64,000 nucleotides of DNA, from assembly GCF_001541925.1 (NCBI RefSeq), contig NZ_LQMW01000023.1:1-64000 (forward strand), given 5' to 3'. A program made the position numbers and the translations under genes. A model generated the notes under the pieces. It saw only the letters and a program-made list of their open reading frames with translations. It was not told the DNA's origin and ran no database searches. Positions 1-64,000 of this stretch are shown here, in pieces (position 1 is the first letter of the stretch; each line of letters starts with the position of its first letter). Origin of the DNA: Nitrosopumilus sp. Nsub. GTDB taxonomy: Archaea > Thermoproteota > Nitrososphaeria > Nitrososphaerales > Nitrosopumilaceae.

Positions 1-1
1 A

Positions 2-928
2 ATGACGACAAAAAACATCAAAACAATATTGTTTGTATCTCTAGCTGCAATCATGGTGCTCTCCATTTCTGGATTGAGTATGGTTGATGCAGCTCCAAAT
101 GAGAATGCAAGTGATGTAGCAAAAGATAGACACAACTACAAAGTAGAGGTACTTTCTAAAACTCTTGTCAGTGAAGAAATGATTAATGGTGTAAAAGTTA
201 CACATTTCAAACAACAAATCAAACAAACTGATTTTCCAACAGTCGCAGATTTTAAAGAATTAAACAAAGAATACTTTACAACTTTAGAAGCTGAACTAGG
301 TGAAAAAGAGGGTAAAAAACTATCAAATGAATTAGTTGCAGAATTTGCAAAGAATATCAAAAATGCTCCAGAAGTTTCTGAGATTGAAACTGTTAAAATC
401 GGCAGTCACTCAATAACTTTTGAAAAATTTACTAGAGATCTTCCTTCAACATGGGGAGCTCAAAAAGATCCGATTAATTTGGTCTTTTATGATAACGGAG
501 CAGGCTCTACTGTAAATTCTAGAATTGACAACAATGCTCCACATAGTTGGCATGCTGCATCTGGCGGTCTACAATGGACTTTCATAGATGAAACTGCTCA
601 TGGTGGCTCTGCATATTGGTCATTTGGATATGGATATGAGGAAGGATCCTATATTGATAGATACCATGTAAGAATCTTCAATGGTGGGGATGACACTCAC
701 TCAGGTGGATTTGATAAATGGTCAGTAGGTGCAGTTCATAGAGAAAACTGTACTCCATCATGTCATACTCACTATACAAATAGTTGGGAAACTGCTGAAA
801 ATCATTTAGCAGGAGATTTGGCAAATACTAGTGGAATTGGAGTAGTAAGTTCAATCAATATAGGAAATGCTGGAAACTATCAAGGTATCTACAACAACGG
901 CTATGCCGCACTAATTCAAGTACAATAA
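2..928 (+). CDS. Secreted protein of unknown function (paralogue of 2044..2955)
   Basis: Predicted exported protein, 308 aa. Residues 1-30 are a signal peptide (basic start, hydrophobic core, small residues around VDAA). Residues 40-130 are charged and helical, like a propeptide. Residues 150-305 form a Gly/Trp/His/Asp-rich domain with the motifs KDPINLVFYD, HVRIFNGGDDTHS and WSVGAVHRE, and Cys250/Cys254 in NCTPSCHTH. The same architecture and motifs occur in the protein encoded convergently at 2044..2955, so this is a gene pair. The conserved His, Asp and Trp suggest an enzyme or a metal or ligand binder, but I do not recognise the family. The window starts one base before the ATG, so the promoter is not visible. 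Confidence 0.85.
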   Translation: MTTKNIKTILFVSLAAIMVLSISGLSMVDAAPNENASDVAKDRHNYKVEVLSKTLVSEEMINGVKVTHFKQQIKQTDFPTVADFKELNKEYFTTLEAELGEKEGKKLSNELVAEFAKNIKNAPEVSEIETVKIGSHSITFEKFTRDLPSTWGAQKDPINLVFYDNGAGSTVNSRIDNNAPHSWHAASGGLQWTFIDETAHGGSAYWSFGYGYEEGSYIDRYHVRIFNGGDDTHSGGFDKWSVGAVHRENCTPSCHTHYTNSWETAENHLAGDLANTSGIGVVSSINIGNAGNYQGIYNNGYAALIQVQ

Positions 929-957
929 AATGTACTATTTTTTTCTTTTTTATTAAT

Positions 958-1206
958 ATGAAATTAAAAAATCACCCAAAATTAATTGGGATTTCTCTTA
1001 TTATTGGCAGTATACCTCTTTTTTCTTTTTTTCTAATGATGTTCATTCCTGTAATTCTTCGACCCGAAGGATTAGCCGATGGAGAAATGATGTATATATT
1101 ACAAATATTCTTTTTTGATACTGCTTCTATTGTGTTTCATTATCCTGCATTTGTTTTAATCATTTTAGGAATTTACTTTTTAAGAAAAAAATCTGAGGTT
1201 CAATAA
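958..1206 (+). CDS. Small two-helix membrane protein
   Basis: Hypothetical membrane protein, 82 aa. There are two hydrophobic segments, about residues 10-32 and 52-74, separated by a short polar loop (RPEGLADGEM), and a positively charged tail (RKKSEVQ). It lies 29 bases after the secreted protein gene and may be cotranscribed with it. Other small membrane proteins of similar size lie nearby (1721..2014 and 5096..5338), which suggests a loose local family. No catalytic motif is visible. The ATG at 958 follows a pyrimidine-rich stretch without a clear Shine-Dalgarno sequence. Confidence 0.6.
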   Translation: MKLKNHPKLIGISLIIGSIPLFSFFLMMFIPVILRPEGLADGEMMYILQIFFFDTASIVFHYPAFVLIILGIYFLRKKSEVQ

Positions 1207-1262
1207 CCTTTTTTTATTTTTATTAATTTTTGATAGATATGTATCGTGGTGGAAATAAAGAC

Positions 1263-1484
1263 ATGAAAACAAAATCTAGTACATTAACAGCCATTGGTAC
1301 AATTTTAGTTAAGGCATATCTTGACGAAAAAAATAATCTACAATTTAAAACAGTATTTGGTGGATTTGATAAAAAATGTCCTCAAGAACTTAAAAAAAAT
1401 GAAATTATTGATGATATTTTCAAGCTTAATGATAAACTAAAGAAAAGATCCCAAAACAACTCTGATGATGAATATCAATCCTAA
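1263..1484 (+). CDS. Small hypothetical protein
   Basis: Unrecognised soluble protein, 73 aa from the ATG at 1263. The frame is open from a TTG at 1230, but the ATG gives the better start (MKTKSSTLTAIGTILVKAYL). The N-terminal half is mixed beta-like; the C-terminal half is Lys/Asp/Asn-rich (DKLKKRSQNN). No membrane segment, metal motif or known domain is seen. It is followed by two short hairpins (1521..1560). Confidence 0.5.
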   Translation: MKTKSSTLTAIGTILVKAYLDEKNNLQFKTVFGGFDKKCPQELKKNEIIDDIFKLNDKLKKRSQNNSDDEYQS

Positions 1485-1520
1485 TCAAGTAAAAAATTAA
1501 TAAGAAATTCATTGTGTGTG

Positions 1521-1560
1521 ACCAGACCCTGGTATTCATATTGGGCAGAATTTGGCCCAA
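1521..1560 (+). terminator. Two adjacent short hairpins after 1263..1484
   Basis: ACCAG(1521-1525)/CTGGT(1529-1533) and TTGGGC(1541-1546)/GCCCAA(1555-1560) form two small stem-loops between the gene ending at 1484 and the peptide gene at 1631. They could terminate the upstream gene or form part of the leader of the next. No T-run follows directly, so the role is uncertain. Confidence 0.35.
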
Positions 1561-1630
1561 CAATTTTCAATGTTTTGATTGTCTAGTTTAGTAGAACACT
1601 TTAAGACAATCATATTTGGAGAAAAAGAAA

Positions 1631-1765
1631 ATGAAAACTAGGCTCTTGATAATTGGAATATTCATGATGGGATTTGTTTTTCCTATAATGGCACAAGAAT
1701 CTAATCTTGTAGGTGACAGTTCAGTGGATTTTGATTGTGTTTTTGGTGAGAATTCTACGTATTGA
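1631..1765 (+). CDS. Short exported peptide with MKTRLL leader
   Basis: A 44-aa product. Residues 1-21 look like a signal peptide (MKTRLLIIG, hydrophobic run, FPIMAQE with a plausible cleavage after Ala), leaving a mature peptide of about 23 residues with one Cys. A purine-rich GGAGAAAAAG lies just before the ATG. The leader closely resembles those at 4844..5017 (MKTRLLIII) and of the serpin at 3500 (MKTRILVLL), and the upstream TTTGGAGA is shared with 4844, pointing to duplicated expression or export segments. It overlaps the end of the opposite-strand gene 1721..2014 by 45 bases. It may be a truncated descendant of a longer exported protein. Confidence 0.45.
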   Translation: MKTRLLIIGIFMMGFVFPIMAQESNLVGDSSVDFDCVFGENSTY

Positions 1766-2014
1766 ATGAATTGTGAAACCAAGTATGCCCCAAAATATTA
1801 CACTAACAACAGTTCGTAGAATCATTATTTGATCCTGTAGTAACGCATCACCCATATCATTTGCAAAATAAAGCAAGGACGGAGGAATGAATAAATGTTC
1901 TACTGGCCAATTCAATAATGTGTAAATTATGTATTCTCCTGATTTTTCCATAGATATGTTATTTAGAATTGAAACAACAAATCCGTAGACTAGAAATGCT
2001 ATGATTATTTTCAT
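1721..2014 (-). CDS. Small membrane protein
   Basis: Hypothetical protein, 97 aa, with an N-terminal hydrophobic helix (about residues 1-18), a second weaker one around 30-52, and a third at about 66-86 (VVSVIFWGILGFTI). The tail is basic (RRILTKNTIKIH). Its gene ends inside the 1631..1765 reading frame on the other strand and starts 30 bases from the 3' end of the secreted protein gene at 2044..2955, so it could be the downstream member of that minus-strand unit. No known family is recognised. Confidence 0.5.
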   Translation of the reverse strand: MKIIIAFLVYGFVVSILNNISMEKSGEYIIYTLLNWPVEHLFIPPSLLYFANDMGDALLQDQIMILRTVVSVIFWGILGFTIHSIRRILTKNTIKIH

Positions 2015-2043
2015 ATCTTAAAAAAAATAATGTGGTGGAGTAT

Positions 2044-2955
2044 TTATGTCAGCTCGATTAGACGTGCAACGCCGTTATTGTATTCGCCTTGCCAGTAACC
2101 TGAATTTCCTTGATTGTATGTTCCAACATTCCCTACACCAGTTTGACCGACCAGATCATTCCTAAGCTCGGATTCAGCATTTTCCCAAGAATCAATCTCA
2201 TGACATAGACACAAAGTATTCCATGTTTCTTGATGTGCAGTACCTACAGACCAATAATCGTAAACACTGTGTGTGTCATAATCTCCGCCAAACAAACGTA
2301 CATGTTCTCTTTGACCTACAATGTTTCCTTTGTACTGTTGATGATCACTTTGTACCCAATCCAAAGTTCCTCCATGAGGCACATTGTTGATTAGAACATA
2401 TTGTTGTGGTGATACTCCATCCCCACCCCAATTATTGTCTGCGTAGGAATCAATAACAGTATCTGTTTGAGAGGTAGTAGCATCTTCATAAAAGACCATG
2501 TTTACTGGATCTTTTGCATTTCCCATTGGTGAATCATATGATTCATCTCCAAATAGAATAGAATGATCTCCTACTCTAACCATATTTACGGTCATTACAT
2601 CAGGTCTATTGTCAACTGTTTGCTTCAATTCTGCCTTTAGCTCTTCTACCTTCATTTCACCTCTCTTTCCGAAATTAGAGGTTAGCCAATCATAGTATTT
2701 TTGATTGTCTTCAACTAATTCTTCAAAGGTTGGAAGTTCTTTGGCTTTGATAGTTACCTCTAATCGCTGAACTTTAGTATCGCCAGAATAATACACATTC
2801 TTTACTTCACTGGAAAGAATTTCTGCAGTGTATCTTTTAGGAGACTCTATCTCTGCTGCATTCACTTGTACTGCGTTCAGGACAATAGAACTAGTAACAA
2901 GTATGCCCGCAATGATTGACATCAATGCAATTGTTTTTGTTGTTTTCGTAGTCAT
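2044..2955 (-). CDS. Secreted protein of unknown function (paralogue of 2..928)
   Basis: Predicted exported protein, 303 aa from the ATG at 2955. This start matches the MTTK start of the paralogue; an upstream in-frame start at 2997 would add 14 residues before the signal peptide. A signal peptide ends near NAAE. A charged helical region follows, then a Gly/Trp/His-rich domain with KDPVNMVFYED, HVRLFGGDYDTHS, WSVGTAHQE and a C-x-C pair (LCLCHE). The motif order is identical to 2..928, but the sequences have diverged well beyond a recent duplication. The family is not recognised; conservation of DTHS and WSVG with a following His suggests a functional site. Confidence 0.85.
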   Translation of the reverse strand: MTTKTTKTIALMSIIAGILVTSSIVLNAVQVNAAEIESPKRYTAEILSSEVKNVYYSGDTKVQRLEVTIKAKELPTFEELVEDNQKYYDWLTSNFGKRGEMKVEELKAELKQTVDNRPDVMTVNMVRVGDHSILFGDESYDSPMGNAKDPVNMVFYEDATTSQTDTVIDSYADNNWGGDGVSPQQYVLINNVPHGGTLDWVQSDHQQYKGNIVGQREHVRLFGGDYDTHSVYDYWSVGTAHQETWNTLCLCHEIDSWENAESELRNDLVGQTGVGNVGTYNQGNSGYWQGEYNNGVARLIELT

Positions 2956-2997
2956 TATTAATTTCCATAATTGGAAATCATAAAAGAATTTAGTCAA

Positions 2998-3499
2998 TCC
3001 AGATTGAGCTAATTCTTATATTCAAAACATTAAATTTTCATGCCAAGTGCAAAGAAATTGTAGGAAATGATCAATTAGAAAAATTTGTGAAAAAAATTTC
3101 TTTCGTCATTCCAAAATTAACATCTGTCATAACTGCCTGGCAGCGAAGCAGTTTATCAAATACAACACAACCACACCATAATTGCTAGAAGGTGACTTTC
3201 AAATTATAAAGAAAATGCAAGTATCGATACTTTGATTTTTTTTTAACTGAAATATCTGCACTTGTGTTTGTTACCAACAATCTAAAATACATAAGTTCAT
3301 CTATAATCGTCTTTTTACGGTGTAGTAACACGATAATGTCAGAACAAATTTTGATAAAACAAGGCATATTCTAGATGGCTAAAATTATAGAAAATGGAAA
3401 TTATGTTTAAATCTTCAACAGATCACTAAACCAAACCTGTTAGGATTTGCTACAATGGATTAGAAGTACTTATGAATGTCATGTCTTTAGCTTGAATAA
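2998..3499. other. Intergenic region between secreted protein and serpin genes
   Basis: About 500 bases of AT-rich DNA between divergent genes. It should carry the promoters of both. A short inverted repeat (AACTGC...GCAGTT, about 3131-3154) is the only structure seen. A 60-codon open frame on the minus strand (3185..3367) lacks a credible protein signature and is not called. Confidence 0.5.
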
Positions 3500-4798
3500 T
3501 TGAAAACTAGAATTCTAGTACTGCTTATTGCAATTATTTCAACAGGCATCATTGCAATCATTACATCAACTGTATTGTATAGTTCAAACAATGCCGGTGA
3601 CGGGGAAAAATTCCTGGAAGAAAATGACGAATTGAGATCAAATCCTATGTTTGACGATCTGCTCAAGGCGGATTCGCTTAATTTTTCTGATCATGCTTCG
3701 TTAAGTTCTAATAACTTTGGTTTCAAATTTTACAAACATCTATCTGATTCTGATGAAAACTTGTTTTTTTCGCCCATTAGCATTGATATTGTTTTTGCAA
3801 TAATCTATGAAGCTGCACAAGGTGAGACTAGAGAAAACATGCATCAGATATTTGCATTTGAACAAGATTCGGAAAAAAGGCGACTAGTTTACAAAAATAC
3901 AATTCAAAACCTAAACCAGAAAAATCATGACTTTGAATTAAGTGTCAAAAATGGGATATGGGTTTCAGACATGTATGAGCTAAATCCTGAATATGCAAAA
4001 ATAGTAACAAATGACTATGCTGCATCCTCTCAAAATGTTGACTTTGTCTCCAATGAAGGCGTTCAAACCATAAATCAGTGGGTCAAAGAAAACACTAACG
4101 GTAAAATCGAAGAAATTTTTGAAGACAACAGCACTGGACCGCTAACTTTGATGGCTGCAACTAACACAGTTTACTTTAATGGGCTATGGGAAAAACAATT
4201 TCCTGCTGGGAAGACATATGAAAGGGAATTTTTTGTCACTCCTGACAATGTACAAATGATAGATATGATGAAGATTAAAAATCACCATTTTAATTATTAT
4301 GAAGACGATGCAGTAAAAATTGTTGAACTTCCTTACAAGGGTAACAGGGCATCCATGTATCTTTTACAATCCTTTGAAATGCATAATCTAAAACAATTAG
4401 AAGGCAATCTGACTGCAAATTATTTCAATGATCTAAAATCCAAGCTATCTGAAAAAATGGTATCAGTGATCATTCCAAAGTTTTCAATGGAGATGGATTA
4501 CGATCTCAGAGAAATTCTAAAAGAAATGGGGATGACTCATCCATTTTCCAAGGAATTATCTGATCTAAGTGGAATGGCAAATTATCGGGGCATCTTCATA
4601 GATGAAGCAGTCCACAAGACTGCAATTGATCTTCATGAGTTGGGAACAGAGGCCGCTGCTGCAACTGGAGTGATGGCCGAATTACAATCTGGTCCTCCAT
4701 ACAGGTTTTATGGCAATCACCCTTTTGTCTACATTATACAAGATCATGAAACTGATCAAATATTGTTCATGGGGCGATTTGTTAATCCTGAACACTGA
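3500..4798 (+). CDS. Serpin (serine/cysteine protease inhibitor), membrane-anchored or secreted
   Basis: Full-length serpin, 432 aa. A hydrophobic segment at residues 5-27 acts as signal peptide or anchor, placing the inhibitor outside the membrane. The serpin core runs from about residue 65 to the end, with NTVYFNGLWEKQFP, the hinge GTEAAAATG (residues 382-390) and HPFVYIIQDHETDQILFMGRFVNP. An intact Ala-rich hinge is the mark of inhibitory serpins. Counting from Gly382 as P15 puts Gln396-Ser397 at P1-P1'. The start is TTG at 3500; an ATG at 3481 meets a stop after four codons. Serpins are sporadic in archaea. The neighbours are also exported proteins. Confidence 0.93.
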   Translation: MKTRILVLLIAIISTGIIAIITSTVLYSSNNAGDGEKFLEENDELRSNPMFDDLLKADSLNFSDHASLSSNNFGFKFYKHLSDSDENLFFSPISIDIVFAIIYEAAQGETRENMHQIFAFEQDSEKRRLVYKNTIQNLNQKNHDFELSVKNGIWVSDMYELNPEYAKIVTNDYAASSQNVDFVSNEGVQTINQWVKENTNGKIEEIFEDNSTGPLTLMAATNTVYFNGLWEKQFPAGKTYEREFFVTPDNVQMIDMMKIKNHHFNYYEDDAVKIVELPYKGNRASMYLLQSFEMHNLKQLEGNLTANYFNDLKSKLSEKMVSVIIPKFSMEMDYDLREILKEMGMTHPFSKELSDLSGMANYRGIFIDEAVHKTAIDLHELGTEAAAATGVMAELQSGPPYRFYGNHPFVYIIQDHETDQILFMGRFVNPEH

Positions 4799-4804
4799 AA
4801 CTGT

Positions 4805-4823
4805 AAAGTCAAAAAATGACTTT
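4805..4823 (+). terminator. Hairpin after the serpin gene
   Basis: AAAGTCA (4805-4811) and TGACTTT (4817-4823) form a 7-bp stem with an A-rich loop, starting 6 bases after the serpin stop codon. Position and shape fit a 3'-end hairpin. Confidence 0.4.
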
Positions 4824-4843
4824 GTTTATGTTTGGAGAGGAAA

Positions 4844-5017
4844 ATGAAGACTAGACTTTTGATAATTATTGGAATTTTACTATCTCTTGTCATTATCATA
4901 ATTTTTACTTCATCCTTCACTATTTTTGGTTCATTGTTATTTCCATCAGAGCACTGCCCGGATTTAGGAATGAAAAAACTTTTGGGATTAGTTGATCCAA
5001 CCGCTGCATGTCTTTAG
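4844..5017 (+). CDS. Small exported/membrane peptide with MKTRLL leader
   Basis: 57 aa from the ATG at 4844, preceded by a good Shine-Dalgarno sequence GGAGAGG (4834-4840); this favours ATG over an in-frame TTG at 4832. The N-terminal 30 residues are a single hydrophobic segment; the remainder (FPSEHCPDLGMKKLLGLVDPTAACL) has two Cys. The leader resembles those of 1631..1765 and the serpin. Function unknown; it may be cotranscribed with the serpin 45 bases upstream. Confidence 0.55.
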   Translation: MKTRLLIIIGILLSLVIIIIFTSSFTIFGSLLFPSEHCPDLGMKKLLGLVDPTAACL

Positions 5018-5095
5018 AATTTAGATTGAAGAAGGGTATTTTTATCATAAATGTGAATTACATCAGCACATATCATTTCATTCTGATTCATTTCT

Positions 5096-5338
5096 TCATA
5101 CTCTTGTTTTATCAATTCCCTTTTTCAATAACCAGATACCAGGGATGAAAAATATCAAAAAGAAAATCACTTGAACAAATAATACGGTGTGACTTGCAAT
5201 CTCATGCAACATTTCTGTAAATACTCCGCCTACTGTATGATGTAAGATCATCAATGCAATAGGATAAAAAAAGTAACTTGACACACCAATTAAACCAATT
5301 CCACAAAATACAAAAAGATAGAATTTCTTATTTGTCAT
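5096..5338 (-). CDS. Small two-helix membrane protein
   Basis: 80 aa from the ATG at 5338; the frame stays open further upstream to 5410, but MTNKKFYLFV is the better start, with Lys residues before the first helix. Hydrophobic segments span about residues 5-30 and 48-70, ending in a basic LLKKGIDKTRV. It resembles 958..1206 in size, spacing of the two helices and basic tail (LRKKSEVQ against LKKGIDK), so the two may be distant relatives. No function can be assigned. Confidence 0.55.
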   Translation of the reverse strand: MTNKKFYLFVFCGIGLIGVSSYFFYPIALMILHHTVGGVFTEMLHEIASHTVLFVQVIFFLIFFIPGIWLLKKGIDKTRV

Positions 5339-5370
5339 GTTCAGAAAACAGTTTAGAAAAATAAAAAAGG

Positions 5371-5508
5371 TTAGTTGGCAATATGCCAAGCTATTACGTA
5401 AGTGTCCCACCAGATAACAGGTGCTGTATAGGATAGAATTTCAGGGTTTGGTTCATGTTGTTGAGAATTGAAGTTGGTGTAAGATGTTACAACTCCTTGT
5501 GCTCTCAT
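5371..5508 (-). CDS. Short open frame, possibly remnant of a larger gene
   Basis: A 45-aa frame (start MRAQGVVTSYTNFN, end WWDTYVIAWHIAN) with low-complexity-free, protein-like composition (Trp, Tyr, His, Pro). The frame is also open for 15 codons upstream of the ATG without another start (LFAFGCSNGE), which would suit the 3' remnant of a longer protein. GGTGAG sits directly before the ATG. No family recognised; it may be a real short protein or a decayed fragment. Confidence 0.35.
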   Translation of the reverse strand: MRAQGVVTSYTNFNSQQHEPNPEILSYTAPVIWWDTYVIAWHIAN

Positions 5509-5620
5509 CTCACCATTACTGCATCCAAATGCAAAAAGGTGTATTTGTAATCAAATCATATCAAGAGATGCTTAAGATGGTTGAAATGATAGGTTCTTGA
5601 AAACCCTATAACTTCTACAC

Positions 5621-5904
5621 TCCTAAATTAGGCCCTAAATTAGCCTAATTTTTCCCTAAATTAGCCTAAACCAAACCTAATTTAGCCTACTTTGCCCTAA
5701 ATTAGCCTAAATTAGGATTAAATTTAGCCTAAACCTTAAAACACGCACGATTTTTTTAGCCTAATTTTAACTAAATTTAATTAAATTTAGCCTAAACCAA
5801 ACCTATTTTCCCTAATTTTTTCCTAAATTAGGCCCTAAATTAGGCCCTAAATTAGCCTAATTTTTCCCCTATTTTCCCCTATTTCTTCATTAATCTTTCC
5901 CTAA
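5621..5904. repeat. Cluster of CCTAAATTAG/TTAGCCTAA short repeats upstream of purC
   Basis: About 280 bases built almost wholly from variants of CCTAAATTAG, GGCCCTAAATTA and TTAGCCTAA in both orientations. A segment of roughly 35 bases at 5621 recurs at 5821 with one additional 12-base GGCCCTAAATTA unit, and AGCCTAAACCAAACCTA occurs near 5663 and 5788. No coding frame is present. The cluster ends about 145 bases before the purC start codon. Expansion by slippage or unequal recombination is likely; a binding array or a replication/segregation element is possible. Confidence 0.8.
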
Positions 5905-6048
5905 ACTGAAATTAAAGTAAATTAAGTTAGAATAATTTATTTGATCAAAAATCAATTTTGAGAAATTTTTAACAATTGTTTCAAAATATTTAGAATTTGC
6001 ATTTCATATCCCCAGCAGTTAAATTTCATCAATATCTATCAAAATTAC

Positions 6049-6873
6049 GTGAAATTTCTAACTAGTGGCAAAGTAAAGGATCTATATGATGTGGATGAAA
6101 ATACACTACTTTTCAAATTCTCTAACCGCGTTTCTGCATATGATGTAAAATTTAAACAAGATATTCCAAAAAAGGGGGAAGTTTTGTGCCATTTTGCTGA
6201 ATTTTGGTTCAATAAACTAGATGTCTCAAATCATTTCATAAAACGAGAATCAGATACCGAAATTTCAGTCAAAAAAATGCAGATGATTCCTATGGAATGT
6301 GTGGTTCGAGGATATTTTTATGGCAGTTTAATTAGTCGATGGAAAAATGGTGATGTCAAATTACCTGAAAATACTGATACTCAAATGGCTGCAAAATTAA
6401 CTGAGCCTTTTTTTGATCCGACTACAAAGTCTGAACATGACATTCCCATTGATAAGTCAAAAGCATTAGAAATGAATTTAGTTTCTGAACAACAATACTC
6501 TTGGTTAGAGAAAACATCCATTGATATCTATAATCAAATGGCTACTGTTGCTGATGATGCTGGTTTTATTTTAGCTGATTTAAAATTGGAATTTGGTATT
6601 TTAGATGGTAAGATTGTTTTAGGTGATTCAATTGGTCCTGATGAATATAGATTATGGCCAAAAGATACCTTTGAGGTTGGAAAAATTCAAGAATCTTACG
6701 ACAAACAAATCTTACGTGATTGGTTAACTGAAAATGGTTATCAAAAACAATTCGAAGATGATCGAAATAACGGAAAAGAACCCGTTGCCCCTGAAATCCC
6801 ATCAGAAATTATTCAAACAATTACTCAACGATACATAATTGCGTATGAGAAATTAACTGGATTATCTCTTTAG
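6049..6873 (+). CDS. purC: Phosphoribosylaminoimidazole-succinocarboxamide synthase (SAICAR synthetase)
   Basis: Cytosolic enzyme of de novo purine synthesis: joins aspartate to CAIR using ATP to make SAICAR. 274 aa, usual length for the longer PurC form. Family signatures are visible: N-terminal SGKVKDLYDVD and FSNRVSAYDVKF (nucleotide-binding part), MECVVRGYFYGS, SEHDIPI, and ILADLKLEFG followed by GDSIGPDEYRLWP near residues 205-220. The start is GTG at 6049 (MKFLTSGKVKDLY). It stands alone between long intergenic regions; purK lies at the far end of this window, so purine genes are not clustered here. Confidence 0.97.
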   Translation: MKFLTSGKVKDLYDVDENTLLFKFSNRVSAYDVKFKQDIPKKGEVLCHFAEFWFNKLDVSNHFIKRESDTEISVKKMQMIPMECVVRGYFYGSLISRWKNGDVKLPENTDTQMAAKLTEPFFDPTTKSEHDIPIDKSKALEMNLVSEQQYSWLEKTSIDIYNQMATVADDAGFILADLKLEFGILDGKIVLGDSIGPDEYRLWPKDTFEVGKIQESYDKQILRDWLTENGYQKQFEDDRNNGKEPVAPEIPSEIIQTITQRYIIAYEKLTGLSL

Positions 6874-7228
6874 ATAACTTCTATACGTAATGTTGACTGT
6901 TAGCTAACTTTCAACTCTAATATTGATTTTCATATTATCTTAATTCCATCTCCATATGGCATATTTGGCAACATATGTTTTGAAATCTCATTTTTTTCAT
7001 ATTTTTTTAACCCCTACAACATTACTCAATGTGGTACTAACAATTATCAAATGCTATTATAATGATTATAGTGCTACTATATTATTTAGATATATTACAA
7101 TAGTTTTCGTAGCATAGTGTATTTTTTAGAATTGGTACTAAGTTTATTAAAGTAAACAAAAATTGATGCGATTAGACAAAAAAATATGATACAAGGATCT
7201 TTTAGATCAGATTAAAATCAATTCTTGT
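6874..7228. other. Intergenic region upstream of HTH regulator
   Basis: 355 bases, very AT-rich. No credible gene, tRNA or repeat seen. It should hold the promoter of the regulator at 7229, whose leader contains a run of near-identical AT words (ATATTATTTAGATATATTA around 7078-7096). Confidence 0.5.
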
Positions 7229-7732
7229 ATGTCTACATTATTAGAAAAAGAGATTAAAGTAAATCGTATTGTTACTACGAGCACAGATGATGCACGTGCA
7301 ATTGAAGACCCTGCACGAGCAAAAATAGTAGAAATTCTATATCGACAGACAATGTCTGCTGATCAAATATCCACTTCACTAAAAAAACACGGATTCAAAA
7401 AAGCACTAACTACAGTAAGACATCATTTGGAAATTTTAAAAAATTCTGGATTAATTGAAATTGCAAGAATTGAAGAATCTAGAGGTGCTATCACTAAATT
7501 TTACAGCACTTCTACAAAACTCTTAGATTTTCAAACACCTGAAAACTTTGATTCAACATATTCGAAAATCATTGATAATACATCTGAGAAAATTGAAAAG
7601 ATTCTCAAATCTCTTGGACCCAAAACTGGTAAATCTAAGGGTAAGAAATCTACTGAATATTCCCAATACTTGGTAATGGAAATTATGAATAGAGCAATGA
7701 CTAATGTGCTTGAAAAATCCAATAAAAAATAA
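7229..7732 (+). CDS. ArsR-like winged-helix transcriptional regulator
   Basis: Probable DNA-binding regulator, 167 aa. Residues 20-95 form a winged helix: AIEDPARAKIVEILYRQ, then the helix-turn-helix MSADQISTSLKKHGFKKALTTVRHHLEILKNSGLIEIARI and a wing ending at AITKFYST. The C-terminal 70 residues are a helical, Lys-rich extension (SLGPKTGKSKGKK) that may serve dimerisation. No Cys metal-sensing site typical of classical ArsR is present. Monocistronic; possible targets include itself or the flavoprotein gene 108 bases downstream. Such ArsR-like factors are abundant in Thaumarchaeota. Confidence 0.85.
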   Translation: MSTLLEKEIKVNRIVTTSTDDARAIEDPARAKIVEILYRQTMSADQISTSLKKHGFKKALTTVRHHLEILKNSGLIEIARIEESRGAITKFYSTSTKLLDFQTPENFDSTYSKIIDNTSEKIEKILKSLGPKTGKSKGKKSTEYSQYLVMEIMNRAMTNVLEKSNKK

Positions 7733-7840
7733 TTTGTATTGTTTTTTATTTTGCGATCTATTCATTCTTTCATTGTTAAATCAAAATACTCAAAATTTTG
7801 ATAAAAATATGACAAATTTTGCATATCCAAACTTTATTTT

Positions 7841-8272
7841 ATGGATGTCGTAAATAGTAGAAAAATGACTGATGAAAAAGTTGTAAAATTATTTTCAGAA
7901 AAAAATCTTGTTTTTATTGCAACTGTAATGAAAGATGGTTCTCCCCAGGTTTCTCCTGTTTGGGCAAATTATGAGGATGGGTTTATTTTAGTAAATACTG
8001 CAGAAGGTAGAATAAAACACAAAAATATCTTACGTGATCCTCGTGTTGCAGTATCTGTTACCTCCAATGATAATCCTCTTGATATGACAACAATTAGAGG
8101 TAAAGTAATTGAAATAATTTCTGACTCTGAATATCTTCATGCTGACAAATTAACTCAACAGTATATGGGACGTCCTAATTATCCGTTTAAACAAGAAAAT
8201 GAGAAACGAATCATTTTGAAAATAAAGCCTGAAAAAATTTTTGTTTTGCCTGAATTACAAATGTCTGATTGA
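7841..8272 (+). CDS. PPOX-class flavin/F420-binding oxidoreductase
   Basis: 143-aa split-barrel protein of the pyridoxamine-phosphate-oxidase-like fold. Typical segments: NLVFIATVMKDGSPQVSPVWANYEDG (barrel strands around the cofactor), GRIKHKNILRDPRVAVSV, MTTIRGKVIEI, and the C-terminal RIILKIKPEKIFV. Members of this subgroup in archaea and actinobacteria usually use coenzyme F420 rather than FMN; this window also has an F420-type luciferase-like protein (60668..61633). The substrate is unknown. Ends 23 bases before a perfect palindrome (8296..8317). Confidence 0.85.
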   Translation: MDVVNSRKMTDEKVVKLFSEKNLVFIATVMKDGSPQVSPVWANYEDGFILVNTAEGRIKHKNILRDPRVAVSVTSNDNPLDMTTIRGKVIEIISDSEYLHADKLTQQYMGRPNYPFKQENEKRIILKIKPEKIFVLPELQMSD

Positions 8273-8295
8273 TTTACATCTGTGGATTTATAATG

Positions 8296-8317
8296 TTTCT
8301 AAATTCGAATTTAGAAA
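8296..8317. repeat. Palindromic element, copy 1
   Basis: A perfect 22-base palindrome: TTTCTAAATTC followed by its reverse complement. Flanks ATG... and ...TAT are shared with copy 2 (10199..10220), giving about 27 identical bases. It lies 23 bases after the stop of the flavoprotein gene 7841..8272. All three copies in the window lie just 3' of a gene, so a transcript-end hairpin is the simplest reading. Confidence 0.85.
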
Positions 8318-8364
8318 TATAGTATATCTAGTAAGACAATTTTTAAAAAAGGTGATTAGACAGC

Positions 8365-8457
8365 TTAACGTTTTTGTTTAGCTGCCTTTCTCTTTGGAGC
8401 TGCTTTCTTTGCTGCTTCAGCTCTTTTGGCTTTAGATATTGCCATGACTTTTTTCAT
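8365..8457 (-). CDS. Tiny Lys/Ala-rich basic protein
   Basis: A 30-aa frame (or 26 aa from an internal ATG at 8445). After the start, nearly every residue is Lys, Arg or Ala: AISKAKRAEAAKKAAPKR and KAAKQKR. Such a composition is not expected from random AT-rich DNA, where Ala codons are rare, so the frame is probably real. It resembles histone H1 tails and nucleoid or RNA-binding tails. Compare the basic protein at 51097..51294. It sits between the palindrome copy 1 and the DUF4352-like gene. Confidence 0.5.
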   Translation of the reverse strand: MKKVMAISKAKRAEAAKKAAPKRKAAKQKR

Positions 8458-8544
8458 AAATAGTATGTGTTATGTAGTAAAAGTCACACAATACTATTAC
8501 TAAAATAAAATTTGACGCTTTTTTTTATTTTTATAATTTATCGA

Positions 8545-9030
8545 TCAACAATTTGTTAGACAAATTGATGCAGTATCTACTGTTGCTTGATCCTTTTGTG
8601 GTCTTATGACAATTTTATAATTTTCATCCTCGTCAAATGGAATGTCAAATTGTGTTGTAACTTCAATTGGTTTGTTTGGTTCTAATCCTACCAACCATAG
8701 GTCTTTTGATGAAAATTCACCAAAAACTGCTTTGTGTTTTTGATCTTTTTCATCTATTAAGAAAAATTGTCCTCCTGACACAACTGTATTTTCATCACTG
8801 ATATTTTTTGCAATTATACCAATTTTTACAAACGTGTTTTCTGGTTCTGTCTCTTTATCGCCATCATGTGTGCCTTCAAAAGTTACTATGTATTCTACTG
8901 GTCCCACAAGGACTGTCTCACCTTCACTAACTTCGATGAAATTAGTTTGATATTGCATGTACATGTAATTTGCTAGTACCATGGAACCAATTATTGCTCC
9001 AATTACAATTACTAAACCAATTCGTACCAT
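8545..9030 (-). CDS. Membrane-anchored extracellular protein, DUF4352-like
   Basis: 161 aa: an N-terminal membrane anchor (residues 4-26), then a beta-rich extracellular domain. Features typical of the DUF4352 (immunoglobulin-like, telokin-type) family are visible: a long strand set around VGPVEYIVTFEGTHDGD, FVKIGIIAKNISDENTVVSGGQFFLIDEKDQKHKAV and a late EVTTQFDIPFDEDENYKIVI. Cys157 and Cys161 at the very end may form a disulfide. Function is unknown; such domains are often substrate-binding or protective extracellular modules. Confidence 0.7.
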   Translation of the reverse strand: MVRIGLVIVIGAIIGSMVLANYMYMQYQTNFIEVSEGETVLVGPVEYIVTFEGTHDGDKETEPENTFVKIGIIAKNISDENTVVSGGQFFLIDEKDQKHKAVFGEFSSKDLWLVGLEPNKPIEVTTQFDIPFDEDENYKIVIRPQKDQATVDTASICLTNC

Positions 9031-9680
9031 AATTTGCCACTCCTTTTTTGATATATAGTTGCAACGTAAATTTGCATTTTAGTATTTTGAATTTTTTTAT
9101 GTTGTAGGGAAAAACTATGTCAAAATAGGGGGGTATTTGGGCCCTGATTAATTGACTATTTTTTTATAAATTTCCTTATTTTGATTATTTTTAACCTGGA
9201 TTGTACTTCTTTTCAAATTCATTTTTGGGACATATTTGGTCAATTTCTATGGATTTTTTCTACAAACTCACTTAATTTGTGGGGGTTTAGCTTTTACGCC
9301 TACTTTAGAAAGATTGCCCCTTCTTTGTTGGGATACCTTGGTGGAATTACCCTTGCTTTTTGTATCTAGGCACAAGTGTTCAACCCCCCATCAAAACACC
9401 CATTTTTCAAAATTTCACCCTGTGCCTAAATCTACTTTTTTCATAGGGGGGTTTAACACCTAGGCATAATTTTAAAAATTGCACATTTTTTGCTATTTTT
9501 TCAACAAAATTTTTTCATCGTTATTTTTGTTATTTTTTAAAAATTTTCAATTAAATTATTTTGTAAAAATTTCACCCTTAACCATTTTTTTCTTTTTTGT
9601 TTACAAATAATGCTGGTTTATCCCCCCCCTTTCAAACAAAATAGTATGTTTAATTTTCTACTTGGCGACTGTACAATTTT
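9031..9680. other. 650-base gene-free region with C- and G-tracts
   Basis: Unlike other intergenic DNA here, this stretch holds runs of six or more C or G (near 9127, 9384, 9446 and 9624) within T-rich sequence. Small open frames at 9181..9463 have no protein-like features. The central part can fold strongly (see 9366..9466). It separates two minus-strand genes. Confidence 0.6.
9366..9466 (+). ncRNA. Candidate structured RNA or long hairpin
   Basis: GTG-TT-AACCCCCC (9376-9389) pairs with GGGGGGTTTAACAC (9446-9459) with a single mismatch, and CTAGG (9366-9370) can pair with CCTAG (9459-9463) beyond a bulge. An alternative stem is TAGGCACA (9367-9374) with TGTGCCTA (9421-9428), 8 bp, which would compete with the outer stem. 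Two mutually exclusive stems in a non-coding region suggest a folded RNA. Strand is not determined by the folding alone. Confidence 0.35.
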
Positions 9681-10130
9681 TTAAAATGTTTTTAGTAAGA
9701 ACCTGGCAGTTTTTTCATGTTTATCTGAAACACTATCAATTGCATCAAACATTGTTTGCTGGTTGATGTTTTCTTTATCATCTAATACAACGTAAACTGC
9801 AACTTTTTGTTTTCCATCTTCGCTAATTATTTTGCTTATTGTTTCAATTGAATTACAAAAATCTAAAACTTTGTTGGCAAATTTGCTTCTTTCTTCTTCA
9901 TTAAATCCTCTATATCTGATGATTTGATTACTTTTCATTTCAATTTTTGCACCTATCACTAAAATCCCTAATTGTGCTTTTGGTTCAAAAATATCTATTG
10001 GGATGCCATATGGACCTGCATGTTTTACTAATACTTGGAATGAGTTTTCTTCACTTTTGACTTGTTCAAATGGTAAACTTTCATGAATTAACCATCTTTC
10101 AACATTATCTCTCATTCTAGAGGCACTCAA
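9681..10130 (-). CDS. Conserved archaeal protein, DUF2299-like
   Basis: 149 aa. A helical start (MRDNVERWLIHESLPFEQV) is followed by alternating strands: FQVLVKHAGPYGIPIDIFEPK, LGILVIGAKIEM, then a helix FNEEERSKFANKVLDFCNSI and a strand KVAVYVVLDD. This arrangement resembles the DUF2299/YbjN-like alpha-beta fold found in archaea (moderate recognition). The annotated frame starts at TTG 10130; an ATG at 10115 is an equally good start. No catalytic residues are apparent. Copy 2 of the palindrome lies 69 bases upstream. Confidence 0.6.
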   Translation of the reverse strand: MSASRMRDNVERWLIHESLPFEQVKSEENSFQVLVKHAGPYGIPIDIFEPKAQLGILVIGAKIEMKSNQIIRYRGFNEEERSKFANKVLDFCNSIETISKIISEDGKQKVAVYVVLDDKENINQQTMFDAIDSVSDKHEKTARFLLKTF

Positions 10131-10198
10131 TGTTGAATTTTTGAATTTACTTCTATATGATTCTAAATCTGATAAATCAGGAGTCTAAATAACATATG

Positions 10199-10220
10199 TT
10201 TCTAAATTCGAATTTAGAAA
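10199..10220. repeat. Palindromic element, copy 2
   Basis: Identical to the 22-base palindrome at 8296..8317. It lies 35 bases 3' of the stop codon of the minus-strand gene 10256..10486 and also 69 bases upstream of the start of 9681..10130. Confidence 0.85.
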
Positions 10221-10255
10221 TATCTTAAATTTAGGATGGGAAATTATTGTATTTG

Positions 10256-10486
10256 CTAGATGTTTACATTAAATCCTGGATTGCCTACTACGTCACCAGA
10301 TCCTAATAGTAAAATGTTGAAAATAATTCCAATAATCATCATTACAATTCCTATGTATATGCAATTTTTTGCTTTTCTAGGATCATCTTTTCTAATAGCT
10401 AAATATCCGATAATTCCTCCAATCATTCCGATAAAAATTGGCAGTAAATACCATGCATTGCTTCTTGGTCTTTCTGAATATGTCAT
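10256..10486 (-). CDS. Small two-helix membrane protein
   Basis: 76 aa. A polar basic N-terminus (MTYSERPRSNAW) precedes a helix at about 13-30 (LLPIFIGMIGGIIGYLAI), a charged loop (RKDDPRKAKN) and a second helix at about 42-60 (IYIGIVMMIIGIIFNILLL). The C-terminus is short and polar. Similar small proteins with a charged loop between two helices are common in Thaumarchaeota; function unknown. The gene lies 4 bases downstream of the zinc-ribbon gene 10491..10739 and is probably cotranscribed with it. Confidence 0.65.
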   Translation of the reverse strand: MTYSERPRSNAWYLLPIFIGMIGGIIGYLAIRKDDPRKAKNCIYIGIVMMIIGIIFNILLLGSGDVVGNPGFNVNI

Positions 10487-10490
10487 GAGA

Positions 10491-10739
10491 TTATTTTGCT
10501 AAAGCTACTTTTTTCTGTAACTGTGTGATCTCAATTTCCACTGTTTCTAGTGGATCTTCCACTTGATTTCGTCTAATTGAAAACATTTTTGGTTTTTCAA
10601 AGTCATCCGTACAATCTGGGCATGCATAAACTAGAACTCTATGTTCATTTGGTGCTTTTGGATTGGATAATCTGGGATAATATACCAGTCTTGCCCCACA
10701 ATCCACACAATACCTATTGGCTCTTCTAGTTCTAACCAA
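10491..10739 (-). CDS. Small zinc-ribbon protein
   Basis: 82 aa with two CxxC knuckles (CVDC at about 11-14 and CPDC at about 40-43) that would hold one zinc ion in a ribbon, plus a C-terminal helix (VEIEITQLQKKVALAK). The start is TTG at 10739, with GGAG 8 bases before it; an upstream ATG frame meets a stop. Likely a nucleic-acid or protein-interaction module. Probably cotranscribed with the membrane protein gene at 10256..10486. Confidence 0.65.
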   Translation of the reverse strand: MVRTRRANRYCVDCGARLVYYPRLSNPKAPNEHRVLVYACPDCTDDFEKPKMFSIRRNQVEDPLETVEIEITQLQKKVALAK

Positions 10740-10826
10740 TGTAAATCTCCTGCATATTGTATCTGTCCGATCATCTATTAGATCTGCGTTGTCTAATTGA
10801 GTACACCATTTACTAACAACCGATCA

Positions 10827-10854
10827 ATGTTTCAAAACTCGAATTTAGAAATAT
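10827..10854. repeat. Palindromic element, degenerate copy 3
   Basis: The right half (CGAATTTAGAAATAT) is identical to copies 1 and 2, and the left half has changed (ATGTTTCAAAACT). It ends 7 bases beyond the 3' end of the tRNA-Asn gene, on the downstream side of that gene. Confidence 0.7.
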
Positions 10855-10861
10855 TAAGAGC

Positions 10862-10934
10862 GCCTCCCACCAGACTTGAACTGGTGACCAACCGGTTAAC
10901 AGCCGGTTGCTCTACCACGCTGAGCTAGGGAGGC
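10862..10934 (-). tRNA. tRNA-Asn (anticodon GTT)
   Basis: 73 nt on the minus strand. The acceptor stem GCCTCCC pairs with GGGAGGC, the anticodon loop is CTGTTAA with anticodon GTT, and the T-arm carries GTTCAAGTC. No intron and no encoded CCA. Position 54-60 loop and the D-arm (AGCTCAGCGTGGTAGAGC) are canonical. It sits downstream of the ribosomal gene cluster in the same orientation. Confidence 0.97.
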
Positions 10935-10957
10935 ACATGGATTACCCTTGACAAAAG

Positions 10958-10970
10958 TGATTTAATCTTT
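10958..10970 (-). promoter_or_regulatory. TATA-like box of tRNA-Asn
   Basis: On the minus strand an AAGATTAAATCA-like element lies 25-36 bases before the 5' end of the tRNA, the spacing expected for an archaeal TATA box. Confidence 0.4.
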
Positions 10971-11001
10971 ACGACTTGGGACTTTGAACGATTTATTGAA
11001 G

Positions 11002-11292
11002 TTAATTGTTAAATTTTGAAAAGAATTCTTTGATTTCCTTTGAACGACTTTCAACTAAACCCACAATTTCTAAATGCTCTTCTGCAGTAGGGTCTCTTTT
11101 TTGTGAATATTGAAAAGCACTTAGTATGGAACCAACTAATTCTCCAACAAAAAATCCACATAGAAAATCCCCTACATTTTCACAATCCCAAATATCGCCA
11201 ACAGTTGGTGAAACTCCTGCTGATTTGTAAGCTTCTAGAGTTTGATCAATAAATTCTGTTGTAGTTTTTACAAACTCAGGATCAATATTCAT
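11002..11292 (-). CDS. Small hypothetical protein after rpl6
   Basis: 96 aa, acidic and probably helical. It has two Cys (in DIWDCENVGDFLCGFF, about residues 36 and 44) and a conserved-looking core VGELVGSILSAFQYS, followed by a charged helix EEHLEIVGLVESRSKEIKEFFSKF. There is no membrane segment long enough to be convincing. It lies 15 bases after the ribosomal L6 gene in the same orientation and is likely part of the operon tail, at the position where L32e/L19e/L18 occur in other archaea. Family not recognised. Confidence 0.65.
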   Translation of the reverse strand: MNIDPEFVKTTTEFIDQTLEAYKSAGVSPTVGDIWDCENVGDFLCGFFVGELVGSILSAFQYSQKRDPTAEEHLEIVGLVESRSKEIKEFFSKFNN

Positions 11293-11307
11293 GAGTTATT
11301 TGAAAAT

Positions 11308-11865
11308 TTATTTGTCTATGCCTTTTTTCTTTTCAAAAACATAGATACCGTCTAGGAAAACTCTATGATCTTTGTTCTTTACTTTGGTTTTTAATTCAAT
11401 ATTTGCTGCTGTTTGAGTAATGTCTGTCCAAACTTCCCCTGTAAGGATTACATCTTCACCCTTTGGAACAACTTTGGTATTTCCAACTATGACCGTTTTT
11501 CTTGGAGCTCTTTCTCCTTGGAAATTTTCAATGATGATGTCTTTTCCTTCTACTTTTACTGTAATTGGAAAGTGTGCAAAAACAACTTTCATTTTAATTG
11601 TGTAACCGTTTATCAATCCTTCACAAATATTTCTGATCAATGATCTTGCTGCATGTAAAATAGCATAATCTCTTTTTCTTTGATCAATTGTTGTAAGTAG
11701 AACTTTACTTTCTGTAATTTCTATTTTTACTGGAATTTTACGGAAACTTTGATGTGTTTTTCCTAATGGTCCTACAAATGTTAACATGTGTTTTTTTTGT
11801 GTAATTGTAACTCCTTCTGGAATTTCTACTTCGTCTTGAAATTTTTCTAATTGACTAGTAGACAT
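11308..11865 (-). CDS. rpl6: Ribosomal protein uL6 (L6)
   Basis: Large-subunit protein near the sarcin-ricin loop. 185 aa, usual archaeal length. Two L6 repeats are visible: PEGVTITQKKHMLTFVGPLGKTHQSF and the second with VFAHFPITVKVEGKDIIIENFQGERAPR, followed by the conserved TQTAANIE. It overlaps the S8 gene by 11 bases (translational coupling). Last recognisable ribosomal gene of the cluster here. Confidence 0.97.
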   Translation of the reverse strand: MSTSQLEKFQDEVEIPEGVTITQKKHMLTFVGPLGKTHQSFRKIPVKIEITESKVLLTTIDQRKRDYAILHAARSLIRNICEGLINGYTIKMKVVFAHFPITVKVEGKDIIIENFQGERAPRKTVIVGNTKVVPKGEDVILTGEVWTDITQTAANIELKTKVKNKDHRVFLDGIYVFEKKKGIDK

Positions 11866-12247
11866 ATCCGATTAAAAATCCTCCAATTCCTTTTTCTATT
11901 GCATCGTGATGTGACATAACACCTTGATTTGTTGTAACTAGTAACATTCCTCTATCATATGAAGGCAAGTATTGTTGTTCCCAGTTGTTATATTCATCGT
12001 TTTTTACTTTGAATCTTGGTGATATAGCCCCACATTTGGTAATTTTTGCTAGTAAATTTATCTTAAATTTGCCACCTCTTTTATCATCAATATGTTCGAA
12101 TTCTCCGATATACCCATCTTTTTGAAGTGTTTTTAGAACTTCAACACCTAATTTTGAAGTTGGTAAGATGATGCAATCTGATTTCCTTCTTGCCTCGTTA
12201 TTGTATAACGTGACAAACAAATTTGCTAAAATATTAGTTGCTGGCAT
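11855..12247 (-). CDS. rps8: Ribosomal protein uS8 (S8)
   Basis: Small-subunit protein binding the central domain of 16S rRNA. 130 aa, full length. Starts MPATNILANLFVTLYNNEARRKSD; the C-terminal signature TNQGVMSHHDAIEKGIGGFLIGYVY with the STS/NQG-type rRNA-binding loop is intact. Overlaps L6 by 11 bases; 6 bases follow the S14 stop. Confidence 0.97.
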   Translation of the reverse strand: MPATNILANLFVTLYNNEARRKSDCIILPTSKLGVEVLKTLQKDGYIGEFEHIDDKRGGKFKINLLAKITKCGAISPRFKVKNDEYNNWEQQYLPSYDRGMLLVTTNQGVMSHHDAIEKGIGGFLIGYVY

Positions 12248-12253
12248 CTATTA

Positions 12254-12433
12254 TCACCGATTTTTCCTGAACCCTAAAGATGTTGCTACTTCTCTAAAGC
12301 ATCGTCTGCATAACATTAAGTCGTATTTTTGAATAACAGCTGTATAGTCCCCACATCTCTTACACCATCTGGAACCTCTTCCAAAATCATGTTTTTTTCT
12401 TCCAGTAGTTTCATAAGATCTATCTTTAGGCAT
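12254..12433 (-). CDS. rps14: Ribosomal protein uS14 (S14), zinc-binding form
   Basis: 59-aa small-subunit protein of the C+ type: Cys residues in WCKRCGDY and LMLCRRCFRE form a four-Cys zinc site. Starts MPKDRSYETTGRKKHDFGRG and ends LGFRKNR. The ATG shares one base with the L5 stop codon (TAATG). The gene is short but its sequence and position between L5 and S8 are unmistakable. Confidence 0.97.
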   Translation of the reverse strand: MPKDRSYETTGRKKHDFGRGSRWCKRCGDYTAVIQKYDLMLCRRCFREVATSLGFRKNR

Positions 12434-12954
12434 TATACTATCGTAACTCCATATTCTTTTGCTAGATAATCCTTTGCTTCTTGATTAGTGATGATATGTG
12501 ATTTTCCTACACTAGCTTTGTGTTTACTTCTTTTGCGGATTGAATAACCTGGTCTAGTTAATGTAACTGAAATTCCAAGACCTAAAATTCCTATTTGTGG
12601 ATCATACTTTACACCGGGAATATCTATGTGTTCATTAATTCCAAACGAATAATTTCCAAAATTATCAAATGCTCTACCATTGACTGTGTTTCCTTTTGCT
12701 TCTAACAATCTTTTCAATAATACTATTGCATCATTACCTCTAATTGTAACTGCAACTCCAATTGGTTCACCTTTTCTTACTCCCCATTCTCTTTGAGTTT
12801 CTTTTGCATTTCTTGTTGATGGTTTTTTACCTGAAATTTGCTCTAATGCTCTTTTTGCAATATCAATTATATCTCCTGATTTACCAATTCCCATATTCAA
12901 TACTACTTTCTCTAAAGAGATTTTTTTCATTGGAGATTCTGTTACTTGAGACAT
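12433..12954 (-). CDS. rpl5: Ribosomal protein uL5 (L5)
   Basis: Large-subunit protein of the central protuberance, binding 5S rRNA. 173 aa. Signatures: KISLEKVVLNMGIGKSGD, ISGKKPSTRNAKETQREWGVRKGEPIGVAVTIRG (archaeal form), NFGNYSFGINEHIDIPGVKYDP. Its stop overlaps the S14 start by one base. Confidence 0.97.
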   Translation of the reverse strand: MSQVTESPMKKISLEKVVLNMGIGKSGDIIDIAKRALEQISGKKPSTRNAKETQREWGVRKGEPIGVAVTIRGNDAIVLLKRLLEAKGNTVNGRAFDNFGNYSFGINEHIDIPGVKYDPQIGILGLGISVTLTRPGYSIRKRSKHKASVGKSHIITNQEAKDYLAKEYGVTIV

Positions 12955-12958
12955 GTTA

Positions 12959-13675
12959 TCACTTTAATTGAATTACAGGCTCCTCTTTACCTATTGGCAT
13001 AATGACATCAGCTGGAATCTCGATTTTTTTATCGCCTAAAATTAGAATAACTCTTTTTGGAAGAATGAATGTGCCTTCTTCTACACTTTCAACTTTACCT
13101 ACTTGCCCGGCATTAACACCTCTTGTAACTAATCCTTGACATCCTGCTTCAAGTTTGATTATTTCTAAAACTTTTTGATCTGGAATTTGCATTACACATG
13201 TATCTCCAACCTTTGCATCTACTTCTTCAAGTGTTGAACGACCATCATGAAATCCTATTTGTGTTTTACCGTTGTTAATTGTTGTTTTAGTTACAACTCT
13301 AACTAATTTTTTAGATTTTTCTGCATCTGTAATTTTAATTGGTTTTAAGATTTTTCCTTCAGTTGGTACGAGACGATAGATGTCTGGAACATTTTCTAAC
13401 TCTATTACATCCATTAATCCAATTGCGTGATGTAGTGATTTTCTAACAACTCCGTCAATCTTGACTTTGCCTGCATAAATTGATGCTTTAGCTTCTCTTA
13501 AACTTGAAACTATCTTTAATGTGTCTCTGAGAAATACTGCTGATGGAATTGCATAATTCTTTTTGTGTGGACCTGGTCTTGTAGTAATTATAAATCGTTT
13601 ATCTTTTCTTGCAATTCCCCAGAATTGTGGAGCCATTTGTCGTTTGAGTTTTTTACTACCTGCAATACTTACCAT
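12959..13675 (-). CDS. rps4e: Ribosomal protein eS4 (S4e)
   Basis: Archaeal/eukaryotic-specific small-subunit protein, 238 aa. Contains an S4 RNA-binding region (SLREAKASIYAGKVKIDGVVRKSLHHAIGLMD) and a C-terminal KOW-type segment (GLVTRGVNAGQVGKVESVEEG). Start shares one base with the L24 stop. Typical archaeal operon position between L24 and L5. Confidence 0.97.
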   Translation of the reverse strand: MVSIAGSKKLKRQMAPQFWGIARKDKRFIITTRPGPHKKNYAIPSAVFLRDTLKIVSSLREAKASIYAGKVKIDGVVRKSLHHAIGLMDVIELENVPDIYRLVPTEGKILKPIKITDAEKSKKLVRVVTKTTINNGKTQIGFHDGRSTLEEVDAKVGDTCVMQIPDQKVLEIIKLEAGCQGLVTRGVNAGQVGKVESVEEGTFILPKRVILILGDKKIEIPADVIMPIGKEEPVIQLK

Positions 13676-14079
13676 TAATTCTCATCTTCCTTTTTTTCGA
13701 CTTCTTTTTTTACTTTTGCTTCTTTAGTATCTTTTCCATCTAATTTTGCCATTCTCCATTTGTCATCTGTGTTTAATGAAGTAATAACTAGATTTGATGT
13801 ATGTATGTAAACATCAAATTTATCACCTTTAGTTTTCTCTTTCTTTACTCCTTCAATTGCAACACTAGATTTTTGTGTAGAAATGTTTGAAACTTTACCG
13901 TCTACTCCTTTGAATTCTCCTCTAAGTATGGTTACACTATCTCCTTCTACTACTCTAGCACTTTTTTTACCATATTTTTTTTGCAAGTCTTTTGATAAAT
14001 TAGCACCCATTTGTTTACTTCTAGTTTGCATGGTTGCTTGGAAGATCATTCGATTGCGCATTTTAGTTGGTTTTACCAT
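13675..14079 (-). CDS. rpl24: Ribosomal protein uL24 (L24)
   Basis: Assembly-initiating large-subunit protein, 134 aa from the ATG at 14079 ([29 protein letters not shown]). The frame is open to 14112, but that would run into the L14 gene and lacks family similarity. A KOW motif is present ([20 protein letters not shown]). A Lys/Glu-rich tail ([16 protein letters not shown]) extends the C-terminus. Confidence 0.96.
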
Positions 14080-14083
14080 TTTA

Positions 14084-14506
14084 TCATACCACCGTTGATG
14101 CCAAGTTAGCAACTCTAGGCCATTTTTCTGAGGCTTCTGCTGCTACTGGTCCTTTGATGTCAGTTCCTTTTGTTTCTCCTTCAGGAGTAATTAATACTGC
14201 TGCATTATCTTCAAAACAAACTCTTATTCCGTTTAATCTTCTAATTGCATATTTTTGTCTAACAATAACTGCACCGTAAACTTGTTTTCTTAATTCAGCT
14301 GGTCCTTTCTTTACAACAACATTGCAAAAGTCACCTACTGCTGCTGAAGGAAGTCTTGATGCTCTTGTTTTGTGTCTTGGTACGTTAATTACTTCTAAAA
14401 TTTTTGCACCAGAATTATCTGCACATGTGATGTTTGCTCCAACTGGAATTGATCTTGTTACATATGGGCGGAATTCTTCAACACCTTTACCAGCTTGTTT
14501 TGCCAT
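14084..14506 (-). CDS. rpl14: Ribosomal protein uL14 (L14)
   Basis: Large-subunit protein at the subunit interface (bridges B5/B8). 140 aa with the signatures [36 protein letters not shown] and [27 protein letters not shown]. Start shares one base with the S17 stop. Confidence 0.97.
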
Positions 14507-14835
14507 TATGCTTTTACCTCAATTACTACGTATGAAACAGATTTTGCTAATGGTCTACATTCTGCAGCGATAACTGCATCCCCTTCTTTTACTTCTAAGT
14601 TTGATGGTACGTGTGCATGGATTGTACTTTTACCTCTAGCATATCTTTTGAATTTGTTAAAATAAACTGGAGCTTCTTTTTGAATTACAACTGTATCTTT
14701 TGCCTTTGATTTTATGACTTTGCCCTCAAATAATTTACCACGAATTGGTAATGTTCCATTAAATGGATTTTTGTTATCTCCCTCTTGTGGTTCTTCTTTA
14801 GGTGCATTTACTTTAATTCCTATGTTTCTAGTCAT
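14506..14835 (-). CDS. rps17: Ribosomal protein uS17 (S17)
   Basis: Small-subunit protein, 109 aa. Signatures: FNGTLPIRGKLFEGKVIKSKAKDTVVIQKE, YFNKFKRYARGKSTIHAHVPS and the OB-fold end GDAVIAAECRPLAKSVSYVVIE. The N-terminal region (KVNAPKEEPQEGDNKNP) is the archaeal extension. Overlaps the RNase P protein gene by 4 bases. Confidence 0.97.
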   Translation of the reverse strand: MTRNIGIKVNAPKEEPQEGDNKNPFNGTLPIRGKLFEGKVIKSKAKDTVVIQKEAPVYFNKFKRYARGKSTIHAHVPSNLEVKEGDAVIAAECRPLAKSVSYVVIEVKA

Positions 14836-15098
14836 GCTTTTGCTCCTATTCTTTCAAATGGTCTTTTTGTTATTGATGATCCTTTAACCAGAATGTTTTC
14901 GCCTTTAACGAAAAATTTCAAATTACTTGTTAATTTTGGAATCATTTTTTTGCCTTTTTTAGTATTTATTGTAATCATAGATTTTGTTTCATTGATTACC
15001 CTTCCATTTAATCCTACTAATTGTGAATTATTTGATTCAACTACTTGTGTTTCTAAACCGATTAACTCATGTCTTGAAATTGTGTCTTTAGTAATCAT
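14832..15098 (-). CDS. rnp1: RNase P protein component 1 (Rpp29/Pop4)
   Basis: 88-aa protein subunit of archaeal RNase P, which matures the 5' ends of tRNAs. Sm-like barrel seen in HELIGLETQVVESNNSQLVGLNGRVINETKSMITI followed by basic KKGKKMIPK and FFVKGENILVKGSSITKRPFERI. Its placement between L29 and S17 is the usual archaeal one. Overlaps both neighbours by 4 bases. Confidence 0.95.
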   Translation of the reverse strand: MITKDTISRHELIGLETQVVESNNSQLVGLNGRVINETKSMITINTKKGKKMIPKLTSNLKFFVKGENILVKGSSITKRPFERIGAKA

Positions 15099-15301
15099 TG
15101 TTTTTTCTCCATTTGATTTAATCTGGTTAACATTCTTGCAATGTTGTGGCGAATTGGTTTTAGTTTTCCACTTTCTTTTCTTAATGTTCCTTTAGAAGAA
15201 TCTATTCTTAGTTTTGCTAATTCTGATCTGCTTTCTTGAATTTTACTTTTGAGATCTTTCTCATTCAAATTGTTAATTGTTTTCATACTGATTTTGGTCA
15301 T
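15095..15301 (-). CDS. rpl29: Ribosomal protein uL29 (L29)
   Basis: Small helical protein near the peptide exit tunnel, 68 aa (63 aa if translation begins at the internal ATG at 15286). Two long helices: [23 protein letters not shown] and the C-terminal signature [18 protein letters not shown]. Overlaps S3 and the RNase P protein gene by 4 bases each. Confidence 0.95.
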
Positions 15302-16086
15302 TTCATCGTTGCCTCATCTTCTTCTAACGTTTCTAATGTTTTCATTTTTTCTTCTTCAATTGCAATTTGTTCTGATTCTGATTTTGCTTTCTTCTCATCT
15401 CCTTCGACTTTAACAACTTCAACTTTTACGTCTCCTTCGACTTTAACTTCTTCAACTTTTTTAGATTGTTTTTCTTTTGTTTCTTTCTTTTTCTTTTCTT
15501 TAATTAATTCAAATTCTGGAATTACTTTTTCTTTATTTGCAATTCTTATTCTAATTCCAATTAGCCCCATTGCTGTTTCTACGTGTGCAATATCTTCATC
15601 AACTATTACATCTGCATGATGTCCTGCTCTAGGTAAAATTCCTGCAACGTGTTTTTCAAATGCAGAACGGTCTCCTCTAAGTTTTCCTGAAATTGTAATT
15701 TGAACTCCCATAGCACCACTTTCCATAATTTGTTTCATTGTCCACATGGTTGCTCTTCTAAATGCAGTTCCTCTTTCCAAATGTGATGCCATTCTGTTAC
15801 ACATTACGCTGGATGATAAGTCTGGTTTTTCTATTTCATTAACGGAAATTTGAGGATTTTTTAAACCAAAATCTGTTGCAAGTTTTTCTGTAAGGTCTCT
15901 GATTCCTGAACCTTTTCTACCTATGACAATTCCAGGTCTTGTTACGTGTAATGCAACTCTTGTACCTGTTGGGGTTTTTGAAATTTCTGCATGAGAAAAT
16001 CCTGCATCTTTAATTGCATTTCTCAAATAATCTTTTAACAACATCATGTTGTAATTGTCTTTGATAACGTTCTTTACTGCTGACAT
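15298..16086 (-). CDS. rps3: Ribosomal protein uS3 (S3)
   Basis: Small-subunit mRNA-entry protein, 262 aa. KH domain with the GxxG loop [18 protein letters not shown] (about 52-69) and the C-terminal S3 domain ([50 protein letters not shown]). After about residue 195 the chain is a charged low-complexity tail with repeated VKVEGD units and ends in a Glu/Met-rich helix; such tails vary in length between Thaumarchaeota. Confidence 0.97.
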
Positions 16087-16088
16087 AT

Positions 16089-16556
16089 CTAAATCTCCTG
16101 GGCCACCAATTCCACATGTGTTAATACATTATTCTTTGGAGTTGCTCTGCCCATTGCTCTTGGAATAAATCTTTTTACAATAACTCCTTTGTGCACTGTA
16201 GCATTTACAATTTTTAATCTATCCAAATCCATTCCTTTGTATTCTGCATTTGATTCTAAATTATCTAAAACTTTGATGAATTCTTTTGCTGTTTTTTGTG
16301 GGTAACGTCCTGCCATCATTCCAGGATCTGCTTTGTGTCCAACTTGGTTTTTATATCTTCTGAATGCAACAGCTCTTTTTTGATTAATTACTGCTAACAA
16401 ATAATCTCTTGCTTTTTCAATAGATAGACCTTTGATTGCAACTGCAACTTCTCTTGCATGTTTGTGTGACATGTCTTTTTCTCTAACTGATGATCTAACA
16501 TGTCTAGTTGCATCATAATTTTGGAAAGCGTAATCGAATCTACCCATATCAATCAC
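16089..16556 (-). CDS. rpl22: Ribosomal protein uL22 (L22)
   Basis: Exit-tunnel protein, 155 aa. Signatures: [38 protein letters not shown] and [34 protein letters not shown]. The start overlaps the S19 stop (ATGA); an internal ATG at 16547 (MGRFDYAF) is a possible alternative. Confidence 0.97.
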
Positions 16557-16948
16557 TTCAATGGTACATAAAGGCTGGATCTTGATGCTCCTACTCCTGG
16601 TGCACCGTGTTGTACCTTCTTGTTTGTTATGACATATTCTCCCAAATAATGACCCACCATTTCTGTTGTAATGGTTACTGGTCGAAATTCTTTTCCTGAG
16701 AAAACATTTACTGTAACGTCTACCATGTATGGTAGAATAATTAAATCCCTAAGATGTGTCTTGATAGGATTTTTCAATTTTCCTGCTTTTGCAGCTTTAA
16801 TTTCTTCAATCAATTTTCTTTTTCCATCCGTAATTCCTCTAGTCAAAGATCTTCTTTGTCTAGAATTGAATAGCAAGAATAATTTTTCTAATGAAGTATT
16901 GTCTAACTCTTCTTTAGTAAGTCCTCTATATTGAAATTCTTTAACCAA
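16553..16948 (-). CDS. rps19: Ribosomal protein uS19 (S19)
   Basis: Small-subunit head protein, 131 aa with archaeal N-terminal extension (MVKEFQYRGLTKEELDNTSLEKL, RQRRSLTRG). Signatures: RDLIILPYMVDVTVNVFSGKEF, MVGHYLGEYVIT and [18 protein letters not shown]. In most archaea L2 lies directly upstream; here the upstream gene is L23. Confidence 0.97.
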   Translation of the reverse strand: MVKEFQYRGLTKEELDNTSLEKLFLLFNSRQRRSLTRGITDGKRKLIEEIKAAKAGKLKNPIKTHLRDLIILPYMVDVTVNVFSGKEFRPVTITTEMVGHYLGEYVITNKKVQHGAPGVGASRSSLYVPLK

Positions 16949-16992
16949 TTTTTTCCTCCAATGTTAATGTACTTCGAGTTTTATTGTCCATA

Positions 16993-17259
16993 TTAGAGCA
17001 TTCCTATCTTTGTTGCAAGATCTCTTGCTTTTTCAGTACTTTCGAATTGAACAAATGCTTTTTTACCATAAATTGTTCTTGCTGTATTAACTTTGATTAC
17101 TTTTTCTTTGTAAAGTGTATTGACAGCTTCAGCAATTTCTGGTTTTTTGGCTGATAATTCTACTATGAAACAGATTTTATTTTCATTTTCAATCATTGCA
17201 AATGTCTTTTCTGTAATGTATGGCTTGACAATTATTTTCATTGCTGTATCTACGTTCAT
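16993..17259 (-). CDS. rpl23: Ribosomal protein uL23 (L23)
   Basis: Exit-tunnel protein and docking site for SRP, 88 aa. Signatures: IIVKPYITEKTFAMIENENKICFIV, IAEAVNTLYKEKVIKVNTART and KKAFVQF. The start overlaps the L4 stop by 4 bases. An internal ATG (MKIIVKPYITEK) 6 codons in would give the more usual length. Followed by a 44-base gap and then S19. Confidence 0.96.
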   Translation of the reverse strand: MNVDTAMKIIVKPYITEKTFAMIENENKICFIVELSAKKPEIAEAVNTLYKEKVIKVNTARTIYGKKAFVQFESTEKARDLATKIGML

Positions 17260-18068
17260 TGTGTTTTCACCATAACCTCTAGATGTGTTGATTTTATTTT
17301 TGCAATCTCTTCAATTGCTGATTTTGAATATACTGTTAATCTAATTGGATGTGAACCTGGAGCTAAATCTAAAACGCTCAAGTCTTTTACACTTTTTACT
17401 TCTATTCCTGGTAATGCTCCAATTGCTTTAGAAACTTCATTGGAATCTTTTGTTACAAACAAGACGCTTTTTCCTACTTTCTTACTTCTACCTCTAAGTC
17501 TTGATTGTCCTGAACGTGATTTTCTAGATTCTAATCTTTCTGTATCTTGTGTTAATTTTAGAGAATCTAAAACTTTAGTCATATCATTTGCTTTTGAAAT
17601 TTTTTCAATATCATCTGAAACAATTATTGGGAATGATTCGATTCCTTCAATCTTATGTCCTCTTGATTCAATTAGAGTTTTTGATGATGTAGCTGCAATT
17701 GCAGAACATAATGCTAGTTTATTTTCTTTTTTGTTTAATTTTTTGTAAATTACTTTACCTACAATTGGTGGATGTGCTTGTCTTCCGCCTCTGGTTGAAG
17801 CAACTTCTGCACCTTGACCTTGTCTTCCACCGCCACCACCTTGAGCTCTTGCAACACGAGATACACCTTGACCTGTTGGTGGATCGTTAGAATCTGCTAC
17901 AACATCTTGACCTGCAGATGGATGTCTTCCTTGTGGTTGAAATTTGTGAGATGTAAGATTTGTGTAAGCTTTATGGATTAATTCTCTTCTAAATGGAGTT
18001 GAGAAAATTAATGGTAATTCAATTTCTCCATCTTTAGTTCCTGTAGTTGTATATGTTGTTATTTTCAT
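17256..18068 (-). CDS. rpl4: Ribosomal protein uL4 (L4/L1e)
   Basis: Large-subunit protein, 270 aa. The extended tunnel loop is visible around residues 55-105 (GQDVVADSNDPPTGQGVSRV, ARAQGGGGGRQGQGAEVAS), then RQAHPPIVGKVIYKKLNKKE and the C-terminal domain ending HPIRLTVYSKSAIEEI. Start codon shares one base with the L3 stop. Confidence 0.97.
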   Translation of the reverse strand: MKITTYTTTGTKDGEIELPLIFSTPFRRELIHKAYTNLTSHKFQPQGRHPSAGQDVVADSNDPPTGQGVSRVARAQGGGGGRQGQGAEVASTRGGRQAHPPIVGKVIYKKLNKKENKLALCSAIAATSSKTLIESRGHKIEGIESFPIIVSDDIEKISKANDMTKVLDSLKLTQDTERLESRKSRSGQSRLRGRSKKVGKSVLFVTKDSNEVSKAIGALPGIEVKSVKDLSVLDLAPGSHPIRLTVYSKSAIEEIAKIKSTHLEVMVKTQ

Positions 18069-19063
18069 TATATCACAACCTCCAGAATATTTGGTTTGTT
18101 AACTTTAACTGGTGCATTTCTAATTTGACTTCTTAATTTGATTAATCTTCTATAAGTTCCTGGAACTGAGCCTTTCAAAATAATGAAATCACCTTTTACT
18201 AATCCAAAGTGCTTGTAACCTCCGTCTGGATTAATTTTTAATTTATCGTTATCTGTATTGCCCATGACTAAAATTCTTTTATCATATTCAACTCTTTGAT
18301 GAAAACCTGTTTGTCCTGCTCTTGGAACTGTATACATGATACTTTGTGGGGAAATTGGACCTAATGAACCAACTTCTCTAACAGTCTTTCTTGATTTATG
18401 TTGTTTCTTTTTTACATTCCATCTTCTCATAACTCCTTGCCATCCGTGACCTTTTGTAATTGCTGCAACATCTACTGTTGAACCTGTTTCAAAAATTTGA
18501 TCAATCTTAATTTCTTTTCCTAGTAATTCTTTAACATGTGTAAATTGTTTTTCAATATCTCCGCCACTGACCATTGCTTCAAAAATATATGGTTTTTTCA
18601 TTTCTAATCCTGCAGCTCTTGGTGATACTGCAACGATTGCAAAAATTTCTTTAATTTTCTTTAGACTTTTTTCTGCATTTTCCAATGCCCCTTCTTTATT
18701 TTTGAAAGTCATTTCTTTTGAAACATATTTTGGAATATCTTCAGCATAAACGTCAAATTCTGCATGTAATCCATCATGATCTTTTGAATATCCTCTAACT
18801 CCTAAAATTAAAACTGGTGGAGTAACTAATACAGTTCCTAAACTTACTAATTGTTTTCCTGCATTTGGAACTTTTTCACGATCATCAATACTTACTACTT
18901 GAACACATCCTGCTTTGAATCCACAATGTGCTAAAATTTTTGGTTCTTCTGATGCAGATCTACTTGGCCAAGCTCTTATTCTTGCTTCCATAGTTTTAGC
19001 ACGTACTCTACGTGAGTATGCTAAACTTCCTCTACGTGGTGAATGTCTTTTCCGAGCTCCCAT
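18068..19063 (-). CDS. rpl3: Ribosomal protein uL3 (L3)
   Basis: Large-subunit protein at the peptidyl-transferase region, 331 aa, archaeal type. Starts MGARKRHSPRRGSLAYSRRVRAK; signatures include KGHGWQGVMRRWNVKKKQHKS, GSLGPISPQSIMYTVPRAGQTGFHQRVEYDKRI and FIILKGSVPGTYRRLIKLR. First ribosomal gene of the cluster. Confidence 0.97.
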   Translation of the reverse strand: MGARKRHSPRRGSLAYSRRVRAKTMEARIRAWPSRSASEEPKILAHCGFKAGCVQVVSIDDREKVPNAGKQLVSLGTVLVTPPVLILGVRGYSKDHDGLHAEFDVYAEDIPKYVSKEMTFKNKEGALENAEKSLKKIKEIFAIVAVSPRAAGLEMKKPYIFEAMVSGGDIEKQFTHVKELLGKEIKIDQIFETGSTVDVAAITKGHGWQGVMRRWNVKKKQHKSRKTVREVGSLGPISPQSIMYTVPRAGQTGFHQRVEYDKRILVMGNTDNDKLKINPDGGYKHFGLVKGDFIILKGSVPGTYRRLIKLRSQIRNAPVKVNKPNILEVVI

Positions 19064-19156
19064 TGTTAATTCGTCTCTCGAATTCCCTTTATTAAACCCT
19101 GTTAGTTATGGTTAACCAAAATATTTTCACAGGTTAACGACCATGACTGGATTTGA

Positions 19157-19264
19157 TTATTTTAAAACATCTGAAACCATATTCCAAATGGTAATTGATC
19201 CAATAATTACTCCCATTACTCCTATACCTATTGCAAACAACAAAAAATTTTTTCGTTCAGCCAT
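19157..19264 (-). CDS. Single-helix membrane microprotein
   Basis: 35 aa: basic start (MAERKNF) then a Gly-rich hydrophobic helix (LLFAIGIGVMGVIIGSITIW) and a short polar end (NMVSDVLK). The ATG lies 3 bases after the stop of the SPOUT methyltransferase gene, so it is likely in the same transcript ahead of L3. Its size, topology and operon position call to mind small Sec-type or membrane accessory subunits, but no family is recognised. Confidence 0.6.
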   Translation of the reverse strand: MAERKNFLLFAIGIGVMGVIIGSITIWNMVSDVLK

Positions 19265-19267
19265 ACC

Positions 19268-20080
19268 CTATAATGATTTTTGAGTATTAATTATTGCTAA
19301 TGTTCCAAGCAATGCTTCTTCTAATCGTACTGTTTCAGTTGCCTGGTTTGGGAAGAAATTCAATGATTTTGAATTTTGCACCTTGTTCATTCTTCCTCCG
19401 ATAATCTCATGAACCCCTTTCTCTGGAGAACCAAAAACAACAAGTAAATTTTCTTTAGATTTTGTATATTTCTCAAGATTTTCTTTTGTTACTGTTTTAC
19501 CTTTTCTTGATGTAATGATTATGTTCCCTTTCCACTCTGATAACAATGAAAATAAGTTGGATCTCTCTTTGACATCATATCCCCAATAACTTTCTGATTC
19601 GCTATTATCAATTTCTTTAACTGATAATCTTGGATATCCTTCCTTGAATTGAATGGTTACTCTTTTTCCTGTTGGTGTTTTACCATAAAATTGAATTAAT
19701 TGATTAATTCCTACATCTACAAATTTTTTACCTTTAACAGTTACTATTACTCCTTCTCTGATGTCTCCTGCAACAATTTTTTTTGCATTTGTTGGAGTGT
19801 TATGACTTGGAATTCTCAATGGATGTAATACTCCTGCAAATTTGAGATCATTAACTTTTTGAAATAATCTTCTTCTCAAGAATTGTGGTGTCTCCAAATA
19901 TCTTAGAATCATTGTCATGAAATTTCCGTCAGAACCATTGTTGCCTTCGTTATAGACATAGATTGTATCAATTTTAAAAATTGCACATGCTCTGGCTAAA
20001 ACTGAAATTTTTCTAGTTTTATCTATCTTTAATGATTCATCTTGTAATGAGGATGTGGGAATTGCAACAGATATTTTCAA
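19268..20080 (-). CDS. SPOUT-class RNA methyltransferase (COG2106-like)
   Basis: 270 aa. Matches the archaeal/eukaryotic putative RNA methyltransferase family (SPOUT1/CENP-32-like): SVAIPTSSLQDESLKIDKTRKISVLARACAIFKIDTIYVYNE at the start, TPQFLRRRLF and HPLRIPSH in the middle, an OB-like insert (EGVIVTVKGKKFVDVGIN), and the C-terminal knot region LLVVFGSPEKGVHEI with NFFPNQATETVRLEEALLGTLAIIN, which binds S-adenosylmethionine. Probably modifies rRNA, consistent with its position ahead of the ribosomal genes. The exact target base is not known from sequence. Confidence 0.9.
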   Translation of the reverse strand: MKISVAIPTSSLQDESLKIDKTRKISVLARACAIFKIDTIYVYNEGNNGSDGNFMTMILRYLETPQFLRRRLFQKVNDLKFAGVLHPLRIPSHNTPTNAKKIVAGDIREGVIVTVKGKKFVDVGINQLIQFYGKTPTGKRVTIQFKEGYPRLSVKEIDNSESESYWGYDVKERSNLFSLLSEWKGNIIITSRKGKTVTKENLEKYTKSKENLLVVFGSPEKGVHEIIGGRMNKVQNSKSLNFFPNQATETVRLEEALLGTLAIINTQKSL

Positions 20081-20112
20081 TGTAATTTGATCTCACAAGT
20101 AGTTTTAACTAA

Positions 20113-20850
20113 TTAATTTTTTCCGTGTGGATATTTTTCTTTAGCATTATTTGCATAACTGACGATTTGTTCATCAGAAACTAATTCATAGGAACCTGTT
20201 TCTGTTTTAATATGTGCCATTCTGATGTGACTGGTTCCTTCTTTATCTTCACTTGAAAGATAAATTCCTGCAGCTGCTAATGTTGATGCTTCATCTAATG
20301 TTAATTCTTCTTTGTATGTTTTTTCTAAAAAGTCAGAAACACTATCAGAACCTGAGCCAATTGAAATTGCATCATATGAAATGTAAGTTCCACTTGGGTC
20401 TGTAAGGTATAATTGAGGAGTATTGTTTACAACTCCTCCTAAAATTAAAGCAACACCGTATGGTCTTACACCTGCATATTGCGTATATTGTTGACATTGA
20501 TCAGCTAAATGTTTTGCAATTGTTTCAACTTCTACTTCTTCATCATAAATCATCTTATTACTTTGAGAAAAGAATCTTGCATTGTCTACTTGACTTCTTG
20601 CATCTGGAATGTATCCTGCTGCTGCAACTCCTACATGATCATCAATTTGAAAAATCTTTTGAGCAGTTTCTGAAATTTGTAATTTTCTTGGTTTCTCTTC
20701 CACGGCAATGACAATTCCTTCTTTACACTTTATTCCTACGGCAACAGTTCCTCTTCGTACTGTCTCAATTGCATATTCTACTTGATACAATCTACCATCA
20801 GGTGAAAATACAGTAATTGCTCGATCATAACCTTGTTGTGCAGGAAGCAT
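20113..20850 (-). CDS. psmA: 20S proteasome alpha subunit
   Basis: 245 aa. Outer-ring subunit gating the archaeal proteasome. Alpha-type N-terminal helix YDRAITVFSPDGRLYQVEYAIETVRRGTVAVGIK with the gate residues, then VAAAGYIPDARSQVDNARFFSQ, QYTQYAGVRPYGVALILGG and DPSGTYISYDAISIGSGSDSVSDFLEKTYKEEL. It has no processed catalytic Thr, as expected for alpha subunits. Divergent from the DUF371 gene. Confidence 0.97.
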   Translation of the reverse strand: MLPAQQGYDRAITVFSPDGRLYQVEYAIETVRRGTVAVGIKCKEGIVIAVEEKPRKLQISETAQKIFQIDDHVGVAAAGYIPDARSQVDNARFFSQSNKMIYDEEVEVETIAKHLADQCQQYTQYAGVRPYGVALILGGVVNNTPQLYLTDPSGTYISYDAISIGSGSDSVSDFLEKTYKEELTLDEASTLAAAGIYLSSEDKEGTSHIRMAHIKTETGSYELVSDEQIVSYANNAKEKYPHGKN

Positions 20851-20902
20851 TTGATCAAAATGCCGTGAAGGATTAATTTAAGTCTAGCCTATTTGATTTA
20901 AC

Positions 20903-21319
20903 GTGAAATATGAAATCGAATTTTTTGGCCATGAAAATATTAGATCAAATCATAAAAACACTATAGAGATTACAAAAGAATCTCATTTGACCCCAAGGGG
21001 TGATTGCATAGTGGGAGTTAGTGCTAACTCTTCTTGCAAAGATTTACCTGAAGAATTAAAAAATAAATTAAAAAATCCTGAAAATACATTTGAATTTTTA
21101 TTTAAAGTTGAAGGTATTGAATTTTCTCTAAAGGGAAAGGGACATCCAAATTTAACATTGACTCATCAAGAAGATATTGTTTTACGAAAAAGTGATTTTA
21201 CTTGCCCTAGAACACTTTCAGTCAAATGTGATAAAGCCTCTGATTTAGTGCCTAGAGAAATGGTAACTAAGTTACAAAATCCCAAAACCAAAGGACTTCT
21301 AATTATTAGCACTGATTAG
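20903..21319 (+). CDS. DUF371 family protein
   Basis: 138-aa conserved archaeal protein of unknown function. Recognisable DUF371 segments: EIEFFGHENIRSNHKNTIEITKE, LTPRGDCIVGVSANSSCKDLPEE, GKGHPNLTLTHQEDIVLRKSDF and CDKASDLVPREMV. The conserved His, Asp and Arg residues suggest an enzyme or RNA-binding role. The start is GTG at 20903. Divergent from psmA with 52 bases between. Confidence 0.9.
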   Translation: MKYEIEFFGHENIRSNHKNTIEITKESHLTPRGDCIVGVSANSSCKDLPEELKNKLKNPENTFEFLFKVEGIEFSLKGKGHPNLTLTHQEDIVLRKSDFTCPRTLSVKCDKASDLVPREMVTKLQNPKTKGLLIISTD

Positions 21320-21360
21320 AAACTGTCACAACTTTATAGGCGTGTTTCTTTACTTTTTTC

Positions 21361-21480
21361 ATGGGACGAAAGACTAACGTTTTCCTTTTAATTCCGTTGG
21401 CAACTTTTGCATCTGTAATTTTGGGTTTTGCAGTATACAATACATTGTGTAAAAATTCAAATATTCCATTAGGATGTTAA
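21361..21480 (+). CDS. Single-helix membrane microprotein
   Basis: 39 aa (start MGRKTNVFLLIPLATFAS, end NTLCKNSNIPLGC): a basic N-terminus, one hydrophobic helix and a short polar tail with two Cys. It lies 41 bases after the DUF371 gene. Short exported or anchored peptides of this form are frequent in this window (for example 19157, 28277). Function unknown. Confidence 0.5.
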   Translation: MGRKTNVFLLIPLATFASVILGFAVYNTLCKNSNIPLGC

Positions 21481-21495
21481 AAACTTTATAATTTT

Positions 21496-21576
21496 TTATT
21501 CGTCGTCAGTTTCATTTGCTTTGTCACGAACTTTTTTCATTATACAAAACTTTGCAAGACTCTTCTTCAAATTCAT
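21496..21576 (-). CDS. Possible 26-aa microprotein
   Basis: Short frame starting MNLKKSLAKFCIMKKV and ending in the acidic ANETDDE. Charged amphipathic composition, one Cys. No ribosome-binding site is evident. Only composition and its clean start/stop in an otherwise empty gap support it. Confidence 0.3.
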   Translation of the reverse strand: MNLKKSLAKFCIMKKVRDKANETDDE

Positions 21577-21637
21577 GATTATTTGAGATTTCTATAGTAT
21601 TTATTTCTAATTTATTATGATCTCAAATTTGATCTTT

Positions 21638-22267
21638 TTAGATTTTTTTTGTGCCTGTATTGGATTTGTTTTTTAATTTCATAATTGTTTGATTTTGAAT
21701 TTTTAAATTTTGATTGATTGTTTCTAGCAACGTAATTGTTTGTGGATATTTTGTATAATTTGTAAGATCTTTTTCAATTATTGAAAGATAATATCTTAAT
21801 TCTCTTAGTATTCGTCTTTTCTTTGTTTTTGAAATAACTATAGTTTTTAAAGTCCCTAAGTTTGCAGATATGACACATAATTTAATCAATTTTGCATCCG
21901 TTTCTGATTCTTTTATCTTAATTCCGTATTCTTTTTGTCTCTGTTTTTTTGAAACTGTTCTTTTTTTTGTTAATGATAATGTTGTATTATCATTTGTATC
22001 AATTACTAGTTTGGTTTTTGTTAATGATAAAATTAATGTTGAAACTCTCCTTCCAAATTTTTCAAACAATTCATCAAAACTAGTATCTGTATCTTCTAAA
22101 ATATCTTGTAACCATGCTGCACAAAGTACTTCCTCATCGATTACTCCTAAACTTTTGAGCCTACTTACAACATTTTCTAAGTGATTTGAGTAAGATATTC
22201 CGATTTCATTCAAATCTCCTCCATGTTTTGTCTTTGCAAATAATTCTGCTTTTTTTAATGGTGTCAT
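21638..22267 (-). CDS. HD-fold protein (RelA/SpoT-hydrolase-like), probably catalytically altered
   Basis: 209 aa. The N-terminal 85 residues resemble the HD hydrolase region of SpoT/MESH1: AELFAKTKHGG, YSNHLENVVSRLKSLG, EEVLCAAWLQDILEDTDTSFDELFEKFGRRV, LILSLTK. Where the family has the metal-binding His-Asp pair (L-H-D-x-x-E-D-T) this protein has L-Q-D, so metal binding and ppGpp-type hydrolysis may be lost. The C-terminal half is Lys-rich and helical. Its start overlaps the helicase stop by 4 bases (ATGA), so the two are translated together. May act as a regulatory or nucleotide-sensing partner of the helicase (inference). Confidence 0.7.
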   Translation of the reverse strand: MTPLKKAELFAKTKHGGDLNEIGISYSNHLENVVSRLKSLGVIDEEVLCAAWLQDILEDTDTSFDELFEKFGRRVSTLILSLTKTKLVIDTNDNTTLSLTKKRTVSKKQRQKEYGIKIKESETDAKLIKLCVISANLGTLKTIVISKTKKRRILRELRYYLSIIEKDLTNYTKYPQTITLLETINQNLKIQNQTIMKLKNKSNTGTKKI

Positions 22268-24921
22268 TGACTTGCACTACACATAATGGAAAAAAAATCT
22301 GAAGCCGCTTTTTTTGATAATTTTTTATTTTTTGTCTGACAATAATTTGTTGTAAATGTACATTTTGGACAACCTCCCCATTCTTCTGATTCTGTATTTT
22401 GTTTTGGTTCAGATTTACAATTACATTCAGTAACTAGTTCTAGACAAGTTTTCATAATTTTTTCAAAATTTTCATAAATCATTTTACTACATCCATTATA
22501 TCCATCAGATGTATTATCAAACAAATGAATTATTCCGTTTTCATAATACGCATCAATATCATTTGATTCTGATTTTGTTAAAATTTTACTTGCATTAACT
22601 AAAACATGTGTGATTGTGTGGATTTTTGAATCTGCTGTGAGTGAATTTTTTAAATCTGAATTTGTTTTAGATGTAAATTCCGTTGGCATGGCAATACTTG
22701 TACAATAATGCTTTGAATTCCAACTAAAATTATTCCAATTTGAAATTGATTTGCCATCAAACGTTTGAAATTTATCTGCAGTGTCGTTATAATTTCCTTT
22801 TAGATAGCCTGTAATTGTTCTATCCATGCTAATCAATCCATAACGTAATGAGATTTTTTTAACATGTGAATTGATTTCTTTTTTAATTGATTCTTTTTCT
22901 GATACTTGAATTAATGATGTTTTTACTATTGGGATTGTTCTTTTGTGTATCTCATTAGATTTTTTTAAAAATGCATTTGCGCCATTTTGAGTTTTAACTA
23001 TTGATTTAACTTGATAATTTTCTTTATTGAAATGATATATTCCATTTTGATGAAGTTGGTAATATCCTACAGGTGTGTCTCTAGTTCCAATTTTTTTTGA
23101 ATCATGAAAAATAGTAATTTCTCCTGATGCTCCCCTTAGATTAATGCTGTTTGCAAAATCAAAAAATTTGGATTTGTTTGATTCTAGTGCTGCATGTTTT
23201 TCCATTCCAATTGATGCTGCATGTTTTTCTGAAATTATGGAATTCTCTTTGTTAATCTCAACATAGTGATTTTGACTAAGATAATCTGGAATGTTTCGTG
23301 CAAAATAATGACAAGCTGCATCTTCAGGATCAAAAACACATATCGCATATGATTTCTGTCCTTTTCTTCCTGCTCTACCTATTCTTTGAATAAATGAATC
23401 ATATTCATTCTTGAATGCAGAAATTACTACATCTACATTTCCAATATCTATTCCTAACTCTAATGTAGGCGTACATGACAAAACATCTAATTCTCCATCC
23501 TTCATCTGTGATTCGTATAATTTTCTATCTTTTTGTTCTAGCCCTCCACGATGAATTTGTATTCTGATTTTTTCATTTATTGATTCTACATTTGAAGCTA
23601 AAAATTCTGCATCATTATGACTATTACTAAAAACTAATTGTTTTGAATTTTTTTTATTACATGTTGCTGTAATCATTTCCATAGTAGTTCTTTGACCATA
23701 CTTTCTTGGCATGATAAAAAATCGATGCATGTTTTGTTTTCTTTTTGAATTACTTTTGATATATGTAAAAGATTTCTCAGGTAAATCATACATGTTTGAA
23801 AAAAATTCTTTAGAATTATCTAATGTTGCAGAAGATCCTATTATTTGAAATTTTTTCATATAATTTTTCATTCTTTTTAATACATGGTAAACATTAGAAC
23901 CGTGAAAACTAGTGTATGAATGTGCTTCATCCATAACAATAATTTTTGCATTTTTAAATAATTGATTCCATTTTTTATCTTGTAAAATTAAATGATAATT
24001 GATAAAATCAAAGTTTGTTGCTAGAATTATTGATTTTTCATACGATTCTAAAATTATTTTCTCTTTGTATTGTGAACTTTGTCCGCCGTGAATCGAATAT
24101 GTAGAAATTATATTGTTTAACTTACATTTTTCAATTAAATCAGAAATTTTAGAAACTTGATCATCAATTAATGCATTTAATGGGTATACTAGAAGAACAA
24201 AAACCCCTTCAATTGGATTTTCTAGTATTTTTTGTAAAATTGGTATGATGAACGCTTCTGTTTTGCCAGAACCCGTTGGAGCTGAAATTATGGAGTTATT
24301 TCCTTTTAAAATTGAACGTATTGATTCACTTTGAAATGGCAGAACTCCTGAAAAGCCGTATTTCTTTAATCCCTCAATAATCTTTGTTGATAAAACATCT
24401 TTTAGATCTTCAATTGGTATTTTTTCTGGTTCTAAAGAAACTAATTTTTCATAATGAATAATTGCAAATGTCTGATTTCTATGTCCTTCAACTAAATCAT
24501 GAATAATTGTGTCATTATCTATTTCTAATTTTGGAATTTTATTTACGTCAAATAAAATATTTTCAGGTATTGCAATTTTTAATTCTGTTGTAATTTTTTT
24601 AGGTGTGATTTTATTTCCAATGTTTTTTATTTCATCTGGAAAGTATCCTGCTGAACTTTCTGGACCATTACAACTATGTGGTTCATCTGTTCTTGCATCT
24701 ATTGGGATGAATTTTCCACTATCTGATTTGAATTCCTCATCCCAATAAATTTCTGCACCACAACCCTTTGAACATTGTTTTGTTCTTCCTGAATAATTTA
24801 CTCCGTATGTTGGTTTTCTTGGAATTATTTTTTCTGGATTACATTTTGGACATATTCCTGGTGCTGCAACATCTTTCAAATTTTTTGAAAGCTTTGTATC
24901 GCATATGGGGCAAAACTTCAT
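22264..24921 (-). CDS. Superfamily 2 helicase with C-terminal DUF1998-type zinc region (Hrq1/MrfA-like)
   Basis: 885 aa. The N-terminus carries zinc knuckles (CPIC 4-7, CPKC 24-27, CSKGC about 50). The helicase core has Walker A SAPTGSGKTEAF (about 213), MDEAHSY (DEAH box, about 331), GSSATLD (motif III) and the C-lobe motifs LELGIDIGNVD and QRIGRAGRKG. The C-terminus has THVLVNASKIL, then a four-Cys cluster CNCKS...GCPKC...NYC like DUF1998 helicases of the Hrq1/MrfA/YprA group, which repair crosslinked or alkylated DNA. Coupled by overlap to the HD-fold gene downstream. Function in DNA repair is inferred from the family. Confidence 0.85.
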   Translation of the reverse strand: MKFCPICDTKLSKNLKDVAAPGICPKCNPEKIIPRKPTYGVNYSGRTKQCSKGCGAEIYWDEEFKSDSGKFIPIDARTDEPHSCNGPESSAGYFPDEIKNIGNKITPKKITTELKIAIPENILFDVNKIPKLEIDNDTIIHDLVEGHRNQTFAIIHYEKLVSLEPEKIPIEDLKDVLSTKIIEGLKKYGFSGVLPFQSESIRSILKGNNSIISAPTGSGKTEAFIIPILQKILENPIEGVFVLLVYPLNALIDDQVSKISDLIEKCKLNNIISTYSIHGGQSSQYKEKIILESYEKSIILATNFDFINYHLILQDKKWNQLFKNAKIIVMDEAHSYTSFHGSNVYHVLKRMKNYMKKFQIIGSSATLDNSKEFFSNMYDLPEKSFTYIKSNSKRKQNMHRFFIMPRKYGQRTTMEMITATCNKKNSKQLVFSNSHNDAEFLASNVESINEKIRIQIHRGGLEQKDRKLYESQMKDGELDVLSCTPTLELGIDIGNVDVVISAFKNEYDSFIQRIGRAGRKGQKSYAICVFDPEDAACHYFARNIPDYLSQNHYVEINKENSIISEKHAASIGMEKHAALESNKSKFFDFANSINLRGASGEITIFHDSKKIGTRDTPVGYYQLHQNGIYHFNKENYQVKSIVKTQNGANAFLKKSNEIHKRTIPIVKTSLIQVSEKESIKKEINSHVKKISLRYGLISMDRTITGYLKGNYNDTADKFQTFDGKSISNWNNFSWNSKHYCTSIAMPTEFTSKTNSDLKNSLTADSKIHTITHVLVNASKILTKSESNDIDAYYENGIIHLFDNTSDGYNGCSKMIYENFEKIMKTCLELVTECNCKSEPKQNTESEEWGGCPKCTFTTNYCQTKNKKLSKKAASDFFSIMCSASQ

Positions 24922-25054
24922 CTCTCTTGCTTTACTTTATTTTTGTCATAAAAGGATTTTTTAATAATTTTATTATGTTGTTAATTGACTACGAGCTATT
25001 GGTTTACTTGAATTAAAAGGACAATCTTATTTTCAATATCCTTGGATGTTAAGT

Positions 25055-25168
25055 ATGAAAAATCAGAAAGAATTGAGATCATTAAAAATTGAATTAATGA
25101 AATCTCTTAATGGATCAAATGGTGAGTATTTTGGACTATCTTTAGAAACACTGGTAGATAATAGATGA
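25055..25168 (+). CDS. Possible 37-aa microprotein
   Basis: Starts MKNQKELRSLKIELMKSLNG and ends GEYFGLSLETLVDNR. Helical, mixed charge, plausible composition, with ATG and stop clean; there is no strong ribosome-binding site. It precedes 25239..25580 by 70 bases in the same direction. Could be a spurious frame. Confidence 0.3.
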   Translation: MKNQKELRSLKIELMKSLNGSNGEYFGLSLETLVDNR

Positions 25169-25238
25169 TTTTATGACTAGATTTTGTCAATAATTTCATT
25201 TTTTCAAAATTCTTAAGTTATACTGTTTTAGGAATTTT

Positions 25239-25580
25239 ATGACTAAATTTAGTGTGGAACTTCCAATTTCAAAAAAACCTACCGATCTTGAATTAAAAAA
25301 ACTAAAAGAATACTTCAAAGAAATGCCCGTAAGCGAAATAATCACAGGTCTAAAATTTGCTAAAAGTAGATGGCATGCAAAAGATACAGGAACACTAAAA
25401 GTTGGAAGAAAAAGTATTGTTCAAAAAGAAGTACATTCAGTAACTACTGAACAAGCTCAATGGAGATTGAAAAATTGGAAAATGATGATTTCAAATTATC
25501 GTCGTCGAGGTTATAGTTATCCAACTATATCGAGAATCAAAAAAATTCTTATTCAAAAAAGTAAAAAAAAATCAAAGTAA
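25239..25580 (+). CDS. Small basic hypothetical protein
   Basis: 113 aa, strongly basic. Helix-rich: PTDLELKKLKEYFKEMPVSEIITGLKFAKSRWHAKDTG, then TEQAQWRLKNWKMMISNYRRRGYSYPTISRIKKIL and a poly-Lys tail. The Trp/Arg/Lys-rich second half suggests nucleic-acid binding. Family not recognised. Convergent with the CdvB paralogue gene 24 bases downstream. Confidence 0.65.
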   Translation: MTKFSVELPISKKPTDLELKKLKEYFKEMPVSEIITGLKFAKSRWHAKDTGTLKVGRKSIVQKEVHSVTTEQAQWRLKNWKMMISNYRRRGYSYPTISRIKKILIQKSKKKSK

Positions 25581-25604
25581 ATTATTCAATCAAACTACAA
25601 AGTT

Positions 25605-26255
25605 CTAAATGAAAATATCTGTTTTTTTCTGTGCTACTTGTTCTCTTAATTCTGTTGGAACTTCTGGTATTGATGATTTTGTTTGTCCTGCAATAACATT
25701 GTGTGCTTCTTCTAAAATTGCAAGTGTATCTGGATTTGTATCTGTCTGTGTAGTGAAGTTTTCTTCCATTCCTACAGATGAACCAGACATTACATCGCCT
25801 AAAATTTGTGACAAATCTTGCATTGAAGCATTTGCCTCTGGCATAATTCCACTTAATGATGGACTGAGTCCTTTAATTATTGACATGCAAGGACTCAATG
25901 TTACAACAACATCTCCTAATTCTGAAACTGTATCTAGTCTAAGTTTAACTTGTTCCATGGATAATTTTGCTCCACTAACCATGTTTTTCATTTTTCTAAC
26001 TTGTGCTAATTCTCCTGCATATGCTTGTGCATAAACTGGTTTGTTATTTCGTTGTGCATTTACACATTTTTCAAAAATTTTATCGTGTTTTGCTTGTAAT
26101 TTTTCATTAATTCCTGATAATTTTGTTATTTGTAACTGTAATTTTTTCTGAGCAAAATCAATTCTATTTTTTAATGGTGCGTCAGGCTTGACTTTTCCCA
26201 TTACTTTTTGAGATATTGATTCTCCTTCTGTTTTATTCCATGAATTACTTAGCAT
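25605..26255 (-). CDS. ESCRT-III-like protein (CdvB/Snf7 family paralogue)
   Basis: 216 aa. Thaumarchaeal cell division uses the Cdv system, of which CdvB is the membrane-remodelling ESCRT-III homologue. Here residues 25-150 form the long helices of the Snf7 core (PLKNRIDFAQKKLQLQITKLSGINEKLQAKHDKIFEKCVNAQRN, AQAYAGELAQVRKMKNMVSGAKLSMEQVKLRLDTV), followed by IIKGLSPSLSGIMPEANASMQDLSQILGDVM and a variable tail with an EVPTE-type motif. No separate winged-helix domain is evident. cdvA and cdvC are not in the window, so this is probably one of the extra CdvB paralogues. Confidence 0.85.
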   Translation of the reverse strand: MLSNSWNKTEGESISQKVMGKVKPDAPLKNRIDFAQKKLQLQITKLSGINEKLQAKHDKIFEKCVNAQRNNKPVYAQAYAGELAQVRKMKNMVSGAKLSMEQVKLRLDTVSELGDVVVTLSPCMSIIKGLSPSLSGIMPEANASMQDLSQILGDVMSGSSVGMEENFTTQTDTNPDTLAILEEAHNVIAGQTKSSIPEVPTELREQVAQKKTDIFI

Positions 26256-26347
26256 GTTTATTTCGTAATTTTTCTTAATTTTTTTCTATTAAACAGATTT
26301 GTAACCCTAGTCTATGTACCTTCAGTTACACTACCTATGGTTACATT

Positions 26348-27454
26348 TTATCCAAATGTAAAAGTAAAAGCCTGAAATCCTTTACCTTCGATAATTATCT
26401 CTAATTCTCCTGATATGCTTGTTTCACTATCTATGATGTTATACATTCCAGGATCTATGACAAGTAATTTTCCATCTGATGAAATGTCTCTTCCAATATT
26501 TTTCTCACTAAGAGGTGACCCGTCAAGGTATATTTCTAATTCTGCATAGTTGTTTGTAACAATGTTAACTTCTTTTGCTTCGAACAACATTTTGATACTG
26601 CCGTTATTTCTTACCAATTCCATATTGTCTGAATAATTTTTCCAATCCCCAATTGGATAAAATTTGTTTAATTCTATTTTTTGAGGTTCAGCATAAGTTA
26701 CAATTCTTTCTGGTTGAAATCCTTCGTTACTTCCTAAATGGTTTCTATTTTGTGCAAATTTATATCCAAAATATAATTCCGGAGTTCTAAATGGAGTATG
26801 TTCAAATTCCTCAATATTTACCAATTTTTTATTTGATGTTGTTTGCATTCCCATATCTTGTGCTCTTTCATCAAGTAATTGTTGAATAATTTTTTCGGTT
26901 TCTTGATATGCACCTTCGCCAATATGATCATATCTTAAATTCCCTTCATGATCTGCAATGTATTTTCTTGGCCAGTAATTATTTTCAAATGCTTTCCAAG
27001 TTTCCATTTTGTTATCCATTACTACTGGATAAGTGATTTCATATTTTTCTATGGCGTCTTGTACGTTGTTTGGATCTTTTTCAAATTCAAATTCTGGTGA
27101 ATGTATTCCGATAATTAATAATCCCTCTTCAGAATATTTTTCATTCCATGATGTGATGAATGGTAATGTTCTGATACAATTAATGCAACTGTAAGTCCAT
27201 ATGTCGTAAAGTACCACTTTGTTTTCTATTTCTTGTTCTAATTCTTCTGGCGTTGTATTGAGATAATGTTCTATTCCTACTATATTTGGTGCTTTTTTTA
27301 TGCCTGAATCATTAATATTCAAAAATACTCCTGTTGTCGAGCCCTGATTTTGTGATGGTAAATCATCTAATCCCATAAAGATTATGCCTAAAAATACTAC
27401 TGCTGATACCACTATGCCTCCAAATATTGATATGGTTTTAATTTCTGAATTCAT
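26348..27454 (-). CDS. Membrane-anchored thioredoxin-like protein with DipZ-type C-terminal domain
   Basis: 368 aa. An N-terminal anchor (about 8-28) places the rest outside the cell. The thioredoxin-like fold runs from about residue 60 to 200 with an active-site pair Cys90/Cys93 in WTYSCINCIRTLPF and the cis-Pro region NYWPRKYIADHEG. This CxNC form is typical of DipZ-like redoxins. The C-terminal 150 residues are beta-rich, like the C-terminal domain of DipZ. It overlaps ccdA by 4 bases, so CcdA likely feeds it electrons across the membrane. Confidence 0.88.
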   Translation of the reverse strand: MNSEIKTISIFGGIVVSAVVFLGIIFMGLDDLPSQNQGSTTGVFLNINDSGIKKAPNIVGIEHYLNTTPEELEQEIENKVVLYDIWTYSCINCIRTLPFITSWNEKYSEEGLLIIGIHSPEFEFEKDPNNVQDAIEKYEITYPVVMDNKMETWKAFENNYWPRKYIADHEGNLRYDHIGEGAYQETEKIIQQLLDERAQDMGMQTTSNKKLVNIEEFEHTPFRTPELYFGYKFAQNRNHLGSNEGFQPERIVTYAEPQKIELNKFYPIGDWKNYSDNMELVRNNGSIKMLFEAKEVNIVTNNYAELEIYLDGSPLSEKNIGRDISSDGKLLVIDPGMYNIIDSETSISGELEIIIEGKGFQAFTFTFG

Positions 27455-28182
27455 CCTAACATCACCAATTCATTGAGTAATGGAAAATTTGCAATATATG
27501 CAAGTTGATTTGTAACTATTAAAATTCCTAACATTATGATTAATCCTCCGATAATCAAATTATAATATTTTAGATGTTTTGTCATCGACGAAATTATTTT
27601 TGTTGCTTTGGAAAAAAATATTCCAATTAAAATAAATGGAATTCCTAAACCTGCAGAATATGCTAATAGTAAACTGAATGAAACTGATGGAACTGTGGCA
27701 GCCAGTGTAAGAATTGTTCCTAATATGGGGCCCACACATGGTGTCCATCCAATTGCAAAAGCCAAACCAAATACAAAAGACATTGGATAACTTGATTTGA
27801 AATTTTTGATTTGTAATTTTTTTTCTTTGTTAAGAAAATTTATTTTTTGAGATAACAATAAGAATATTCCAAATATTATCACAATACTTCCTGCAATTGA
27901 ATTTAAATTTATTAAAATTTGGGTTACTGAATTTGATAAAACACTGTTTATTAAAACTCCTAAAGTTGAAAAAACAACTGAAAATCCTAACACAAAAAAT
28001 ATTGTATTTGCAATAATGCCAACTCTATTAATTTGAAAATTATTTTTTTGATTCTGTTTTATTTCGTTTAATGTGGTTCCTGAAATATATGCCAAAAAAG
28101 CGGGAATCATTGGTAAAATACATGGTGCAATAAATGATCCTAACCCTGCAGAAAATGCAATTAGTATTGTGGGATCAGCCAT
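27451..28182 (-). CDS. ccdA: CcdA/DsbD-type transmembrane electron carrier
   Basis: 243 aa, six or so membrane helices. Conserved features: PCILPMIPAFLAYISG (with the first active Cys in a PCxLP context), NTIFFVLGFSVVFSTLGVL, FGLAFAIGWTPCVGPILGTILTLA (second Cys) and a Gly-rich AYSAGLGIPFILIG. Transfers reducing equivalents from the cytosol to extracellular thiol proteins, here the thioredoxin-like protein encoded directly downstream. The gene pair is a split form of DipZ. Confidence 0.93.
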   Translation of the reverse strand: MADPTILIAFSAGLGSFIAPCILPMIPAFLAYISGTTLNEIKQNQKNNFQINRVGIIANTIFFVLGFSVVFSTLGVLINSVLSNSVTQILINLNSIAGSIVIIFGIFLLLSQKINFLNKEKKLQIKNFKSSYPMSFVFGLAFAIGWTPCVGPILGTILTLAATVPSVSFSLLLAYSAGLGIPFILIGIFFSKATKIISSMTKHLKYYNLIIGGLIIMLGILIVTNQLAYIANFPLLNELVMLG

Positions 28183-28276
28183 ATATTAAATTCATTATTT
28201 TTGTTTTAAAGCCTTATTCCGAATTCTGTCTGTTTCTAACACACTCCTTTTTATCTAAGTATTCTTGATGTAACTT

Positions 28277-28399
28277 ATGAATACAAGATTTGTGATTGTA
28301 GGAATTACACTAGGTATAGTAGTTACAATTGCCGTGATTATTGGCTCTCCAGCTAATCCATTAAACTTAGACTTTGGTGGAATGGATGCAGCACGATAA
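28277..28399 (+). CDS. Single-helix microprotein opposite ccdA promoter
   Basis: 40 aa: MNTRFVIVGITLGIVVTIA start with a hydrophobic helix, then a short polar tail (ANPLNLDFGGMDAAR). ATG and TAA are clean; stop is directly adjacent to the bioF stop on the other strand. Divergent from ccdA. Function unknown. Confidence 0.5.
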   Translation: MNTRFVIVGITLGIVVTIAVIIGSPANPLNLDFGGMDAAR

Positions 28400-29530
28400 T
28401 TAGTAAAATTTCTTAAAACCTTTTTCAAAAATTTGTAAGGCTTTTTCTATATCTGATTGTTTTAGCCATGCTGTGACTGAAATTCTTAATCTGGCTTGAT
28501 TTTTTGCAACTGTAGGATATCTGATAGGTTGTGCAAAAATTCCATTTTTAAATAAAAATTTTCCAAACTCCATTGCTGTTTTCTCATTTCCTACAATAAT
28601 TGGAATGATCTGAGATTGAGAATTAATTTCATAACCAATTGATTTTAGGCCTTTTGATAATCTCCCAATGTTGTTGTGTAACTTCTTTTGTTGATCATCT
28701 CTGTTTGATAATATTCTCTTAATTGAATGTTCGACTAAAAATGATGGTAAAGCTGATGTGTAGATAAATGATTTTGACTTATTTATACACGCATCAATTA
28801 CATTATTTTGTGATGACACATAACCGCCAAAAGAACCTAATCCTTTGCTTAGACTACTGATGTACAAATCAATTTTTTTTGCAACTTTGAAATGATTTGG
28901 TGTACCTTTTCCATCTTTTCCCATAACAAAATCTCCATGTGCGTCATCTACAATTGTTATTGCATCTGTTTTTTGTGAAATTTCTGTAATCTCTTTTAAT
29001 GAGGAAAAATCCCCATCCATACTAAAAATTCCTTCAGTTATGATGAACTTATTTTTTCCATTCTTTTTTATTTTTTTTAACAAATCATTCATGTCATTAT
29101 GTTTGTAAATTGAAATTTTTGCTCCTGATAACTTACATGATTCAATAATACTGGCATGGTTTAATTCATCACTTAGAATTAAATCTCCTTTTTTTGCTAT
29201 TGCTGAAATTGAACCTAAATTTGCCATATATCCTGTAGGGAAAATTAAACTATTTTGTTGTGATTTATGTTTAGATAGTATGCTTTCTAATTTTTTGTAT
29301 GACTCATCGTTTCCTGAAACTAGTCTAGAACTTGATTGAAGTTGATCTGTTTGAATTTTGGTTATTGGAATTCCCAAATAATCATTTGAACATAAATTGA
29401 TTAATTTTTTTTCTTTAATTGTGATGAATGCACCTTGTGCTTTTCCATATTGTAATTTTCTATGTAAATTATCATTCTTGATTCTGGATAATTCTTTGTC
29501 AATAAAATTGAGTTTATGCTTCAAGACCAA
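28400..29530 (-). CDS. bioF: 8-amino-7-oxononanoate synthase
   Basis: 376-aa PLP enzyme of the alpha-oxoamine synthase family, condensing pimeloyl thioester with alanine in biotin synthesis. Signatures: NLCSNDYLGIP, SSRLVSGNDESYKKLE, ILSDELNHASIIE, TIVDDAHGDFVMG and the PLP-binding lysine in SSLSKGLGSFGG (Lys229). The start overlaps the end of bioB by 17 bases, so the two are translationally coupled. Confidence 0.95.
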   Translation of the reverse strand: MVLKHKLNFIDKELSRIKNDNLHRKLQYGKAQGAFITIKEKKLINLCSNDYLGIPITKIQTDQLQSSSRLVSGNDESYKKLESILSKHKSQQNSLIFPTGYMANLGSISAIAKKGDLILSDELNHASIIESCKLSGAKISIYKHNDMNDLLKKIKKNGKNKFIITEGIFSMDGDFSSLKEITEISQKTDAITIVDDAHGDFVMGKDGKGTPNHFKVAKKIDLYISSLSKGLGSFGGYVSSQNNVIDACINKSKSFIYTSALPSFLVEHSIKRILSNRDDQQKKLHNNIGRLSKGLKSIGYEINSQSQIIPIIVGNEKTAMEFGKFLFKNGIFAQPIRYPTVAKNQARLRISVTAWLKQSDIEKALQIFEKGFKKFY

Positions 29531-30491
29531 TTTTTTCTATCATTTTACGGTCTTTTTGGGCATTATTTCCATCCATCGTTAAATATCCTTGAGTAATAAT
29601 CCCATTTGCACCACTTTGTAACAATTCTTCACCTGAATCATCCAAGTTTGTTTCCCTTCCTCCAGAAATTTTAATCACTGATTCTGGTAATAAGAAACGT
29701 ATAACTGAAAACATTCTAGTAATTTCTGAATTGGGCAAATCAACTTGCAATTCTAAAGGTGTTCCTGGAACCGGAACTAGGATGTTAATTGTTACTTCTT
29801 CAGGATATATTCTTGCTAACTCTAATGTCATTTCAATTCTTTGTTCTCTTGTTTCTCCTAATCCTATAATTCCTCCAGTACATAATTCCAGACCCGCTTC
29901 TCTTGCAATTTCAAGTGTATCTAATCTGTCTTGATAAGTATGTGTTGTACATATTTCAGAGAATTTTGATTTTGCAGTTTCTAAATTGTGATTGTATCTT
30001 TTTACCTTTAGTTCTTTGAGCTTTGTTGCTTGTTCTTTTGTTAGAAAACCCAAACTACATTCTACACTGATTCCAACTTTTTCATTAATTTCTGTAATTA
30101 TTTTACAAACTTTAGTAAAATCTTTCGTTGAAGGTTCTCTCCATGCTGCAACTAAACAATATGATTCTGCACCTTCCTCTTTTGCTTTTTGAGCTTTTGT
30201 TACTACTTCTTCAGGTGATGGTAACTGATATGTTTCAATCCCTGTATCAAAAAATGCTGATTGTCCACAAAAAGTACAATCTTCACTACATGCATTTTTT
30301 TTAATATTGTTTAATTGTTCAACGTCTACTTTATTTCCGTTATAATCTCGGGTAATTTCATTGGCACATTCAGCTAATTCTTTAAGATCTTCATCTGGAA
30401 TATTGAATAGTTTTCTTGCATCATCTGATGAAATTCTCTCACCAGAAAATACTTTTTCTTGACACTCTTTAATGAACTCCAAACTGCTCAT
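29514..30491 (-). CDS. bioB: Biotin synthase
   Basis: 325-aa radical-SAM enzyme that inserts sulfur into dethiobiotin. The radical-SAM motif Cys68-x3-Cys72-x2-Cys75 (ACSEDCTFCGQS) is intact, with later family motifs YNHNLETAKSKFSEICTTHTYQDRLDTLEIAREAGLELCTGGIIGLGET and KISGGRETNL. Separated from bioA by 71 bases; likely one minus-strand operon bioA-bioB-bioF. Confidence 0.96.
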   Translation of the reverse strand: MSSLEFIKECQEKVFSGERISSDDARKLFNIPDEDLKELAECANEITRDYNGNKVDVEQLNNIKKNACSEDCTFCGQSAFFDTGIETYQLPSPEEVVTKAQKAKEEGAESYCLVAAWREPSTKDFTKVCKIITEINEKVGISVECSLGFLTKEQATKLKELKVKRYNHNLETAKSKFSEICTTHTYQDRLDTLEIAREAGLELCTGGIIGLGETREQRIEMTLELARIYPEEVTINILVPVPGTPLELQVDLPNSEITRMFSVIRFLLPESVIKISGGRETNLDDSGEELLQSGANGIITQGYLTMDGNNAQKDRKMIEKIGLEA

Positions 30492-30562
30492 GTTGAAGGA
30501 TTTTCCATTCCATTTATAAAAATATGGGAATTGTTAACCTCTAAAAATTATCTAGTTAACAG

Positions 30563-31879
30563 TCAAATTATTTGTGATTTTGCTGCCTGAATGGTCTTAA
30601 TTGTCCTTTTTAAGAGTAATTCTAACTCATTTTCTTGAATTGCTAATGGGGGAACTAACATCACAATATTTCCAAGAGTTCTGAGGTAAATTCCATTTTT
30701 CTTTCCTTCTTCAAAGAATACTTTGTTAATCGATTTTTTTGTTCGAATCGGAGTTTTCTTTTTCTTGTCTGATACCAATTCAATACCCATTAACATTCCC
30801 TTATGTCGAATATCTCCTACTATGTCGATTGCTGAAATTTCATCATAATACTGAGTAAATATTTTTGATGTATTTTTTATTTTTTTAATTAAATTGTATT
30901 TTTCATACATGAAGATATTTTGATTTGCAACAGATGCCGCAATTGGATTTCCTGTATACGTGTGGCCATGAAATAGATGTTTCCATTCATTAAATTCTCC
31001 AGAAAATGAATCATAAATTTTTTTACTTGATAACGTAGCTGCCATTGTTAGATATCCTCCAGTTAACATTTTTCCATATGCTACTATATCTGGAATGCTT
31101 TTTTGCTCTGTATATTGTGCCATAGATCCTAATCTTCCAAAACCAGTTGCAATTTCATCTAGTACAAATAAGATGCCATATTTTTTACATAATTTGCTAA
31201 TTTTCCTTTGAAAATCTTTTGGATAAATTATTACTCCTCCTGCCATTTGTGCACCACTTTCCATTATGAAAGCTGCAATGTTGTTATTTTTAGAAAATCT
31301 TTTCTCCATTTTTTCTAAACATTCATTTTGATAATCTGTTAATGTGTATCCTTTGGGAAGTCTATACTTGTTAGGTACTGGAAATTGAATTGTTGAAAAT
31401 AATTGTTTTTTAAATTTACCAAAAAACTCAGGAACATATCCTACGGACATTGCTCCAAATGTATCTCCATGATATCCATTTTCTATAGTTGCAATCTGTG
31501 TCTTTTTTAACTCTCCAATATTTTTCCAATATTGCAATGCAATTTTTATGGCAATTTCCATTGCAGATGAACCATTATCTGAGTAAAACACTTTATTCAT
31601 CCCTGGTGAAATCTTTATCAGATTTTTTGCTAATTTTTCAACAGGCTCGTTTGTAAGATTAAACATTGATGAATGTTGAATTTTTTTACTTTGTTTTGTT
31701 ATTGATTTGATTAATTCTGGATTTGAATGACCCCATACATTACACCACATTGAGCCTACTGCATCGATAATCTTGTGTCCCTTGGAGTCAATTAACCATA
31801 TTCCTTTACCTTTTGATATTGTATCAAAAGAACTCCACTCTCTCATCTGAGTATTTGGATGCCATACGGAACTTGTCAA
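30563..31879 (-). CDS. bioA: Adenosylmethionine-8-amino-7-oxononanoate aminotransferase
   Basis: 438-aa class III PLP aminotransferase that converts KAPA to DAPA. Signatures: WHPNTQMREW and MWCNVWGHSNPEL at the substrate end, NGYHGDTFGAMSVGY, FVLDEIATGFGRLG and the PLP lysine in IVAYGKMLTGG (Lys270). Starts about 200 bases downstream of a small decayed region. First gene of the bioABF unit. Confidence 0.95.
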   Translation of the reverse strand: MTSSVWHPNTQMREWSSFDTISKGKGIWLIDSKGHKIIDAVGSMWCNVWGHSNPELIKSITKQSKKIQHSSMFNLTNEPVEKLAKNLIKISPGMNKVFYSDNGSSAMEIAIKIALQYWKNIGELKKTQIATIENGYHGDTFGAMSVGYVPEFFGKFKKQLFSTIQFPVPNKYRLPKGYTLTDYQNECLEKMEKRFSKNNNIAAFIMESGAQMAGGVIIYPKDFQRKISKLCKKYGILFVLDEIATGFGRLGSMAQYTEQKSIPDIVAYGKMLTGGYLTMAATLSSKKIYDSFSGEFNEWKHLFHGHTYTGNPIAASVANQNIFMYEKYNLIKKIKNTSKIFTQYYDEISAIDIVGDIRHKGMLMGIELVSDKKKKTPIRTKKSINKVFFEEGKKNGIYLRTLGNIVMLVPPLAIQENELELLLKRTIKTIQAAKSQII

Positions 31880-31948
31880 GTATTTTGATATATTTTCAGA
31901 ACTTAATAATTTCTTGTAATTATTTTTATTTTAAATAATAAAATATGC

Positions 31949-32113
31949 TCAAAAAATTACTTTTTTGCAAGTTTTTTCTAAATTCTCTTTATGATACACA
32001 CGTTGTTTTTTCAAATTTATAATTTCTCTACATTTTTCACGATATCTTTTATCCTACTTTCGTCGTAATTATTTATCTTCTTTTTTTAAATCATTTAGAA
32101 ATTGTAAATTCAT
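31949..32113 (-). pseudogene. Possible remnant of a small charged protein gene
   Basis: On the minus strand an ATG at 32113 opens a frame (MNLQFLNDLKKEDK) broken by two stops five codons apart, after which the same frame continues for 34 codons of charged helix-like sequence (DKRYREKCREIINLKKQR) to a final stop. The composition resembles 32175..32405. It may be a decayed gene; the AT-rich context makes chance possible. Confidence 0.25.
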
Positions 32114-32174
32114 AATTGACCCTATTTTCCATTTATATTAAAATAATATTTTTTTCATGTTGATTAGAAATCCC

Positions 32175-32405
32175 TCATTTAGTTTCATCCATTTGTCGTC
32201 GTAATTTCTTTTCATTACCCTTCCAAATTTCTTCCATTTCTAAATGGTATTTGATCTTCTTTTGATACTTCTCATCGATAATATTTGAACTTGCCATCTC
32301 TTTTTCAAGTTTTTTTCTAGTTGACTCGTGAAATTGTATTTTAAACATTATTTCGTCTAATTTCTTTTCTTGAAATTTTTTTATCTTATTTTTAAAAAAA
32401 TCCAT
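32175..32405 (-). CDS. Small coiled-coil protein in the biotin locus
   Basis: 76 aa, highly charged, one long predicted helix with heptad-like spacing (FFKNKIKKFQEKKLDEIMFKI, STRKKLEKEMASS, KIKYHLEMEEIWKGNEKKLRRQMDETK). No known domain. It lies between bioA and a divergent gene 32450; biotin relevance is unproven. Confidence 0.55.
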   Translation of the reverse strand: MDFFKNKIKKFQEKKLDEIMFKIQFHESTRKKLEKEMASSNIIDEKYQKKIKYHLEMEEIWKGNEKKLRRQMDETK

Positions 32406-32449
32406 ATTCTAAGTATCTGATGATTTAACATAAAAATAATTAGATTATA

Positions 32450-33022
32450 ATGGAGAGAAACATAGATTACTACATGTCTGATGAATCAAACCCTGTCAAG
32501 GACTATCTTTTTAATTATATTGAAAAATCCAAAACTATTCCAAAATTAATAGCCGAACAAAAATTTGATGTAGTCATCAATGAAATTGTCCAAAATTGCT
32601 ATGATGATGTTATGTTGATTGATAAAAAAGATGAGGCTGTAGGCGTTTTGGCTACAGGAATACTCCATTATTTACTCACAAATGCACTTCTTACCAGTCA
32701 AAGAAAAGTCCCATACCGTGAATTGGAACTAGATATCGTCATTCCCGATGTCAGAACATTGGAAAAGGATCCAAAGATGTCTCTGTTAATTTTAATTCCT
32801 AAATCTTCAGATAAAAAAATTATTGATCAAAAAATTTCTCAACTGAATTCCATTCAACCGATTAAAGAAAATATCTGGGTTGTTTTATCTGAAAATATTT
32901 CTCTGGATTACAAAACTTTTATTTTATCTAAGGGTGATAACTCCTTTTCAAAGTTAATTTTTGAAATTGCACAGTTTTCAAATGTTGGAAAATCAAATAA
33001 ATTTAAAATTTTAAGAATTTAA
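32450..33022 (+). CDS. Hypothetical protein within the biotin locus
   Basis: 190 aa, soluble. The N-terminal half is helical (KDYLFNYIEKSKTIPKLIAEQKFDVVINEIVQNCYDD) with a Gly/Ala stretch VGVLATGILHYLLTNALL; the second half is alpha-beta (ELDIVIPDVRTLEKDPKMSLLILIPK, IWVVLSENISLDYKTFILSK). The ELDIVIPD strand with acidic residues faintly recalls PD-(D/E)xK nucleases but the full motif is not seen. It runs opposite to bioD and bioA and ends 2 bases from the bioD stop. Family not recognised; it could serve biotin metabolism or be unrelated. Confidence 0.75.
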   Translation: MERNIDYYMSDESNPVKDYLFNYIEKSKTIPKLIAEQKFDVVINEIVQNCYDDVMLIDKKDEAVGVLATGILHYLLTNALLTSQRKVPYRELELDIVIPDVRTLEKDPKMSLLILIPKSSDKKIIDQKISQLNSIQPIKENIWVVLSENISLDYKTFILSKGDNSFSKLIFEIAQFSNVGKSNKFKILRI

Positions 33023-33024
33023 AA

Positions 33025-33708
33025 TTATTTTAAAATTAATTTCATGTCAATATTTTTTTTAAAAATTCTGTATAGTGATTTATCACTCATATCTTTAATG
33101 AATGGAATTGAACCTAAAACCTTGATTCCAGTTAAACTCTCTAAATCTTTTTTTAATTGATTGATTGGATACCCCTTATCAAAATTATTAATTATAATTC
33201 CTTTTATTGGGATTTTGTATTTTTGACACATCTTTACTGTCATTATTGTGTGATTAACAGTACCAACTTTACTTCGTGTTACTATGATTGTAGGAATTTT
33301 CATATCTTTAATCAAATCTGTCACAAAATAATTTTTAAGAATTGGAGTCATGGTTCCGCCCATTCCTTCTATTAACATCATTTCATGTTTTTGAGATAAT
33401 TTTTTAAAACTGGATAGAATTAGTGAAATCTTTGGTTTAATCTTTAATTTTTTCCATGCTGTATATGGTGATGCAGATATGGGGAAAAATTGTGGATTTA
33501 GCAATTCTTCAGGATCATCTACCTTGGAAGAATTTGATAAAATTTCTACATCTTCGGATTTGAATCCTTTTTTTTGTTTTACACCTGCAGCAAAGGGTTT
33601 CATCACACCTACATCTATGTCCATTTTTTGTAAGGTAATTGCTAATCCTGCAGTGATGTATGTTTTTCCTACGTCTGTATCAGTTCCTGTAATGAAAATT
33701 GACTTCAT
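33025..33708 (-). CDS. bioD: Dethiobiotin synthetase
   Basis: 227-aa ATP-dependent carboxylase that closes the ureido ring of dethiobiotin. Signatures: ITGTDTDVGKTYITAGLA (P-loop, residues 6-23), VMKPFAAGVKQ, LIEGMGGTMTPI and TRSKVGTVNHTIMTV, with IKGIIINNF. Separated from bioA by two genes of unknown role. Completes the ring-assembly set bioA, B, D, F. Confidence 0.95.
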   Translation of the reverse strand: MKSIFITGTDTDVGKTYITAGLAITLQKMDIDVGVMKPFAAGVKQKKGFKSEDVEILSNSSKVDDPEELLNPQFFPISASPYTAWKKLKIKPKISLILSSFKKLSQKHEMMLIEGMGGTMTPILKNYFVTDLIKDMKIPTIIVTRSKVGTVNHTIMTVKMCQKYKIPIKGIIINNFDKGYPINQLKKDLESLTGIKVLGSIPFIKDMSDKSLYRIFKKNIDMKLILK

Positions 33709-33783
33709 GTTTTTCTAAACTGCTGTCCCTTGATTAATTCATCGATTTTATGATTATTGATGTACATCTAAGAAAATTTTTGG

Positions 33784-35178
33784 TTAGTCAGTAAAGACAT
33801 AACGTCTTTCGCCTCTACTTTCTGTTTCAGTTTTAACATCAACCAAAACAAATTCTTTTTTGGTGTGCATTTTAGATTCTTCTGGGGTGAGTTTGTTTTC
33901 GTGTAGGTCTTCATATTCGCTCCAAGTTAATCTTCTTCTTGGACCAATTTCTGCTTCTAAGTTCATGGCTTTGACAATGTCTTCGTATTCCGGTTGTACT
34001 ACTCCGCTGAAAACCATTGCACTGCTTCCACTTCCATATGATCCAAATCCTATTCTTTTGCCCTCTAAATCAACTCCCTTTTGATACTCAAATTCTAAAC
34101 TACTTCTAAATCCTAGATATAGTGATGCCGTATACAAATTACCAATCATAGATGATGCAATTAGTGAACTTGATAATTTTGATTCATACACATCTTGATA
34201 CTCTTGTGTTTTTGTAAACATCTTTGTAAATTCGTGATCTTTTGCCATAAATTCCTCATCGCCTAATACTGATTCAATTGTTCCTCTTGGATCTTTTGGA
34301 ACTGGCTCCTCTATTCCTATTTCTTCTAAGATGTTTTTCCATCTTGGTAATTGACGCCATTCGTGTCTAACTAAATAGGCTAGTGCTTTCTTTCCCATGT
34401 TACTGTAAGGTAAGTGCATGTTAATGTAATCCATATGATCTAAAATTGTTTCGCCATCTTTTAGTTCAATTAAATTTGTTGAAACCACTTTTTTCTTGTA
34501 TGCTTCTAATGCTTTTCTAACTTGAATCATGTATAGTAAATTAGAGTACTGTCCATGTACGATAGGAGTTTCTTTTCCAAATGGTCTGTAGAAATCATAC
34601 TCATCTTTAATTGATGTTGATGTGACTTTAGGATCAAATTCTAACAGTCTTGGTTTATCATTTAGTAACATTACAACTGAACCTGCACCTTGGGTCATTT
34701 CTCCACTAGAACCCATGTCATATTTTGCAATATCTGAAACAACTACTAGTGCACTTTTGCCCTCTGATTCTCCTGCTCTAATCCAATTGGTATTGTCATA
34801 TAGTGCATAAGATCCACTGACACATGCAAATTTTGTTTCAACCCCACCACAGTGTTCAAATGATCCTTGACCGTAAACTTGCTCTAACATTCCAATAACA
34901 TAAGAATTCATTGCTTTTGATTCATCAAATGCAGATTCTGTGGATATGTATAATCTTCCAATATCATCTGGATCTAAATTATTTTTCTCCATAATTCGTA
35001 AACATGCATTTGCAGCCAAACATGCTGGATCTTGATTTGCATCTACTATTGCCATTTGAGAAACCCCTAATCCTTTCTGTAATTTTACAGGATCTAGTCC
35101 TCTTGCATTTGCAAAATCTGCTGCATCAAGATATAATCTTGGAATGTATATTGCAACATCATCAATACCGGCTGCCAT
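33784..35178 (-). CDS. Hydroxymethylglutaryl-CoA synthase
   Basis: 464 aa. Condenses acetyl-CoA with acetoacetyl-CoA to HMG-CoA, the first committed step to mevalonate and archaeal isoprenoid lipids. Thiolase-like fold with the catalytic Cys119 in ETKFACVSGSYAL, an acid in TESAFDESK, and the late motif GFGSYGSGSSAMVFSG. Long archaeal/eukaryotic-type C-terminus (RRLTWSEYEDLHENK). 75 bases upstream of bioD, possibly a separate unit. Confidence 0.95.
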   Translation of the reverse strand: MAAGIDDVAIYIPRLYLDAADFANARGLDPVKLQKGLGVSQMAIVDANQDPACLAANACLRIMEKNNLDPDDIGRLYISTESAFDESKAMNSYVIGMLEQVYGQGSFEHCGGVETKFACVSGSYALYDNTNWIRAGESEGKSALVVVSDIAKYDMGSSGEMTQGAGSVVMLLNDKPRLLEFDPKVTSTSIKDEYDFYRPFGKETPIVHGQYSNLLYMIQVRKALEAYKKKVVSTNLIELKDGETILDHMDYINMHLPYSNMGKKALAYLVRHEWRQLPRWKNILEEIGIEEPVPKDPRGTIESVLGDEEFMAKDHEFTKMFTKTQEYQDVYESKLSSSLIASSMIGNLYTASLYLGFRSSLEFEYQKGVDLEGKRIGFGSYGSGSSAMVFSGVVQPEYEDIVKAMNLEAEIGPRRRLTWSEYEDLHENKLTPEESKMHTKKEFVLVDVKTETESRGERRYVFTD

Positions 35179-35278
35179 AAGCTTCGTCTTTTATCTGAGT
35201 AATTAAGTATTTGTTGTAAATTCTAGTTAACTAGGAATGAATTTTTTGTTCTGTTTTGGAATTTTTAGGCATTGATCG

Positions 35279-35983
35279 CTAATTTTCAAGTTGTTCATCA
35301 AACACTCTTTTAAATACCTCAAATGGTTGTGCCCCAAACAGTTTTGAAACTTGTCCATCTGAATTGATCACAAAAAATGCAGGGGTTCCAGTCAATTGTA
35401 ACTTTTCAGCATCCTCGTTACTTGAAAGAATTGTTTTTGAATGAGGTTTTTCATTCATGCATTCAGTCCACTGATCAATATCTAAATTGATTTCTTCAGC
35501 AAACACTGTCAGATTTTCTGGAGATGCCCAACCATTGTTTTCTCCTGTCCAGTTTGAATAAAGAATGTCATGATATTGCCAAAACAATCCTTGATCTTTG
35601 GCACAATGGGCTCCATGTGAAGCGTTAATTGAATCGGGACCTATGATGTTATAATCTTTAAAAATAATTTTTACTTTTCCAGTTTCAACATAGTTTGTAA
35701 TGATGTCCCCTTCAATGGTCTCAAAAAAGACATTACAGTAATGACATTGATAGTCGCCAAATTCTACTAATGTAATTGGTGCATTTGGATTTCCTAATAC
35801 TGTTGAACCATTTTCTAGAAATGTTTCTATGGTAATTTTGGCTGGTCCAACACTGTTCATTTCTGGTGTTGGCATAATTGCTAATTCTGACTCGTTAAAT
35901 GTTCCATTTAGTCCAAACATAACAACTACTATTGCAATTGATGCAATTATGGCGCCTATGGCTAAAGAAGGTGGATGTATCAA
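35279..35983 (-). CDS. DsbA-like thiol:disulfide oxidoreductase, membrane-anchored
   Basis: 234 aa. A single N-terminal helix (residues 8-26) anchors a thioredoxin-fold domain outside the membrane. The active site is Cys80/Cys83 in FGDYQCHYCNVFFE, then helical insertion GAHCAKDQGLFWQYHDILYSN and the cis-Pro loop LTGTPAFFVINSDG. Similar DsbA-like proteins are numerous in Thaumarchaeota. Could supply disulfides to the secreted Cys-containing proteins. Confidence 0.92.
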   Translation of the reverse strand: MIHPPSLAIGAIIASIAIVVVMFGLNGTFNESELAIMPTPEMNSVGPAKITIETFLENGSTVLGNPNAPITLVEFGDYQCHYCNVFFETIEGDIITNYVETGKVKIIFKDYNIIGPDSINASHGAHCAKDQGLFWQYHDILYSNWTGENNGWASPENLTVFAEEINLDIDQWTECMNEKPHSKTILSSNEDAEKLQLTGTPAFFVINSDGQVSKLFGAQPFEVFKRVFDEQLEN

Positions 35984-36121
35984 TAAATTGCATTTTTTTA
36001 AAGTACATTTAGCCTTTTAGGATATGATTCAGAGATATTCTTTTTTGACAAAACAAAACTACAGACAGTAAAGTCCTGTGATGTAGATTTTAATTCTTAT
36101 ACTCGAGGGGTAATCTAATAC

Positions 36122-37603
36122 ATGCCATACAGACAACAGTATTGCATCGTAAAGAAGATTGATCAAACCAACGAGTCTGAAAATCTAAAGGCAATCATAT
36201 CTTTGATAAATCAAGGAAATAATTTTACAGTTCAAGGTATTGGTGAGAGTTTAGACATTACACCATACTATGTCAAAAAGATAATTGATGAACTAGAGGC
36301 AAGTGGGATTGTCAAAAAAACTGGCATCATATCCTTGGAGGATTTTGTTGCACAATACGAGACAGTTGGATACTTTGCCAAACAACTCAAAAAAGTCCAG
36401 TATGTCAATCTCAAAAAGATAGGAGGCACCAGAGGTACCTATTTACAAATCCTCAGGCACTTTCACTACTATCTTTTAGGCAAGAAATTCACATACAAAA
36501 AAACAATTCAGACAGGTGTTGACTCTTTTAACATCAAAGAAGTAACTGAAACCTTGACTGGAGTTGATCATTTCTTGAGACTCTATCAAGACTCCTTTAA
36601 TTCTGAGGTGTATTTTGTCAAGATGATCAAAAACTACCTCCTGGATGAATGCCATGAAGGAAAAAAGCCCAATGTCATGAAAGGAACATGCAGCGTTATC
36701 AAGTCATTTTTTGATAAAAATGATTCAAAGATAGAGTTCTCATATGATCCAACAACGAATCATCAAAACTCTACTGATGAAGCAAAGATGGAACTAACTG
36801 ATTTGCTTGCAATGCTAACAGAAGGACAACCATCAATTATGGAAAAGGCAATGATTCTTTGCAAGTTTCACAGAGGACTAGATAATACAACCCTTGTTGA
36901 TTCCTTTAACTTTGAAGCATGGGGGCAATTAGTGCAAGCATTTGGAACCGATGAATACCAAAGATGGGATACAGCAAAATGTCCAGTCTTAATTAAATTG
37001 GTCAGAGTCAAAACACAATTTCCGCATGTTGGATTCTTAGATATTGATGCAATTGATGCACTAAAAAAATATCTCAAATACCGATATGAGTTGACAGGAA
37101 AAGTAATGACTGTAGATCAACCTTTGTTTGTTACCCAACGCAAAAATGCACTTAATGCAAAACAGATCTCAAACATTGTTCGAAGACTAGCAAAGGATTC
37201 AGGAATACAAAGACAACTCAAAGGATATGTCCGAAAGGTACGATATGAAAAAGGCTCTCATGAATTAAGAGATTTGTTGGATTCAACCCTTGACGTATGT
37301 GGGGTAACTCCATTTTTATCTGAACATGTAATCGGACACAAACAAAGTAGTTACAAAAAACAACATATCTTGTATCCTGAAAAATTACGAGAAGATTTCA
37401 AAAAGGCATCACATGCCATCAATATTTTCTCAAACATAACATCCTACATGAAAGAAGGTGGTTTAGATTCTGAGACAAAAGCAAAGGTGCAGAAACTAAT
37501 GAACTACTATGAAAAACGAGAAGCAGAAGATTCAGAAAATAAACGACAACTATTCTCTGATGGGTTTGAAAAAGCAATTGATGTACCTAGTTTCAAAAAC
37601 TAG
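36122..37603 (+). CDS. Tyrosine recombinase (integrase) with N-terminal winged helix
   Basis: 493 aa. Residues 15-75 form a helix-turn-helix (FTVQGIGESLDITPYYVKKIIDELEASGIVKK). Residues 120-210 resemble a core-binding domain. The catalytic domain (about 250-430) shows FHRGLDNTTLV (Arg I), the HELRD box (His, Arg II), SEHVIGHK (conserved Gly-His) and a Tyr nucleophile in SYKKQHILYPEKL. All key residues are present, so it may be active. The next 900 bases hold hairpins and short repeats but no tRNA gene. A cargo-less or decayed integrated element is likely; it has longer, less AT-rich codon choices than its neighbours. Confidence 0.88.
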   Translation: MPYRQQYCIVKKIDQTNESENLKAIISLINQGNNFTVQGIGESLDITPYYVKKIIDELEASGIVKKTGIISLEDFVAQYETVGYFAKQLKKVQYVNLKKIGGTRGTYLQILRHFHYYLLGKKFTYKKTIQTGVDSFNIKEVTETLTGVDHFLRLYQDSFNSEVYFVKMIKNYLLDECHEGKKPNVMKGTCSVIKSFFDKNDSKIEFSYDPTTNHQNSTDEAKMELTDLLAMLTEGQPSIMEKAMILCKFHRGLDNTTLVDSFNFEAWGQLVQAFGTDEYQRWDTAKCPVLIKLVRVKTQFPHVGFLDIDAIDALKKYLKYRYELTGKVMTVDQPLFVTQRKNALNAKQISNIVRRLAKDSGIQRQLKGYVRKVRYEKGSHELRDLLDSTLDVCGVTPFLSEHVIGHKQSSYKKQHILYPEKLREDFKKASHAINIFSNITSYMKEGGLDSETKAKVQKLMNYYEKREAEDSENKRQLFSDGFEKAIDVPSFKN

Positions 37604-37824
37604 GACTCACACTATTTTTCTAAAAGAAGAAATTATTCTCAAAGAAGAAGAGATCAAAAGAAGAAGAAAAGTACAATTTGTTCATGGTCTTTAAATGCAA
37701 AATGACTCCATTATACTTTATGAAAACTGAATCTAATGTAACATGGGAAGATTTGCAAGGATTGTCATTTTTAATCACAGAAGAATAAATCTGTTAAATG
37801 GACCGCACTTTGCACCAGAAATTT

Positions 37825-37848
37825 CTAAGGGTCTACACGAACCCTTAG
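37825..37848. repeat. Hairpin A of a pair near the integrase
   Basis: CTAAGGGT (37825-37832) and ACCCTTAG (37841-37848) are inverted around an 8-base loop. The stem sequence is the same as in hairpin B, 130 bases on. Confidence 0.7.
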
Positions 37849-37954
37849 GCGTTTGTTGTTATGATGTGCAGTAAACATTTGTCAAAGTATGGTTAATTGC
37901 ACCATACATCCATGCAGAGTATGACTCATTTCTAGTTCAAATTTTTACAAAGTT

Positions 37955-37978
37955 CTAAGGGTTCACAGGAACCCTTAG
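37955..37978. repeat. Hairpin B of a pair near the integrase
   Basis: CTAAGGGTTC (37955-37964) and GAACCCTTAG (37969-37978) form a perfect 10-bp stem with a 4-base loop (11 bp counting the flanking T-A). Repeats the stem of hairpin A. Confidence 0.75.
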
Positions 37979-38353
37979 AGGATTATTTTGAAGATACCTT
38001 TCAAATTGACTCCATTTTAACAAAAGAGATTCATTTTTTATCAAAAATCACCTATTTCGTGCGTAATTTTTTTACATTAGTATGGTAAGAAAGTATAACG
38101 GATTTAGAACATGTGCCTCTTTGCCCTTTTGCTGTAGTATAACCTGAAAAGTATAACCTGTATGCTGTTGATAAAAAATTATTTCATGCAAAAAAAGACT
38201 CTAGTTTCAAAAGCAACTACGATTTTTTGGGGAGATTTATTTCAAAAGGCAAAACTGTTATGGAATCACGTTCATCAAAAGTAAAACTGTTATAATATTT
38301 GATGAATAATTTTGAATTAAAACAAATTTCAACTTATTGATACGTAATTGTTT

Positions 38354-38370
38354 TATGATTTAAAATCATA
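38354..38370. terminator. AT-rich hairpin
   Basis: TATGATTT and AAATCATA flank a single A: an 8-bp perfect stem in the gene-poor region. Its AT content makes it weak; may be a 3'-end signal or chance. Confidence 0.3.
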
Positions 38371-38426
38371 ATAATATTGTAGGAATCGCCCCTGCACAAG
38401 TACGAAAAACATTCTTGACATGAATT

Positions 38427-38447
38427 TTGGGGAACATGTGTCCCCAA
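38427..38447. terminator. G/C-rich hairpin with T-run on both sides
   Basis: TTGGGGA (38427-38433) and TCCCCAA (38441-38447) form a 7-bp stem followed by TTTTATT. On the minus strand it lies about 95 bases past the end of the Lrp-type gene 38541..38780 and could terminate it. Confidence 0.45.
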
Positions 38448-38540
38448 TTTTATTAATTTTAATATGTAATACTATTGCACAAAAATAATACCGTGAATGC
38501 TTTATATTATTTTTTTTCAAAAATTTTATTTTTTGATAAT

Positions 38541-38780
38541 TTAACACTGTTTATTGATTGCCATTAATGTCATGGTTGAACGAACATTTTTGATATTTCT
38601 AATTGTACTGATAATATTTTGTCTTAATTCCTCATGTTGTTCACATTCTAAATTTGCTAAAACATCATAAGCTCCAAATACTCCTTGAACAGATTTCACA
38701 CATTCGATATTTTTTAAATCTTCTAAAACTTGAATTTCTGAACCCAATTCACAATTTATCAACACAAATGCTTTATTCAT
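38541..38780 (-). CDS. Stand-alone Lrp/AsnC ligand-binding (RAM) domain protein
   Basis: 79 aa: KAFVLINCELGSEIQVLEDLKNIECVKSVQGVFGAYDVLANLECE is the classic beta-alpha-beta start of the RAM domain, ending VRSTMTLMAINK. There is no DNA-binding half, so it is a stand-alone sensor that may bind amino acids or pair with full-length Lrp regulators. A decayed relative seems to lie at 39375..39480. Starts the cluster of stress and signal genes. Confidence 0.9.
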   Translation of the reverse strand: MNKAFVLINCELGSEIQVLEDLKNIECVKSVQGVFGAYDVLANLECEQHEELRQNIISTIRNIKNVRSTMTLMAINKQC

Positions 38781-38943
38781 AACTAAATTTCTCCAAAAAT
38801 AGATTCACAATAAAATTAGATAAAAATTATATTTTAATTGAAATAGAAAAATTCTTAATATTTGTTAATTTTAATAATACTTATCAACACAAATGTTTAT
38901 TATTTAAAGAATCATTTAAGTAATATTTTGTCATAAACTTATT

Positions 38944-39339
38944 GTGACTTCTTTTGAAAATCTATTAACAAAAATTATGAATTCAGATGTGAATATCAGA
39001 CATAGCATAATTACCGATATTGAAGGAAAAATATTGACAACTAATCACAGGGATGGAATTACAAATTATCTATCTCAAGAGGAAACTGAGGCATCCCTTC
39101 AAAGAGCAGCTACTGCATGGAAAGCTAGAAAACAATTAAGTCAAAAAATTGGAATTGGATTATATGCTGTTGCTGCATTTGAAAAAATTACTAGAATTAC
39201 TTTTCCCTTAGGTGATGAAAATTTAATTTTTGTTAGTATGGGATCTGATACAGTTAGAATGGATCTTCATGAAGGAGGTCAAAAACAAATAATCGAACAT
39301 GTCTTAAACATATTAAGTCGTGATCCTACAAAAGAATAG
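38944..39339 (+). CDS. Thaumarchaeal conserved protein, DUF6659-like
   Basis: 131 aa, soluble. Profilin/roadblock-like start SDVNIRHSIITDIEGKILTTNHRDGITNYLS, a helix EETEASLQRAATAWKARKQLSQKIG and a sheet GLYAVAAFEKITRITFPLGDENLIFVSMGS. This looks like the small sensor-type proteins seen repeatedly in Thaumarchaeota (DUF6659 by recollection, moderate). The start is GTG at 38944. Divergent from the Lrp-type gene. Confidence 0.7.
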   Translation: MTSFENLLTKIMNSDVNIRHSIITDIEGKILTTNHRDGITNYLSQEETEASLQRAATAWKARKQLSQKIGIGLYAVAAFEKITRITFPLGDENLIFVSMGSDTVRMDLHEGGQKQIIEHVLNILSRDPTKE

Positions 39340-39374
39340 TCTAATTATTGTAAATTCTAGATTGCAAATTTATT

Positions 39375-39480
39375 TTGAACATTCTGTCATATGTTCTCAT
39401 TACTTGTCATCCTGGTTCTGAACCAGATGTGATCTCTGAGATTAGTTCCATTACCAGTTCTAAATCCGTGATTTTTGTTT
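39375..39480 (+). pseudogene. Truncated Lrp/AsnC RAM-domain fragment
   Basis: From a TTG at 39375 the frame reads LSYVLITCHPGSEPDVIS and continues EISSITSSKSV, aligning with AFVLINCELGSEIQVLED...KSV of the intact protein at 38541..38780, including the C-x-x-G-S-E and the following helix. After about 33 residues the similarity ends where the family has GAYD, and the frame runs into the antisense of the UspA gene. Best read as a decayed duplicate. Confidence 0.5.
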
Positions 39481-39502
39481 CAAATTCAAGTTCAGAAGAA
39501 TC

Positions 39503-39964
39503 TCAAGAATCTAACAATAAGACAGGACATTTTCCAATTTCCACAATTTTTCTTGAAACACTGCCTAGAGATAAAAGTCTCTTAATTCCTGACAGTTTTT
39601 TTCTTTTTGCCATTACAATTAGATCAAAATGATGATTTTTAATATATTTTGTAATGACTTCATCTGCATATCCTGTCATTACTTTGTATTTGATGTTGAC
39701 GTTTTTTGATTTATAAAATTCTGTTTTTCTTTCCATTTCTTTTTTTCTATTAATCAATGATTGTTTTGCAGCTTTTTTAAACTCCCTTACCAATGCCTTG
39801 CTTTCTGTTCCAGATAATGCAAATGTTGGTGGTCTTTGCAATGATTCTACAACATGTAAAATTAAAATTTCTGATGAATCATATTTTGCAATATGTACTG
39901 CATGTTTGAGTGCTTTATCGCCTGCAGAAGTACCTGCATGAGGAACTAAAATTTTTTTGTACAT
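39503..39964 (-). CDS. Universal stress protein (UspA family)
   Basis: 153 aa from the ATG at 39964 (MYKKILVPHAGTSAGDKALKHAV); ten more codons are open upstream. Usp fold with ILILHVVES and the C-terminal VLLLDS. The usual ATP-binding G-x2-G-x9-G(S/T) loop is degenerate (AKRKKLSGIKRLLSLGS), so this member may not bind ATP, unlike the others here. Confidence 0.9.
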   Translation of the reverse strand: MYKKILVPHAGTSAGDKALKHAVHIAKYDSSEILILHVVESLQRPPTFALSGTESKALVREFKKAAKQSLINRKKEMERKTEFYKSKNVNIKYKVMTGYADEVITKYIKNHHFDLIVMAKRKKLSGIKRLLSLGSVSRKIVEIGKCPVLLLDS

Positions 39965-40075
39965 AATTTGTTTTAGATAAATGAAGTATTTCAAGATTCA
40001 AGACATTTTCTTTATTGATATTCACATATGAATATTGCATAACTTTGTTAAATATTATTTTTACAAATGTAAGTT

Positions 40076-40564
40076 ATGGTTACGAAGCGAACACCTGAAA
40101 AAATATCAAATAATGCTTCTCCTTGGTACGCAAATTGGGGTGATCTTGAAAAAGTATTTGATGATTTTAGAAGTGATCTTGAAAGATCGTTTACTTCGTT
40201 TCCATCAATCCATGTTCCACAAATAGTACAAACTACTCAAAATTCATGTGATGTAATTGATGAAGGCAATCATTACAAAGTAATCATGAACATGCCTGGA
40301 GTTGAAAAAAAAGACATTAAGCTTAACGTGACTGATAATTCAATTGAGGTATCTGCAGAACACAAAGAAGAATCTAAAGAAAAAAAGAAGAACTATCTGA
40401 GAAAAGAACGTAATCATGTGTCTTATTATAGAACTCTTCCTTTTTCTGAAAAAATAGTTTCTGGAAAAACAAATGCAAAACTTACAAATGGAATTTTAGA
40501 AATTCACATACCAAAACTAAAACCATCAAAAAAACAAAACAAAAGATCTATATCAATACGATAA
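40076..40564 (+). CDS. Small heat-shock protein (Hsp20/alpha-crystallin)
   Basis: 162 aa. ATP-independent chaperone. N-terminal arm with Trp/Phe (WYANWGDLEKVFDDFRSDLERSF), alpha-crystallin domain from about 65 to 150 (YKVIMNMPGVEKKDIKLNVTDNSIEVSAEHKEE, RTLPFSEKIVSGKTNAKLTNGILEIHIPK), C-terminal SISIR with an I-x-I motif. Divergent from the UspA gene with about 110 bases between, which likely hold stress promoters. Confidence 0.96.
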   Translation: MVTKRTPEKISNNASPWYANWGDLEKVFDDFRSDLERSFTSFPSIHVPQIVQTTQNSCDVIDEGNHYKVIMNMPGVEKKDIKLNVTDNSIEVSAEHKEESKEKKKNYLRKERNHVSYYRTLPFSEKIVSGKTNAKLTNGILEIHIPKLKPSKKQNKRSISIR

Positions 40565-40575
40565 AATCCAAAAAC

Positions 40576-41571
40576 ATGTATTTTCTAATTATATTTTCAA
40601 TGTGCGTTATTTTATTTTCAATTCCTATTGTATATGCAGAGGAATACTTGGTAGACATTCCCTTTGGGGCATATAATCCAGAATTAAATACGCCTGCAGA
40701 AGTGTGGTATGACCCTCCACAAATGTTCATTACAGTGGGAGATGCAATAACTTGGCATAATGGGGATAGAGAAGGACACACAGTTACTAGTGGAGAGAGT
40801 TCTGGAAGATTTGGTTGGATGAACAATAACGATTTTGGAAAACCTGATGGAGTTTTTGATAGTGGTTTATTCAAACCAGGGGAATCTTGGAAATATCAAT
40901 TTGATGAATCTGGTGTTTTTTCTTATTATTGCACAATTCATCCTTGGATGGAAGCAGTTGTCATTGTAGAAAAAGAAATTCCAAATTTCCCTCATGATGC
41001 GACAGGCAAACAATTGGAATTTCCTCTTTTACAATATACTCCAGATAGAAATATTGAAGTAAATTTAACGTGGGATCCTCCTGTAATTAGAACTCACGAA
41101 AAAGTTCAATTCGTATATCAGTTCTATGATCCTGATACAAACTCTAATCTTGCAAAAATGAAATATGATTTTATAATATTTCAAAATGGAGAAAAGATTT
41201 TTCATGATGAAGGTTTGAGTCAAATTGGAGGAGATTATCGAAATTTCATTTTTGATGATTCAGGCTCAATTGTTATTCGAATTCAAAAAATTCATTCATC
41301 TTCTATTCTTGCAGAAGAGGGTGTTACAGTTCGTGGAAATATTCATAATAATGAACAAAGATCCGTAGATTTTACTACAGTAGTATATGATAATCCTGAA
41401 AAAACTAATCATGAAATTTATCATACAAAACCTGCTCAAAGACTTGAAATTTACTATGAATTAATGATATTCATGATTTTTATTCCAGCTGTTTTGTTTA
41501 TTGCAGCATTACTTTGGTTAAAGAAAAAACCAAATTTTTCACAAAGCACACCAGGTGCGGTGAAAATTTAA
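40576..41571 (+). CDS. Membrane-anchored cupredoxin (blue copper) protein
   Basis: 331 aa. Signal peptide 1-21 (VYAEE), then a plastocyanin-like copper domain with likely ligands His68 (EGHTVTSG), Cys119, His122 and Met125 (YYCTIHPWMEA). Residues 135-290 are a second beta-rich domain (PVIRTHEKVQFVYQFYDPD). A C-terminal helix (about 300-320, LMIFMIFIPAVLFIAALLWL) anchors it with the domains outside. Thaumarchaeota use many such proteins as electron carriers in place of cytochromes. 11 bases after hsp20. Confidence 0.93.
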   Translation: MYFLIIFSMCVILFSIPIVYAEEYLVDIPFGAYNPELNTPAEVWYDPPQMFITVGDAITWHNGDREGHTVTSGESSGRFGWMNNNDFGKPDGVFDSGLFKPGESWKYQFDESGVFSYYCTIHPWMEAVVIVEKEIPNFPHDATGKQLEFPLLQYTPDRNIEVNLTWDPPVIRTHEKVQFVYQFYDPDTNSNLAKMKYDFIIFQNGEKIFHDEGLSQIGGDYRNFIFDDSGSIVIRIQKIHSSSILAEEGVTVRGNIHNNEQRSVDFTTVVYDNPEKTNHEIYHTKPAQRLEIYYELMIFMIFIPAVLFIAALLWLKKKPNFSQSTPGAVKI

Positions 41572-41828
41572 AATAATGTCAAAAATATGTTTACATGGCA
41601 CATCATTAGTTAAATCCGACATATTGTCTTGAATTTAATTTGAGGTATTTCTTCAATTTTTAATATGATTTCAGTAGCCATAAAGAAGATTCTTTTAGAT
41701 TGTAGTAAATAACAAAAACAATTTTCAATAATGCATTTTACTTTTAATAATGTTAATTAAATTATAATTCCATTAAAATCATGAAACAAGTTAATTTCAT
41801 ATCCAAAAATATGTAATTAAAAATAAAA

Positions 41829-42158
41829 TCAGTTGTTGAGTATCAACTCTACTTCTATATTTCCATCTCGAAATACGCTTTGAATTCCTCTGACTTTACT
41901 TTTGTATAGGAATAATTTTTTTCCATCATCAGTAATAATTCCAGATATTTTAAGCAATTTGTGATCGTGTAATAATTGAATTTTTCTGTATGCTGTACTC
42001 ATTGGAATTTGAGTTTCTCTAGTAATTTCCATTACTGATTTTGGCTTATGTGTTATTGATTCAATTATGGTTCTACAATATTTATCAGATAAAATACCAA
42101 GTAAATTATTTTTTTGATCTGTTTCTACAATTTTGAATGTGTGATGAAATGTTTGCAT
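41829..42158 (-). CDS. Winged-helix transcriptional regulator
   Basis: 109 aa from the ATG at 42158 (MQTFHHTFKIVET); the frame extends to 42206. The HTH is DKYCRTIIESITHKPKSVMEITRETQIPMSTAYRKIQLLHDHKLLKISG, an ArsR-like fold; the wing is DGKKLFLYKSKVRGIQSVF. A likely DNA-binding regulator; the divergent gene at 42415 (symporter) is a natural target. Confidence 0.82.
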   Translation of the reverse strand: MQTFHHTFKIVETDQKNNLLGILSDKYCRTIIESITHKPKSVMEITRETQIPMSTAYRKIQLLHDHKLLKISGIITDDGKKLFLYKSKVRGIQSVFRDGNIEVELILNN

Positions 42159-42414
42159 AAATAATATTGGACATATTTTGATATAATGACTAAGACTACG
42201 TTGCAATGCAATGCACTTCTTGAAATGAATGTATGAGAATCAAATTTTAGAGTATTTGGATAAAATTGGACATAATTATTTGTTCATCCATTTTTGTATG
42301 ATGTGCGAAATGTATACTTAAAAATCTCAACAGAAATGTTAAAAAAACTAAATCAAGATTTTCACCTCGGAGAACGTGACTACTTTTTTTATCTTCTAAA
42401 ACACATCATAAAGG

Positions 42415-43734
42415 ATGGTGGAGATAAGATCTTTTACACAATCTATTCCTCAGATAAAATATCTCATAAAGAAGAAACTTTGGGCACAGGTTCTGTTTGC
42501 ATTGTTTGTTGGATTATTAGTTGGTCTTGTATTGGGACCAGAAACAGGATGGGTTGAAAAAGAGACTGCTGAAACAATAACTGATTGGTTATCCATTCCT
42601 GCCAATTTGTTTTTAAAAGTTATTCAGATGATCATAGTTCCGCTAATTTTTGCATCAATAATCCGAGGTTTGACATCTTCAGGTAGTTTAGAACAATTAC
42701 AAAAGATTGGATTAGGAGCTGCAGTATATTTTGTAATAACCACTGCAATTGCACTTACAATTGGCATAATTATTGCAACTACGATAGAACCTGGCAATTT
42801 TATTGATAGTGACTTGATTAAAGAAAGTTTTGGGATTGAAGATTTAGAACCAGTTGAGAGTTATAATCTTTCGATTCATGACATTCCTCAAAGTATAGTG
42901 GGTTTGGTTCCAAGCAATCCACTTTCCTCGTTTATGTCTGGTGAAATGTTAAGCATAATCATTTTTGCGTTAATTGTAGGGGTTGCAATGATCACATTAC
43001 CAACTAAAAGCTCAAGACCAATTCTTGATTTGTTGGAATCCATTCAAGATTTTACAATGAAGGTAGTGTCTTGGGCAATGCGTCTTGCACCATTTGCAGC
43101 ATTTGGTCTTATGGCAGGAATAATATCAAAAGTTGGACTTTCTGCATTAGCAGGGCTTGGCGCATACATGGCAACAGTAGTTGCAGGTCTTTTTATCATG
43201 ATGATGGTATACATCATAATCATCAAGTTTTTTGCAAAAAGACCCTTGTCCTCTACTTTGTCAACAATAAAGGAACCTCAACTCTTAGCATTTTCAACAT
43301 CTAGTTCTGCAGCAACAATGCCAGTATCAATTAAAACTGCAGAAGAAAAGTTAAAGGTCAAACCAAAGGTTTCTCAATTTATCATTCCCCTCGGAGCCAC
43401 AATTAACATGGATGGTACTGCAATGTATCAGATAATTGCAGTATTTTTCTTGGCTCAACTCTTTGATGTTAATCTAAGCTTTACAACAATAATTCTAATT
43501 GCATTGACTTCTCTTGCAGCATCAATAGGAGCTCCATCTGCTCCGGGAACTGGAATTGTAATACTTTCAACAATTCTAATTGCTGCTGGACTTCCTGCAA
43601 TAGGTGTTGTTTTACTTTTGGGAGTAGACAGAATACTGGATATGACTAGAACTATGGTAAATGTTACAGGTGATCTTACTGCTTGCATGTTCTTCAATAA
43701 AAGAATAAAAAATGAGTCACCTGAAGAACAATAA
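42415..43734 (+). CDS. Dicarboxylate/amino-acid:cation symporter (DAACS family)
   Basis: 439-aa transporter like GltPh/GltP/DctA. Eight helices and two hairpins expected. Diagnostic motifs: LFLKVIQMIIVPLIFASIIRG, the Ser-rich HP1 FSTSSSAATMPVSI, INMDGTAMYQIIAVFFLAQ (TM7 sodium-site region), ASIGAPSAPGTGIVILSTIL (HP2) and VDRILDMTRTMVNVTGD in TM8 (substrate-binding Asp and Arg). Imports glutamate, aspartate or C4-dicarboxylates with sodium or protons; the Arg in DMTRTMVN favours acidic substrates. ATG 42415 overlaps GTG 42418. Confidence 0.95.
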   Translation: MVEIRSFTQSIPQIKYLIKKKLWAQVLFALFVGLLVGLVLGPETGWVEKETAETITDWLSIPANLFLKVIQMIIVPLIFASIIRGLTSSGSLEQLQKIGLGAAVYFVITTAIALTIGIIIATTIEPGNFIDSDLIKESFGIEDLEPVESYNLSIHDIPQSIVGLVPSNPLSSFMSGEMLSIIIFALIVGVAMITLPTKSSRPILDLLESIQDFTMKVVSWAMRLAPFAAFGLMAGIISKVGLSALAGLGAYMATVVAGLFIMMMVYIIIIKFFAKRPLSSTLSTIKEPQLLAFSTSSSAATMPVSIKTAEEKLKVKPKVSQFIIPLGATINMDGTAMYQIIAVFFLAQLFDVNLSFTTIILIALTSLAASIGAPSAPGTGIVILSTILIAAGLPAIGVVLLLGVDRILDMTRTMVNVTGDLTACMFFNKRIKNESPEEQ

Positions 43735-44056
43735 TGAAATCATTTTAGAGATATAGTATTTTTGGGAGAGTTTGGTTCACAGACCAATAGTCGTATTACA
43801 AGCATTGATTTGAGATAAATTGCTTATTGTTAAATGAAAATTAATCCCAAAGTAGGCTTTTCTTGAGATATATTTCTGATGAAAGAATGTGGATTTTGAT
43901 TAAAAACTAGAACTAAGAAATGTCATTTAATTCTGTTTTTTCACATTATAAAGATAAATTTGGAAAATTTCTTTATATGCAATAATTTTTTGCAATCCTG
44001 TTTGGCAGATTTACTTTTTGTACGCCATATGCTATTTTTTAACAAATTCTAAACTA
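43735..44056. other. Intergenic, convergent genes
   Basis: 322 bases between convergent genes (symporter and UspA). Nothing beyond AT-rich sequence is visible; no tRNA or convincing frame. Confidence 0.5.
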
Positions 44057-44485
44057 TCATTTTATGACTAGTACTGGTTTTTTGGATTTATGCATTACAT
44101 AGTTTGATACACTTCCAAAAAATAATTCTTTTGCGGCGCCTATTCCTCTTGCACCAATTACTATAATATCAATTTTATTTTTAGGATTGTTTGCAAATTT
44201 TACAATATCATAACCTGGATCTCCTGATATCATTTTTCCATTCAGTTTAATCCCTTTTTTTTCTGCACGAGTTTTTGCAGAAGCTAGTAATTTTTTTATT
44301 TCTGAGGATTTGTCAAAATTCATAAATCCCAACGGATGAAAAGCATAGATGTCTGGTATGGGTTTTATAGATAATGCTGTAATTGTTCCGTGTGATTGTT
44401 TGGCTAAATCAATTCCCATGTCTAACCCTCTCAAAGAGTTTTTTGAACCATCTAATGCAACAAGAATTTTTTTAATCTTTGTCAT
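44057..44485 (-). CDS. Universal stress protein (UspA family)
   Basis: 142 aa. Starts with the family pattern KIKKILVALDGSKNSLRGLDMGIDLAKQS and has the ATP-binding loop IVIGARGIGAAKELFFGSVSNYVMHKSKKPVLVIK, so ATP binding is expected. Strikingly similar to the Usp at 46487..46912 and 45175..45606, indicating recent duplications. Divergent from the CBS gene at 44600. Confidence 0.95.
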   Translation of the reverse strand: MTKIKKILVALDGSKNSLRGLDMGIDLAKQSHGTITALSIKPIPDIYAFHPLGFMNFDKSSEIKKLLASAKTRAEKKGIKLNGKMISGDPGYDIVKFANNPKNKIDIIVIGARGIGAAKELFFGSVSNYVMHKSKKPVLVIK

Positions 44486-44573
44486 ATGGTAATTAATTTC
44501 AAGAATTTAAAGTAAAAATGTTTTATCAATTATCAAAATTGATTGCCACTAATGATAATTTAGAACCCTTATC

Positions 44574-44580
44574 ATATAAT
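44574..44580 (+). promoter_or_regulatory. TATA-like box before CBS gene
   Basis: ATATAAT (44574-44580) lies about 20-26 bases before the ATG at 44600; this spacing suits an archaeal TATA box with a leaderless or nearly leaderless transcript. Confidence 0.4.
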
Positions 44581-44599
44581 TAAAAAATATTTGTAATTT

Positions 44600-44977
44600 A
44601 TGAAAATGATTGCAAATGATATCATGAATGAAAATGTAGTGTTCACTGAAAAAACAAATTGGATACAAGAAGTTGCAGAAAAAATGAATACACTAAATGT
44701 CAGTTATGTCATAATAGTTGACAAAACCAAACCAATAGGAATTGTAACTGAAAAAGATTTTGCTGCCAAAATTATTTCTAAAGGACAACCATTATTTACT
44801 GAAATTCATGAGATAATGTCATCGCCACTAATTACTGTTAGTCCAGAAAAAACAATACATGACATTATAGAAATAATGAAAAAGAGAGAAATTCATAAAC
44901 TGCCAGTTCAGAAAAATGGAAAAATTATTGGCATGATCACTGCAATAGATATTGTAAAAAATTCTTCTTCAGGTTAA
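44600..44977 (+). CDS. CBS-domain pair protein
   Basis: 125 aa made of two CBS motifs: IMNENVVFTEKTNWIQEVAEKMNTLNVSYVIIVDKTKPIGIVTEKDFAAKI and IMSSPLITVSPEKTIHDIIEIMKKREIHKLPVQKNGKIIGMITAIDIV. CBS pairs sense adenosine nucleotides such as AMP, ATP or SAM. No effector domain is attached, so it may regulate a partner in trans; the neighbouring Usp proteins are the obvious candidates (inference). Confidence 0.95.
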   Translation: MKMIANDIMNENVVFTEKTNWIQEVAEKMNTLNVSYVIIVDKTKPIGIVTEKDFAAKIISKGQPLFTEIHEIMSSPLITVSPEKTIHDIIEIMKKREIHKLPVQKNGKIIGMITAIDIVKNSSSG

Positions 44978-45174
44978 AGCAAATTAAAGTACAAAATATG
45001 GTTCAAATATTTTTGAGAAATATGCCTGATTTTCCATAAAACAAATTGATTTTATAAAAAAAATTCTAGGAGAAATATTTGCCAAGTTATTTTTATCTGC
45101 TGTTCCTACTGAAATAATCCCTTGGGAATCAATAAATTTTTTAATTTTAGAAGAAATTTTCCTGATATTTGAAA

Positions 45175-45606
45175 TTATTTGACAATAGTTACAGGAGCCT
45201 TTGCTTTATGCAAAATAAAATTTGAGGTGCTTCCAAAAAACAACTCCATAGGAAATCCCATTCCTCGGGAACCTATGACGATTTGATCAATTTCATTAGC
45301 AGGATTATTTGCAAATGTGGTCAAATCAATACCTGACGTATGACCTCCAATAACAACTGCGTTAAACGGAATTTTGTTTTTTTCCATCTTTTTTTTAACC
45401 TTATTCATTATTTCTCTTGCATTTTTCTTCCATTTTTTTTCTGGAAGTATAGGAGCTCTAACAGCAGAAAATGCACTAAAACTTGTATCACTATGAACGC
45501 CAATAATGGCCGCACCAGATTGTTTTGCAAATAAAATTGCTTTATCTAACCCTCTCAAAGAGTTTTTTGAACCATCTAAACAAACCATTATTTTCTTTAA
45601 ACTCAT
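45175..45606 (-). CDS. Universal stress protein (UspA family)
   Basis: 143 aa. KIMVCLDGSKNSLRGLDKAILFAKQSGAAIIGVHSD, ending IVIGSRGMGFPMELFFGSTSNFILHKAKAPVTIVK with an intact ATP-binding G-x2-G-x9-GS loop. Close to the copies at 44057 and 46487. Confidence 0.95.
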   Translation of the reverse strand: MSLKKIMVCLDGSKNSLRGLDKAILFAKQSGAAIIGVHSDTSFSAFSAVRAPILPEKKWKKNAREIMNKVKKKMEKNKIPFNAVVIGGHTSGIDLTTFANNPANEIDQIVIGSRGMGFPMELFFGSTSNFILHKAKAPVTIVK

Positions 45607-45725
45607 ACTAAAAAATTGATTTAATCTCTATTTATCTAACGTACTTGTTTACTAAGATTGAAAATAATTCTACAGTGTGTTTTATTGCCAATTATGATGT
45701 CAAAATATACAAAAATAATTTAAAA

Positions 45726-45836
45726 TTATTGCCATCTGTCTCTAAATTGATGACAATCACAGATACATCCTTTTTGGCAACGCATTCTCTTACAATCTGT
45801 ACAGATTTTTTTATTCCAATATGGTGCAGTATTCAT
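45726..45836 (-). CDS. Cys-rich microprotein (putative zinc binder)
   Basis: 36 aa with six Cys and one His in ICTDCKRMRCQKGCICDCH, flanked by NTAPYWNKK and QFRDRWQ. The spacing CxxC-x4-C-x3-C-x-C-x-C-H would allow one or two metal ions. ATG and TAA are clean; nothing competes in this 300-base gap. Several proteins of this kind occur in the window (51756, 56303, 56404, 62821). Confidence 0.55.
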   Translation of the reverse strand: MNTAPYWNKKICTDCKRMRCQKGCICDCHQFRDRWQ

Positions 45837-45911
45837 ATTTGATTCAATGAAGAGATATTGCGAACTTTTAAAAAAATTAATGTAGTAAAGATCACAATCA
45901 TTATCTCATTT

Positions 45912-46373
45912 CTAAAGATAAGGACTATAATTGGCAAAAATTTTGACAACTGAATGAAAATACATATCTCGGACATCTTGTTCAGTACATGTTGCCAACA
46001 AATTAACAACATCTCTAGCAGTTATGATTCCTACAACATTTTCATTGTCAACTACGGGTAATTTCAATATTTTTCTATCGTGCATTAAATCTGCAGCAGT
46101 TCTTATGGATTCATCAGAATTGATTGAAAATAAAGGAGATGACATTATTTGTTTAATTTGTGAAGTAATTGGGTATGCGTGAGCTACAGCTTTTATTGCA
46201 AAATCCCTATCTGTGACAATGCCTATTGGAGAATTATTTTCCATGACTATAATTGCGCCTACTTTAGCATCTTCCATCATTTTTGCAGATTCATTAATCG
46301 TCATTGAAGAATCAACAGAAACAACAGATTTTGTCATTACATTTTCAACAGTGAGAGTTTTACCATTATTCAT
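45912..46373 (-). CDS. CBS-domain pair protein
   Basis: 153 aa. Two CBS motifs: VMTKSVVSVDSSMTINESAKMMEDAKVGAIIVMENNSPIGIVTDRDFAIK and IMSSPLFSINSDESIRTAADLMHDRKILKLPVVDNENVVGIITARDVV, followed by a helical tail CTEQDVRDMYFHSVVKIFANY that is absent in 44600..44977. Likely nucleotide sensor. Confidence 0.95.
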   Translation of the reverse strand: MNNGKTLTVENVMTKSVVSVDSSMTINESAKMMEDAKVGAIIVMENNSPIGIVTDRDFAIKAVAHAYPITSQIKQIMSSPLFSINSDESIRTAADLMHDRKILKLPVVDNENVVGIITARDVVNLLATCTEQDVRDMYFHSVVKIFANYSPYL

Positions 46374-46462
46374 TTATTCTATTATGTTAAATCCAGTATA
46401 TGATAAGGATTCTAAATTATCAGTGGTGGTAATCAATTTCGATAATTAGTGTGGTCTTTAAA

Positions 46463-46472
46463 CTTTATAATG
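46463..46472 (+). promoter_or_regulatory. TATA-like box before Usp gene
   Basis: CTTTATAATG lies 15-24 bases before the GTG start at 46487, a spacing that fits a leaderless archaeal transcript. Confidence 0.35.
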
Positions 46473-46486
46473 TTTTATTTTAATAT

Positions 46487-46912
46487 GTGGTAATTAAAAT
46501 TAAAAAAATTCTTGTTGCATTAGATGGTTCAAAAAATTCTTTCAAATGTCTTGATGTTGCCATTAATTTGGCTAGACAGTGTCAAGCTTCTATTACTTGT
46601 CTATATGTACTAGAAATAGAAAAGCCTCAAACAAATCAACAAATTTCTCCATTAGAAAAAAAATTATTATTATTTGCACAAAAAGTTATGGAAAAAGCAA
46701 AGATTGAAACAACAAAACACGAGATTTTATTTTTTGATGAAATTTCTTATGGGGACAGTGGGAAAAGAATTGTGGATGTTGCACAAAGAAAAAACTTTGA
46801 CATGATAGTAATTGGTTCAAGAGGAATAGGCGCCGCAAAAGAATTGTTTTTTGGAAGTGTATCAAACTACGTTTTACATAAATCAAAAAAGCCAGTTTTG
46901 ATTGTAAAATGA
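46487..46912 (+). CDS. Universal stress protein (UspA family)
   Basis: 141 aa from a GTG start (MVIKIKKILVALDGSKNSFKCLDVA). An overlapping ATG two bases earlier is out of frame and stops at once. Ends IVIGSRGIGAAKELFFGSVSNYVLHKSKKPVLIVK, nearly identical to the C-terminus of 44057..44485, so these two are the closest pair in the cluster. Convergent with the CBS gene 46918..47829, five bases apart. Confidence 0.95.
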   Translation: MVIKIKKILVALDGSKNSFKCLDVAINLARQCQASITCLYVLEIEKPQTNQQISPLEKKLLLFAQKVMEKAKIETTKHEILFFDEISYGDSGKRIVDVAQRKNFDMIVIGSRGIGAAKELFFGSVSNYVLHKSKKPVLIVK

Positions 46913-46917
46913 AATTA

Positions 46918-47829
46918 TCAAATTAGAACATGCACAATATCCGATTTGGTAATTATTCCGCATAATTTTGATTTTTTAACCACGGGAATCCCACTGATAT
47001 TGTATTTGATCATAAGTTTTATGGCATATTGGATGTCTTTATCGCTCTCAACTGTAACGGGATTGGGTGTCATTATGTCTGTAGCATGAAATGGAAATAG
47101 ATAACTCATTTGATTTGAATCCATCTCATTGAATCCTTTTTTGAATTTGTATTCTTGAACTTCTTTAGGATCTGCGGAATCTGCAATCCATTGAGGTATT
47201 TTTGCAGGAACAAAATCTCTAAAAGTTATAATTCCCACAGGTTTTTGGTCCCTTTTTATAATTATTCGAGATATTCTATATTTCATCAATAAATTTTCTA
47301 CAAGTAATATTGGATCACTTGGTTCAGCTGAAATTACCTTTTTTTTCATAATTTTTGAAACTTTGATTGGTGTTGTTTCAGTAGTGAGGAAAATTTTCAC
47401 AAGACTTGTTTTTGTAACAATTCCTTCTAGTGTGTTATCATCATTTAATATGATTATTGAACTAATACCATACTTTTTCATCATCTTTGCACATTCTTGA
47501 ATAGAATTGTTTCTAGTTAATGTGAATATTTTTTTTGGTTTGAATTCTTTTGCTTTTACTGATTTTATTGATTTTGTGCCTAATCCATAAATCTTTTTAG
47601 CAATATCTTTTTCAGTTATAATTCCAACTGGTTTTCTTTTATCTACTACTATCACTCGTTTTATTTTATTTTCTAATAGAATTTCTCTTGCTTTAACAAG
47701 CGTTGTGTTTGGGCTTATTGTATTTGGTTTTATAATGATTTTTGATAATTTTAAATTTTTTGTATTCACAAAATCTTTAGTAGACAATTTGTTAAATACA
47801 TCAACTACAATATCTTTATTGAAAATCAC
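46918..47829 (-). CDS. Four-CBS-domain protein
   Basis: 303 aa with four CBS repeats in tandem: IIIKPNTISPNTTLVKAREILLENKIKRVIVV, FKPKKIFTLTRNNSIQECAKMMKKYGISSIIIL, KKVISAEPSDPILLVENLLMKYRISRIII and IMTPNPVTVESDKDIQYAIKLMIKYNISGIPVV. Each ends in the pattern (P)xGIITxxD. No other domain. Two CBS pairs could form a closed ring sensing two ligands. Longest of the three CBS proteins here. Confidence 0.94.
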   Translation of the reverse strand: MIFNKDIVVDVFNKLSTKDFVNTKNLKLSKIIIKPNTISPNTTLVKAREILLENKIKRVIVVDKRKPVGIITEKDIAKKIYGLGTKSIKSVKAKEFKPKKIFTLTRNNSIQECAKMMKKYGISSIIILNDDNTLEGIVTKTSLVKIFLTTETTPIKVSKIMKKKVISAEPSDPILLVENLLMKYRISRIIIKRDQKPVGIITFRDFVPAKIPQWIADSADPKEVQEYKFKKGFNEMDSNQMSYLFPFHATDIMTPNPVTVESDKDIQYAIKLMIKYNISGIPVVKKSKLCGIITKSDIVHVLI

Positions 47830-47959
47830 ATATGAGAATTTACGTGTTAATTTAAAGAAATTTAAAACAAGTACAAGTTATGAAAAACATTGTAATTAAT
47901 TCAGTATTAAAAAATACAGTAATTATTGCAATCAAAAAAAATCCATGGGATGTGTAAAC

Positions 47960-48304
47960 ATGTCAAAACAAGTTCCTTTGTTTATAATTGGTCTTCCAAA
48001 GGATGAACCTGCAAATGAATTTTTAATGCTAAAATTCGGAGATACTTTAGAAAAAGCCAATAAAATATTCTCAAATATTATTGAAGCTAAAATTGCAATA
48101 AAGACCCAGAATACAGAAGGTGAAAGAACACATTATGATGTTACAGCCACTGTAATTACTACTGACAATCAATTAATTTATGCAGAATCAGGATGGGACC
48201 TGCTCAAAATTACAGAAAAATTATGTAGAAAATTGGAAGGTGAATTATCAAAACATGTGGATAATCGTCAAAGAGAAAGTATTAGGAAAAGAGGTTTGAA
48301 TTAA
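47960..48304 (+). CDS. HPF/RaiA-like ribosome hibernation domain protein
   Basis: 114 aa from the ATG at 47960 (MSKQVPLFIIGLP); another ATG lies at 47945. The strands and helices match the S30AE (ribosome hibernation promoting) fold: IEAKIAIKTQNTEGERTHYDVTATVITTDNQLIYAESGWDLLKITEKLCRKLEGELSKHVDNRQRES. If correct it binds the 30S decoding region and blocks translation at low energy. The start of the Usp at 48305 abuts its stop, so the two are coexpressed. Confidence 0.6.
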   Translation: MSKQVPLFIIGLPKDEPANEFLMLKFGDTLEKANKIFSNIIEAKIAIKTQNTEGERTHYDVTATVITTDNQLIYAESGWDLLKITEKLCRKLEGELSKHVDNRQRESIRKRGLN

Positions 48305-48739
48305 ATGCTTTTTCAAAATATTTTGGTTCCAGTGGATCTGTCTAAACAATCTACCAGAGCTTTTAAAATTGCATTGGATATTTCAAAAAAATATAATTCA
48401 AAATTAACAGTAGTTACTTGTATAGAACTTTATCCTTCTTTTCATTTATTTTATCAAGAGAGACCAATCCCTGAAGAGATAAAAAAAATAAATAAAATGT
48501 TTGAAGATCATTTGAAAGAATTAGAGTCTCTTGCAAGCAAAAAAAATATTTCTTTAAAAAGTAATATTTTAAAATCTCCTTCTGTTGTTAAAGCCATTCT
48601 AAATTTTGCAAAATCTAAAAAACATGATTTGATTGTAATGGGTTCTCATGGTAAAACTGGTTTTGATAAATTATTGTTAGGCAGTGTTGCAAATGGTGTA
48701 TCTCAAAAAGCACATTGCCCCATCATGATTGTAAAATAA
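48305..48739 (+). CDS. Universal stress protein (UspA family)
   Basis: 144 aa. ILVPVDLSKQSTRAFKIALDISKKYNSKLTVVTCIELYPS and the ATP-binding loop MGSHGKTGFDKLLLGSVANGVSQKAHCPIMIVK. More divergent from the other four Usp proteins. Directly follows the HPF-like gene and precedes mdh by 14 bases, so probably the middle of an operon. Confidence 0.95.
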   Translation: MLFQNILVPVDLSKQSTRAFKIALDISKKYNSKLTVVTCIELYPSFHLFYQERPIPEEIKKINKMFEDHLKELESLASKKNISLKSNILKSPSVVKAILNFAKSKKHDLIVMGSHGKTGFDKLLLGSVANGVSQKAHCPIMIVK

Positions 48740-48753
48740 TGGGATAAAGTATA

Positions 48754-49650
48754 ATGATTACAATTATCGGTAGTGGTTTGGTTGGAACATCTATTGCATT
48801 TCTTTGTGCAACAAATGAATTGGATGATATTTTATTAATTGATCATACCAAAAACAAAGCAATTGGAGAATCTCTAGATATTACAAATTCCATTTCTTCT
48901 ACTTCAAAATATTCTATTAATGGAACTGATGATTATTCTAAATTAACTGGATCTAGAATTGTTGTAATTACAGCAAGCACAAAAACTAATTTAAAAAACA
49001 GAACAGAAAATATGGCTCAACATGTAAACATGATACAGGATATTGCTAAAAAAATTAAACAATATTCTCCAAATGCAATCGTTTTGATAGTTTCCAATCC
49101 TCTTGATGTTTTGACTTATTTTTTTCAAAAAGAGTCTCAAATTTCCAGATTTAAGGTAATTGGAATTGCATCTAGCCTTGACAGTAGTAGATTTCAATAT
49201 CATATTGCAAATAATTTCTCTATCCCTCAAACTTCTATTACTGATGCTTTAGTTGTTGGAGAACATGGCGATACCATGGTGCCGATATTTTCTAATGTTC
49301 ATGTTGATGGGAATTTTTTCCCAATATCTGATAATGATCAAGGTATTATTACTTGTAATGTTAGAAATTATTGGAAAACATTGAGAGATAATCATTGTCA
49401 ATCAAAGTTTGGAATTGCTAAAAATGTTTATGATGTTATTGATACAATACTCAATAAAAAAGAAATATCTATTCCAGCATCAATTGTTCTTGAAGGAGAA
49501 TATGGAGAAAATAATGTTGCTATTGGAGTCCCAATCAAAATTAATCATACAGGGGTTAAAGAAATTAAAAATATAGATTTTAATCAATCTGAAAAAATTT
49601 TATTTAAAAAATCATCTGAGACAATAAAAAATAATATTCATTCTGTCTAA
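48754..49650 (+). CDS. mdh: Malate/lactate dehydrogenase family, probable malate dehydrogenase
   Basis: 298 aa. NAD-binding ITIIGSGLVGTSIAF with Asp in LLIDHTKNKAIGESLDI. Catalytic residues: Asp/Arg in SSLDSSRFQYHIA and His in VGEHGDTMVPIFS. The substrate-specificity loop reads TASTKTNLKNRTENM: the second Arg is present, but the Arg that in malate dehydrogenases holds the extra carboxylate (Gln in lactate dehydrogenases) is aligned with Lys. The specificity is therefore uncertain, although malate is likely by context (reductive carbon metabolism in Thaumarchaeota). Confidence 0.9.
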   Translation: MITIIGSGLVGTSIAFLCATNELDDILLIDHTKNKAIGESLDITNSISSTSKYSINGTDDYSKLTGSRIVVITASTKTNLKNRTENMAQHVNMIQDIAKKIKQYSPNAIVLIVSNPLDVLTYFFQKESQISRFKVIGIASSLDSSRFQYHIANNFSIPQTSITDALVVGEHGDTMVPIFSNVHVDGNFFPISDNDQGIITCNVRNYWKTLRDNHCQSKFGIAKNVYDVIDTILNKKEISIPASIVLEGEYGENNVAIGVPIKINHTGVKEIKNIDFNQSEKILFKKSSETIKNNIHSV

Positions 49651-49677
49651 TCTAGATTTTATTAGATTCACTCAAAA

Positions 49678-49938
49678 ATGAATTTAAAATTAATTGTTTT
49701 TTCTGGTCCATCATTAATGCACATGTACTTGAAAAATATTAGAAAAAATATGGTGCCAAAAGGAAACATGGGTGGTATGTGCTCCGATTGTAAATTTACA
49801 TTCAAATATTTTGTAAAACCTAGATGTGCTGATGCTGAAATTTTGAAAAAGAGTCGATATACAAAGTGTGGGAATTTTGCGTTAAAATTGAGAAGAGAGA
49901 TAAAAAAACAAAATGCAATTACCTCTTTGAAATTTTAA
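49678..49938 (+). CDS. Small Cys-containing protein
   Basis: 86 aa from the ATG at 49678; a shorter version may start at an internal Met (MVPKGNMGGMCSDC). Core: CSDCKFTFKYFVKPRCADAEILKKSRYTKCGNFALKLRREIKK, with four Cys (CxxC...C...C) that may bind zinc, and a basic helical end. The family seems to recur in Thaumarchaeota but I cannot name it. Lies 27 bases after mdh. Confidence 0.55.
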   Translation: MNLKLIVFSGPSLMHMYLKNIRKNMVPKGNMGGMCSDCKFTFKYFVKPRCADAEILKKSRYTKCGNFALKLRREIKKQNAITSLKF

Positions 49939-50192
49939 ATTATTAAAACCACATTACACAACAATCTCCCTTTTAGTCTGAATTCCCCAGTTTTCTTTCT
50001 TATGTTGTTTGAATCTTGGCAAATTAATTGCAATAATATTTTAAAATAAGGTATGGCATTTTGGATATTGTCTTGTTTGTAATGTTTTATGTAATTTGTT
50101 TTTGACACAAGTAAATTTTCCAAATCAAAGCACAACAATAGTGTTTTAATTTGTAAGAAATGTACTAGTGAATTATAAAAAATGGTTAATTA

Positions 50193-50999
50193 TCATTTTG
50201 ATTTTTTACTTATCCACAAAGAGATAATTTTTGTAGCTAACTCTTGTGGTTCAAGGGATTCATCTGCTGCCATCTTTGTAAATAATTTTGCGTTTTCTGT
50301 AGATAGTTTTATTCTGATGTTTTGTTTTTCTCTGAAATGATTTGCCATTCGTCTTATAGTTGCATGTGATGCTGTGGGATCTAATTCTAATGCATCAAGG
50401 TACCTCTTTTTTGCAGAAGGAGAATAACGTTTGATTTTATTTGCAATTTCTATAGAGTCCTCCACTTTAGGTAATATTCGATATAATCGAAGAACATCAT
50501 TTTTTGAAATAATTTTGGGAACAAGTTCTTGTAATTTTAATGGAATACTTGCAAATCCGGCATATTTTCTAAGTGTTTGAGGTGTAATTCCTAATGCTTT
50601 TGATGCTTTTTTTGTAGATTTCATGGATTTTATTAAAAAATCACATGCTTGAGCCATTTCTGCAGTATTCATCTGTTTTCGATGTAGGTTCTCAATAATT
50701 GATACTGCCTTTGCATCCTCATCATCGTATGGTTTCTTTACAACTAGAACTGGAATAGTTTTTGCACCAATTCGAGTTAATGCCTCTAGTCTTCTTTGAC
50801 CTGCAATTAGTTTGAATGTTCCATCTTTGTTCTTTTGAACTACTGGTGGATTTTGTAATCCTTCTTCTTGAATACTTTTTACTAGTTCATCTATCCCGTC
50901 AGTATTTAGTAATCTTGCTTCTACTTCATCCCATACAGTAACTTTTGATATTGGAACTGTTTCAATTTTGTGAAATAAAACGGAATTTGGTTTTGCCAA
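50193..50999 (-). CDS. ParB/Spo0J-like DNA-binding protein
   Basis: 268 aa. N-terminal ParB domain: VPISKVTVWDEVEARLLNTDGIDELVKSIQEEGLQNPPVVQKNKDGTFKLIAGQRRLEALTRIGAKTIPVLV, with NLHRKQMNTAEMAQACDFL after it. A KorB/HTH-like central region follows (KKASKALGITPQTLRKYAGFASIPLKLQEL). In ParB proteins these residues bind CTP and a parS-type site. No parA partner is in this window; the next gene on the same strand is unrelated. Could be a chromosome-organising or regulatory factor. Confidence 0.9.
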   Translation of the reverse strand: MAKPNSVLFHKIETVPISKVTVWDEVEARLLNTDGIDELVKSIQEEGLQNPPVVQKNKDGTFKLIAGQRRLEALTRIGAKTIPVLVVKKPYDDEDAKAVSIIENLHRKQMNTAEMAQACDFLIKSMKSTKKASKALGITPQTLRKYAGFASIPLKLQELVPKIISKNDVLRLYRILPKVEDSIEIANKIKRYSPSAKKRYLDALELDPTASHATIRRMANHFREKQNIRIKLSTENAKLFTKMAADESLEPQELATKIISLWISKKSK

Positions 51000-51096
51000 T
51001 ATAATTAATTTTTACCGTTTACATAAAAATATTGTTACATTTTTTATGTTTGAAACTTTTATTAAAAATTAATAACTGCTCAAAACATCTTAAATT

Positions 51097-51294
51097 ATGG
51101 CAAAAGTAATCTCAAAGTCAGTTAAAAAGTCAAAACCTACAAAAAAAGTTACTAAATCAAAGACTACAAAATCCAAAACCAAAAAGACAGTTAAATCAAA
51201 ATCCTCAAAAAAAGACGAATTATCTAAATTATTATCACAAGTTGATCTATTGGAAAAAAAAATTGATGAATTACTAGCTAAAAATTCTGCTTAA
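51097..51294 (+). CDS. Lys/Ser/Thr-rich basic protein with coiled-coil tail
   Basis: 65 aa. Residues 1-40 are a histone-H1-like tail (KSVKKSKPTKKVTKSKTTKSK), residues 41-62 a leucine-heptad coiled coil (LSKLLSQVDLLEKKIDELL). Probable nucleoid or nucleic-acid-binding protein that multimerises. Divergent from the ParB-like gene 97 bases away, which may be meaningful for chromosome organisation. Compare the tiny basic protein at 8365. Confidence 0.7.
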   Translation: MAKVISKSVKKSKPTKKVTKSKTTKSKTKKTVKSKSSKKDELSKLLSQVDLLEKKIDELLAKNSA

Positions 51295-51467
51295 AAATAT
51301 TGTACCTTAATTTCAGTGGTTTGATTATTTTTTGATTTTAAGATATTGTTACAGCATGGACAACGTATACTCTTACACATCATAAAAATATCACATGAGA
51401 AACATCTCTTTGCACCGTTTTTGTAAGTGTGAATATCTTTATCAAATTTAGTACATCTACCAGTGCA
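51291..51467 (-). pseudogene. 5'-truncated zinc-ribbon protein gene
   Basis: Minus-strand frame with no start but protein-like sequence: CTGRCTKFDKD, then GAKRCFSCDIFMMCKSIRCPCC and a tail. The CTG-x-C...CxxC...CPCC arrangement resembles a thaumarchaeal zinc-ribbon family (by memory). A TGA stop lies immediately 5' of the CTGRC motif, next to a run of seven T, so a frameshift or loss of the start is likely. Its 3' end overlaps the stop of 51097..51294 on the other strand. Confidence 0.4.
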
Positions 51468-52049
51468 TCAAAAAAAGAATTGATATGTTTACTATACTAA
51501 AGTATGACCGTGAGTTGTAGGCCAAAATTTAAGAGAGAATTTAGTTCTGCAATTCTAAATAATTCATTCATTGTAATTTATCTGAAAAATAATTTTTAAA
51601 AAAGGAGTTGCCAAGCCATTTCAAGGTAATTAAAGAAGTGACTCGACACCTCATTGAATCGTAATTTTAATTCAATTTTATCCTTTTAAAACATTTTTTA
51701 GATTTTGAGCCTAAAAATCAAACAAAGTAATATGTGATGAATTTCTAATCATTTTATGAATTTGATCAAAGAATGTCTTCATTGTGGACGTGAATTTCAA
51801 GACGTATCAAGTGATTTTTGTTCATCTAAATGCGCAGCAGAAGTTTCTGATGAATAATATTTTAAAAAAATAAACTGCATCAAAGAACTAGCATTGTCAA
51901 AAACATTCCACCATTGAGAAATAATATGAGTAGTGTGTTAATAGATACATGATACACACCAAAACTGATATAAAAAATATATCTTCGAATGGTGTTCTAA
52001 ATAGCCTTTTGTTCAATTAGTTAATAATTAAGGTGATTGAAGAGTTATT
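51468..52049. other. Region upstream of gap holding one microprotein
   Basis: About 580 bases, AT-rich, mostly empty. It contains only the microprotein at 51756..51857 and must hold the gap promoter. Confidence 0.5.
51756..51857 (+). CDS. Cys-rich microprotein (putative zinc knuckle)
   Basis: 33 aa: KECLHCGREFQDVSSDFCSSKCAAEVSDE. Four Cys in CxxC...CxxxC, a zinc-finger-like spacing as in MYND or FLYWCH-type knuckles. Clean ATG and stop. The composition in this AT-rich gap supports a real gene, though only 33 codons. Confidence 0.5.
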   Translation: MNLIKECLHCGREFQDVSSDFCSSKCAAEVSDE

Positions 52050-53102
52050 ATGAAAAAGGTGTTTGTTAATGGATATGGTTCTATTGGCAGTAGAATTACA
52101 TCTTTTCTAAAAGATGATCCTGAAATCACAGTATTTGGAATTGGAAAATACTCTCCTGATGAAAAAATAGATGTTGCAATATCTCGAGGATTAAATGTAT
52201 ATGTTCCAGAAAGAAAATTGAATGATTTTTCAAATTATAAAATTTCAGGAACTATTGAGTCTGCATTAGATGAATGTGATTTAGTAATTGATGCAGCACC
52301 TGGCGGTCATGGTTATAAAAATAAAAAAAATCTGTATGAGCCCAAAAATATTCCTGCTATTTATCAAGGTGGAGAATCTACGATTGGAGATGAATCTGTA
52401 TCTGATTTATTGTTTAATTCTCGTGCAAATTATGATCTTGCATTAGGCAAAAAACATGTCATGCAAGGAAGTTGTAATGTTACTGGAATGGGTAGAATTC
52501 TAGAACCTTTACGTGAAAAATTTGGAGAAAAGTTAGTTAGATTTGATGTAACTTTAGTTCGAAGATGGGCAGATATTGAACAAACTGAAAAAAAAGTATC
52601 TGATACAATTGAAATGACTGAAAAACCTCATCACGGAGATGATGTTAAATTGTATTTTGGAAAAGATGCCCCTCTTTATGTTCGTGCAATTAAAGTTCCT
52701 ACAAGACAAATGCATTTGCATATTATGGATATTCGATTCAAAGAAACTGCTCCTAAACCATCTGAAATTCATGAGTTATTTACTAATGAATTTGGTGTAG
52801 CCACATTATGGACTGCAAAGGGTACTAAGGATGTTAGAGATTATGCTCAAAATATGGGATTTAACTTTACAGACACAAATATGATTCACATTCATGCAAA
52901 TATGACTACTTCAATTGGTGACACTGTTCAATTGATGTACTCTGATGATCAAACAGGAATTGTAATTCCTGAAAATCACATGTTGTTACAAGCAATGTTG
53001 TTTGATAAATCATACGATGAAGCATTTACTCATACTGAATCTATTTTCCATATGAATGAAAAGAAAGAAAAACTTCAAACAAATTTTGCTAAGAATGATT
53101 AA
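52050..53102 (+). CDS. gap: Type II glyceraldehyde-3-phosphate dehydrogenase
   Basis: 350-aa archaeal GAPDH of gluconeogenesis/glycolysis. NAD(P)-binding VNGYGSIGSRITSFL, DAAPGGHGYKNK, catalytic Cys142 in MQGSCNVTGMGRIL, then EPLREKFGEKLVRFDVTLVRRWADIEQ and KVPTRQMHLHIMDI. The Rossmann Asp that gives NAD specificity in bacterial enzymes is absent, so NADPH use is likely, as is usual for archaeal type II. Divergent neighbours; likely monocistronic. Confidence 0.96.
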   Translation: MKKVFVNGYGSIGSRITSFLKDDPEITVFGIGKYSPDEKIDVAISRGLNVYVPERKLNDFSNYKISGTIESALDECDLVIDAAPGGHGYKNKKNLYEPKNIPAIYQGGESTIGDESVSDLLFNSRANYDLALGKKHVMQGSCNVTGMGRILEPLREKFGEKLVRFDVTLVRRWADIEQTEKKVSDTIEMTEKPHHGDDVKLYFGKDAPLYVRAIKVPTRQMHLHIMDIRFKETAPKPSEIHELFTNEFGVATLWTAKGTKDVRDYAQNMGFNFTDTNMIHIHANMTTSIGDTVQLMYSDDQTGIVIPENHMLLQAMLFDKSYDEAFTHTESIFHMNEKKEKLQTNFAKND

Positions 53103-54352
53103 TTTCTAATTCGTTCAATTCTAATTTTTTGTGGAATATTTTTTGAAACTTTTTCAACCACTATTCTAAGATCTTCTAATTCAATCTTATCTCCTTCTTG
53201 TGGAATGTCTTGTAATCTTTCATGTAGTAATCCATTGAGTGTTGCATAATCATCCCCGTCGGGAATTTTTTTTGTAAAAATTTTATTAATTACATCAATT
53301 TCTACGTCTCCATTTGTAATTATTGTATCTTGATCAATTCTTTCATATCCTTTTTCTCTAGTAATGTCAGTTTCATCTTCGATTTCCCCAACAATTTCTT
53401 CTAATAGATCTTCTAATGTAACTAAACCTTCTACGCCTCCATGCTCATCTACAACCATGGCCATGTGTGTTTTCCTTCCTTTCATTTCTTTTAGTAATGA
53501 ACTAACCATTTTTTCTTGTGATGCAAAAACAGGTTTCCTTGCAATCTGTTCTAAACTAACTACTTCGTTTTCTTTTTCTAATTCCTTCAAAACATCTCTT
53601 ACATGAATAAAACCTACAATGTCGTCTCTGGTATTTCCGTAAATTGGAATTCGTGAATGTCCACTTTGATTAATTAGTGGTAATGCTTCAAAAAGTAGAA
53701 TTTTTGAATTCAATGTAAACATCTTTGTTCTTGGGGTCATAACAGAACGAATTACTGTGTCATCAAAATTTAATGCACCATGTACTAACTCCATTTCTTC
53801 TTTTTCTAGTGCTTTTTCTTCTAATCCTTGATCAATCACTCCTTTGATTTCTTCTTCGGTAATTGGAGGTGGGGTGTGACTACTTCCAGTAATTTTTACA
53901 ACTCCTTTTGTAATGACTTCAAAAAATTTTACTATTGGATAAAATACATAACTGAATGCTAGTAACACTGGGGCATATCTTAATGCAACTTTCGTTGAAT
54001 TTGCATTACAATATGTTTTTGGTGTAATTTCTCCAAATACTAATATTAAAAATGTCATTACTCCTACGGCAATTCCTAATCCGTCATTTCCAAATAATCT
54101 GATTGCCACACTAGTTGCTAATGCAGATGCACCAACATTCACTAAATTATTTCCCAGATTAACACTGGACATCATCCAACTTGGATTCATTTTTAATTTG
54201 TGTAATGCTTTAGAACCTTTTTTTCCTTCATTAAATAATTGAACTACTTTTGATTTTCTAACTCCTACTAATGCAACTTCTAGACCACTAAAAAATCCCG
54301 ATAATCCAATTAAAACGGACAATGCCGTTATTTCAATCCATAAATCTACCAT
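53099..54352 (-). CDS. CNNM/CorC-type membrane protein (DUF21-CBS-CorC)
   Basis: 417 aa. Residues 1-190 form the DUF21 membrane domain (four helices, GFFSGLEVALVGVRKSKV, NLGNNLVNVGASALATSVAI, VFGEITPKTYCN), residues 200-330 a CBS pair (VMTPRTKMFTLNSK, MVVDEHGGVEGLVTLEDLLEEIVGEIEDE) and the end the CorC/HlyC transporter-associated domain. Related proteins transport Mg2+ or other divalent cations. Overlaps gap by 4 bases on the opposite strand. Upstream gene is thrC. Confidence 0.93.
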   Translation of the reverse strand: MVDLWIEITALSVLIGLSGFFSGLEVALVGVRKSKVVQLFNEGKKGSKALHKLKMNPSWMMSSVNLGNNLVNVGASALATSVAIRLFGNDGLGIAVGVMTFLILVFGEITPKTYCNANSTKVALRYAPVLLAFSYVFYPIVKFFEVITKGVVKITGSSHTPPPITEEEIKGVIDQGLEEKALEKEEMELVHGALNFDDTVIRSVMTPRTKMFTLNSKILLFEALPLINQSGHSRIPIYGNTRDDIVGFIHVRDVLKELEKENEVVSLEQIARKPVFASQEKMVSSLLKEMKGRKTHMAMVVDEHGGVEGLVTLEDLLEEIVGEIEDETDITREKGYERIDQDTIITNGDVEIDVINKIFTKKIPDGDDYATLNGLLHERLQDIPQEGDKIELEDLRIVVEKVSKNIPQKIRIERIRN

Positions 54353-54488
54353 GATTGTTTCCTTGAAAATTCGTTAGAACTACTATTTTTCATTTAGTTT
54401 TTTTGCACCATCTTTTGGTAAGGTGATTTAACAATTGATGGATTTAAACTCTTCAGTTTTCTTAAACTTGATATTAAAAATTTTGAGG

Positions 54489-55826
54489 CTAATTTTTTGG
54501 AGGATTTGCAAATGTATTTTCTGAATTATTGTGATAATCTACTGGAATCATGGCATCTTTTTGTCTGCCTGTAAGTATGCCTACCACTGTGTCGTCTTTT
54601 TTAATAATTCCTTCATTCATCAATTTTTTTATTCCAGCAACTGACGCACCTGATGCCATTTCACAATCAAATCCATTCAGTCCAACTACTGACATACCAT
54701 CTAGCATTTCTGAATCTGTTACTGTTGTAGCTACGCCATTTGTAAATTCTAATGCTCTTAATCCTTTCAAAATATTTGCAGGTCTTCCAATTTGAATTGC
54801 AGTAGCTTTAGTTTTTGGTCTAATGCCTTCTTTATCCAAATGATCATAGTATCTTGAAATTAATTCTGTATTTGGTTCTCCCTTATTCCATCTCAATTCT
54901 TCATTTTCAAATTCGCCATTATACAAATCAGATAATGTACTTGCACCTTCTGAATTAATCACTGCAATTCTTGGTATTTTTTTAATCCATCCCCATTCAT
55001 ATAATTCCATTAGTGCTTTTCCACAACTTGAAGTATTTCCTAAAGCTCCTCCTGGATAAACAATCCAATCGGGTACATCCCAATTCAAATATTCTAATGC
55101 TCTAAATGGAATTGTTTTTTGTCCTTCAATTCTGAATGGATTAACTGAATTTACTGTATATCCATCATGATTTTTTGCATCCTCTAATGATTGTTTTAAT
55201 GCATCATCAAAATTTCCTTCAACTTCTACAATTTGAGCTCCAAATTGATATGCTTGACTAAGTTTTCCTGGTGCAATTTGTCCTGCAGGAATATATACAT
55301 CACAGTCAATTCCTTCGTTTGCTGCAAACATACCCGCAGAAGCGGAAGTATTTCCAGTTGATGCACAAACAATTTTTTTTGCTCCTACTAATTTGGCATG
55401 AGTTACTGCCGTTACCATTCCGTTATCTTTGAATGATCCGCTGGGATTGTATCCTTCTGGTTGTAACCATAATCCTTCTTTATTAATTCCTAAAAAATCT
55501 GCAGCTTTAGACATGTGATATGGTTTGGATTGTCTTCCTTCTGCACCATCTAATGACACCAAAAACTTTGAACATTCTTCTAAACTTTCTGTATCAATTT
55601 GACAAAAATTTAATAATTCTCTAAATCTCCAAATTCCACTTTCATTAAATATACTGCCTTTTGAATTTCGTCTTTCATAAAATGTATCTTTTAGTTTTGT
55701 GGAAGGATTATTTTTGTATTTTACATCTAACACATGTCCCTTCTCACATTGTACATTTGTACTGGTAATGGGATATTCTAAACCACATTTTGGATGTACA
55801 CATTTTAGATAAGCATCTTCTTGCAT
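54489..55826 (-). CDS. thrC: Threonine synthase
   Basis: 445 aa PLP enzyme converting O-phosphohomoserine to threonine. N-terminal zinc-like lid CVHPKCGLEYP...CEKGH; PLP lysine in YNPSGSFKDNG (Lys133), CASTGNTSASAGMFAA (phosphate-binding Asn-Thr-Ser), VYPGGALGNTSSCG and ATAIQIGRPANILKGLRAL. The region GLNGFDCEMASGASVAGI near the end is conserved in the archaeal form. Probably monocistronic. Confidence 0.96.
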   Translation of the reverse strand: MQEDAYLKCVHPKCGLEYPITSTNVQCEKGHVLDVKYKNNPSTKLKDTFYERRNSKGSIFNESGIWRFRELLNFCQIDTESLEECSKFLVSLDGAEGRQSKPYHMSKAADFLGINKEGLWLQPEGYNPSGSFKDNGMVTAVTHAKLVGAKKIVCASTGNTSASAGMFAANEGIDCDVYIPAGQIAPGKLSQAYQFGAQIVEVEGNFDDALKQSLEDAKNHDGYTVNSVNPFRIEGQKTIPFRALEYLNWDVPDWIVYPGGALGNTSSCGKALMELYEWGWIKKIPRIAVINSEGASTLSDLYNGEFENEELRWNKGEPNTELISRYYDHLDKEGIRPKTKATAIQIGRPANILKGLRALEFTNGVATTVTDSEMLDGMSVVGLNGFDCEMASGASVAGIKKLMNEGIIKKDDTVVGILTGRQKDAMIPVDYHNNSENTFANPPKN

Positions 55827-55931
55827 GTGTAATTGTTGAAAATTGCTAATAATTTAAAGCAAACGTGAATAATATACACAAGTCTAGTTAATTTCCTAAA
55901 CTTTAGATTGGTGTTGTTTTTTTGAAATTAT

Positions 55932-56306
55932 ATGGTCACATATGTGGAATATTTGAAGAGTATTCTAAATCGTATTGTAGATTCTTACAAGGTTCTTGAG
56001 GCTATTGAGGATAAGCCAGGGGATCTTAAAAAAATTGAAAAAGAAATGCTAAAAATTAATGGATTTATCAAAGTTGTGTCCAATAAGATTGAAATTGAAA
56101 AGATCCCTTTAGCTGATTTTAAAATTATCAAAAAAAAATTTGCAGATTATTTGAATGCATATTCATTTGAAAAGGAAATTGAAACTATGGCCCCTTTGTA
56201 TTCCAATGATGTAAATCGCATTAAAAATATGAGGTTGAAAATTATAGAATCCTTAAAAAATAATAATATGATGAATACTGTTCATGAATTATTGGAAAAA
56301 CTATGA
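55932..56306 (+). CDS. Hypothetical helical protein
   Basis: 124 aa, almost all helix: YLKSILNRIVDSYKVLEAIEDKPGDLKKIEKEMLKINGFIKVVSNKIEIEK, LADFKIIKKKFADYLNAYSFEKEIETMAPLY and IKNMRLKIIESLKNNNMMNTVHELLEKL. Soluble, basic and acidic residues balanced. Overlaps the next gene by 4 bases (ATGA), indicating cotranslation with a Cys-rich microprotein. Family not recognised. Confidence 0.6.
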   Translation: MVTYVEYLKSILNRIVDSYKVLEAIEDKPGDLKKIEKEMLKINGFIKVVSNKIEIEKIPLADFKIIKKKFADYLNAYSFEKEIETMAPLYSNDVNRIKNMRLKIIESLKNNNMMNTVHELLEKL

Positions 56307-56401
56307 CTGGTCAAAAAAAATGTGTTTTGTGTGGATGTAAAGATCATCGATTAATTGGATGCTCTAAACATCTTTCAAAAAAATGTAATTGTTTCAAATA
56401 A
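56303..56401 (+). CDS. Cys-rich microprotein coupled to 55932..56306
   Basis: 32 aa with six Cys: KKCVLCGCKDHRLIGCSKHL and KKCNCFK. The ATG overlaps the TGA stop of the upstream gene (ATGA), a strong sign of a real gene. Metal binding likely: CxxCxC, His, C, CxC. Convergent with a second Cys-rich microprotein at 56404, with two bases between. Confidence 0.6.
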   Translation: MTGQKKCVLCGCKDHRLIGCSKHLSKKCNCFK

Positions 56402-56403
56402 TC

Positions 56404-56520
56404 TTATTTTCTTCTAGGGCCTGATCTCTCGTGAAAATTTAAACAACATTTGCATTCTTTTTCTAAACATTCATTTTCATAATGATGATCACATATTCCA
56501 CATTCACAACTTTTAGACAT
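56404..56520 (-). CDS. Cys-rich microprotein
   Basis: 38 aa with seven Cys and three His: SKSCECGICDHHYENECLEK and ECKCCLNFHERSGPRRK. Ends two bases from the stop of 56303..56401. The pattern CxCxxCxHH...C...CxCC may bind two zinc ions. Clean start; composition improbable by chance. Confidence 0.6.
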   Translation of the reverse strand: MSKSCECGICDHHYENECLEKECKCCLNFHERSGPRRK

Positions 56521-56594
56521 ATCTCTAGTACTGTAATTTTTTTTAGAATTTATCCCTTGCCTTAATTTAATGTGATTTTAAGGTCAAATTGGAA

Positions 56595-56912
56595 TTATTT
56601 TTTTGATTTTGATTTTTTTATTGGTTTTTCTTTGGCTGCTAATTCTTTTTCAATCTCTTCAGCCTTGTTATCTACTGCTTTGATAATTTCTTGAATTAGT
56701 CCATCAAGATCACTATCTTCAACTTCTGGTTCGACTGTGCTTGCAATATCTGTAATTGTGCTTGAAATTTCAGCACTAACATCTTCGAAACTTTCTGGAT
56801 CTTCATATGCTGCATTGTACAGATTTTTTAAATTATTTACATGTCCAATTACTTGCTCAGTTATTGTAACTGTATAATCAGTTCCATTAATGTCAAATTC
56901 TTTTGAACTCAT
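56595..56912 (-). CDS. Hypothetical acidic helical protein with Lys tail
   Basis: 105 aa from the ATG at 56912 (MSSKEFDINGTDYTVTITEQ); an in-frame start at 56924 adds four residues. Acidic central helices (EDPESFEDVSAEISSTITDIASTVEPEVED, LIQEIIKAVDNKAEEIEKEL) end in a basic EKPIKKSKSKK. No known domain. Lies between the microproteins and 56977..57426 on the same strand. Confidence 0.55.
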   Translation of the reverse strand: MSSKEFDINGTDYTVTITEQVIGHVNNLKNLYNAAYEDPESFEDVSAEISSTITDIASTVEPEVEDSDLDGLIQEIIKAVDNKAEEIEKELAAKEKPIKKSKSKK

Positions 56913-56976
56913 ACTGATTTTCAAATTGAGATGTTTATAATGTTTTTCAGGACCTGTCTAGTTTGATGTTGAATTA

Positions 56977-57426
56977 CTAAAATATAATATAGTCTAATGC
57001 TGCTGCATCACTAATCAACCTAGTATGTTTTGAACCTACCACGTAACCATTTTTGATATCTTCTGTAGGAATCCATCTATTTGTGGATGTATAATGTCTT
57101 TTTTCTGACAATTCTCTTTCAATTTCTTCTATGTCGAATTCAGCTTCTTCCACTTCTTGCGTCGTTAGATGTTTAATGGTAACAAGAATTTTTGTAACTT
57201 TAACACGATCACCAAATTTCCATTTCATTACTGGATTTTCATCAGACACCTCTAAAATTTTAATTTTCATCTGTTTTTTCCCAAAAGCATCACGACTGAT
57301 GAGTGCTCTTTCATCAGTGAATTCTTCAAAACTTATTCTTGAATTAACTTCTGCATCTGATACTGTCTCTAGTAATGATTCTGTTGTTGATTCAATTTGT
57401 TCATCTTTTGGATTTTCTTCAGACAT
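56977..57426 (-). CDS. Hypothetical acidic protein
   Basis: 149 aa. An acidic N-terminus (ESTTESLLETVSDAEVNSRISFEEFTDER) precedes a beta-rich core: KKQMKIKILEVSDENPVMKWKFGDRVKVTKILVTIKHLTT, then a helix EEAEFDIEEIERELSEKRHYTSTNRWIPTEDIK and an ending GSKHTRLISDAAALDYIIF. The core could be an SH3- or OB-like barrel (weak). No recognised family. 50 bases from the resolvase gene, same strand. Confidence 0.6.
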   Translation of the reverse strand: MSEENPKDEQIESTTESLLETVSDAEVNSRISFEEFTDERALISRDAFGKKQMKIKILEVSDENPVMKWKFGDRVKVTKILVTIKHLTTQEVEEAEFDIEEIERELSEKRHYTSTNRWIPTEDIKNGYVVGSKHTRLISDAAALDYIIF

Positions 57427-57476
57427 ACTATAGCCTCATCATTTATCCTTAATAATGATTTGAACTAATTATGTGG

Positions 57477-58046
57477 TTAGGCACTAGTCCTTTGTTTTGT
57501 TTTAAATGGCATTTTACATTCTTTTAAAAATAATTCTTCTTTTTTACCATTAATTTTTGAATAGATCTTTCCATCATATGTGCAAATACAGTCAGTAATC
57601 TCTAATTTATTATCCCAAATTTTAAAAAATTCTCTTAATTCTCTATTCTTGTACATTCCAACATCTACTCGTTTTTTTGATAGAAATTTGAATGCCAGTA
57701 AAACCTGTTTATTTTTGTAAATATCAAAAGTTTTAATCCAATCTAAACATCGTTGAATTTGATCTGCAGGTACTGGCAATGTTGTACTGGTACCGGATTT
57801 TGCTTCAATTGTAAAAATTGTGCTTATTTCTGTATTTACTGCCAATACATCCGGTAATGCAATGCTGGGAGATCCTAATCTGAAGGCTTTCCAATTTTCT
57901 GTTTTTTTAAATCTTTTAACAATTGTATCTTCCCATTGATATCCTCTTTGTCTACGTGTTTTTGCTGCATTTTGATGATTAGATTTTTTCATTTCATTTT
58001 TTTGTTTTGTTAATGTAATTGATTTCAAATTTTTATTCATAGGCAT
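57477..58046 (-). CDS. Holliday junction resolvase, Hjc-like
   Basis: 189 aa; an internal ATG at 57992 (MKKSNHQNAAKTRRQRG) could be the real start. Nuclease motif of the archaeal Hjc family: R-G-x3-E (RGYQWEDTIVKRF, Glu39), Asp66 (IALPDVLAV) and E-x-K (FTIEAKSGTST, Glu81/Lys83). This PD-(D/E)xK pattern binds Mg2+ and cuts four-way junctions. The C-terminus is longer than in classical Hjc. Helicase and ParB-like genes are elsewhere in the window. Confidence 0.85.
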   Translation of the reverse strand: MPMNKNLKSITLTKQKNEMKKSNHQNAAKTRRQRGYQWEDTIVKRFKKTENWKAFRLGSPSIALPDVLAVNTEISTIFTIEAKSGTSTTLPVPADQIQRCLDWIKTFDIYKNKQVLLAFKFLSKKRVDVGMYKNRELREFFKIWDNKLEITDCICTYDGKIYSKINGKKEELFLKECKMPFKTKQRTSA

Positions 58047-58190
58047 TTTCTATTAGTTTAGATTTAGTAGTCTTGGTAATTACACTATTACTCAACAATA
58101 TCTATGATTTCAGTCATACAAATTACTCATTTAACAAAAACATGTTATTTATGATCTAATTGTATATACTTGAAAAAATTATTCTTTTTA

Positions 58191-58400
58191 ATGTCTGAAT
58201 TTAATGTTGAAAAATTATTTGAAAAACGTGATTCTTATCTAAATATTTTGAAACATCTTAGTTTTGAATTAATGATGGAACCAACTGATGATGAAATCAA
58301 AAAAATTAATGAATTGGAAAAAAATACCTTACATGAATTAGATTTAATTCAAAAAGAAATATCGGACATTTTATCCAAAAATGATAATTCGATACAATGA
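58191..58400 (+). CDS. Small coiled-coil protein
   Basis: 69 aa from the ATG at 58191 (MSEFNVEKLFEKRDSYLN); the frame extends to a TTG at 58170. Helical, charged: HLSFELMMEPTDDEIKKINELEKNTLHELDLIQKEISDILSK. No known domain. Ends 30 bases before the methyltransferase gene and may be cotranscribed. Confidence 0.55.
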   Translation: MSEFNVEKLFEKRDSYLNILKHLSFELMMEPTDDEIKKINELEKNTLHELDLIQKEISDILSKNDNSIQ

Positions 58401-58430
58401 GTTTATCATACCCATTATTTTAGAAATTTT

Positions 58431-59258
58431 ATGATTGAAGAGATAGTTGATAATTTAATTAAGATTAAGCAAAATTTTGCACAAAATTATACCGGTAATG
58501 CACATATTCAAGAAATTCTACCTTTAGAATCTTCAAAAGAATTTCCTATCAACCCACAACATTTAGAACAATTACATATTTTTGCACAGAAAAACCCCAT
58601 CTATTTAAACTCCTTTGAGGAAAAAATTCTTGAATTTCCTTGTATGGTCTATGAAGGGGATATCAACGAATATTGGTTAAACAGTATCAAACATGGTTCA
58701 AGTTGTCAACCCTTCTATCCGACATGGATAATGTCTGCATATGTTATGTCTTTAGTTGCAAAAAAAATTGGTTATTCTGAACTTGTAGATATTGGATCCG
58801 GGGATGGCCGAATTGCATATTGTGGAAAAATATTGGATTTTAATTCTCACAGTATTGAAATTGATAATGTATTGGTAGATTTACAAAATACAATTTGCAT
58901 GAACACAAAACAAAATTTTAATCCAAAATGTGATGATGCATTAGAATTCAATTACTCCAAATTAAATTTACAAAACCCTGTATTCTTTATAGGTGGACTA
59001 GCTCAAATGGGCGGAGATATTTTGGCTACTAGTATTATCAAAAAAATCAATTTAATTGATAATTTAAAAAATAAAACTGGAGTTGTTTTTGCAGGTAGTA
59101 ATACTAAAAGACAATTATCTGGAAATTTGTCTGATGGTGGTTGGAGTTCTCTTATTGAAGAAAATCAATTATCTGTCATTGAAACTGTTTCATTGCCAAC
59201 TGTATGGACTTTTGATCAAAATGTTGAAACTCCGTATATTTTCACAAAATTCAAATAA
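58431..59258 (+). CDS. Rossmann-fold protein, probable SAM-dependent methyltransferase
   Basis: 275 aa. Motif I-like glycine loop VDIGSGDGRIAYCGKILDFNSHSIEID (about residues 120-145) with an acidic residue at the end of the next strand, as in class I methyltransferases. Upstream helical segment and FYPTWIMSAYVMSLVAKKIG; later PVFFIGGLAQMGGDILA and TGVVFAGSNTKR. Substrate unknown. Overlaps the convergent DUF35 gene by 8 bases. Confidence 0.78.
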   Translation: MIEEIVDNLIKIKQNFAQNYTGNAHIQEILPLESSKEFPINPQHLEQLHIFAQKNPIYLNSFEEKILEFPCMVYEGDINEYWLNSIKHGSSCQPFYPTWIMSAYVMSLVAKKIGYSELVDIGSGDGRIAYCGKILDFNSHSIEIDNVLVDLQNTICMNTKQNFNPKCDDALEFNYSKLNLQNPVFFIGGLAQMGGDILATSIIKKINLIDNLKNKTGVVFAGSNTKRQLSGNLSDGGWSSLIEENQLSVIETVSLPTVWTFDQNVETPYIFTKFK

Positions 59259-59559
59259 TTTGAAAAAAATATGTACCATTTAAAATTCCGCATTTTAAAA
59301 TTTTAACAATTTGTCCATTTTCTGGTTTTTCTTTCATTTTTGCTATTAATCTAAAAGTATCTAAAAATTCTACCACGCAAAAATATTCGTCATTTTGCTT
59401 TGAATATTCTATAATTTTACCTGAAAATTGTCCAGATTTTAGGCATGTTTCATTATAACAAACATCACAAAATTCACTAGGCGGCCAAATAATTTTCTTA
59501 CATGATGTACACTCTGGAATAGTGAAATTACCTCTAGTTAATTCATCTTCAAAATTCAT
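59251..59559 (-). CDS. DUF35-type zinc-ribbon OB-fold protein
   Basis: 102 aa. Zinc ribbon CTSCKKIIWPPSEFCDVCYNETC then OB-fold (GKIIEYSKQNDEYFCVVEFLDTFRLIAKMKEKPENGQIVKIL). In archaea such proteins bind thiolases or HMG-CoA synthase and help hand over acyl-CoA intermediates. Here it overlaps the thiolase gene by 4 bases, giving strong functional linkage. Smaller than usual. Confidence 0.9.
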   Translation of the reverse strand: MNFEDELTRGNFTIPECTSCKKIIWPPSEFCDVCYNETCLKSGQFSGKIIEYSKQNDEYFCVVEFLDTFRLIAKMKEKPENGQIVKILKCGILNGTYFFQII

Positions 59560-60665
59560 TTTTCTAGAACCAAAACTGTTGATGATGTAGCTGCAGCTGA
59601 CATGTTATGAACTAAACCTACTTCTGGATCCTTTAATTGTCTGTTATCTGCAGATTGTTGTAATTGTTTTACAATTTCTATAGTTTGAGATACTCCTGTT
59701 GCTCCTAATGGATGCCCACAACCAATTAACCCTCCACGTGGATTTATCTTAAAATTATTAGTTTCATGTAATTTTTTAATCAAATTCATTCCTTCACCTG
59801 TTTTTGAAAATCCTAAAGCCTCTAATGCCATTGGTTCACATACTGAAAATGCATCATGTATCTCTGCAACATCTACTTGTGAGATATTTTTATTTGCCAT
59901 TTTTAATGCAGATTCACCTGCATGTTTAGTAGACGTCATTGAAAATAATGATTCGTTTTTTGTAAATCCTGCAGATGTTGTTTTTTGTCCTATTCCACTA
60001 ATCCAAATTGGTTCATCTGTAATCTTCTTTGACATTTCTTCTGATGCTAAAAGAATAGATGCTCCACCAGAACATGGTCTTGAACAATCTAATAATCTTA
60101 AATCTTCTGTTAATTTTTTAGAGTTTAGTACATCTTCAACAGAGTATGTTTTTTTAGATAATGCATTGGGATTTTTCTGTGCTTGTTTGTGATTTTTAAC
60201 TGAAACAATTGCTAGATCTTCTTCTGAGATGTTGAATTTTTGTTTATATGATTTTGAAAAAATTGATGCCCAAAATATCGGATGCTTAAATTCTCCTCGG
60301 GAATTATCCCATTCTAGAATTTGACCTGGACTATCATATCTTTCTGCACCTGAAACAAGAACTATGTCTGCTAGCCCTGATGAAATATATGAAAATGCTG
60401 AAACTATTGAATTTGTTCCTGAATTGCATAAACTCTCTATGGAATGAGCGATTTTTGGTTGAATTCCAACCATTTCTGAGAGAATTGCTGACAAATATTT
60501 TGAATTATTATTTGTTGAAACAAGTACTGCATCTATTAGATTTTTATTAATTTCTGAATTTGTTTTAAAAAGTTGATTTGTACAATTATGTAAAATTGAT
60601 TCAATTTTTTGATCTTCTTTTGTAAATGCGGTATTTCCATAACCTACAATTCCAACTTTATTCAT
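59556..60665 (-). CDS. Thiolase family protein (archaeal acetyl-CoA acetyltransferase-like)
   Basis: 369 aa. Thiolase fold: VGIVGYGNTAFTKEDQ at the start, catalytic Cys80 in IESLCNSGTNSIVSAF, His in VAEIHDAFSVCEPMALEALGF and the CGHPLGATGVSQTIEIV loop with Cys/His. Archaeal members of this type work with a DUF35 partner, which here is encoded next. May form acetoacetyl-CoA for the HMG-CoA synthase at 33784 or act on other acyl-CoAs (inference). Follows the F420-type oxidoreductase gene by 2 bases. Confidence 0.92.
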   Translation of the reverse strand: MNKVGIVGYGNTAFTKEDQKIESILHNCTNQLFKTNSEINKNLIDAVLVSTNNNSKYLSAILSEMVGIQPKIAHSIESLCNSGTNSIVSAFSYISSGLADIVLVSGAERYDSPGQILEWDNSRGEFKHPIFWASIFSKSYKQKFNISEEDLAIVSVKNHKQAQKNPNALSKKTYSVEDVLNSKKLTEDLRLLDCSRPCSGGASILLASEEMSKKITDEPIWISGIGQKTTSAGFTKNESLFSMTSTKHAGESALKMANKNISQVDVAEIHDAFSVCEPMALEALGFSKTGEGMNLIKKLHETNNFKINPRGGLIGCGHPLGATGVSQTIEIVKQLQQSADNRQLKDPEVGLVHNMSAAATSSTVLVLEK

Positions 60666-60667
60666 AT

Positions 60668-61633
60668 CTAATTCTCCAGCAATGTTTTTTTTAACAATGA
60701 AAATGATTCTTTGGTATCTCCAATCGGGTTAAATTGAATTATGGGTAAATCTATTCCTACGTCTCTAAATTTTTGTAATTGTTTTTTAATATCGCTTGGA
60801 TTTCCAGCAATACATAATGAATTTAACATTGAATCTGTAACTAATTCGTGATTTGATTTAAATCCTGAATTTTTAAATTCTTCATAAATATTTTTTGTTT
60901 CATTTTGAAATCCATTTTTAGATAAAAATTCTCTATAGATACTACCTACGGAAACATAAAACGCAAGTGTCTTTTTTGCTCTTAAGATGGCCTCTTCTGC
61001 ATTTTCAGATACACAAGTTATAATTTGACATGTAACATCAATTCTTTTTTTTGATTGCATTTTTGTAATTGTTTTTTTCATTTCTTCTAATGGTCTCAAA
61101 TAGAAAATTACTCCATCTGCCATCTCCCATGTTAAATTAACCATTTTTTCATTTATTGCTGCAAGATAAATTGGGATTGCATTTCTTTTTGGTTCAATTA
61201 GCAATGTAAAATTATTTAACTGAAAAATTTTGCCGGAATAATTGATTTGTTTTTTTGATAACGCCATTCGAATAATTTCTACATATTCTTTCATTCTTTG
61301 AACTGGACTGTCAAATTTTGCTCCGTGAAAATCTTCTACAATTGGGACACTGCTTGTACCTAATCCCAAAATAATTCTCCCATCTGATAATGTATCTGTT
61401 GTAGCAGCACCCATTGCAATTGTGGCTGGACTTCTAGAGTAAATGTTGATTATTGATGAGCCTATTTTTTGATTTTTTGTATTATTTGCTACTGCCGACA
61501 TAATTGAAAAATTTTCCATCCCCCAAGTTTCTGGAATCCAAATTGAATCTATTTTTGAATCTGATAGGGATTTTGAACAATGTAATACCTCCTCAACAGA
61601 CAGTAACGAGCCTAAACTACATGCTATACGCAT
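60668..61633 (-). CDS. Luciferase-like F420-dependent oxidoreductase
   Basis: 321 aa TIM-barrel oxidoreductase of the LLM class, related to methylene-tetrahydromethanopterin reductase and F420-dependent dehydrogenases. Motifs: IDSIWIPETWGMENFSIMSAVANNTKNQKIGSSIINIYSRSPATIAMGAATTDTLSDGRIILGLGTSS, then VQRMKEYVEIIRMALS and a late helix pair ending KQLQKFRDVGIDLPIIQFNPIG. First gene of the tightly packed operon with the thiolase and DUF35 protein, so the substrate may be an acyl-CoA-linked intermediate. Confidence 0.9.
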   Translation of the reverse strand: MRIACSLGSLLSVEEVLHCSKSLSDSKIDSIWIPETWGMENFSIMSAVANNTKNQKIGSSIINIYSRSPATIAMGAATTDTLSDGRIILGLGTSSVPIVEDFHGAKFDSPVQRMKEYVEIIRMALSKKQINYSGKIFQLNNFTLLIEPKRNAIPIYLAAINEKMVNLTWEMADGVIFYLRPLEEMKKTITKMQSKKRIDVTCQIITCVSENAEEAILRAKKTLAFYVSVGSIYREFLSKNGFQNETKNIYEEFKNSGFKSNHELVTDSMLNSLCIAGNPSDIKKQLQKFRDVGIDLPIIQFNPIGDTKESFSLLKKTLLEN

Positions 61634-61733
61634 GAATTTAGTATGAATTATGCATATTCTAGTGTATCTGTTTTAGTAATAGGTGAATTTTGATTGAGGT
61701 AATTAATTATCCAATCAATTATCCAATAACATC

Positions 61734-61877
61734 ATGGCAGAACAGATTGTAAAAGAATCTAACAAAAATGAAAAATTTTGGAAAAATGCAACAAAATATG
61801 CTTCTGCTAGTAATGATGAATTATTTGTCGAAGAAGTTGCATACATGATGGTAACGCTACACCGAACTGGTGCCTAA
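61734..61877 (+). CDS. Small hypothetical protein
   Basis: 47 aa: MAEQIVKESNKNEKFWKNA, then TKYASASNDELFVEEVAYMMVTLHRTGA. Soluble, helical, clean ATG and stop, protein-like composition. Divergent from the F420 oxidoreductase. No family recognised. Confidence 0.5.
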   Translation: MAEQIVKESNKNEKFWKNATKYASASNDELFVEEVAYMMVTLHRTGA

Positions 61878-61886
61878 TCTAATATT

Positions 61887-62555
61887 TTATTTAATTATTT
61901 TTTCTACTCTGGTTGAGCATTCTTCCATATCTTTGAATGAATCAACAGAAAACCATTCTACATTTTTGAATTTGATTGTATTTAGTAATCCTTTCTTTGC
62001 ATAATCTGGAAAAACTGTCTTTTCTATATCTCCTTTTACTGGCAATTTTTTTAAAATTTCTTTTTGAAGATGATAAATACCTGCATTCATCCATGTGTCT
62101 GTAATTTCTTTTTTCTCTTTAAAATTAACAATTTTTTCTGATTCAGTTTCTAAAATACCGTATTTTGTTCTTAATTCAATTGCAGCAATGGTGTTTGTTT
62201 TACTTGCCAATTTATGTAAATCAATATTTGTTATTGTATCTCCATTAATTACAAAAAAAGATTTTTCATTGATCATTTTTCCTGCTTTTTTAATTGCACC
62301 TCCTGTACCTAGTGGGGATTTTTCTATTGAAAATTTAATTTTAATTCCTAATTCTTTCATATTCAAATAACTTTCAATCATATCTGCTTTGTAACCTGTA
62401 CAAATTATTACTTCTTTAACATCGAATTTCTTCAAATATTTTATTTGCCATTCAATAATTGGAATATTGTTTATTGGAACTAGTGGTTTTGGAACATAAT
62501 CTGTTATCGGTTTTAGTCTTTTTCCTCTACCTCCTGCCAAAATTATTGCTTTCAT
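61887..62555 (-). CDS. Sugar nucleotidyltransferase
   Basis: 222 aa from the ATG at 62555 (MKAIILAGGRGKRLKPITD); seven codons are open upstream. The NTP-transferase signature LAGGRGKRLKPITDYVPKPLVPI is intact, followed by NIPIIEWQIKYLKKFDVKEVIICTGYK, FFVINGDTITNIDLHKL and WMNAGIYHL. Makes NDP-sugars for glycans (S-layer or lipid glycosylation likely). No hexapeptide-repeat acyltransferase tail as in GlmU. Base specificity unknown. Confidence 0.92.
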   Translation of the reverse strand: MKAIILAGGRGKRLKPITDYVPKPLVPINNIPIIEWQIKYLKKFDVKEVIICTGYKADMIESYLNMKELGIKIKFSIEKSPLGTGGAIKKAGKMINEKSFFVINGDTITNIDLHKLASKTNTIAAIELRTKYGILETESEKIVNFKEKKEITDTWMNAGIYHLQKEILKKLPVKGDIEKTVFPDYAKKGLLNTIKFKNVEWFSVDSFKDMEECSTRVEKIIK

Positions 62556-62591
62556 TGCTAAATTTTCCATATTCAACTATTCAAATTTTTC

Positions 62592-62834
62592 CTATTTTTT
62601 GTTAATTTCATTTATTTCAGAATCATTAACAATTTCATCCATTTTCTTTGCAAATTCATTGTAAATGGTTTCTAATTCTTCTAATGGCATTTCAATTCCT
62701 AATTGTTTCAATGTTTTATTCCATGATTCAATGTATTTTTCATCATCCATTCCTTTTCCAAGTGTTTCTGCAAGTGAATTCACTCCTTCTGTTTTACCTA
62801 GTGCATAAATTGCAATTTCTCTAGCAGTTAACAT
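62592..62834 (-). CDS. Small helical hypothetical protein
   Basis: 80 aa: MLTAREIAIYALGKTEGVNSLAETLGKGMDDEKYIESWNKTLKQLGIEMPLEELETIYNEF. Acidic, helical, no known domain. Starts inside the end of the Cys-rich gene 62821..62967 (14-base overlap). Confidence 0.55.
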   Translation of the reverse strand: MLTAREIAIYALGKTEGVNSLAETLGKGMDDEKYIESWNKTLKQLGIEMPLEELETIYNEFAKKMDEIVNDSEINEINKK

Positions 62835-62967
62835 CTTCGTCTTTATTATTCTCCGTTATGTAGTAGTGAAGTTCTGTATAGCATTCCACACAATAATCTT
62901 CAAATTTTGTATGATCACAATCATAAACTTTTTTCACCTCATTACTACATTTGGTACAAATTGGCAT
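62821..62967 (-). CDS. Cys-rich microprotein
   Basis: 48 aa: MPICTKCSNEVKKVYDCDHTKFEDYCVECYTELHYYITE. CxxC plus C-x-H and CxxC give a likely zinc finger. Overlaps the start of the next gene by 14 bases. Clean ATG; the plus strand has no competing gene. Confidence 0.6.
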   Translation of the reverse strand: MPICTKCSNEVKKVYDCDHTKFEDYCVECYTELHYYITENNKDEDVNC

Positions 62968-62972
62968 GGTTC

Positions 62973-63359
62973 TTAGTTTTTAGATGATTTTTTTATTTCT
63001 ATTGCACCTAAAGCTGCAATAATAGCTCCAATTCCTATTAATCCACCACCTTCGCCAATCATTCGAGCAGCATGTTCAGATTCAGCTGCACTTGCCAATG
63101 ACAATCCGCCACCGATAATAATTAAAATTCCAGTAACAATTAACATCATACCTAATCCCTTGAATCTAGGCCTTCTTGGTATGAAAAATGCAATGAATGA
63201 TAAAATTATTGGAGGCATTCCAAATCCAATTCCTCTAGTCATTCCATCAAATGGCAAGAATCCTGCTCCGCCTTCGCCACCACCAATAATAACATCAGCA
63301 CCATAAATTACTAAAAGAATTATTGAAATTCCAGATAATATGTGGGGAACAGACGTCAT
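62973..63359 (-). CDS. Gly-rich multi-helix membrane protein
   Basis: 128 aa, with four predicted membrane segments at about 8-26, 42-60, 70-90 and 100-120. Gly-rich loops (GGGEGGAGFLPF, GEGGGLIGIGA). No known family. Alone between the microprotein and purK genes. Confidence 0.65.
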   Translation of the reverse strand: MTSVPHILSGISIILLVIYGADVIIGGGEGGAGFLPFDGMTRGIGFGMPPIILSFIAFFIPRRPRFKGLGMMLIVTGILIIIGGGLSLASAAESEHAARMIGEGGGLIGIGAIIAALGAIEIKKSSKN

Positions 63360-63423
63360 TACTATGATTACTATGAATTAATTAATAAACGTATTTTGAA
63401 AATGTTCTGATCTTTGTATACGA

Positions 63424-64000
63424 TCATTCTATGCGAATGGTTTTTACATTTTCTTTTAATGAGTTAATTTTTTCTAGTAATTGTTCTACTGATTCTCCTT
63501 TTTTTGCAACTAAATTAAAATGACCTAATTTTCGTAACGGTTTTGAAATTTTTTTACCATACATTTTTAAAAATAGATTTGGTTCTAAAATGGATATTGG
63601 TCTGTATTCGCCTTCAAATCCCACAGAGCCTAACACATTATACATTATAGTAGGAGAAATTAATTTAGTACTTCCTAATTCTAATCCCAAGATTGCTCGC
63701 AAGTGTTGTTCAAATTGAGATGTTTTACTTGATTGTAATGTATGATGTCCTGAATTGTGAACTCTAGGTGCAATTTCATTAATTACTATTTCATCATCTT
63801 GTGTGACAAACATTTCAATTCCAAAAACACCTGCACCTTTTAAAACATCCATTGTATCACTAGCAATTTTTCCTGCTTTTTTTGATACATCATCAGATGT
63901 TCTTGCAGGGGCAATTGTTTCACGTAAAATATTGTGTTCATGTATATTCTCAACTAATGGATATGTCTTAATTTCTCCTTTAGTGTTTCTTGAAGCTATT
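63424..64000 (-). CDS. purK: Phosphoribosylaminoimidazole carboxylase ATPase subunit (partial)
   Basis: C-terminal 191 residues of an ATP-grasp enzyme, 5' end beyond the window. Makes N5-CAIR from AIR in purine synthesis. Visible PurK/ATP-grasp features: GEIKTYPLVENIHEHNILRETIAPA, then GVFGIEMFVTQDDEIVINEIAPRVHNSGHHTLQSSKTSQFEQHLRAI (metal- and ATP-binding Glu/Asn-Glu and His) and the C-terminal KKISKPLRKLGHFNLVAKKGESVEQL. The companion purE and other pur genes would be expected outside. Confidence 0.94.
   Translation of the reverse strand, partial: IASRNTKGEIKTYPLVENIHEHNILRETIAPARTSDDVSKKAGKIASDTMDVLKGAGVFGIEMFVTQDDEIVINEIAPRVHNSGHHTLQSSKTSQFEQHLRAILGLELGSTKLISPTIMYNVLGSVGFEGEYRPISILEPNLFLKMYGKKISKPLRKLGHFNLVAKKGESVEQLLEKINSLKENVKTIRIE

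Follow-up and report, generated by a model that had tools for sequence, protein, structure and literature searches.

The closest known counterparts of the locus considered here are the cryptic integrated elements of Thaumarchaeota (Krupovic et al. 2019, PMC6563490), which have a median size of 17 kb and att sites of at least 8 bp, and whose cargo includes UspA, dctA, PetE, and wHTH genes. Thirty-nine of the 68 mapped thaumarchaeal elements lie in tRNA genes, 15 are intergenic, and 14 lie in protein genes; integration away from a tRNA gene, which a preliminary description of this DNA had called atypical, is therefore not so in this phylum (29/68 elements outside tRNA genes; PMC6563490). In a 2021 review, recombination at archaeal inter- and intragenic sites was described as untested (PMC8371274). 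A further point of comparison is provided by the integrases of dusA genomic islands, which likewise insert into a conserved protein gene at its 5' end (PMC4482086); those integrases are bacterial and have one fixed target gene, whereas the family described below is small and archaeal and has several targets.

The window (i.e., the whole 64-kb stretch of DNA analyzed) very probably contains a 16.0-kb thaumarchaeal cryptic integrated element (integrative island) that was inserted by its own tyrosine recombinase. The insertion is precise, its 9-bp core is duplicated at a motif upstream of dsbA, an intact integrase lies at one end, and relatives carry the empty site. The element is a new, well-delimited member of the described class, which it resembles in size, short att sites, single integrase, UspA/dctA/PetE/wHTH cargo, and intergenic target: it is a discrete insertion absent from close relatives, bounded by a short direct repeat, with the integrase at one end. 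It differs from the published elements (PMC6563490) in that its exact site is an invariant dsbA upstream motif, in that the site is occupied in a sister genome by a 660-bp integrase-less insert whose ends are similar, and in its element-specific twin palindromes. Thus, a “lone” integrase turns out to mark an archaeal mobile element whose limits are fully mapped, whose att core is 9 bp long, and whose empty sites are proven; precise intergenic att sites of this kind are rare for archaea.

Element boundaries and empty sites

The features that delimit the element are as follows.

36010-52010, no strand: integrated element, bounded by two att core copies, with synteny to eight same-genus genomes broken at both ends
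36010-36018, no strand: attL core TAGCCTTTT, identical to the copy at 52002-52010 in direct orientation; spans -27 to -35 relative to the start codon of the dsbA-like gene
52002-52010, no strand: attR core TAGCCTTTT, 40 bp ahead of the GAPDH-like start
35279-35983, minus strand: host dsbA-like gene (target, left flank)
52050-53102, plus strand: host GAPDH-like gene (right flank), named from its N-terminal sequence

With one core copy counted, the element is 15,992 bp long, and it sits in the spacer between the dsbA-like and GAPDH-like genes with the recombinase gene at its left edge. Similarity of the flanks to same-genus genomes extends up to approximately 36018, is absent inside, and returns from approximately 52002, such that in synteny comparisons, 33784-36018 and 52002-63999 are contiguous in relatives. 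The site is empty in eight same-genus genomes (G006, G024, G023, G101, G108, G102, G086, and G001), where the two flanking genes are divergent neighbors separated by a spacer of 73 to 75 bp. G108 (L049) has a single copy of TAGCCTTTT in the same context as the window; joining the window's two flanks restores the empty site at the core and its neighboring bases and matches G108 exactly around the core (ACATT-TAGCCTTTT-GTTCAATTAGT). G023 and G101 have TAGTCTTTT at the core position instead. In the 64-kb window, the 9-mer TAGCCTTTT has just two copies. As aligned, relatives without the element prove the exact insertion point. The preliminary description had suggested a search for empty sites in relatives, which proves an integration event; its suggestion that the locus could be the residue of an excised element does not hold, as the complete 16-kb element is present. 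Both breakpoints carry the exact 9-bp repeat.

Dyad symmetry at attB is not significant (313/500 shuffles were equally good), and the attP junction was not found in a viral contig collection; both points weigh against the reading of a mobile element. The same collection contained no integrase relative. Repeats at the element ends were considered as arm-type Int sites and rejected, as besides the core there are just AT-rich inverted matches. To the left of the element, a two-gene block at 32177-33748 (a BioD-like gene and an ORF at 32450) is inverted relative to L048, L049, L050, and L053.

We posit that the insertion arose by recombination between a circular form of the element, in which attP (TAGCCTTTT) lay where the right end meets the left, and attB, the identical 9 bp of the dsbA/GAPDH spacer. 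The duplicated core would leave the upstream sequences of both dsbA and GAPDH in place.

The target site and its other occupants

The att core falls within an invariant upstream motif of dsbA. The hexamer ATTTAG is invariant in 67/67 dsbA-GAPDH intervals (a count that includes duplicate loci of a few genomes) always 22 to 24 bp away from where dsbA starts; across the same intervals there is almost no variation in the bases that overlap the att core, and the longer motif ATTTAG.C.TTT occurs once in the window. Set against established archaeal promoter anatomy, the conservation, position, and composition of this motif would fit a core promoter of the TATA/BRE type that serves a leaderless gene. 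Duplication of the core means that dsbA retains at least 35 bp and GAPDH 40 bp of their own upstream sequence, so both predicted core promoters should still work with the element inserted; by analogy with tRNA ends, the spacer would thus be a tolerated landing site.

What else occupies this interval? In the sister genome G054 (L045 5342-6010, G054:C80), the dsbA site is occupied by a 660-bp insert with one 126-aa ORF and no integrase; the ends of this insert resemble those of the 16-kb element over approximately 25 bp on the left and approximately 60 bp on the right. Among the dsbA-GAPDH intervals, this is the only insert with such ends; it could be either a remnant or a nonautonomous relative of the 16-kb element, and its similar ends at the same site are counted in favor of a mobile element.

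Could the interval instead hold ancestral genes that were lost from relatives, with no mobile element involved? Many genomes of the genus do have 0.3 to 16 kb between dsbA and GAPDH, as such differential loss would have it, but the ORFs of all six large intervals examined form an unrelated cluster that is syntenic among them (with, among others, genes resembling response regulators and glycosyltransferases), and the sole match to element ORFs across all dsbA-GAPDH intervals is one Usp family in G085. Moreover, differential loss would not be expected to give an exact duplicated core at both breakpoints, and the same cargo order without the integrase is absent from the examined genomes. We therefore regard loss as very improbable. 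Given the different gene cluster shared by the six large intervals, the idea that dsbA-GAPDH is an integration hotspot was also rejected.

Similarly, an assembly or binning artefact might have joined foreign DNA to a host contig, given that the host genome (1.38 Mb and Nitrosopumilus-like) is a 26-contig draft. However, a single contig spans both flanks, each junction coincides with a copy of the 9-bp repeat seen in the empty site, the GC content is the same inside and outside the element (0.296 versus 0.30 to 0.31), and the G054 insert with similar ends is at the same site. Such a joining error has, in our estimation, very little probability, and we retain the reading of a mobile element.

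The integrase

One gene defines the left edge of the element.

36122-37603, plus strand: tyrosine recombinase (integrase), 493 aa, open ORF with an N-terminal winged-helix-like region, 5' end toward attL

The gene starts 104 bp inside the left end, measured from the attL core. The core thus lies outside an intact ORF, which is not split as in suicidal (SSV/pTN3-type) integration. The protein matches the Pfam Phage_integrase model with an E value of 1.7e-4, under the curated cutoff, and 21 of the 24 family members match the same model. The AlphaFold model of the protein is of good confidence over its catalytic core and resembles XerA and lambda Int (PDB 5hxy and 1z19), with which it shares the catalytic fold and the K, H-x-x-R, H, and Y motifs.

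The preliminary description had reported a lone tyrosine recombinase with all catalytic residues present. The recombinase is indeed present and intact, yet not alone, as it belongs to the 15,992-bp element; likewise, K297, H380, R383, H406, and Y411 are all in place and conserved across the family, but the first catalytic arginine is noncanonical. In contrast to XerA and lambda Int, the family has an invariant G-x-D (G252 and D254) in box I where G-x-R is expected (residues 251 to 263, of the type RGLDxST..D.FNF). In an alignment, and in a profile comparison against L008, which is a conventional archaeal integrase, D254 falls on or next to the site of the first catalytic arginine. Two nearby arginines could be considered: R251, next to the box I motif, is missing in L142, L143, and L004, and R261, which many relatives have, is replaced by Ser in the protein described here; each is missing in some members and each is thus dispensable. 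The family-wide invariants include G252, D254, T257, R295, and K297, and H380, R383, H406, and Y411 are nearly invariant. The spacing of the conserved Tyr also differs. In XerD and lambda Int, the Tyr lies 9 residues past the GH motif, whereas the conserved Tyr of the window family lies just 5 to 6 residues past it.

Taken together, sequence and structural model point to the ORF at 36122-37603 as a divergent tyrosine recombinase; given the noncanonical box I arginine, its activity is not certain.

Does a sole, divergent recombinase point to a domesticated, Xer-like chromosomal enzyme in a fixed place? The integrase is the only tyrosine recombinase detectable in the host genome, as this explanation would have it. 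However, it is absent from most of the genus, the family members are at different loci, and at the dsbA-GAPDH locus, domestication is refuted by the empty sites. The pattern that the preliminary description associated with a domesticated enzyme, the same integrase fixed in place in all relatives, is not what is seen, as no other genus genome has this integrase here. Domestication is thus extremely improbable, and the enzyme is best viewed as the element's own integrase.

Cargo

The remainder of the element carries the following genes.

38541-38780, minus strand: 79-aa stand-alone Lrp/AsnC ligand-binding-like protein (named by eye), with homologues beside the G083 and G110 integrases
38944-39339, plus strand: 131-aa conserved protein, no Pfam match
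39503-39994, minus strand: universal stress protein (Usp)
40076-40564, plus strand: Hsp20
40576-41571, plus strand: plastocyanin/azurin-like copper protein, with a 48% identical homologue near the G083 integrase
41829-42206, minus strand: winged-helix regulator (weak Pfam HTH_20 match), with a homologue near the G083 integrase
42415-43734, plus strand: sodium:dicarboxylate symporter, 79% identical in G083
44057-48739, no single strand: Usp/CBS-domain block, with genes at 44057 (minus), 44600 (plus), 45175 (minus), 45912 (minus), 46487 (plus), 46918 (minus), and 48305 (plus)
47945, plus strand: hypothetical protein inside the Usp/CBS block
48754-49650, plus strand: malate/lactate dehydrogenase, the genome's second copy (host copy G000:C12, 34% identical)
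50193-50999, minus strand: ParB N-terminal-domain protein, 93% identical in G071, on another contig
51097-51294, plus strand: 65-aa lysine-rich protein

Stress, copper, and transport genes thus enter a small-genome marine ammonia oxidizer on such an element. The closest relatives lack the symporter, and their only malate/lactate dehydrogenase is the host copy, which is 33 to 35% identical; the best dehydrogenase match is in G083 (60%). The absence of the symporter and of this dehydrogenase variant from the closest relatives is counted in favor of a mobile element. Parts of the cargo recur in mosaics elsewhere: the integrase, HTH, copper, and Lrp-like proteins in G083, and the symporter, ParB, and copper proteins in G022 and G066. 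The segment with the ParB and lysine-rich genes has 87.6% DNA identity to G071.

No capsid, casposase, or conjugation genes were found in a Pfam scan of the larger cargo genes and a reading of the short ORFs by eye, as is the case for cryptic integrated elements; the larger cargo genes thus lack the conjugation genes of an integrative-conjugative element. No replication gene was recognized in the element. Because no conjugation or capsid gene was recognized, we speculate that transfer probably relies on helpers or transformation.

Palindromes, short repeats, and the noncoding stretch

A noncoding stretch lies downstream of the integrase gene.

37604-38540, no strand: noncoding stretch, 937 bp, flanked by convergent genes; contains the two palindromes and short repeats that include ATAAC/GTTAT
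37825-37848, no strand: palindrome 1, CTAAGGGT-N8-ACCCTTAG, exact
37954-37979, no strand: palindrome 2, TCTAAGGGTTC-N4-GAACCCTTAGA, with the shared stem CTAAGGGT-8-ACCCTTAG exact at 37955-37978

The two hairpins with the same stem 130 bases apart, as first described, are confirmed as exact palindromes; their stems are identical, and their 47-bp surroundings are 77% alike overall. They are the only two perfect inverted repeats with arms of at least 8 nt and at least 50% GC in the 64 kb. None of 500 dinucleotide shuffles of the 937-bp region reached two such palindromes, and shuffles of the whole 64 kb gave 0 to 4; what stands out is therefore that the two are clustered and have the same stem. 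The two reported pairs of 11-base direct repeats are also present (AGTATAACCTG at 38136/38150 and AAAACTGTTAT at 38251/38283), with weak significance (5/500 shuffles reached the count, in which a low-complexity pair was also included). The reported absence of a tRNA gene nearby is likewise correct, the only tRNA of the window being at 10860-10934.

Do these hairpins and repeats serve as att sites, a possibility raised in the preliminary description, or do they form a cassette-like array that the recombinase moves? The palindromes are far beyond chance and adjoin the integrase gene, but both are on one side, 1.8 kb inside the element, with no sequence break at the hairpins, and integrase relatives have no such pair downstream. 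The mapped junctions contradict this reading: the core is TAGCCTTTT at 36010 and 52002. A role of the hairpins as att sites is accordingly extremely unlikely, and the 9-bp repeats remain the att cores.

Among 94 other genus genomes, the palindrome is absent except for one match with two mismatches in G049; the pair was found downstream of none of 24 integrase relatives, which removes it as a general feature of the integrase family, and the 937-bp stretch has no homologue in any fetched locus. The RNA fold of the stretch has a z score of -3.6. A role of the palindromes as parS sites for the ParB protein is unlikely, as the palindrome is missing from G071, whose ParB is 93% identical. We infer that a pair of regulator-binding sites, or a region resembling an origin, is a likelier role for the palindromes than recombination, making the 937-bp stretch a candidate regulatory or replication region.

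The integrase family and its targets

Relatives of the integrase occur in 32/250 family-level genomes, at loci in Nitrosopumilales and Nitrosopumilaceae. In four of them, the integrase gene starts 86 to 247 bp from a tRNA gene, and in others it starts 35 to 170 bp from a conserved gene (neighbor genes were named by eye); that is, they have the same layout as the window element. In one cluster (L124, L126, L128, L129/L012, and L130), the integrase faces the 3' end of a fen1-like gene, and further relatives face the start of a conserved gene. Neighbors of other family members include cdvA (L137), a phosphoglucosamine mutase-like gene (L122), a DUF371-like gene (L123), and a VOC gene (L140).

Two of these loci are informative about the site of insertion. 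A 13.8-kb element of G110 with a related integrase (G110:C1, approximately 1035910-1049720; L173 and L192) lies between cdvA and a divergent gene, with an empty site in G083 (L191), G041, and G013 and a shared 11-bp core, ATTAAATTCAC. In G071 (L207 1152; G071:C3, approximately 15151), an element carrying a related integrase abuts SRP19, with a synteny break at the first codons of that gene and a start codon of TTG for ATG; the second end of this element was not found on the contig. As read from the aligned genomes, integration on the 5' or promoter side has occurred at least three times in this family (dsbA, cdvA, and SRP19), alongside tRNA and 3'-end targets.

Promoter-side targeting and the altered box I may be small novelties. 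Could the two be general properties of one lineage? We tentatively raise, as a somewhat doubtful proposal, a thaumarchaeal integrase subfamily in which the first catalytic arginine is replaced by an invariant aspartate and which repeatedly lands on the 5' or promoter side of conserved housekeeping genes (dsbA, cdvA, SRP19, and probably others), where the invariant promoter sequence would serve as a safe landing site in the way that tRNA genes do for other elements.

In a separate observation, G009:C1 317144-318150 (L061) carries a decayed integrase relative with several stop codons in the matched frames.
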